From Candidatus Schekmanbacteria bacterium (GTDB taxonomy: Bacteria; CSSED10-310; JACPHN01), in contig JACPHN010000234.1 in the NCBI GenBank assembly GCA_016188575.1, positions 1 to 28,652 of the forward strand: a DNA stretch of 28,652 nucleotides. The letters are read 5' to 3'. Below the pieces are notes generated by a model. It saw nothing but the letters and a program-made list of their open reading frames with translations, did not search any database and was not told where the DNA came from. A program made the position numbers and the translations under genes. Position 1 is the stretch's first letter. Each line of letters opens with the position of its first letter. Below, one piece after another: positions 1 through 28,652 of this stretch.

Positions 1-150
1 GACCAGAACGTCGGCGGTGAGCGAATCCGGCAACAGCTCCACGCCGATCTGCACCGTGGCGCAGCCGGCGAGGACGGCACGGCTCATCAGCTTGGCGAGT
101 CGGTCATAGTGCAGGCGAATCGGGTCGTGGGTCGTGGGGTCATCGGACAT
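1..150 (-). CDS. N-terminal 50 residues of an unidentified protein (cut by window edge)
   Basis: Reading the minus strand from an ATG at 148-150 gives an open frame of 50 codons running off the left edge. I do not recognise the family. The segment from residue 11 onward (IRLHYDRLAKLM...) aligns without gaps to the start of the plus-strand fragment at 297: I count 15 identities in 40 positions, including a shared DRLAK block and a conserved Glu and Asp further on. This makes real coding much more likely than chance. The two copies are head to head with about 146 bases between their starts. Spacing and partners of the rest of this gene lie outside the window. Confidence 0.6.
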   Translation of the reverse strand, partial: MSDDPTTHDPIRLHYDRLAKLMSRAVLAGCATVQIGVELLPDSLTADVLV

Positions 151-160
151 GGCAAGCAGC

Positions 161-290
161 GCATGCTACCATTGCGGCCGGTCGATTGCGAGCAAGCATG
201 CGTCTCCATGCTCAGATCCACAGGTCGGGGCGGGTTCCAAACCCGCCCCGGCCGAGGTGGCGCCACGCGGTGGGAGCATGCTAACCTTGG
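161..290. repeat. Intergenic repeats between divergent paralogues: GCATGCTA direct repeat and 11-bp hairpin
   Basis: An octamer GCATGCTA occurs at about 161-168 and again at about 276-283, in both cases followed by a similar CC/TTG stretch. Between them, 226-236 (CGGGGCGGGTT) pairs perfectly with 240-250 around a 3-base loop. The elements sit in the space between two divergent family members. They could be regulatory (operator or promoter parts) or a small dispersed repeat, and the sequence alone does not decide. Confidence 0.45.
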
Positions 291-296
291 TGTCGT

Positions 297-506
297 GTGC
301 GCACCGCTCACGACCGGCTCGCCAAGCAGATGCTGCGCACGCTCCTCGCCTCCGTAGGTGCCGTCCGCGTCGAGGAGGAGGTCGCCGCCGAGGTGCTGCG
401 CATCGACGTCTGGTTCACCCCCGACCCCGGCGCGCGATATAGCGCGCGCCTACGCTCTTCGCGAGGCGTAGCGGCGCGATTCATCGCACCACAATACGGG
501 TGCTAG
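297..506 (+). pseudogene. Truncated paralogue of the left-edge minus-strand gene
   Basis: A GTG at 297 opens a frame beginning VRTAHDRLAKQML. Its first 40 or so residues match the left-edge protein (15 of 40 identical, no gaps) and continue to a VWFTPDP stretch at about 431. From there the sequence enters two inverted repeats and the frame becomes low-complexity Arg/Ala, ending at TAG 504-506. The family-like part is therefore only about 45 residues, so I read this as an N-terminal remnant broken at about 430. No Shine-Dalgarno is seen. A TAACCT at 282-287 close to the GTG could be a -10 for a leaderless transcript, but that is weak. Function unknown. Confidence 0.45.
429..471. repeat. Two adjacent inverted repeats at the break of the truncated gene
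   Basis: Bases 429-436 (GGCGCGCG) pair with 443-450 around a 6-base AT-rich loop. Bases 450-455 (CTACGC) pair with 466-471. Together they look like a small palindromic repeat element inserted where the upstream coding similarity stops. Neither is followed by a T-run, so they are not a standard intrinsic terminator. Confidence 0.4.
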
Positions 507-762
507 CACGACAATGTGCATCACGCGTTGAAGGCCGGCATCCCCGGAACAGAAGCCGAAAGCCCGGAAGTGGGGTTGCCCTCCTTGCCGGAACGAGCTG
601 GGGTGGAAGCACAACATTTGCTTGCGGGGCCTGCACCAACTGCTTGCACCTTGCGAAAATCGACAGTGACCGTAAGATCATGAAATGCCTTTGCCGGGGC
701 AACGAGCGGCTCGGTGAGAAGCCCGGGCCGCATGCCCGAGCAGCAAGCACAAGCGAGAGGCG
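507..762. other. Leader region of the Zorya operon, no convincing gene
   Basis: Frames on both strands in this stretch are short and mutually overlapping, with no family resemblance I can name. Its composition (several A/T-richer patches such as 651-680) differs from the coding DNA downstream. It most likely holds the promoter of the zor operon. Confidence 0.4.
651..678 (+). promoter_or_regulatory. Candidate weak sigma70-type promoter for zorA
   Basis: TTGCGA (651-656) and TAAGAT (673-678) are separated by 16 bases, each matching about four of six consensus positions. They lie 85 bases upstream of the zorA start. In high-GC DNA such matches arise by chance, so this is only a candidate. Confidence 0.25.
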
Positions 763-3345
763 ATGGTGAATGAGATTGTGAGCGCGGCGCTCGCGCTGCT
801 TCGCCTAAAGTGGCTCGTGGGCGGTCTCGACGTTCCCGCCTTCGCGCTCATCGCCAGTGGTTTCCTGCTCGCGTTCACGTTCGGCATCTGGCTGTGGCTG
901 CGAGTGCGCGTATTTCGAGATAGGCGGCGCCACCAGAGCGCGGTTCGCCTGCTCAAGGGCATCCGCGACAGCCATCCGGCCACGCCCCGAGAGGGACTGC
1001 CCGGAGCCGCCTATGAGGACATTCGGCGCGTCTTCGAGAAGTCGAAGACTCTGAAGGACTGTTGGGAAGATTTCGACTCGCGGATCCTCGTCCGGCGAAG
1101 CCGCTCTGGAGGAGAAGACCAGAGGTGGGCCTCGGAGAGCGCCGAGGCGGCATTCGGCGAGACCGCGGTGATCGACGCCCACTTGAACCGAACGTTCTAC
1201 TCGGCCATTCCCGGCATCGTGACCGGCATTGGCCTCTCGGTGACCTTCCTCGCGATCCTCGTCGCGCTCCTCGACGTACGGCTCGTCGAGAACCGGGTCC
1301 AGGGGCTCGACCAACTGATCCAGGGGCTGTCGGGCAAATTCGTGTCCTCGATCGCGGCGCTCCTGGCCGCGACGCTTTACCTGTTCTCCGAGCGATCGCT
1401 TTTCCATCGCCTCGACCGCAGCCGCCGACAGCTCGTCCGCGGCCTCGACAAGCTCATTCCCCGCCTGTCCCCCGGCCACCTGCTCGTCGACCTTCAAGGG
1501 GATGCCCACGAGCAGGCGCTCGCCTCGCGCCACTTCAGCGCTGACCTTGCCACCAAGGTCAGCACGGGGTTTCACGAGGGCCTCCGGCCAACGTTGGAGC
1601 GGATGATCGAGACCATCGACGGGCTCGACCGGTCGATCCGCGCCGCCGAGGCCGCGAACCAGGAATCGATGCGAGGTTCGCTCGAGAACTTGCTGCAAGA
1701 TCTCTCGCGCCGCCTGACCGAGTCGATCGACGGCATGGCGACCCAGTTCAGGGAGCAACTGTCCGGGTCAGCGCTGAGACAGCTCGACCGAGTCGTCGAA
1801 TCGTTGGCGGCAACCAGCAGCGTGGTGGAGAAGATGAACGAGCAATCCACGACCTCGCAGGCCGCCTTGGAGAGGCTCATCGACCAGGCCCGCCGCTCGA
1901 CCGAGGAACAGCTCACGACGGGTCGAGAGCAGGTGGACGCGATCACCTCCGCCATCTACCAGATGATGGACCGCATGAGCCAGACCACGGACGCGTCGGT
2001 GGGCCGAATGGCCTCGGATCTGCGCGCCCTCCTCGACGACCTCGCCCGGCACAGTCGGGAGAGCGCCGAGGAGCAACGGACCGCGGGGCGCAAGCACGCC
2101 GAGGAGCTGGCCGGTATCTTGCGAGAGATCATGGCGAACGTGAGGGAGTCGACCGCCGCCTCGGTGAGCGAGCTCATCGCGTCGCTCGGTCAGTCGGTTC
2201 AGGGTTTCACGGCACAGGGCGCGGCGATGGCGCAGCGCATGGAGGCGCTGGTCGAGCAGGTGAAGGCGAGCACGGAAGAGCAGCGGTCGCTCGGTGCTCG
2301 GCACGTGGAGGATCTCGGCCAACGGTTCGAGCAGCTCATGGCGCGCGTCGCCCGGTCGACGGCCGACTCGGTCGATGACGTTGCTGGGCGGCTCGCGCAC
2401 GCGATCTCCGAGCTTTCGGCCCAGATGCAGGAAGCGACCGGCAGCTCGATGGTCCAGATGACGCGAGAGGTCCAGGAGATGCTCGAGGCGCTCGCGCGGC
2501 ACGCCCGCGAAAGTGCGGAGGCAGAGCGGGCGCGAGGGCGAAAGATCGCCGAAGACCTCGGCGGCGTCTCGGAAGACCTCATGGCTCGGCTCCAGGGCAC
2601 GACCGCGACATCGGTCGAGCGCGTGGGGTCGTCGCTGGCCGAGGCGGCGGAGAGGTTCAAGGCGGAGGCCGCGGAGATGGCCGACCTCATGAAGACGTCT
2701 TTGCTGGAGAGCGGCACCAAGGTCATCGGCGCCGCGGATCGAGTCGTCGACCGCGTCGAGACCTGGTCGACGCAGTCACATTCGCAGCTCGCGCGCGTTT
2801 TCGGGCAGCAGGAGTCGCAGCTCGGCCGCATCGAGGAGGTGCGAAAAACGCTCGACGACCTGCTCCACCGGTTCCCGCACGCCATCGAGCAACATGGGCG
2901 GCTCGCCTCCGAGCTCGTCCGAGTCGCGGCCCTGGTGAAGGAAGCTGCGGAGACCGCGGCGCAGGCTGCGGCGCTCATGAGGGAGGCTCAACCCTCCTTC
3001 CAGCAGGTCTCCGTAGCGGCCGCCTCACAAGTCCGCGATCTCGCTGCGGCAAACGGGCAGCAGCAGGAGACGTGGATGAGAATCGAAGCGAGCATGGGCC
3101 GGTACCAGGTCGTCTTCGGAGAGGTGGAGGCGAAGGCCGGGGCGATCATCGGCCAGATCAATCAGGGCCTGCGAGACTACATGGAGGCGTCACGGGATGG
3201 GTTCGACCAGCTCGTGAGGATCTCGGACGAGCACCTCAAGAACGCGGTATCGCGGCTCGGGCAATCCGTCGGGGAGCTCGACGACCACCTCCAAGATCTG
3301 AACGAGGCGCTCGACCGCATACCGAAGCAACCGGTGAGGGGGTAA
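763..3345 (+). CDS. zorA: ZorA: MotA/ExbB-like stator with very long coiled-coil tail
   Basis: This 860-residue protein has three hydrophobic helices near the N-terminus (about 26-47, 145-170 and 190-212), including a PGIVTGIGLSVTF segment typical of MotA/TolQ/ExbB channels. A tail of about 640 residues follows, rich in Ala, Glu, Gln and Arg with heptad character and no further membrane segments. In Zorya, ZorA forms a pentameric ring around a ZorB dimer in the inner membrane and its tail carries a signal to cytoplasmic effectors. I recall characterised type I ZorA as roughly 700 residues, so this tail is on the long side. It contains four degenerate copies of a unit with an S-x-E-E-Q...G-R...E-L core, at about residues 374, 429, 500 and 578. 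The start is ATG 763 behind GAGAGG (755-760), or possibly the next codon GTG 766. It is the first gene of the zor operon. The call rests on fold plus context and is strong. Confidence 0.9.
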   Translation: MVNEIVSAALALLRLKWLVGGLDVPAFALIASGFLLAFTFGIWLWLRVRVFRDRRRHQSAVRLLKGIRDSHPATPREGLPGAAYEDIRRVFEKSKTLKDCWEDFDSRILVRRSRSGGEDQRWASESAEAAFGETAVIDAHLNRTFYSAIPGIVTGIGLSVTFLAILVALLDVRLVENRVQGLDQLIQGLSGKFVSSIAALLAATLYLFSERSLFHRLDRSRRQLVRGLDKLIPRLSPGHLLVDLQGDAHEQALASRHFSADLATKVSTGFHEGLRPTLERMIETIDGLDRSIRAAEAANQESMRGSLENLLQDLSRRLTESIDGMATQFREQLSGSALRQLDRVVESLAATSSVVEKMNEQSTTSQAALERLIDQARRSTEEQLTTGREQVDAITSAIYQMMDRMSQTTDASVGRMASDLRALLDDLARHSRESAEEQRTAGRKHAEELAGILREIMANVRESTAASVSELIASLGQSVQGFTAQGAAMAQRMEALVEQVKASTEEQRSLGARHVEDLGQRFEQLMARVARSTADSVDDVAGRLAHAISELSAQMQEATGSSMVQMTREVQEMLEALARHARESAEAERARGRKIAEDLGGVSEDLMARLQGTTATSVERVGSSLAEAAERFKAEAAEMADLMKTSLLESGTKVIGAADRVVDRVETWSTQSHSQLARVFGQQESQLGRIEEVRKTLDDLLHRFPHAIEQHGRLASELVRVAALVKEAAETAAQAAALMREAQPSFQQVSVAAASQVRDLAAANGQQQETWMRIEASMGRYQVVFGEVEAKAGAIIGQINQGLRDYMEASRDGFDQLVRISDEHLKNAVSRLGQSVGELDDHLQDLNEALDRIPKQPVRG

Positions 3346-3351
3346 GCGCCG

Positions 3352-4074
3352 TTGGCAGCGAGCGGAGATGGCACGGGAGCGCTTTCGAGCTCGATCACCG
3401 ACCTGATGACGTCGCTCGCGGTCATTTTCATCCTGCTGCTGGTGGCCTCGCTCAACAACGCCCAGCAAGAAGGTGAGCAGACGCGAAACGCCATCGTGGC
3501 GGCGCTGCTCCGGGAGCTGCAGAGCTTCGTGGTGCGCGGCGTCGAGGTGGAGACCGACCCCAAGGACCCGCTCAGCCTCCTCGTCCTCGTCCCCGAGGGG
3601 TTGCTCGAGTTCGCGCTCAATGACGATCGCATCCCCAGCGGGGGGGTCGATTTTCTCGGCGACTTCATTCCGCAGCTCGCGAGCGCCACCTGCTCGCCGC
3701 GGTTTCGCCAGGAGCTGAGCTCGATCGTGGTCGAGGGGCACACCGACTCGACAGGTGGACCGGCGATCAACTTACCGCTCAGCCAGCGGCGGTCGATGTC
3801 CGTCTCCAAGGAGAGCCTGAGGATTCTGAGCATGCCCGGCGCCGAATCGGCGGCCGATCTGAGCACCTGTTTTCTGGAGCTGCTCTCGGCGAGCGGGCGG
3901 GGCAGCGTCGAGCCGATTCTCGACGCCAACGGCCAGGAAGACTGTGCCCGGAGCCGGCGCGTCGTCTTCAAGATCCGGGTCCGCTCGATCGAGCAAAAGG
4001 AGCTGAAGGAGATCCTGGGTGGGCCCGCGCCCGCGCTTGCCCGCGGAGATGGAGATGAACGAGACCGCCATTGA
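3352..4074 (+). CDS. zorB: ZorB: MotB/OmpA-like peptidoglycan-binding motor partner
   Basis: The 240-residue product has one N-terminal transmembrane helix preceded by TDLMTS. The Asp at position 17 is in the place of the proton-carrying Asp of MotB (DLM). A C-terminal OmpA/MotB domain follows, with the EGHTDS peptidoglycan-binding motif at about 127-132, an LSQRRS helix and a final RSRRVVF strand. Known role: two copies sit inside the ZorA ring and anchor the motor to the cell wall. Translation probably starts at TTG 3352, six bases after the zorA stop, with a GAGGGGG Shine-Dalgarno overlapping the end of zorA. Later ATGs would remove the functional Asp. The 3' end overlaps zorC by about 20 bases, indicating coupling. 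Three cysteines in the periplasmic domain are a small oddity. Confidence 0.9.
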   Translation: MAASGDGTGALSSSITDLMTSLAVIFILLLVASLNNAQQEGEQTRNAIVAALLRELQSFVVRGVEVETDPKDPLSLLVLVPEGLLEFALNDDRIPSGGVDFLGDFIPQLASATCSPRFRQELSSIVVEGHTDSTGGPAINLPLSQRRSMSVSKESLRILSMPGAESAADLSTCFLELLSASGRGSVEPILDANGQEDCARSRRVVFKIRVRSIEQKELKEILGGPAPALARGDGDERDRH

Positions 4075-6208
4075 CCTGGCCGACGCGCTCCGCGGCTTGG
4101 AGGTCGCCGTCCGGGAGCTCCGTCAGGAGACCGCGCGTTTCCAGGCTCGCTTGCCCGCCCGGCTCGAGCGCCTCGATAAAAGTCTCACGGCCGCGGTCGC
4201 CGCGATCCCGGCGGCATCCTGTCGGCGGCTCACCTGTCCCCCGGACTACACCCGACAGTGGGAGGACTGGCTCGCCAGACGGCGGCCGAACCTCGACCCC
4301 CGCGCCATCCGCTACCTGTGCTGGGAACCGAGCGTGGCGATATCACCGCGCTTCCAGGATGTTCTCGACCACGCGGAGGCCGACTTGTCGGCGCGAGCGC
4401 TCCACGGTCTGGTGCATTCGTGTCACGCCCGCTGGTGCGGGGACCTCGCCGGTGGGTCGATCGTCCGGCGAATTCGCGGGCGGCTCGAAGCGTACCGCGG
4501 AAAGAATCGCGTGATCGGAAAGTGGCGGGCGAGCTCGCGCTACCTGCTTGGGCCGGATGCCCCGGGAGCGCTAGGAACACGGCTCGTCGGCGAGCGTGGG
4601 AAGGTCGAGGCGCTCTGCAAGGATTGGGGCCTCGATCCCGGCTCGCCCTTCGTGGCCGCAGTCGTTCGCGATGCCGCTGCGATGATTCGGGCCTCGGGTC
4701 AGGCGGAGCCGACGCGCTACCTGATCGACGAGCTCCTGCCCTGGCCCGGGCTCGGGATCGAGGACTTCAAGGCGGAGGTCGCGGCGACCATCCTACATGC
4801 CGCCGGCGAACCCTCGGCGGGACCGCGCGAGGCGCTCAAGGTATTCATCCTACGAGAACCCCGCCTCGGTGACCCCCGTCTGCCGCGAAACCGGGCGAAA
4901 TGGCACGCTGTCCCCGAGAACGCGCAACGCCGCTTTGTTGAGTGGATGTCGGCGGCGGACATCCGATTCTTCTTCGACCACGTCCTGCCGGACGGACTCG
5001 ACTGGCACGGGCGCAAGGCATTCTGGCTACAGTACGTCGACGGCAACGCGCTTCTCTCTCGGCCGCTGCTGTGCGAGAGCGACCGGCGTCGGCTCATGCC
5101 CGAGCTCGGGAAGAATGAAGAGGCAATCGGGCACTTCGGCCGGATAAGGGGCCAACAGGGTGTCAGCGCGTTCGTGCTCGACTTCGGATCCGTAGTCGCG
5201 ATCGAGTTCAGCAAGATGGGCCGATGCTACTTTTATGACCACGCCACGCTGGTGAAGCTCGTCGGGGACGTCTGGGCGGACCATCCGTTCGCCGCGTCGG
5301 AGCTGAAGCACACGAGAACTTGCCTGGACTCCGTCGCGCATTTGCATGGCTGGGAAGATAGGATGTCGGACATCCTGGCGGGCCATGGCGTGCACCGCGG
5401 CCGCTTGTCGTCGCCATCGCCCGGGCTCAGGGCCGGCGAATCGGGCATGCGCGAACCGCGAGATCCGCGAATCGACGCGATAGACCCCATGGCGGGGCAG
5501 ATGCGGCACTTCGAGCTGACGCCCGGAGTGTCGGTCCAGATGGTATGGGTGCCGCCAGGAAAGTTCTGGATGGGAGCGGATCGGGAGCTGGACTCCATGG
5601 CGTACGCTAATGAGCGACCGCGACACGAGATCGAAATTACGCAAGGCTTCTGGCTGGGCGCGTTCCCGGTTACGCAGGGACAATGGCAGGGGGTCGTGGG
5701 GTTACACCCGAGCAGCTTCAAGGGAGCCAACTTCCCCGTGGAAAGCGTATCGTGGGAAAATGTCCGATGGTTCATGACGCGCGTGAACAGTGGGGGAGCT
5801 TCGACCTATCGCCTACCGACCGAGGCGGAGTGGGAATACGCCTGTCGCGCGGGAACAATGACGAGCTACTCTTTTGGGAAAGACAGCGTGGTGAATGACC
5901 ATGCATGGTACGAGAGCAACTCCCGAGGCGCGACGCACCCCGTAGGTGCGAAGCGGCCCAACGCGTGGGGTCTGTACGACATGCTGGGTAACGTGTTCGA
6001 GTGGGTGGAGGATAGCTATGACGAGTTTGCTTATTCCAGGCACGCTCCGCAGAATCCGATCAATCACTCTCCTGATTCCAGACGTGTAGCTCGCGGCGGT
6101 TGTTACCACAGTGGCTTCGTCCAGCTCCGGGTGACTCATCGCCTTGGCGTTGACCAATGGACGAGGTTCAGAGACGTCGGTTTCCGCCTGGTGAGGAGTG
6201 GCGCATGA
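4055..6208 (+). CDS. zorC: ZorC (EH-signature protein) fused to a formylglycine-generating-enzyme-fold domain
   Basis: I chose ATG 4055 (717 residues) because GGAG at 4045-4048 lies six bases upstream. GTG 4019 and ATG 4049 are in frame alternatives. Residues about 1-450 read as an EH-signature protein: a helical, Trp/Arg-rich domain with the typical RRF-x-W...FF and KAFWLQY blocks (about 292-330), ending in a His/Trp-containing helix. In Zorya, ZorC is the DNA-binding partner between the ZorAB motor and ZorD. After a linker, residues about 482-717 are a complete FGE/SUMF1-like domain: PGKFWMG, ERPRHEI, PVTQGQW, RLPTEAEWEYACRAG, GLYDMLGNVFEWVED and a terminal GFRLVR. The two copper-binding cysteines of true FGE are not at their expected sites: only one Cys (683) lies near RGG. 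It is therefore probably a binding module of the C-type-lectin fold, not an oxidase. DNA for this domain has lower GC (32-35 of 60 in two lines counted, against 44 of 60 in a zorC N-terminal line), suggesting a later acquisition. Confidence 0.85.
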   Translation: MNETAIDLADALRGLEVAVRELRQETARFQARLPARLERLDKSLTAAVAAIPAASCRRLTCPPDYTRQWEDWLARRRPNLDPRAIRYLCWEPSVAISPRFQDVLDHAEADLSARALHGLVHSCHARWCGDLAGGSIVRRIRGRLEAYRGKNRVIGKWRASSRYLLGPDAPGALGTRLVGERGKVEALCKDWGLDPGSPFVAAVVRDAAAMIRASGQAEPTRYLIDELLPWPGLGIEDFKAEVAATILHAAGEPSAGPREALKVFILREPRLGDPRLPRNRAKWHAVPENAQRRFVEWMSAADIRFFFDHVLPDGLDWHGRKAFWLQYVDGNALLSRPLLCESDRRRLMPELGKNEEAIGHFGRIRGQQGVSAFVLDFGSVVAIEFSKMGRCYFYDHATLVKLVGDVWADHPFAASELKHTRTCLDSVAHLHGWEDRMSDILAGHGVHRGRLSSPSPGLRAGESGMREPRDPRIDAIDPMAGQMRHFELTPGVSVQMVWVPPGKFWMGADRELDSMAYANERPRHEIEITQGFWLGAFPVTQGQWQGVVGLHPSSFKGANFPVESVSWENVRWFMTRVNSGGASTYRLPTEAEWEYACRAGTMTSYSFGKDSVVNDHAWYESNSRGATHPVGAKRPNAWGLYDMLGNVFEWVEDSYDEFAYSRHAPQNPINHSPDSRRVARGGCYHSGFVQLRVTHRLGVDQWTRFRDVGFRLVRSGA
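6086..6205 (+). other. C-terminal segment of the ZorC fusion resembling a DGR variable region
   Basis: The last 35 or so codons have the layout RGG...LR-x-x-x-R...D-x-x-x-R-x-x-x-V-GFRLV. This is the layout of the C-terminal ligand-binding loop in FGE/CLec-fold proteins, and it is the site hypermutated in proteins served by diversity-generating retroelements. At the positions usually varied (after RGG and between the conserved Arg residues) most codons end in C or T, including seven consecutive ones (TGT to GTC), as expected if derived from adenine-mutated AAC/AAT codons. High-GC codon use also favours this ending. No template repeat or reverse transcriptase is in the window, so this is a resemblance only. 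Confidence 0.35.
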
Positions 6209-6250
6209 CGAATTCGTGGCAACCCTCCCCCGCATTCTGGTCCGTGTGAC

Positions 6251-9200
6251 GTGGCTCGACCGCGGCAAGGACCGGAGGACGAGTGGCTGCTCCAGGAGCC
6301 GGCGCAGGGACTTCGGCTCCTGGGCGAGGCCGATTCTGTCCGCCTCCGAGGCGCCGAGCTCGACTCCGGCGAGCTTCGCGAGCTCCGTGCCGCGGAGCCC
6401 CGCACGCGCCTCGGCCGGCTCCTCCCGATTCTCGTGCCGCAGCTCCTGGAGCTCGCCGCGGCCTACGCGGAGCCCGGCGCCATCCGGATCCCGTACGATA
6501 CTTTCGTGGACCTGGAGGCCCGCGGCATAGACGCCTTCGCCGACGTGGCTCCGTGGGCACCGTTCGCGCTCGAAGTCGAGTCCCGCGGATCGCTCGGCCG
6601 AGCGGAGCTCGCCTTCTTCCCTCGCTTCTACCTCGGAGCCCGCGTCGTCCACCTTGAACGCCGCGGGTGTTTTGTCCGCCATGCGGGCGCGATCCACCGC
6701 CTCGACCCTCGCGCCTTCGCGCTGCTCGACGCGGTCGACGCCTTCAATCAGACGGCCGAGGAGCGGCGGGCGTCTCCGGAGGCCCTGCGTCTCTTTGTCT
6801 CCATCCGCCGGCTAGCCGAGGCGGCCGACATTCGGTTGGACGAGTACCTCGCGAGCGAGCGCGTGCTGATCCCGGCGCGAATCGGTCTCGAGGTGTGCCA
6901 CGAAGAGGGGGGCCGCGCTTCCTTCGCGCCGCGGATCGAGGGCGCGCCTGCCATCGCCATGCGACAGGCGTTCCTCGCGTCGAACGACGCGCAACCGGTC
7001 TACTCGCTCGACGCCGGGAACGGGCGCATCAGGGTCGTGCTCGATGACACCCAGCGGGAGGTGCTCCGCCGGATGCAACGCGTTCGGCACGTCGGCGGCG
7101 AAGCGCGAGCCGCGGTCCTCCGCGACCCGGACGCGGTGTTCGATGGGGTGGCAGCAGCCGTGGAGGTCCCCGTCGAGCGTTCCGACGCCGGGCGGGCGCC
7201 AGAGCTGGACCCGAACGGCGATCGAGAGGGCCAGCACGCCGCGGGGGAGATGCCGCCTGCGATCGGCCAGGAACCCGAGCGGGATGAAGACTCCGCGCCG
7301 CGCGTTGAGCGCGACTTCCAGAGTCGGAAACCTCGGCCCTTGGGAGAAATCCCCGCCACGGAATGCGAAACGGACGCCCCCGACCTGCCTCGGGCGCTCG
7401 CTCCCGGCGTCCGACTGAAAGACCATCAACGCGACGGAATCGCGTGGCTCCAAAGAAGCTTCCGGCTCGAGCGCACGGGGTGCCTGCTGGCCGATGACAT
7501 GGGTCTGGGCAAGACCCTCCAAGTGCTCGTCTTCCTGGCGTGGCTCATCGAGCGCGGCGAGCTCGGGGGGCCAGGACCAGCGTCCGACGCGGGTCCATGG
7601 GACCCGATCCTGATCGTGGCGCCGCTCATGCTGCTCGACAGCGCCACCTGGGTTGGCGACATGCGGAAGTTCTTCGAGCACGGCGGAGCGGTGTTCGAGC
7701 CCTGTCTCACGCTGCACGGTATGGCGCTCGCGGAGATGCGCCACGACCACGCGGCGGGGCGGGAGGCGCTCGTCGGGCGGCCCGTGCTCGACCTCGAACG
7801 CCTCCGCCGGCACCGCGTCGTCCTCACCAACTACGAGACGATCACCAACTATCGCCATTCTTTCGCCACGATGCCGTGGACGGTCATCGTAACCGACGAG
7901 GCACAGGAGCATAAGACGCCCGAGACGAAGGTGTCCCGGGCGCTGAAGAGCCTGCGGGCGCGCTTCCGGATCGCGGCCACCGGGACGCCGGTGGAGACAC
8001 GGCTGCGCGACGTGTGGAACCTGTTCGACTTCTTGCAGCCTGGCCGGCGGCTGCTCGGGGACGTCGCGCAGTTTTGTCGGGACTACGAGGCTCCCGGCGC
8101 AGTCGGCGCGCTCAAGGCTCGGCTCGGGTTCGGCCGGCTCGACGCGCTGCTCCTCCGGCGAGAAAAGTCGATGCTCGCCGACCTGCCGGCCAAACGGACC
8201 CACGTGCTGGACGCCGACCTCTCATCGCGCCAACGCGACTGGCACCTGGACCTGGTGAACCGGGCGCGCACCGGGCAGCCCGGCCTTCACCCGCTCGCGC
8301 TCGTCCAGCACCTGATGCGGCTCTACCAGCATCCCGCGCTCTTCCCCACCTACGATCCGCCGCGGACCGCGCGGGAAGCGGTCGCGTCGTGCCCGAAGCT
8401 CGCCCGGGTCGTCGATCGCCTCCGGGAGATCCGGGCGCTGGGCGAGAAGGCGCTGGTGTTCACGCGCATTCTCGACATGCAGCACCTCCTGTCGGTGGTG
8501 CTCCAGGCCGAGCTCGGGATCGACGCGGAGATCGTGAACGGCGCGACGCCGCGCCAGGGCGGGGAAAACCGGACGCGAGAGGCGATCGTGCGGCGGTTTC
8601 GGGAAAAACCTGGCTTCGAGGTACTGATCCTGTCGCCGGATGTCGCCGGGATCGGGCTGACGCTCGTCGAGGCCAACCACGTGATTCATTACGGCCGCTG
8701 GTGGAACCCGGCGCGGGAGTCGCAGGCAACCGACCGAGTCCACCGAATTGGGCAGGACCGGGAGGTGCACGTCTATTTTCCGATCGCCCGCGACCCGGCA
8801 CGCAACCTGTCTACGTTCGACGAGCGGTTGGACGCTCTGCTGAAGCGGCGGAGCGCGTTGGCGGCGGAGTTCCTGGTGTCGATGCCGAGCGAGGAAAACC
8901 TCGAGAAGGAACTGTTGGGCGACCTGCTGGCAGGCGACCCGGCGGCGGAGGCAGAACCGGCGAGCGGCGCGCTCGAGCCACTCACCCTGGAGGATGCACG
9001 CGGCCTCGCCGAGGATCGGTTCGAGGCGCTGATCGCGGCGCTGGAGGAGAGGCAGGGAGCTTGCGCCGTCCTCGGGCCCCGCGCGGGAAGCGGAGGAATC
9101 GACGTTGTCGCGATTCGTACGGGTGGGCCGGCCAGACCCGGGGAGGTCCGGCTGGTGCATGTCCCGAAGGCGAGCTCGGGGTTCGACCTGGAAGCGGCGA

Positions 9201-11245
9201 TCTCCACGGCCCGCGACGCTGCGGAGGCGTTTCAGCGGCGGCTCCACGAAACCGACGGGGCGCGGACGGTGCTTGTCACGGCAGCGTCGCTGGGATGGTG
9301 GTCGCGCCGGCGGGCGGCGCGCCGAAACGAGGTGGAGGTCGTCGACGGGGGGGCGCTCCGGGAGCTGCTCGCGCGATTCCCGTGCAGCCTGGGGGACGTC
9401 GAAGCGATGGAGGGTCGACGGTGCCGCTCGCTGCGGGAGATGCAGTCCGAGCTGGTCCGGATTGGGGTGGCAAAGCGCGAGGCGGGGCAGCGCGACCTTT
9501 CGTCGCCTCACGGCCACGCCGAGATCTCGCGGCGCCTCGCCGCACGACTCGATCGCTTCTTTGCGGCGGCGGCCGAACGTAGCGCGGCCGGGACGCCGTC
9601 CGACGCCGAAGTGTGGAGCGCCGCGGTCGTCTGTTTGGATGCCGCGGCGGGCGGCCTTTGCCTGGAGGTGGGACCGCTTTCGGGCCTGCCTTCCTTCGTG
9701 AAGCGGATCGGCGTCGAGGGGCAGAGTTGGAGCTCGCACGTCCTCGCGTCCAACGTCCGGCAACGCGCCGTCCAAATCCCGGTGCCGCCCGCGAGCGGCC
9801 CATGGCGGTGGTCGGCGGTGGGATTCGAGGACGACGTCGACCTCGCGGCGCTCGCGCTCCCGCGCCTCCCGGATCGCCCCGCTCAGGTTTTCCGCGTGGA
9901 TGCGGCGGGAGTGGGCCGAAGGATCGAGAGCGCCTCGCTTTCGCCCGGCGATCGGTATCGGGTGTTGGTGCCGAGTTGGGCAGCCGACCCGAACGGGTTC
10001 CTGTGCCCGCTCGCAGCGGGGTGGCGCCTTTGGGAGCTGGAGGTGTCGCGACCCATGCCGCCGGCGGCTGCGGACCTTGCGCGGCGCCTCGGCCTCGAGA
10101 TCGGAGAGCCGCAACCTCGCCTCGATTGGGTGCTCACGCCGCCCGCCGCCTGGCGAAGAACCGTACGAGGCGAGGTCTATGCGTGCTTCGTGGCGGGGGA
10201 GAGCCCGGTCATGGAGCTGAGGGCTGGTCACCTCGAGGCGGATGGCGAAGTGGTGGCCTTTCTGCATGGAATCGACGGCACGATCTCGCGCGACCTCCCT
10301 GCGGGGCAGCGCCACCTCCTGCGGCTCGCCGGTCTCGGGCCGGGGCGCTATGCAGCGATGGTGATCCATCAGCGGACGGCGTTTCCCCCGGCGGAGCTCG
10401 TGTTCGAGATCATCGCCGAACCGCCCGCGTCCCCGAGGGCCGCCGCGAGGCTCGCGATCGGCGTCGAAGTCTACGAGGCGCATCCCGGAAAGGTGGTCGC
10501 GACGCCGGCTCGGGATCTCGCCGAGCAGTCGCTGCTGAATGACCTGGCGATCGAGGCCACGCCGGGGTGGCCCGTGAGGATTTCGTGGAGAGAGGTCGCC
10601 GACGAGTTGCTGGTGCGGCGCTCGGTCGACGCGGGCGGTCGGTTGGATGACCTCGAGTCGGTCGCGGACCGCATCCGCGAACGCCTCCGGCGCCGGCCGA
10701 TCGGCGATGTCATGATCGATTTCGGCGAGCTTGGTAGGATCGTCCTTCGGCACGAACGCCGCCAGGACCCAGATACCCTCAGAAAGCGCCTGGCAGAGCT
10801 GGTCGCGAGCCGGGGGCGGGCCGTCTCGAATCAGCCCGGCGCCTGGGCGAGCCTGCTTCGGATCTGGTTCGAACCCGTGTTGGCAATCCTCGGCTTCGAT
10901 GTCGCGCCCATCGCCGAGGGGGAGCTGCCCGGGCCGGCCGCCGAGGCCGCAGTCTTTCGACTCCTCCACGTCGAGCGCCGCGGGAGTCGCATCGAGGGCG
11001 GTGTCGTGCGCATCCTCATCCTGCTCGGCGACCTCGCGCCGGCCCTGCCGCCACCGCTGGCCGCGTGGATCGATGAGGCGTGCGCGCAGTCAGGGGTGCG
11101 AGAAGCCGTGCTCACGGACGGCTGGCGATGGGCGACGCGCCGCCGGGCCTCGAGACTCGACTTGCGCATCTGGGACCTGGCCCTGGCCGTGAAAGATGAG
11201 GAGACGTTCCGGGAGTTTCTGCGCGAGGCGTCGGAGGGGGTGTGA
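6251..11245 (+). CDS. zorD: ZorD: SNF2 helicase with Mrr-like segment and large C-terminal extension
   Basis: The 1664-residue product has an N-terminal region of about 380 residues, then a SNF2 ATPase. Walker A ADDMGLGKT includes Lys421, the Walker B/motif II is DEAQ at 549-552, ATGTP is motif III, and QATDRVHRIGQ (825-835) is motif VI. Residues about 915-1040 look like an Mrr-type PD-(D/E)xK fold, with GGIDVVAI (Asp951) and a VPK strand (Lys973), where the usual Gln/Glu before Lys is Val. About 600 further residues of beta-rich, unassigned sequence follow. I recall type I ZorD as nearer 1100 residues, so this is oversized. Known role: DNA translocase/nuclease effector. GTG 6251 is the start used here, but no Shine-Dalgarno precedes it. 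The frame is the same as zorC, with only TGA 6206-6208 and 42 bases between, so the true N-terminus is uncertain. The 3' end overlaps the next ATG. Confidence 0.85.
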   Translation: MARPRQGPEDEWLLQEPAQGLRLLGEADSVRLRGAELDSGELRELRAAEPRTRLGRLLPILVPQLLELAAAYAEPGAIRIPYDTFVDLEARGIDAFADVAPWAPFALEVESRGSLGRAELAFFPRFYLGARVVHLERRGCFVRHAGAIHRLDPRAFALLDAVDAFNQTAEERRASPEALRLFVSIRRLAEAADIRLDEYLASERVLIPARIGLEVCHEEGGRASFAPRIEGAPAIAMRQAFLASNDAQPVYSLDAGNGRIRVVLDDTQREVLRRMQRVRHVGGEARAAVLRDPDAVFDGVAAAVEVPVERSDAGRAPELDPNGDREGQHAAGEMPPAIGQEPERDEDSAPRVERDFQSRKPRPLGEIPATECETDAPDLPRALAPGVRLKDHQRDGIAWLQRSFRLERTGCLLADDMGLGKTLQVLVFLAWLIERGELGGPGPASDAGPWDPILIVAPLMLLDSATWVGDMRKFFEHGGAVFEPCLTLHGMALAEMRHDHAAGREALVGRPVLDLERLRRHRVVLTNYETITNYRHSFATMPWTVIVTDEAQEHKTPETKVSRALKSLRARFRIAATGTPVETRLRDVWNLFDFLQPGRRLLGDVAQFCRDYEAPGAVGALKARLGFGRLDALLLRREKSMLADLPAKRTHVLDADLSSRQRDWHLDLVNRARTGQPGLHPLALVQHLMRLYQHPALFPTYDPPRTAREAVASCPKLARVVDRLREIRALGEKALVFTRILDMQHLLSVVLQAELGIDAEIVNGATPRQGGENRTREAIVRRFREKPGFEVLILSPDVAGIGLTLVEANHVIHYGRWWNPARESQATDRVHRIGQDREVHVYFPIARDPARNLSTFDERLDALLKRRSALAAEFLVSMPSEENLEKELLGDLLAGDPAAEAEPASGALEPLTLEDARGLAEDRFEALIAALEERQGACAVLGPRAGSGGIDVVAIRTGGPARPGEVRLVHVPKASSGFDLEAAISTARDAAEAFQRRLHETDGARTVLVTAASLGWWSRRRAARRNEVEVVDGGALRELLARFPCSLGDVEAMEGRRCRSLREMQSELVRIGVAKREAGQRDLSSPHGHAEISRRLAARLDRFFAAAAERSAAGTPSDAEVWSAAVVCLDAAAGGLCLEVGPLSGLPSFVKRIGVEGQSWSSHVLASNVRQRAVQIPVPPASGPWRWSAVGFEDDVDLAALALPRLPDRPAQVFRVDAAGVGRRIESASLSPGDRYRVLVPSWAADPNGFLCPLAAGWRLWELEVSRPMPPAAADLARRLGLEIGEPQPRLDWVLTPPAAWRRTVRGEVYACFVAGESPVMELRAGHLEADGEVVAFLHGIDGTISRDLPAGQRHLLRLAGLGPGRYAAMVIHQRTAFPPAELVFEIIAEPPASPRAAARLAIGVEVYEAHPGKVVATPARDLAEQSLLNDLAIEATPGWPVRISWREVADELLVRRSVDAGGRLDDLESVADRIRERLRRRPIGDVMIDFGELGRIVLRHERRQDPDTLRKRLAELVASRGRAVSNQPGAWASLLRIWFEPVLAILGFDVAPIAEGELPGPAAEAAVFRLLHVERRGSRIEGGVVRILILLGDLAPALPPPLAAWIDEACAQSGVREAVLTDGWRWATRRRASRLDLRIWDLALAVKDEETFREFLREASEGV

Positions 11246-12255
11246 TGGAGATTCAGATGCTCGATCTGGAAGAGGCTCGCCAGCTTCTGGACGAGGGCGC
11301 GGACGGCGCGCGGCCGGAACGGGACGCGATCGCCGAGCTGCTGCGGCAGGAGGTCTTCGCGCGCGGGAGCTGTGCGCGCCACCTGGCTAGCGCCCGGGTG
11401 GTCAGTATGGCGCGGCCGGCCAGGGAGCTCGACCCCGAGCAGGTCGACGAGGTCTGCGAGGAGCTCGAGAGGGACGGAGACCTGGTTCTCGCCGAGGGCG
11501 CCATCCTCTACCCGGCACCCGTACGCATCGTGGACCTGGGCGACGGGGTTTTCCGCTTCGCGGCGGGGCTCCCGAGCCGGGCGCTGTGCGCTGCGGTCAC
11601 CGGTGACTGGGTGCGGCAAGGAACCCGCAGGGAATGCCGGACGACGTCGCCGATCGCGGACGTTGCCGTTTCCTTGGGCGGGATTGTCTTGACGCCCAGC
11701 GCGTGGGCGGGGCTCGACCGGGCACCGGTGGCCGACGCGCTCTTCCTCGGCGAGCTAGACGCCCGGCTGGAAGCGGCACCCGAGCCGACCGGGAGTCGCG
11801 AATGCGGCGATGGGCTCGACTGGTCGAGCTGCGAAATCGCGGCGGACGGAGCCCGATGGCGCCGGGCGGTGGCCCAGGGAACCGCGAGCCGGTTGTGGCG
11901 GGCGCATCAGCCGTGGCGCCGTTGGGTGCACGCGTGGACGGGAGGCGAGTCGCCCGCCCGCCAGACGTTCACGCCTCTACATGGGGACGAGGCCGCGCGG
12001 GCCGTCCATGCGCTCGCCGTCGCGGCCGGCACGCCGCTGCGGGCGGTGCCAGAGCGCCGGCGAGACGTCGTCGTGGTCACCTTTCCGGAGCGGCTTCCGC
12101 TTGCCGAGCACCGCTACCTCGCCGTCTCGGCGCAGCGCGAGCCGTCGGCCCGCGGGTGCCGCTGGACGATTCCCGCGGCGAGGTTCGACGCGGTGAGCGC
12201 CACGCTCGCGACCCGCCTCGGGATGGTTTTCGAACCGAGCGGCAAGAAGCCATGA
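11245..12255 (+). CDS. Unknown 336-residue protein translationally coupled to zorD
   Basis: ATG 11245 shares its A with the zorD stop (TGATG) and has a strong GGAGGGGG at 11233-11240, so it is co-translated with zorD. I do not recognise the family. The protein is soluble, with no signal peptide or membrane helix. Residues about 25-90 (LLRQEVFARGSC... ending in a short DGDLVLAEG hairpin) could be a winged-helix-like DNA-binding unit. The middle is Trp-rich (WRRAVAQG, LWRAHQPWRRWVHAW). The C-terminal 80 residues alternate strands and helices and end in a basic GKKP. It is not one of the standard Zorya components I know (ZorA-G). Coupling argues for a stoichiometric partner of this enlarged ZorD, but that is inference. 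Confidence 0.75.
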   Translation: MEIQMLDLEEARQLLDEGADGARPERDAIAELLRQEVFARGSCARHLASARVVSMARPARELDPEQVDEVCEELERDGDLVLAEGAILYPAPVRIVDLGDGVFRFAAGLPSRALCAAVTGDWVRQGTRRECRTTSPIADVAVSLGGIVLTPSAWAGLDRAPVADALFLGELDARLEAAPEPTGSRECGDGLDWSSCEIAADGARWRRAVAQGTASRLWRAHQPWRRWVHAWTGGESPARQTFTPLHGDEAARAVHALAVAAGTPLRAVPERRRDVVVVTFPERLPLAEHRYLAVSAQREPSARGCRWTIPAARFDAVSATLATRLGMVFEPSGKKP

Positions 12256-12262
12256 GGTACCG

Positions 12263-12727
12263 TCAGCGCCGCCGGCACACTTTGTCGACCGGTTTCTCAG
12301 ACTCGCCGGCCCACCGCCCCGTTCCAGCCGGAGTCGATTTCTTCCGCCGTTTTCGGGGTTCGGCGTTTCCCGCGCTGCTCTGGCCGGCTTCGAGGTGGCG
12401 CAACGCCTCTTTCGTGCGGTCAATCCCGAAAGCTTCGATGAACGGCGCGATGACGACACGGGCGATCCCGATTTCCTCGACGACGCGTCTGATGCCGATT
12501 TCCTCGATAGCGCCCTTGATGTCGATCATCATCCGGCTCATGTCGATTCCAAGCTCCCTTGCGACTTGCTGCAATACCGACCTCCGGTACATGTACAGCG
12601 GGGTTACGTAGCGGTTCAAGCGACCCGCGAGCACGGTTCGCGCGAGATCCTTGACGCGCCGGTCGCTGGCGAAGCACAGGATGATGGGCAGGTTGGGCTC
12701 CTCGATGGGGAGCTCATCGGCGAGCAC
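12263..12727 (-). CDS. Unidentified protein with C-terminal 9-residue repeats, convergent inside the island
   Basis: On the minus strand a frame of 154 codons starts at GTG 12727 and ends at 12263, only seven bases from the stop of the zorD-coupled gene. Coherent coding in fact begins upstream of that GTG (GILRLPSRPPIFLVLADEL), back to an in-frame TAG at 12794-12796. The N-terminus may therefore be truncated or the gene interrupted. The middle (FASDRRVKDLARTVL...YVTPLYMYRRSVLQQVARELG) looks like a folded helical domain. The following EEIGIRRVVEEIGIARVV shows a 9-residue unit repeated twice, and the tail is basic (RKRRKK). No family is recognised. Tail repeats of this type occur in Rpn/transposase-like accessory proteins, but I see no catalytic motif to support that. 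Confidence 0.5.
   Translation of the reverse strand: MLADELPIEEPNLPIILCFASDRRVKDLARTVLAGRLNRYVTPLYMYRRSVLQQVARELGIDMSRMMIDIKGAIEEIGIRRVVEEIGIARVVIAPFIEAFGIDRTKEALRHLEAGQSSAGNAEPRKRRKKSTPAGTGRWAGESEKPVDKVCRRR
12468..12507. repeat. 27-base tandem repeat within the minus-strand gene
   Basis: CCGATTTCCTCGA occurs at 12468-12480 and 12495-12507, a period of 27 bases, corresponding to a duplicated nine-residue unit in the minus-strand protein. The period is a multiple of three, so the frame is preserved. Confidence 0.7.
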
Positions 12728-12793
12728 GAGGAAGATCGGCGGGCGCGACGGCAGGCGCAGGATACCGGGACGGATGACAGCCGGCGCAGAGGG

Positions 12794-12928
12794 CTAGCGG
12801 CGTACCTCGCGGGTGACGCGCGCGGCCAGGACGAGCCCCGCGGCATGGCGATCGGAACGGACGTCCTTCCAGTGGCCGACGAGTCCCAGGCAGACCTTGC
12901 CGAGAAAATGCACGAGATCAAAGTCCAT
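12794..12928 (-). pseudogene. Possible N-terminal part of the interrupted minus-strand gene
   Basis: In the same frame as the gene ending at 12263, ATG 12926-12928 opens 44 codons (MDFDLVHFLGKVCLGLVGHW...) terminated by TAG 12794-12796. Sense continues directly after the TAG. One explanation is a single gene with a nonsense mutation. Another is two genes, the second starting at GTG 12727. The hydrophobic-aromatic start looks like protein, but I have no family match. A long GC palindrome lies just upstream of this ATG. Confidence 0.35.
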
Positions 12929-12955
12929 CGCCCATTCGCCGCCGGCGCGACAGTG

Positions 12956-13001
12956 CCCCCCTCCGCCCCTCGCCCCGCTTGCGGGGGGGGGCGGAGGGGG
13001 G
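12956..13001. repeat. Long GC-rich hairpin (14-bp perfect outer stem)
   Basis: Bases 12956-12969 (CCCCCCTCCGCCCC) are perfectly complementary to 12988-13001, and part of the inner sequence pairs further around CGCTTGCG. No T-run follows on either strand, so it is not a textbook intrinsic terminator. It resembles the dispersed intergenic palindromes of high-GC genomes. It separates the convergent minus-strand gene from the helicase gene. Confidence 0.6.
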
Positions 13002-13146
13002 TCTTCGTGATGCGCATTCCGCGCAGCCTGCGGTCGACTAGCCGGTGGATTCGGGAAAATAACCCCAGGGCGTGCCTTGACCGACAAGTTGAGTGTAGAA
13101 GGAGCCGAACGATTCAGACAGGAGCCGTGCGGTAGCCAGACCTGAG

Positions 13147-16100
13147 ATGTACGTCCTCAAGCTCGCCAAATATGCTGACGAAGACGGCCAGCTCAACGAT
13201 CCTGACGACGCCCGGTTTCTCCGCCAGCGCAAATGGACTTCCGAGACAATCCTCGACTTCACGGGCGTCGAGGTCGTGGGTGAGCAATTCCTGAATGCGC
13301 TTCTCGAGGGCGAGGGCGCCGAGACGATCCGCGGACGGATCACCGGCGTCGGCCCGTCGGTGGAAGTCGCGGTGGCGAGGTGGGCGGACAGCCGCGGGCG
13401 CTCGCGGGAGCGAGTTTGTCATCCGGCGCCGACCCCCGCTTCGCCAGGCGTACCGACAGCGCCGCCCGCCGATCACCGCTACACTGCCATGCGACTGGTC
13501 AGGCGGCTCGAGGAAACGCTCCGAAGCTACCTCGAAGGCGCCTTCCCGCTCGCGGACCCGATCCTGGTGCGAGCGCGCCGGCTGCTCCTCGAACAGGAGG
13601 CCGGAGGTCGGCTCCTCGCACAGCAACCCTTCGTCGAGACGAATGCTCGCTTCGCGACCTCGGCGCGCTCCTACGACGAGCTCGGCTTGCCTCCTCGGGT
13701 CGCCGGTCTCTTCACGCGCCTCGCGGCCACGCCGAGCGGCGACGCGGAGTCGAATCGAACCGTTCTCTTCCCCCGGTTCTACGTCCATCAAGAAGAGGCG
13801 TTCCGCCGGCTTCTGGTGGAGAAAAGGGACCTGGTTGTCGCGGCGGGAACGGGATCCGGAAAGACGGAATGCTTCCTCGTGCCGATTCTCGGGGCGCTCT
13901 ACGACGAGGCCACGGCGAGGCCGGAGTCGTTCGCCATGCCCGCGGTCCGGGCGCTCGTCCTCTACCCGATGAACGCGCTCGTGAACGACCAGCTCGCTCG
14001 CCTTCGCCTGCTATTCGGCGATCCCGCGGTGGCCGCAGCGTTCCGGGAAGCTGGCGCCGGGCGCGTGCCGCGCTTCGGGATGTACACCGGCCGCACTCCC
14101 TACCCCGGCCCGCGGACGGCGGCGAAGGATGCAGATCGGGTCGCGCCGCTCCTCGAGCACTATCTCGGCCTCCACGAGGAGGTCGAGCGGCGACTCCGCC
14201 TCCTCGGGCGCTACCCCGCCAAGGACCTCCGCAGGTTCTACGGCGAGCACGAATGCCGGCGGGAACCCTGCCGGTCGGGCCCAAGCGCCGGCCAGGAGCG
14301 CACGCGACACCACTGGGACCGGCGCCTGCACACCGGCGAGGACGACCGCGAGCTCGTGACGCGGCACGAGATGGTTCACGGAACCGGATCGTTGCCGGGC
14401 GGCTCGCCAGACATTCTGATCACGAGCTACTCCATGCTCGAGTACATGCTCATGCGCCCGTTCGAGCGGCCGATCTTCGAGCAGACTCGGGCGTGGCTGG
14501 CGCGCGAAGAGAGCCGCCTGTACCTCGTGGTCGACGAAGCCCATACCTATGGCGGCGCTCGGGGAGCGGAGGTGGCGTTCCTGCTTCGGCGTCTATGCGC
14601 CCGCCTTGGCCTCCGCGAGCAACCGGGGCGCCTTCGCGTGGTCATCGCCAGCGCCTCGCTCGGCGATGGGACCGACGCCGCCCTGGCCGCCAGACGATTT
14701 GCCGCCGACCTCTCCGGGAAGGCCCCAGATGATTTCGCCGTCGTCAACGGAAAGCCCGAGATGCCTGCGCCGGCGCAACCCGGGACTCGGGTCGAGGCGG
14801 ATGCGCTCGCCAGGCTCGAGCTCGATCGGCTCCACGAGCCGCGGGATGGGGCCGATCTGCTCGATTGCCTGCAGCCGCTCTTCCGGTGCTACGGGGTGAA
14901 ATGCCCGTCCGCGGAGGAATCCGAGGTGGTGCGGACCCTTTACGGGGTGCTCGACGGCCGGCCGATGGTCGGTCAATTCCTCCGTGAGACGGCCGGCTGC
15001 GCGCTACCCATCGAGCCGCTTGCTGCCAAGGTTTTCCCGGGCCACCCGCAGGCGCTGCAGGCGCTCGAGTCCTTGATCGTGCTCGGGACACTCGCCCGGT
15101 CGCGCCAGGATTCACCCAGTCTGATGCCGGTCCGCGTCCACGCGATGTTTCGCGCTCTCGACGGCCTTCATGCCTGCATCAACCCGTGCTGCTCGGGGAG
15201 GCAGGCCGAGCCGGGGAAACGTGCCGCCGTCGGGCGCCTCTACACCGCACCGCGGGTGCAATGCGAGTCCTGCGAGGCGCGGGTGTTCGAGCTGGCGTCG
15301 TGCCGGAGCTGCGGCAGCGCCTACCTCATGGCCTACGTCGAGCCGGGCCGCGCGGGTCAGCCCGATTTTCTGTGGGGCGAGATAGAGGGCGGACTGGAGC
15401 GCGTGTACGTGCTGCCGTCGGAGCCGCGCTACCCCGACCAGATGGAGGAGGTTCGCGTCCATCTCCGCACGGGTTATCTCGACCCCGGCTGCCGCTTCCC
15501 GGACCAGCACGTCGGCCGATTCTTCCTCGGCCCGAGGGGCGAGCTGCCGCGGTGCGCGATGTGCCAGACGAGAGGGAGCGGCCGGATCTTCGATTTCCGC
15601 ACGCAGGGCGAGGGACCGTTTACGGCGCTCGTCGAAACGCAGCTCGCGGAGCAGCCGCCGCAGAGCCGCGATGAGTCCCTTCCCAATCGCGGCCGGAAGG
15701 TCCTTGTCTTTAGCGATGGACGCCAGCGGGCGGCGCGCCTCGCCCCTGCCATCGAGTCGACCCACGCCCGCCACCTCTTTCGGCAGGTCCTCGCGCTCGC
15801 CGCCCGAGAGCTCGCCAAAGAGCAGCGGTCGGGTATGCACTTGTTGTATCCAGCCGTCGCCTGGCTCGGCGGCAATCGGGGATGCGACCTCTTTCCGTCC
15901 GTGGACGAAGTGGAATGGGCAAGACACCTTCGCTGCGTCGAAAATCGAACGCTCGGCGAAGCCATCGAGCTTTTCAACCGCGGCAGGCTCCGGCCCACGA
16001 CCTCCTTTGCAAAGAGCCTCTTCGACGAGCTGACGGACCGCTACTACTCGATGCCCGCCCTCGGGCTGGCGACCATCGAGGAGGATGGGGACCTGGCGAA

Positions 16101-18903
16101 CGACCTCCGCATCTTCGACGGTTTCCCCGACGTCGGGCTCGATGGGGAGGCGATCCGAGCGCTGCTGCACGCCTGGATCAGACTCCACTTCGAGCGGCGC
16201 ACGTTCAGGCCGGATGGCGCCGAGCTCGGTCAGCTCGGCGAAGGTTGGGCGGTCCCGGTGGGGATCCGGGCCGAGAATGTGAGGCACGTGCTCCCGGGTA
16301 GATTTCCGGACTACCTCCGGCGGGCATTGGCGGGAGACGAGACGGCGGTGGGCAGGGTGGAGACCTGGTTCCAGTGGCTGGTCCGCCAATCGGATCTCCT
16401 TCTCTTCACAGGGGACCGGTACTACCTGCAGCCGGAGGGGCTTTCGGTGAAGCTTCGCATCGACCAAGGATGGCTCCGGTGCCAGGATTGCGGACGCCTG
16501 TACGCCGAGGGTCTCGATAGCGTGTGTCCGGCGTGCCTCGGGGGGCTCGTGGTGGCCGATTCGAGCTACCTGTCCGCTCGAACCGGGTTTTATCGCTCAC
16601 AGGTGCAGCGGGCACTCGAGGGTCGCGGGCTGGAGCCGTTCGGACTGTCGACGGCCGAGCACACTGCGCAGCTCACGGGCCGTTCGGCCGACGGCGCCTT
16701 CAACAAGGTGGAGGAGTACGAGCTGCGCTTCCAGGACCTACCGATCGGGCGTCCCATCGACGTCTTGAGCTGTACGACGACGATGGAGGTAGGCGTGGAC
16801 ATCGGAGCGCTCGCGGGCGTCGCCCTGCGCAACGTCCCGCCGCACCCGGCGAGCTACCAGCAGCGAGCCGGCCGCGCGGGACGCCGGGGTCGCTCCATCG
16901 CGTCCGTCGTCACCTATGCCCACGGGACCTCGCACGACGCCCAGTTTTTCGAACATCCGGAGGACATGATCGGCGGACCGGTTCGCCCCCCGATCGTGTA
17001 TGTGGAAAACCAGCACGTGCTCGCTCGCCACGTCCGGGCGTACCTGTTGCAGCGCTTCTTTCACGAGCAAGTTCCGGCCGATGCAGGATCCAGGACGTGG
17101 GTGCTGTTCGAGTCCCTGGGGACGGTGGAACAGTTTCTGTCGGGCGAGTATCCGTGCGCGCTCGGCCGCCTGGAAGCCTGGCTCGGCCAAAACGAAACCC
17201 GCCTGCGAGAGGAGCTTCGCGGCTGGGTGCCGACTTTCAGTTTCGGCTCCGAGATGGTCATTGGTGGAGTGGCCGGGACGATAGAGCGGGCGACGCAAGA
17301 GCTCATGGGCCAGCTTCGGGCGGCCTTGCCCGTGGAGGAGGCGACACGACGAGACGCGCTGGCGGGACTCGAGCGCGAAACGCTCGAACGCAGGCTCGAG
17401 GAGCTCCTGCTCGAGTCGTTGATGAGTCGAGCGATCCTGCCTCGTTACGCCTTCCCGATGGATGTCGTCGGCTTCTGGGTGTCGCGACCGCGCCGTCCCG
17501 GTGATCCGCTCTGGCGCCGGACCTTCGAGTACGAGCCGCAGCGCGAGCTGCAGCTCGCGCTGACAGAGTATGCACCCGGTCGAACGCTGACGATCGACAA
17601 GCGGCGCTTCGAATCCGCGGCGATCTACTCTCCGTACGCGCCGAGTCTCCGTCCGATGCTCGAACGCCGGCAGCCCTACGCGATGTGCCCCGCCTGCCCC
17701 TTCGTCAGCTTGAAGAGCAGCACGGGGAGCCTGGAGCGATGCCCGTGCTGTGGCAGCGGCGGGCTTGCGCGCGGGTGGTTCGTGACACCGCCGGGGTTCG
17801 CCCCCGATATCCACGCGAGGCCCGAGCTCGACCGCGGCGGGACGATCACCGATTCAGGGCGCGCGGATCGGGCGCGGCTCGAGGTCGAGGACCCTCCCAC
17901 CCGGTGGGACGCCGTCCTGTACGCTGGCCGGCTGCGCCTGTGGAACGGGCCGCAGGCGCTTTGCGCCATCAACCGAGGGCCGCACGGCGCGGGTTTTCGA
18001 ATCTGTCCGGAATGCGGTCGGGCCGAGCCCGAGCGGGCGTCGACCCTACTGCGGAAAGGAAGGTCGGTCGAGCACCGCCACCCGCTCGAGCAGGGCGTCA
18101 TCTGCCGCGGGGTAGCTTGCGGCCCGTTCTACCTCGGCTATCGATTCCCGACGGATGTGCTGCTGCTCCGGCTCGAAGTTACACCTCCCGTGACCCTGTG
18201 GACGCCCGGGCGGCCGGGCTTCCTCGGACGTGCCGCCAGGGTTGCCCTCACGTCGCTCGTCGAAGCCGTCGCCATCGCCGCATCGCGCGAGCTTCAAATC
18301 GGCGAGGGAGAGCTCTCGGGCTGGTGGGCTCCTCTCCCTACCCACAGCGCCGGACAGGCTCAGCTCTACTTCTACGACCTCCTGCCCGGCGGCGCGGGCT
18401 ACGCGCGCGCCCTGGGCCGGGCGGCAGGGGCGGTGCTCGCCGCCACGGAACTGTTGCTCGACGCCTGCGACTGTATTTCGTCCTGCTACCGCTGCATCCG
18501 AAGCTACGCGAACCACGGCCTGCACGCATCGCTCGACCGGCACCTCGCGCTCGGGCTGCTGCGGTACATCCGGGCGGGAGTGGTGCCCTCGGTCAGGCCG
18601 GCGGAAGGCCGAGCGGCGCTCCGCCCGCTGGTCGAGGTGCTGCGCGTTCGCGGGTGGACAGGGCCGCGCGAGGAAGCGTTCGACGGGGTTGACGTTCCGT
18701 TGTCGGTCATGCGGCCGGATGGGCAGGAAGCGCGGATCGGTGTTCACCATCCGCTCGTGGCCCCGCTCTCCGCGCGCCGCGCGACCGCCCCGGCCGGGCG
18801 GAGCGAGCACAACGAAATTGACACCTTCGCGCTCGCGCACGACCTACCGTCCGCCGTCCGCAGCTTGGAGCCGCACCTGAGCGGCGAGCCGGCTCATGAG
18901 TAG
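13147..18903 (+). CDS. Giant DEAD/DEAH helicase with C-terminal DUF1998 and N-terminal STAS-like segment
   Basis: The 1918-residue frame from ATG 13147 has several parts. Residues 1-95 resemble the STAS-like DUF4325 family (ETILDFTGVEVVGEQFLNALL). From about 115 a superfamily 2 helicase begins: a YVHQEEAF Q-like motif, Walker A GTGSGKTE (Lys239), LYPMNAL, DEAH (463-466), SASLG and VFSDGRQRAA. A four-Cys zinc knuckle lies at 706, 709, 719 and 722, two more CxxC pairs follow later, and QQRAGRAGRRG is motif VI. Residues about 1690-1830 are DUF1998, with YDLLPGGAGYA and a Cys cluster (1774, 1776, 1780, 1783) like the metal site of MrfA-type helicases. Family members act as 3'-5' helicases in repair or as effectors in phage defence (DISARM uses a DrmA/DrmB pair). 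An alternative start, ATG 13489, would yield the helicase alone, but neither start has a good Shine-Dalgarno. It may act with the Zorya genes or be an independent system. Confidence 0.85.
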   Translation: MYVLKLAKYADEDGQLNDPDDARFLRQRKWTSETILDFTGVEVVGEQFLNALLEGEGAETIRGRITGVGPSVEVAVARWADSRGRSRERVCHPAPTPASPGVPTAPPADHRYTAMRLVRRLEETLRSYLEGAFPLADPILVRARRLLLEQEAGGRLLAQQPFVETNARFATSARSYDELGLPPRVAGLFTRLAATPSGDAESNRTVLFPRFYVHQEEAFRRLLVEKRDLVVAAGTGSGKTECFLVPILGALYDEATARPESFAMPAVRALVLYPMNALVNDQLARLRLLFGDPAVAAAFREAGAGRVPRFGMYTGRTPYPGPRTAAKDADRVAPLLEHYLGLHEEVERRLRLLGRYPAKDLRRFYGEHECRREPCRSGPSAGQERTRHHWDRRLHTGEDDRELVTRHEMVHGTGSLPGGSPDILITSYSMLEYMLMRPFERPIFEQTRAWLAREESRLYLVVDEAHTYGGARGAEVAFLLRRLCARLGLREQPGRLRVVIASASLGDGTDAALAARRFAADLSGKAPDDFAVVNGKPEMPAPAQPGTRVEADALARLELDRLHEPRDGADLLDCLQPLFRCYGVKCPSAEESEVVRTLYGVLDGRPMVGQFLRETAGCALPIEPLAAKVFPGHPQALQALESLIVLGTLARSRQDSPSLMPVRVHAMFRALDGLHACINPCCSGRQAEPGKRAAVGRLYTAPRVQCESCEARVFELASCRSCGSAYLMAYVEPGRAGQPDFLWGEIEGGLERVYVLPSEPRYPDQMEEVRVHLRTGYLDPGCRFPDQHVGRFFLGPRGELPRCAMCQTRGSGRIFDFRTQGEGPFTALVETQLAEQPPQSRDESLPNRGRKVLVFSDGRQRAARLAPAIESTHARHLFRQVLALAARELAKEQRSGMHLLYPAVAWLGGNRGCDLFPSVDEVEWARHLRCVENRTLGEAIELFNRGRLRPTTSFAKSLFDELTDRYYSMPALGLATIEEDGDLANDLRIFDGFPDVGLDGEAIRALLHAWIRLHFERRTFRPDGAELGQLGEGWAVPVGIRAENVRHVLPGRFPDYLRRALAGDETAVGRVETWFQWLVRQSDLLLFTGDRYYLQPEGLSVKLRIDQGWLRCQDCGRLYAEGLDSVCPACLGGLVVADSSYLSARTGFYRSQVQRALEGRGLEPFGLSTAEHTAQLTGRSADGAFNKVEEYELRFQDLPIGRPIDVLSCTTTMEVGVDIGALAGVALRNVPPHPASYQQRAGRAGRRGRSIASVVTYAHGTSHDAQFFEHPEDMIGGPVRPPIVYVENQHVLARHVRAYLLQRFFHEQVPADAGSRTWVLFESLGTVEQFLSGEYPCALGRLEAWLGQNETRLREELRGWVPTFSFGSEMVIGGVAGTIERATQELMGQLRAALPVEEATRRDALAGLERETLERRLEELLLESLMSRAILPRYAFPMDVVGFWVSRPRRPGDPLWRRTFEYEPQRELQLALTEYAPGRTLTIDKRRFESAAIYSPYAPSLRPMLERRQPYAMCPACPFVSLKSSTGSLERCPCCGSGGLARGWFVTPPGFAPDIHARPELDRGGTITDSGRADRARLEVEDPPTRWDAVLYAGRLRLWNGPQALCAINRGPHGAGFRICPECGRAEPERASTLLRKGRSVEHRHPLEQGVICRGVACGPFYLGYRFPTDVLLLRLEVTPPVTLWTPGRPGFLGRAARVALTSLVEAVAIAASRELQIGEGELSGWWAPLPTHSAGQAQLYFYDLLPGGAGYARALGRAAGAVLAATELLLDACDCISSCYRCIRSYANHGLHASLDRHLALGLLRYIRAGVVPSVRPAEGRAALRPLVEVLRVRGWTGPREEAFDGVDVPLSVMRPDGQEARIGVHHPLVAPLSARRATAPAGRSEHNEIDTFALAHDLPSAVRSLEPHLSGEPAHE

Positions 18904-19137
18904 TGTGCCGCCCGCCTGTGCCTGAATCCACCGCCGGTGCGACTGATGCGTTGCACGCCCCCAGATGAGCTTCGTTGCAGATAGCGTGACAGTGGCCGGG
19001 CCGCGGGGCGGTAGCCACCCCCTGCATGCCCGCTCGGTAGCTCGCCACGTTGGACATTCGGCGACGCTGGGCGGCAATTATCCGTGCCATCCTGTCTATG
19101 CACGTCGGTCGAACCGACAACACGCGGCGCCTCGATG
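18904..19137. other. Spacer between island and transposase relic, nothing recognised
   Basis: No reading frame here looks like protein and no terminator with a T-run is visible. The missing N-terminal part of the transposase would have lain here or within the helicase end, so this stretch probably marks a deletion or rearrangement junction. Confidence 0.35.
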
Positions 19138-19791
19138 TCACCGTTACGCTGGACCTGCAAGAGCACGCATCGATTGGCGCAGGAACTGAAGCGACGGGGG
19201 CATCAGGTCAGTCAACGGACGGTTTGCAATCTGCTGGGCCAGATGGGCGATAGCCTGCAATCCACGCGCAAGGTGCGAGAGGGTGGTCAGCATCAAGATC
19301 GGGATGGCCAGCTCGAGCACACTGCCAGGGCGGTGGCGGAGCTCCAGGCGTCGGGCGATCCGGTAGTCTCGGTTGACACCAAGAAGAAGGAGCTGATCGG
19401 CGATTTCGAGAACGGCGGAAAAGAGTGGCAGCCACGAGGCAGCCCGGAAATGGTCCGGGTTCATGACTTCATCGACTGCAAGCTGGGCAAGGTCGCATCT
19501 TATGGCGTCTCCGACTTGACGATGAACACGGGCTGAGTGAGCGTCGGGATCGACCACGACGCTGCCGTGTTTGCCGTGGAGAGCATGCGGCGCTGGTGGC
19601 GGGAAATGGGTGAGGCAGCCTACCTGTAGGCCATTCGTTTGCTGATCACCGCCGACTGCGGTGGGAGTCACGGACACCACGTACGCCGGTGGCGGTGGGT
19701 GCTCCAGAACCTTGCCGATGAGCTGCATCTGACAGTCCAGGTCTGTCATTGCCCTCCAGGCGCCAGCAAGTGGAACAAGATCGACCACCGC
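19138..19791 (+). pseudogene. ISAzo13-family transposase relic
   Basis: From SPLRWTCKS (19138) the frame reads as an ISAzo13-type transposase: LAQELKRRGHQVSQRTV, SVDTKKKELIGDFENGG, VRVHDFIDCKLGK, VSVGIDHD, RRWWREMG, LLITADCGGS and SKWNKIDHR. The frame is intact over about 650 bases but carries two nonsense codons, TGA 19534-19536 (Trp in the family) and TAG 19627-19629 (Lys in the family). The third catalytic acidic residue (Glu in KWNKIEHR) is Asp. The N-terminal third is absent and the sequence stops matching at 19791, before the RLFSFI block. It cannot encode an active enzyme. No terminal inverted repeats were found. It marks past mobility at the right border of the defence island. Confidence 0.8.
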
Positions 19792-22700
19792 CGGAAAGGC
19801 CAGCAACAGCGCCGGCTCCCGTTCCGGAGAACGTCGCCGTCTGTTTTCCGGTCGCCCAGCTCGTGTCACTGTGGGTCTGGCACACCCCCTCGAGACGGCC
19901 TCCCCCGCAGGATTTTCCCTCTTTGTCGGTACCGACCGCGCTCCAACACGGGTCGCAAGCAGGCCGCTCACCATCCCGGCGGCGCGGCCCGACGCACGTC
20001 AGGTTCGGCATGACGAAGTGGATGTGGGTCACCGCCGGGGAGGAGTCCGGAACGGTGAAGTCATCGTTGCCGTAGCTGACAAAGTCAGGATCTGCAACTA
20101 TCGAGTGGGTGTCGAAGCCGAGGCTTCGCCACGCTGACCACTCCGGTTCGAGACTCGGTGACTGGGTAGAGAAAAAGAGGTTGTGGTCGGAGCTGCCGAT
20201 GGCTTCGGCGCTGTTGACGCCAAAAATGGGCGCTTTCCCCGTTGTGAATACGATGTTCCGCTCGAAGCGATCCGCTGACGCATAATTGAGATAGACCTGG
20301 TAGGAGACACCGTCCACGAGGATATTGTTTGTCACATAGTTGTTTCGGTTGCCGTAAGTGGCCGCGTTGAGCATGATGGCACCCCAGGCAGTCCGGTAGA
20401 TCAGATTGTCCCGCACCAGCATCTGCGCCGACGTGCCATCAAGGTAGATCCCCCAGATGAAGGTCCCTACCGGATCCATGTCCAGGGGATGTTCTCTTGT
20501 GGCGACAACGTCGTGGATCACGTTGTTGCGGATAAGAGTTCCCGGCTGGGTGCCGGTCAAATAGATGCCGCCGCCGTCATTCAGGGTTCGCATCACATCG
20601 AAGATCTCGTTGTACGCGACGAGGTTGCCGCCGGAAAACGATCCCCAGTCGGGTGGCGACCACCATCCGGCGGCGATGCCGGTGTACGGACCGTGGGCGA
20701 CCCGGTTATGGGTGATTCGATTGCCGGATCCCACGAATTGGGTAATACCCGTGCTCCCACGAAACACCTGTCCAAACAAGCGGACAAGATTGTCCTCGAT
20801 GCGATTGTCGCTGGCAAGACTCGCCACGAGCTTGTAGTTGTACTCTGTCGACGAGGGCGAACCCAGGACGATGCCCGTGGCGCCAATGTCGCTGATTGTT
20901 GAGCCGCTGACGGTAACTCTGCGGCCGAAAACCCGGACCGCATCCATCCCGGTATGCCAGATGCGGCAGTTCTTGATCGCGACGTCGGTACCGGCAACAG
21001 CCACAGCCGCGAGGTTGTTCTTTAGCAGGTAGTTGAATTGCGAACCGCCGTCGCCGGTCGCGCTCAGCGTCCAGTCGGTGTGCGCCAACTCGAGGCCGGA
21101 AAGCGTCAGGTCGTGGACCAAGGCCGCGTGGTTGGTGATCGGCTCGCCACCGGGAGAGCTAAAGTTGAGCCCTTGCCCGAAGGGAGCAGCGACGTAAATC
21201 TCCTGGACGTACCAACTGCCGACGGAGGGATCAGGCGCGGTGTTCACCAGATTCCCGTCAAAGGAGAGCTCGAGAACTGGAGCCGCGCCGCCATAGCTGT
21301 TTTCCGCGAAGAGTGTCTGCACCTCCTCGGGAGCGAGAACGCGAGCGAAGAGCCTCAGCTCGTCCATCGCCCCAGCGAAGTCTGGAGAAACCACGTAGCC
21401 CCCGATCTTGAGTGGAAAATTCGCACCGATGCCGCCGAAGGTCGGTGGGAGGTCGAGAGTGCCAGCGAAGATGCCGTCCTTGTATGCGATAACAACGCCA
21501 TTGGCGCGATCCACGGTCCAGACGAAATGGCCCCATTGGCCGCGGGCGTGGCTTCCCGCCGACACTCCCAGCGGCCCGCTGCCATCATTGATGAAGAGAT
21601 CGACGGAAGGAATCGGATCGCTGCCGTCTTCGACCCAGTTGGCTACGCCCCAGCCACTCGTAAAATACACGTCTCCCTTGGTCAGCGCCCACGCGGGGTT
21701 CGCGTCCCCTGTGGGAAAGTACAGCCACACCGAGATCGAAAAGTCGCCTTCCTCGAAACCGAATCGGGGATCGTCATACTCGCCATAGTTCCCGCGGATA
21801 AGATTCTCGATCGCCGGGACGTCTCCGAGTTGCAGCAACTGGCCAACCACCGGAGCGATAAACTCGCTCGACTCGATAGGTTGGCCCGGCATGGGCCAGT
21901 AATAGAGGTCCCCCGTCGTGCGGTCGAGGTACCATTCCCCGGGAGAATCGAGGCCTTCGAGGAAATTCTCGACGTAGTAGCGATCTGTCCCGTCATAGTC
22001 GAAGCCAAAAGAGAACCCATCACCATTGTTCCTGGTGACGAAGGCGAGTTGACCGAGGTCGTCAACGTGATCCAGGCGAAAGCGAGGCTGAATCCAGCGC
22101 GCGAGCGAAACAACTTCGATGTCTTGAAGGTGCTGCCATGTTGACGACAGCTCTCGGCTCCGAAAGGGAAAGCGGTCGTAGCATTCGGTCGGCAAGAGCA
22201 GTGTCTCCGAATAGAGGCACTCCGCGCGCCGAGCGATACGATAATACGGGATCGCGTCTTTCTGATCGGGCTCCCGGGCCCGCACGGCTCGCCGGTTGTT
22301 CACAAACAGAGAGTTGAAGCGCCGCGTCCCGACGTTGGTGACGGAAACCTGGGCTGAATGGGCGCGCCATGGGCCAGAAATTGGCTCGCCGCCACTGATA
22401 ATCGCCGTTTCGTTGCCATAGGATTGGTACCGGACGGGCGTTGCCGGTGTTCCGGAATCTTGGGCCTCGAATCTGAGTGGCTCTTTGAGCCGATACGTGC
22501 CGCCGCGCAGAAAAACGGTGATCGGCTGGGCCATGGGACCGGCCGCCCGGATTTCCCGAATGAGGTCTCGCGCCCGCCCGAGTGAGGCAACGGGCGCCGC
22601 AAACGTTCCCGGGGCTGAGTCACTGCCTTGAGGCGAAACGTAAATGGCCATACCCGAGCCTGGCATGCTCAATTTTTTTCCTGATGCCGGCGCGGTGCTG

Positions 22701-22855
22701 GCAGCGTCACCTTCCTGCACGTGCGGGATCTGGCGACATCCTACGATGGCCTTGTTGTCGGTCGTCGGCCGATCTGCCCCTTGGCTGAGCACGGGTGCGG
22801 AAAGCAGCGCGATCAATGAGCAACCGGCAATCAATCCTCTTGCGCGTTTTCTCAT
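19646..22855 (-). CDS. Secreted right-handed beta-helix protein with LamG insert, 3' end damaged
   Basis: The minus-strand frame most likely starts at ATG 22855 (MRKRARGLIAGCSLIALLSAPVLS), a clear Sec signal peptide. Upstream codons to 22939 are not protein-like. A YVSPQGSDSAPGTFAAP opening, FLRGGTYRL and SGGEPISG blocks are typical of parallel beta-helix glycan-active proteins. Residues about 355-520 form a LamG/concanavalin-like insert (FSISVWLYF...AGAMDELRLFARVL). The second half has NNVI/NLIY-type beta-helix coils. The product is probably exported and carbohydrate-binding or -cleaving; substrate unknown (GH141-like proteins have a similar start). Family-like sequence ends near 20027 (VPDSSPAV). 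The remaining 125 or so codons run antisense through the transposase relic to a stop at 19646 and are probably not native, so the original C-terminus was lost to the rearrangement. Confidence 0.7.
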   Translation of the reverse strand: MRKRARGLIAGCSLIALLSAPVLSQGADRPTTDNKAIVGCRQIPHVQEGDAASTAPASGKKLSMPGSGMAIYVSPQGSDSAPGTFAAPVASLGRARDLIREIRAAGPMAQPITVFLRGGTYRLKEPLRFEAQDSGTPATPVRYQSYGNETAIISGGEPISGPWRAHSAQVSVTNVGTRRFNSLFVNNRRAVRAREPDQKDAIPYYRIARRAECLYSETLLLPTECYDRFPFRSRELSSTWQHLQDIEVVSLARWIQPRFRLDHVDDLGQLAFVTRNNGDGFSFGFDYDGTDRYYVENFLEGLDSPGEWYLDRTTGDLYYWPMPGQPIESSEFIAPVVGQLLQLGDVPAIENLIRGNYGEYDDPRFGFEEGDFSISVWLYFPTGDANPAWALTKGDVYFTSGWGVANWVEDGSDPIPSVDLFINDGSGPLGVSAGSHARGQWGHFVWTVDRANGVVIAYKDGIFAGTLDLPPTFGGIGANFPLKIGGYVVSPDFAGAMDELRLFARVLAPEEVQTLFAENSYGGAAPVLELSFDGNLVNTAPDPSVGSWYVQEIYVAAPFGQGLNFSSPGGEPITNHAALVHDLTLSGLELAHTDWTLSATGDGGSQFNYLLKNNLAAVAVAGTDVAIKNCRIWHTGMDAVRVFGRRVTVSGSTISDIGATGIVLGSPSSTEYNYKLVASLASDNRIEDNLVRLFGQVFRGSTGITQFVGSGNRITHNRVAHGPYTGIAAGWWSPPDWGSFSGGNLVAYNEIFDVMRTLNDGGGIYLTGTQPGTLIRNNVIHDVVATREHPLDMDPVGTFIWGIYLDGTSAQMLVRDNLIYRTAWGAIMLNAATYGNRNNYVTNNILVDGVSYQVYLNYASADRFERNIVFTTGKAPIFGVNSAEAIGSSDHNLFFSTQSPSLEPEWSAWRSLGFDTHSIVADPDFVSYGNDDFTVPDSSPAVTHIHFVMPNLTCVGPRRRDGERPACDPCWSAVGTDKEGKSCGGGRLEGVCQTHSDTSWATGKQTATFSGTGAGAVAGLSGGGRSCSTCWRLEGNDRPGLSDAAHRQGSGAPTATGVRGVRDSHRSRR
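19792..20026. other. Unassigned junction sequence between transposase relic and beta-helix gene
   Basis: This segment matches neither the ISAzo13 transposase nor the beta-helix family. It is read through by the minus-strand frame but has no recognisable domain. It may be the remains of another insertion or the flank of the deletion. Confidence 0.35.
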
Positions 22856-23221
22856 TGCACTGCTTCTTTCCCCAGTCAAGCACGCCGCCGTGTGCTCGCG
22901 GCGCAACCATAACGTGCCATTACTGTCGTATCTTACCACCGGGGCGGTCGCTTCTGCAGTCCGACAAGCAGCCGCGGCGGGTCTCGTGCGATCGTGTTGT
23001 GCGGGCAGGGTGGTCCCGGCGAGCTCGGGATCGACTGCAGCCGCTCGTCATTGTACCCGGCACCGCCCGCCCTGAGCCCCGGAATCGCCGCGGAATCCCG
23101 GGCGGAGGCGGCAGCGAGCAGTGCCGGCCGGACCGCTCCTGCCTCAGGGCGCGGCAGCGGGCTTGACGCGCGCGGGCGGCGGTGCCATGAAAGAGAAAAC
23201 CGCTTTAACCAGGAGGATGCG
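22856..23221. other. Divergent intergenic region, no gene seen
   Basis: The region lies between the start of the beta-helix gene (minus) and the first small membrane-protein gene (plus). Frames here are Arg/Pro/Ser-rich and unconvincing. It presumably contains the promoters of both. A GGGGAAAG stretch 10-17 bases upstream of the beta-helix ATG is its possible ribosome-binding site. Confidence 0.4.
23163..23191 (+). promoter_or_regulatory. Candidate promoter for the membrane-protein operon
   Basis: TTGACG (23163-23168) is five of six to the -35 consensus. With a 17-base spacer the -10 position is CATGAA (23186-23191), a poor match. It is 30 bases upstream of the ATG. Tentative. Confidence 0.3.
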
Positions 23222-23647
23222 ATGAGAGGTGGAGCGGAGTCGTATAGCTTCAGGGCCGTGGCGCTCGGATTTGCTGTGGACGTTGCCTTGACCACGGCGC
23301 TTGGTCTCGGGTTGGTGCTCGCCGTGAGCGCAGTGCTCGTCGGCGCGCCCGCTGTGCTCGGTCGCGCGCTGATAGCACCGTACCAGGTGGCGCGCACGAT
23401 CGAGATTCCCTTCTTCCTGATCGGACTGTTTGGCACCGCCATGGGGGCCTACGCGGCCGCCCGTGTCGCGGGCTGTTTTTGCGTGCTGCATGCGCTCTCT
23501 GTCGGCCTCGTGTCGACGGCCTTCAGCATCGCCCTCATGTTCGGCCTGCCGAGCCCGGCCGTTCTCACTGTTGGAGATTGGGCTTCGCTGCTTCTGCTCA
23601 TGCCGTTTGCGCTCATTGGCGGGTACATCGCCAAGTGCAGGGCGTGA
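23222..23647 (+). CDS. Small integral membrane protein (four predicted helices)
   Basis: ATG 23222 is preceded by a perfect AGGAGG (23211-23216), so the longer upstream frame is not used. The 141-residue product is mostly hydrophobic, with about four transmembrane helices (roughly residues 10-35, 50-75, 80-105 and 115-138), and ends in a short basic tail (KCRA). No family is recognised. The stop overlaps the start of the DUF2085 gene (GTGA), so the two are translationally coupled and their products probably work together in the inner membrane. Confidence 0.75.
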   Translation: MRGGAESYSFRAVALGFAVDVALTTALGLGLVLAVSAVLVGAPAVLGRALIAPYQVARTIEIPFFLIGLFGTAMGAYAAARVAGCFCVLHALSVGLVSTAFSIALMFGLPSPAVLTVGDWASLLLLMPFALIGGYIAKCRA

Positions 23648-24204
23648 CGCGCGGCGGCGGCGCCGGAGCGCGCGCGCGTGAGCCCGCGCGTGCCGTGCTC
23701 CGGAGGCGGTGGGGGCGCGCGGCCGGGAAAATCGCCGTGCTGCCCGCCGCGACCCTTTTCTGGGGAGGAACGATCGCGGCGCCGCTGTTCGACGCGGCGC
23801 ATGACGCTGGCGGGGTGCTGCTGCGCCTGTTCTATTCCGCGCTGTGCCACCAGATCCCGGCCCGCAGCCTTGCCGTCGGCGATTTCCCGATGGCGGTGTG
23901 CGCGCGGTGCGAGGGCCTCTATTTCGGAGCGCTCGCCGGCCTCGCGGTGACCCTCCTGGCCCACTCTTGTCGGCCCCCCAGTGCGGCGCTGTTCGCAGCG
24001 TGCGTCGCGGCGAACGCTGCCGATGCGCTGCTCGCGTCACTGGCGTTACCGAGCGCCGGCAATGTCCTGCGCCTCTTGCTCGGACTCGCGGCAGGGATCG
24101 CAGCCGGCTGCCACCTTGGCGCGGCGCTGCGGGACCTCGACCTGACCCTCGTTCGGACGGCCGTGTCTGGCCGCGGCAGGCGTGTCGCCTGCGCGGACCC
24201 TTGA
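23644..24204 (+). CDS. DUF2085 family membrane protein
   Basis: I place the start at GTG 23644, overlapping the preceding TGA, giving 186 residues. The diagnostic DUF2085 segment is clear: LFYSALCHQIPARS, then FPMAVCARCEGLYFGALAG. The conserved CHQ and CARC cysteines and histidine could bind a metal or haem. About four hydrophobic helices are visible (around residues 30-50, 95-115, 120-140 and 145-165). The biochemical role of this family is not known to me. An in-frame upstream start at 23479 would overlap the preceding gene by 169 bases and is unlikely. It is coupled to the gene before it. Confidence 0.8.
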   Translation: MTRGGGAGARAREPARAVLRRRWGRAAGKIAVLPAATLFWGGTIAAPLFDAAHDAGGVLLRLFYSALCHQIPARSLAVGDFPMAVCARCEGLYFGALAGLAVTLLAHSCRPPSAALFAACVAANAADALLASLALPSAGNVLRLLLGLAAGIAAGCHLGAALRDLDLTLVRTAVSGRGRRVACADP

Positions 24205-24228
24205 TCTCACCTCGACCAGGAGCACTCC

Positions 24229-24762
24229 ATGGCTGATAACGCACCTTCCATGCTCAAACCGGCCCTCATCGCGGGTTGCGCCTGTGGCGTCGCGAGCGCG
24301 GTCCCTTTGGTTGGTCTGCTCAACTGCGCTTGCTGTGCGCTGATCATCGGCTGCGGCTTACTCGGAGCGTATCTTCACGCCAGATCCTGCCGCGAAGTCG
24401 GTGCCCCGTTTGGCCCGAGTGATGGGGCGCTCGTCGGTCTGTTGTCGGGTGTCGTGTACGGGGTGACCGGAGGGCTCGCCAGCAGCCTGATCCAACAGGC
24501 GTTCGGCGGCCTGCAGGCGCAGCTCGACCAGGGAATCGAGCAACTGCGGGCCGCCGCACAAGGGGACAGTGCGGAATTTCTCAATCAGCTCGCCGCGGCG
24601 CTACAAGAGATCGGGCTGGGCACGATGATCGCCGGCGCGGTGGTGATCAATCTCGTCCTCGGCGCGATCTTCGGGACGATTGGCGGATTGATCGGCGGCT
24701 CCGTGTTCAAGATCGAGGAGCCGGCGGCGGACAGCGGCGGGTACCGCGACGTGCTCCGGTAG
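24229..24762 (+). CDS. Small membrane protein with Gly-rich helices
   Basis: ATG 24229 has AGGAG at 24218-24222, six bases upstream. The 177-residue protein shows a first hydrophobic hairpin (about 10-45) with five Cys (CACG, NCACCALIIGC), a second segment (about 65-90) and a last Gly-rich pair (about 125-160). Between them, residues about 92-122 form an amphipathic, Gln/Glu-rich helix. It starts 24 bases after the DUF2085 stop, so it is the third gene of the operon. The family is unidentified; the layout resembles small proteins of unknown function annotated as DUF4199/DUF5518-like, without certainty. It ends 40 bases before a convergent gene. Confidence 0.7.
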   Translation: MADNAPSMLKPALIAGCACGVASAVPLVGLLNCACCALIIGCGLLGAYLHARSCREVGAPFGPSDGALVGLLSGVVYGVTGGLASSLIQQAFGGLQAQLDQGIEQLRAAAQGDSAEFLNQLAAALQEIGLGTMIAGAVVINLVLGAIFGTIGGLIGGSVFKIEEPAADSGGYRDVLR

Positions 24763-24802
24763 CGCGGCAGGTCACCGCCCGGAACGTCCGGCGCGGGGAA
24801 AA

Positions 24803-26560
24803 TCACTCCGGCTCGCCGGCAGGCGGATCGCTGCCGGCCTGCGGCTCGGCCTCGGCAGGAGGCGCGGCCCCGGCCGCAGTGACCTCTTCCGTACGGCGCT
24901 TGGCGCGCAGCTCCTGGAGGCGGTCGATGAGCCCCAGGTCGCGAAGCCGAAGCCACAAGTGGGCTTTGGGCATGGGGCCCGACGTATAGCCGAGCGCCTT
25001 GGCTACGTCGCGATCCGACGCCATCACTGCGATCGCGCCGCCGAACACCCGCAGCTTGGCCTCGAGGAGCTCGCGGAGCGACGCTCTCACGGCGGCGCTC
25101 GCGGATACGGCCAATGCCGGCCCATGGCGGTCCAGCCGGGCCGTCGGCGTGTCGAGGTGCTCGGCCGGGGCCGGTAGGTGCGAGCTGACCGGGGAGTAGG
25201 AGAAAATCTCCGCGAAGCGCAGGTCGGCGACATCGAGGGTGCTACGGCCGGGTGGCAACGCCGCGGCGGAGCGGCTCAGCACGTGTTCGAGGCCGTCGGC
25301 ATTGCCGTGCTGCGACCAGTCGTACGTCATGAGCGCCCGCACGGCGTCGCTTGTGAGCTCGACGGGTTGCGCCTGCGTGGAGCGCCGCTCGCCGCGGCGG
25401 AGCAACTCACGGGCGAGCCGCGGGATATCGGCGCGGCGTTGCGACAGCGGCGGCAACGTCACGGAGAGCTCGCTGACGCGCCAGTACAGCTCCTCCAGAA
25501 AGCGACCGGAATGAACCATGCTGATGAGGTCGTGGCGAGTTGAGGCGAGGACCTGAACGTCCAGAGGATCGCCCGCGCCACCCGCGGCGACATCCGAGCC
25601 GGAGCCGTGTTTCAACAGGCGCAACAACCGCGCCTGGACCTCGTGAGGCAAGTTGGCGATCTCATCGACGTACAGAGTCCCGCCGGCAGCCAGGACCGCC
25701 TTCGGAATAGCGGGCTCGGGACCTCCTCCGGGAAGGTCTGACCGGCGGCCTCGCTCGTCGCCGAAGAGCTCCTGAGAGAGGATCTCGGCGGACTTCAGTG
25801 CCGTGCAATCCAGCACCAGAAACGGGCGGTCACGGCGCGGGCAAATGTCGTGGTACTGCCGCGCGAGGTGGCGCCGGCCGCTGCCGTCCGGCCCCATCAG
25901 CAAGATGCCGATGCTGCGGGCACTGGAAGCCCTGAGCAGGGGCGCCAGGACATTTCGGCTGAACGCCGGGTCATCCGAAACGAACGCGCCCGCGGCTTCG
26001 TCGCTCGTCGCGGCGTTGCCAAAAAAGTCCCCAAGCTCGGCGCGGGTCGCGGCGAGCTCGACCCTGGCGCCGACGAGAGCGCGCACCAGTGCGAGCAACG
26101 CCGCGGCCAGACTCGCGGTCGCCCGCAGCGCTTCCACTTCCTCGTCCGTGAACGACTGGGTGCTCGCCGCCCGCCACACGCGGAGCACACCGAGAGGCCG
26201 ACCCGATGTCGCGTCCTCTGGCGCAGGCGCCGCGTGAGACCACAGAGGCAGCAGGAGCGCGTGGTCGCCTGACGCCGCCGTCTCGGCTTGTGGAGCATCC
26301 GCCGCGCCTCCGAGCCGCTCCAGCGAATCCGGGTCACAGAGCAGTTGCAGTCGTTCGCCGGGCAGCAAGTCACCGTTTTCGTCGTATCCGGTCCACGTGC
26401 CTGGGTCTCCTCCCCGTTCCGCCAGCACGTCGCCGTCACCTGCGGCGACTTCCCGCGCCAGGAGAATGAGCGAGCGGCGGAGCCGGCGGGGGGAGGTGGT
26501 GTCGAGCACACCGGTGCGCAACATCTCGCTGAGCTTGTGCAGAGCATGGCACGCTTCCAT
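24803..26560 (-). CDS. NtrC-like AAA+ regulator lacking GAFTGA and the Walker A lysine
   Basis: The start is ATG 26560, with GGAGG four bases upstream (585 residues). Residues about 1-190 resemble a GAF-type sensor (GVLRVWRAASTQSFTDEE followed by a helix). Residues about 200-440 are an NtrC-family AAA+ core: LMGPDGSGRRHLAR at Walker A, QELFGDERG, AAGGTLYVDEIANLP at Walker B, RLLRLLKHG and RFLEELYWRVS. Two key features are missing. GAFTGA, which contacts sigma54, is replaced by an unrelated Gly/Pro stretch, and the Walker A Lys is Arg. A C-terminal segment (DRDVAKALGY...LWLRLRDLGLIDRL) may be a Fis-like helix-turn-helix. It is probably a DNA-binding regulator that does not activate sigma54 promoters and may not hydrolyse ATP. 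It is transcribed alone from an extended -10 promoter. Confidence 0.75.
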   Translation of the reverse strand: MEACHALHKLSEMLRTGVLDTTSPRRLRRSLILLAREVAAGDGDVLAERGGDPGTWTGYDENGDLLPGERLQLLCDPDSLERLGGAADAPQAETAASGDHALLLPLWSHAAPAPEDATSGRPLGVLRVWRAASTQSFTDEEVEALRATASLAAALLALVRALVGARVELAATRAELGDFFGNAATSDEAAGAFVSDDPAFSRNVLAPLLRASSARSIGILLMGPDGSGRRHLARQYHDICPRRDRPFLVLDCTALKSAEILSQELFGDERGRRSDLPGGGPEPAIPKAVLAAGGTLYVDEIANLPHEVQARLLRLLKHGSGSDVAAGGAGDPLDVQVLASTRHDLISMVHSGRFLEELYWRVSELSVTLPPLSQRRADIPRLARELLRRGERRSTQAQPVELTSDAVRALMTYDWSQHGNADGLEHVLSRSAAALPPGRSTLDVADLRFAEIFSYSPVSSHLPAPAEHLDTPTARLDRHGPALAVSASAAVRASLRELLEAKLRVFGGAIAVMASDRDVAKALGYTSGPMPKAHLWLRLRDLGLIDRLQELRAKRRTEEVTAAGAAPPAEAEPQAGSDPPAGEPE

Positions 26561-26642
26561 TTGGCCTCCGTTTGCCTGTGCCTGCCGCCTCGGAAGGTGC
26601 GCACCAAGCGCTTCTGCTGCGGTCGCGGCGGTTTCGCGCGTG

Positions 26643-26672
26643 ATTATATCATGTGCGTGTAACCGCGAGCAA
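26643..26672 (-). promoter_or_regulatory. Extended -10 sigma70 promoter of the AAA+ regulator gene
   Basis: On the minus strand TGATATAAT (26651-26643) has a perfect TATAAT and an upstream TG. A TTGCTC (26672-26667) lies 18 bases further upstream as a weak -35. The expected transcript has a leader of roughly 75 bases before ATG 26560. Confidence 0.6.
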
Positions 26673-26855
26673 AACCCCGATCGCCGCTCTTCCCCTCGCC
26701 GCGACCCTGGTCCCGCGCGACGCGCGATGCACATCGTCCGTCACCCCGGCCCCCGGCTTCCACCGGGGCGGGAGCGCCGGGGTCCGTGCGCGGTTGCTCC
26801 AAGACCCGCTGCCGGTGCCTGCCCGGCGAAAGCGGGGTCCGCCGGCATGACGGGA

Positions 26856-26884
26856 TTCACACTGCGCGCGGACTACGGTATGAT
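26856..26884 (+). promoter_or_regulatory. Sigma70-type promoter of the SUI1-like gene
   Basis: TTCACA (26856-26861) and TATGAT (26879-26884) are each five of six to consensus, with an ideal 17-base spacer. They lie 75 bases before ATG 26960. With the opposite promoter at 26643-26672 this makes a divergent promoter region, and the bases between show nothing else I recognise. Confidence 0.6.
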
Positions 26885-26959
26885 ACGACCCCTGGGCGCG
26901 GAGTCGGGTGGTGACGCGACCGGCCCACGAGCCCACGAGATCCGAGGCAACGACCCACG

Positions 26960-27367
26960 ATGAAACGAGAGAAGGCAGCCGCTATTCCCGTCGACGGCGG
27001 CACCGCGCTGCGGTCAAGGCCGTTCGCGAAGCTCTCCGCTGCGGTAGACGCCGCGCCACCAGCGCTCCCGCCGAACGAATCACGGCTCGCACCGCTGCCC
27101 CCGGTCGACGCGCCAGCCGTGCCGTGGGGAGAAATCGCGCGCGCCACTGTGCACGTCGAGCGCCAGGGGCGTGGCGGCAAGACGGTCACCGTCGCGTGCC
27201 TGGAACCGTTGCCTCCCGAGGCGCTCGCGCCGGCGTTGGCGGCGCTGCAGAAGCTGCTCGGATGCGGCGGAGCTCTCGACGGAGGCCGGCTCATCCTGCA
27301 AGGCGATCAGCGGCGGCGTCTGGTAGACCTGCTCGAAAAGTCGGCACCGCGAGTGCGCGTTCGCTGA
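26960..27367 (+). CDS. SUI1/YciH-like translation initiation factor
   Basis: The 135-residue protein ends in a SUI1/eIF1-like domain (about residues 60-133): VERQGRGGKTVTVA, a helix with LQKLLGCGG, then LILQGDQRRRLVDLLEK. These are the hallmark blocks of the YciH/eIF1 family, which binds the small ribosomal subunit and affects start-site fidelity in the cases studied. The first 55 residues are Pro/Ala-rich and probably disordered, as in many bacterial homologues. ATG 26960 has only a weak GAGG far upstream. It is monocistronic, divergent from the AAA+ gene, with its own promoter. Confidence 0.85.
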   Translation: MKREKAAAIPVDGGTALRSRPFAKLSAAVDAAPPALPPNESRLAPLPPVDAPAVPWGEIARATVHVERQGRGGKTVTVACLEPLPPEALAPALAALQKLLGCGGALDGGRLILQGDQRRRLVDLLEKSAPRVRVR

Positions 27368-28003
27368 GGGGCGAGCGGCGCGGCGGACGCCGCGGGCCCG
27401 AACCCATCGCCGGCTAGACTGCGAGCTGGGCGAAAAGCGCCTCACCAAAACCCCCCCACCTCGTCCCTCTTTCATGGATAGGTATTTCAAGCGGCGGCTC
27501 CCTTCGGTTATTTGCCGTCGGCCGAATGAGCCTCACACCATGGCGAGCACAATGCGCGTGGCATGCGGCCCTCCACCGCGATGCGGTACGGCGCGCTGGC
27601 CCCCGGTGCGCCGGGGTTTGCCACGTCCCCGAACGATATGAAGTCCCCGGTGTGTCGTTGCGATACCGGAATTTCCAGCGCGTCCCCCCTCGGTGGCGTC
27701 CTGGGCCGTCTCGCCTGGTCGTTGGTCGCACTACCGTCGTCCGCTCAGTCCACGCTTCCCGGCCCGCCGCGCCGCGCGCCGCGCCGCCGGACGGCGCCAC
27801 TGGAAACTCGAAGAAGGCGCCATGAGCCGCCAGCCAGTGAGGATCAGGCAAGCCTCCGGTGATCGAAATGCGAAGTTGACGACGCGCAACACTGCTGAGA
27901 CGAAAAAAAGCCGCCCGCCGGGGAGCCGCTCGGGCTGCGAATCGGTCTTTTCCGTCACCAGCCAAGGGAGAGCCGCATTGGCGGTCGACTTGGGGTACTG
28001 CCG
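27368..28003. other. Long intergenic region, no convincing gene
   Basis: About 640 bases separate the SUI1-like gene from the convergent gene at the right edge. A 6-bp GC hairpin (27379-27384 with 27389-27394, loop GGAC) follows the SUI1 stop but has no T-run. Open frames on both strands here are Arg/Ser/Pro-rich without domain-like patterning. A cytosine run at 27451-27457 and a purine-rich stretch at 27901-27907 stand out. I see no tRNA or known RNA. Confidence 0.4.
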
Positions 28004-28652
28004 CTACTTGCGATAGGTGATGAGGAGCTTCGCCTTGGGTGGCTCGAAAGCGAAGAAGCCTGCTGCTTCGGCGCCTTCAGGAACCCGCGCGATGGCCTTC
28101 TCGATCTCAGACGCGTAGTTCTCGAGTATTTCCAGCTCGTGAGCGACCTCGGTGTAGATCCTGCCCCGACGCTCCGCAAGCGCGGCATTTGCCTCATCAA
28201 GAGCTTCTCGGAATTTTCCCAGATTCACGAGCTGGTGAATGGTGTAGTACCGGGTATAGTAGTTGGTTCGGTCAAGTTGTTGGAGGCGGGGAAGCGCCCA
28301 TTCGAAAAAGCGCGGCCACGGCGGTGGTACCCCATAGCCGCGGTTCAACCCCTGCAGGATTGACTTCATTTCGGCCTCGGCGGTGTCGTAGGCGTCGCGA
28401 ATGTCCACGATCATCTTGACGGGTGGCGGGAGACGCATCGCCGCCAGGCCATCGACGGGGCGGAGCGCCGCGGTGATCCGGTACTGACCCGGCGCCACGC
28501 CCTCCCGCAAGGTCATGTCGAGGGTCATCAGCCGCGGCGGCACCAGCGCCACGGAATCGGCCGCGCCGGTGCGGCGATGCGAGGACGCGAGGGTGAAGAG
28601 GTCGGCTGGCTGATAGCGCGCGCCTTCCCTCTCGATCGTGACGGCGAAGATA
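28004..28652 (-). CDS. C-terminal part of an unidentified protein (open at right edge)
   Basis: The minus-strand frame is open from the right edge (first full codon at 28651) to the stop at 28004, giving 215 residues of a longer protein. Coding character is good, without low-complexity runs. An N-terminal beta-rich portion (IFAVTIEREG..., LDMTLREGVAPGQYRITAAL) resembles an Ig-like or carrier-type beta-sandwich edge. It is followed by a helical region (FFEWALPRLQQL, YYTRYYTIHQLVNLGKFREALDEANAAL) reminiscent of a TPR-like helix pair, and a final strand LLITYRK. No family is named. GTG 28552 could be an internal start, but sense extends upstream of it, so the gene is partial. Confidence 0.65.
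   Translation of the reverse strand, partial: IFAVTIEREGARYQPADLFTLASSHRRTGAADSVALVPPRLMTLDMTLREGVAPGQYRITAALRPVDGLAAMRLPPPVKMIVDIRDAYDTAEAEMKSILQGLNRGYGVPPPWPRFFEWALPRLQQLDRTNYYTRYYTIHQLVNLGKFREALDEANAALAERRGRIYTEVAHELEILENYASEIEKAIARVPEGAEAAGFFAFEPPKAKLLITYRK

What the first reader, a model, noticed from the sequence alone, without database searches (positions are those of the whole stretch)
4055..6208. ZorC fused to an FGE/C-type-lectin-fold domain inside a Zorya operon
The EH-signature part looks complete and ends near 5400, yet the frame continues into a full FGE/SUMF1-like domain. I know of no Zorya type defined by this fusion. FGE-fold domains in conflict systems often act as ligand-binding modules, so this ZorC could recognise a specific phage or envelope ligand in addition to relaying the motor signal.
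Basis: partly seen in the sequence, partly recalled or inferred. Interest (0 to 1): 0.8.

Follow-up and report, generated by a model that had tools for sequence, protein, structure and literature searches.

The report
Zorya ZorC with added lectin-fold domain
A bacterial anti-phage motor system (Zorya type I) carries an extra lectin-like recognition domain fused to one of its cytoplasmic proteins, apparently picked up from another genome; it is an unusual variant of a known system, and what the added domain recognises is not known.

Summary
One uninterrupted 717-residue frame (4055-6208) joins a ZorC EH_Signature domain (E=1.9e-33) to a full FGE/SUMF1-type C-type-lectin domain (E=6.2e-44), inside zorABCD of Zorya type I. 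The E and H signature residues of enterobacterial ZorC are kept (E384, H419). The FGE part folds confidently (pLDDT 87) and best matches the Treponema DGR variable protein TvpA (Z 31, 1.9 A over 225 residues). It lacks the catalytic cysteines of formylglycine-generating enzymes, so it is probably a binding module. No DGR template was found in the held genome. None of 58 other ZorCs examined carries FGE; what follows their EH domain varies (a 'GGRLWV' module, a charged helix, or nothing). The window's ZorC branches with a tail-less group (support 0.956), and the FGE segment's third-position GC is far below the rest of the operon (z=-6), so the domain looks gained from a lower-GC donor. No described Zorya subtype with it was found. 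An envelope ligand is unlikely: ZorC has no membrane segment. Best reading: a new domain-architecture variant of Zorya I whose FGE domain is a cytoplasmic recognition or docking module. The fusion is shown; the function is inferred.

The parts
763..3345 (+). zorA: MotA/ExbB-like subunit with long coiled-coil tail (860 aa)
   Evidence: PADLOC ZorA1 E=7.1e-36; Apolipoprotein-like coil in tail
3352..4074 (+). zorB: MotB/OmpA-like subunit (240 aa, TTG start)
   Evidence: PADLOC ZorB1 E=2.4e-35; OmpA E=1.5e-06; one transmembrane stretch with Asp (ITDLMTSLAVIFILLL)
4055..5389 (+). zorC, EH_Signature part (residues 1-445)
   Evidence: PF15611 E=1.9e-33; PADLOC ZorC1 E=6.2e-18; E384 and H419 align with E400 and H443 of enterobacterial ZorC
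5390..5509 (+). zorC, linker of about 40 residues
   Evidence: no domain match; most of it at pLDDT 44-64; still at operon GC3
5510..6208 (+). zorC, FGE/SUMF1-type C-type lectin domain (residues 486-717) and stop, non-catalytic
   Evidence: PF03781 E=6.2e-44; model pLDDT 87, TvpA Z 31.3, rmsd 1.9 over 225; Ser686 in place of catalytic Cys336; GC3 0.70, z=-6
6251..11245 (+). zorD: SNF2 helicase plus Mrr-like nuclease (type I), with about 620 extra C-terminal residues
   Evidence: PADLOC ZorD1 E=1.4e-163; SNF2, Helicase_C, Mrr_cat
11242..12255 (+). gene overlapping the end of zorD; weak DruD-like similarity
   Evidence: PADLOC DruD E=5e-06, 23.7 bits; overlapping start
13147..18903 (+). druE-like (YprA-family) helicase, Druantia type I-like
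   Evidence: PADLOC DruE1 1438.7 bits

Best explanation
This is a Zorya type I system whose ZorC gained a non-catalytic FGE-type C-type lectin domain in its variable C-terminal slot. Shown: the fusion, the operon, the fold (by a confident model), the missing catalytic cysteines, the slot, and a base composition that differs from the rest of the operon. Inferred: as in other Zorya I systems, ZorAB senses the infection at the envelope and recruits ZorC and ZorD in the cytoplasm; the FGE domain then acts as a cytoplasmic recognition or docking surface (for a phage protein, a phage-induced product, or a partner such as the ZorA tail, ZorD or the neighbouring Druantia-like proteins), helping to place or license ZorC-ZorD, in the position where other ZorCs have the 'GGRLWV' tail. 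It was probably captured as a ready-made domain from a lower-GC donor.
For: Fusion and operon. EH residues kept. Fold TvpA/PvdO/FGE. The aligned Cys336 column of human FGE (Ser in the C336S entry 2aft) is Ser686 here, the residue five further on (position of Cys341) is Leu691, and the domain has only two cysteines, 597 and 683. Variable slot and tail-less relatives. Gain: tree support 0.956 with tail-less ZorCs; GC3 0.698 against 0.838 expected, outside all 72 null windows and below nine FGE paralogues of the same genome (0.78-0.83). Cytoplasmic. Recruitment of ZorCD by ZorAB: PMC11890865. FGE/FGS domains as modules of conflict systems: PMC7159879; CLec fold as a general ligand-binding fold: PMC5006420.
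Against: Only one instance of the fusion was found, so no conservation or selection on the fused form can be shown. No ligand is known. FGE-fold domains are abundant in this genome (22 matches) and such a join could arise with little function. The EH part could not be modelled well (pLDDT 52), so contacts between the two domains are unknown. The defence activity of this locus is untested.
Confidence: 0.55

Rival explanations
1. The FGE domain is a passenger: a recent fusion of a lectin-fold domain to a tail-less ZorC, tolerated but with little or no role in defence.
For: Single instance among 59 ZorCs; relatives keep Zorya operons with ZorCs that have no tail at all; foreign composition suggests a recent arrival.
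Against: The frame is intact, the fold model is confident and core FGE motifs are kept; the same slot holds a conserved module in all the proteobacterial-type ZorCs examined.
Confidence: 0.25
2. The FGE domain is a hypervariable receptor diversified by a diversity-generating retroelement (DGR), so that Zorya gains a changing recognition specificity.
For: Best sequence match among solved structures, and top structural match, is the DGR variable protein TvpA; FGS domains in VMAP systems are often DGR targets (PMC7159879).
Against: No second copy (template) of the 3' end anywhere in the held 9.2 Mb and only one partial reverse-transcriptase match, on another contig; no template-like repeat in the window.
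Confidence: 0.06
3. The FGE domain is an enzyme (formylglycine-generating, sulfoxide-synthase-like or PvdO-like) that modifies a phage or host protein.
For: Fold shared with FGE, PvdO and EgtB.
Against: The catalytic Cys pair of FGE is absent; no DinB-like domain, as EgtB has, was matched. PvdO-type chemistry was not tested.
Confidence: 0.06
4. Assembly chimera or sequencing error joining a ZorC gene to an unrelated FGE gene.
For: Draft genome; composition changes inside the frame; no second sequence of the locus.
Against: It needs two junctions, in frame, at the natural end of ZorC and just before zorD, within a contiguous operon.
Confidence: 0.05

Closest known systems
Zorya type I (zorABCD), e.g. 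enterobacterial plasmid-borne systems
   Same: All four genes, in the order A-B-C-D, with type I best hits for each; EH residues aligned
   Different: ZorC ends in an FGE domain where the others have a linker and GG-x-L module; ZorD is 1664 residues against 917-1337 in the frames examined; the proteins are divergent and lie below NCBIfam cut-offs
FGE-type CLec variable proteins (TvpA) of diversity-generating retroelements
   Same: Fold: Z 31.3, 1.9 A over 225 residues, 32% identity
   Different: No template repeat and no nearby DGR reverse transcriptase
FGS (FGE) domains fused to vWA in VMAP ternary conflict systems (PMC7159879)
   Same: FGE-type CLec domain as a module of a multi-component conflict system
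   Different: There it is fused to vWA, mostly in cyanobacteria and DGR-linked; here it is fused to ZorC and no MoxR-vWA pair was matched in the larger genes
Formylglycine-generating enzyme / SUMF1
   Same: Family and fold
   Different: Catalytic cysteines absent
Druantia (druE), which synergises with Zorya II when type III (PMC13192584, PMC12458937)
   Same: A DruE1-class helicase gene follows the operon
   Different: Here it stands next to Zorya type I, with a weak DruD-like gene; Druantia type I genes A-C were not matched in the genes scanned

Membership tests
Zorya type I | ZorA (MotA-like) and ZorB (MotB/OmpA-like) encoded together | tested here: met
   ZorA1 7.1e-36 and ZorB1 2.4e-35, adjacent
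Zorya type I | ZorC with EH_Signature domain and its Glu/His | tested here: met
   PF15611 1.9e-33; E384 and H419 align with E400 and H443 of an enterobacterial ZorC
Zorya type I | ZorD with SNF2 helicase and Mrr-like nuclease | tested here: met
   ZorD1 1.4e-163; SNF2, Helicase_C, Mrr_cat
Zorya type I | Anti-phage activity | not testable with these tools
   needs an experiment
Formylglycine-generating enzyme (catalytic) | Catalytic Cys336/Cys341 pair (human numbering) | tested here: not met
   The corresponding positions are Ser686 (aligned) and Leu691 (counted on)
FGE-type C-type lectin fold | Fold match to solved FGE-type CLec proteins | tested here: met
   TvpA Z 31.3, PvdO Z 31.0, FGE Z 25-26
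DGR target protein | Template repeat of the variable region and DGR reverse transcriptase | tested here: not met
   No second copy in the held genome; one partial RVT_1 match on another contig; the genome is 94% complete
VMAP ternary conflict system | MoxR-vWA-VMAP components in the operon | tested here: inconclusive
   Not among the Pfam matches of the larger genes; one sub-threshold VMAP-M7 match in the ZorD extension; the small genes were not scanned

The most novel reading that the evidence does not exclude
A Zorya I branch in which ZorC carries an exchangeable receptor domain, so that motor-triggered recruitment of ZorC-ZorD is combined with recognition of a specific cytoplasmic ligand; the post-EH slot of ZorC would be a general site for swapping recognition or docking modules.
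Probability: 0.3. Interest if true: 0.75.

Novelty: new variant of a known kind. Interest (0 to 1): 0.5.

Why it matters
How ZorC contributes to Zorya I is poorly understood. This locus shows that the region after the EH domain accepts entirely different modules, including a fold known for ligand binding, which makes the role of that slot directly testable by deleting or swapping it. If the domain does bind a ligand, Zorya would not be governed by the envelope signal alone.

Tried and rejected
DGR: no template repeat or DGR reverse transcriptase. FGE enzyme: catalytic cysteines absent. Second fusion: none in 12 GTDB relatives, in the phyla of G054 (24 of 386 genomes with matches), G035 (20 of 195) and G142 (2 weak of 392), in small phyla, in plasmids or in viral contigs. 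A 748-residue frame in G747 looked like a candidate, but its extra length was frame upstream of the gene. The other Zorya of the same genome (C167) has an unfused ZorC. A stand-alone FGE gene beside other ZorCs, which would suggest a split form, was not found in 660 kb of flanks. A joint alignment of EH and FGE relatives misaligned, so the two parts were modelled apart. The EH model has pLDDT 52 and was not used. The Nature 2025 Zorya structure paper is not held.

Full report
What is there. The frame 4055-6208 encodes 717 residues without a stop. It contains an EH_Signature domain (residues 92-395) and a full-length FGE-sulfatase domain (residues 495-714). The genes around it are zorA, zorB and zorD of type I by PADLOC. 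The window is one whole contig (C89) of a 9.2 Mb draft genome of 275 contigs (locus list). The EH part is complete: its E384 and H419 fall in the same columns as E400 and H443 of a ZorC from an Escherichia coli plasmid. From memory, these are the residues tested as the functional EH pair of E. coli ZorC; that paper was not available here.

The added domain. AlphaFold2 with 27 viral-contig relatives gives a confident model (pLDDT 87, pTM 0.86) with a low-confidence start, which is the linker. The best structural matches are TvpA, a variable protein of a diversity-generating retroelement (Z 31.3, rmsd 1.9 A over 225 residues), and PvdO (Z 31.0), with true formylglycine-generating enzymes at Z 25-26. 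In the sequence alignment to human FGE, the position of catalytic Cys336 is Ser686 here, and the position of Cys341, counted five residues on, is Leu691. The formylglycine chemistry is therefore very unlikely, and a binding role is the natural inference from this fold (PMC5006420). No template repeat of its 3' end exists in the held genome, and the only reverse-transcriptase match is partial and on another contig, so a DGR is not supported.

Comparison with other ZorCs. I read the end of 58 other ZorCs, plus fragments. None has FGE. The 14 of one group (most from Beta-, Alpha- and Gammaproteobacteria, one in a MAG labelled Bacteroidetes) have a variable linker and a conserved module of about 50 residues with the motif GG-x-LWV; an enterobacterial ZorC has the same kind of end. 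Those of the phylum of G054, which I take to be cyanobacteria, end in a short charged helix-like tail. Most of those of the phylum of G035, which I take to be Myxococcota, stop directly after the EH domain. In an EH-domain tree the window's ZorC is sister to a tail-less group, with local support 0.956. The simplest history is gain of FGE by a tail-less ZorC, not replacement of the GG-x-LWV module. The branch to the window is long and its nearest relatives are far, so this placement should be read with care.

Origin of the domain. With the amino acids held fixed and codons drawn from the neighbouring genes, the FGE segment has GC3 0.698 against 0.838 expected (z=-6.0); the EH part (z=-1.6) and the linker (z=-0.2) do not differ. 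The deviation is outside all 72 windows of equal length from the other genes, and nine FGE domains of the same genome have GC3 0.78-0.83. The domain was therefore probably not copied from a paralogue in this genome but came from a lower-GC donor. No close donor was found: the best full-length identities are near 47-48%.

How it probably works. Published work has ZorAB sensing infection and recruiting ZorC and ZorD (PMC11890865). ZorC has no membrane segment, so the FGE domain should be in the cytoplasm, which argues against an envelope ligand. I think it most likely serves as a recognition or docking surface that helps to place or license ZorC-ZorD. The ligand is unknown, and a passenger role is the main rival. 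Related FGE/FGS domains act as modules in VMAP ternary conflict systems, often as DGR targets (PMC7159879).

Is it known? Searches of the open-access library for Zorya with formylglycine, or ZorC with fusion, found no description of it, and the Zorya paper read describes types I-III without this domain. Most subscription papers are not held, and protein architecture databases could not be queried, so absence is not proven. I file it as a new variant of Zorya type I, supported by one locus.

Context. zorD is followed by an overlapping gene with weak DruD similarity and a DruE1-class helicase (1438.7 bits). None of 14 other Zorya neighbourhoods fetched has a DruE homologue. [quoted passage not shown] a Zorya I plus DruE1 pairing is a separate lead.

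Noticed in passing
window 9371-11245: ZorD carries about 620 residues beyond the Mrr-like domain with no Pfam family (one sub-threshold VMAP-M7 match, E=0.025); no homologue of this extension was found in the other Zorya loci fetched.
   Followed up: partly
window 11242-18903: A weakly DruD-like gene overlapping zorD and a DruE1-class helicase directly follow the Zorya operon: a possible Zorya I plus Druantia I-like island in which druA-C were not matched.
   Followed up: partly
L183 (G000:C167:1-12715): The same genome has a second, divergent Zorya-type locus whose ZorC is not fused and ends in a coiled-coil-like tail.
   Followed up: partly
window 12263-12727 (-): A 154-residue frame on the opposite strand between the DruD-like gene and druE reads like a real or decayed gene, but matches no Pfam family.
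   Followed up: partly
L027-L038, C-terminal ~50 residues of ZorC: A conserved GG-x-LWV module after a linker in proteobacterial ZorCs has no Pfam family; a similar end is present in enterobacterial ZorC.
   Followed up: partly
L172-L178, L180, L184, L185: In several Zorya loci of the phylum of G035 the SNF2 gene (zorD-like) lies upstream of zorA, giving the order D-A-B-C in place of A-B-C-D.
   Followed up: no
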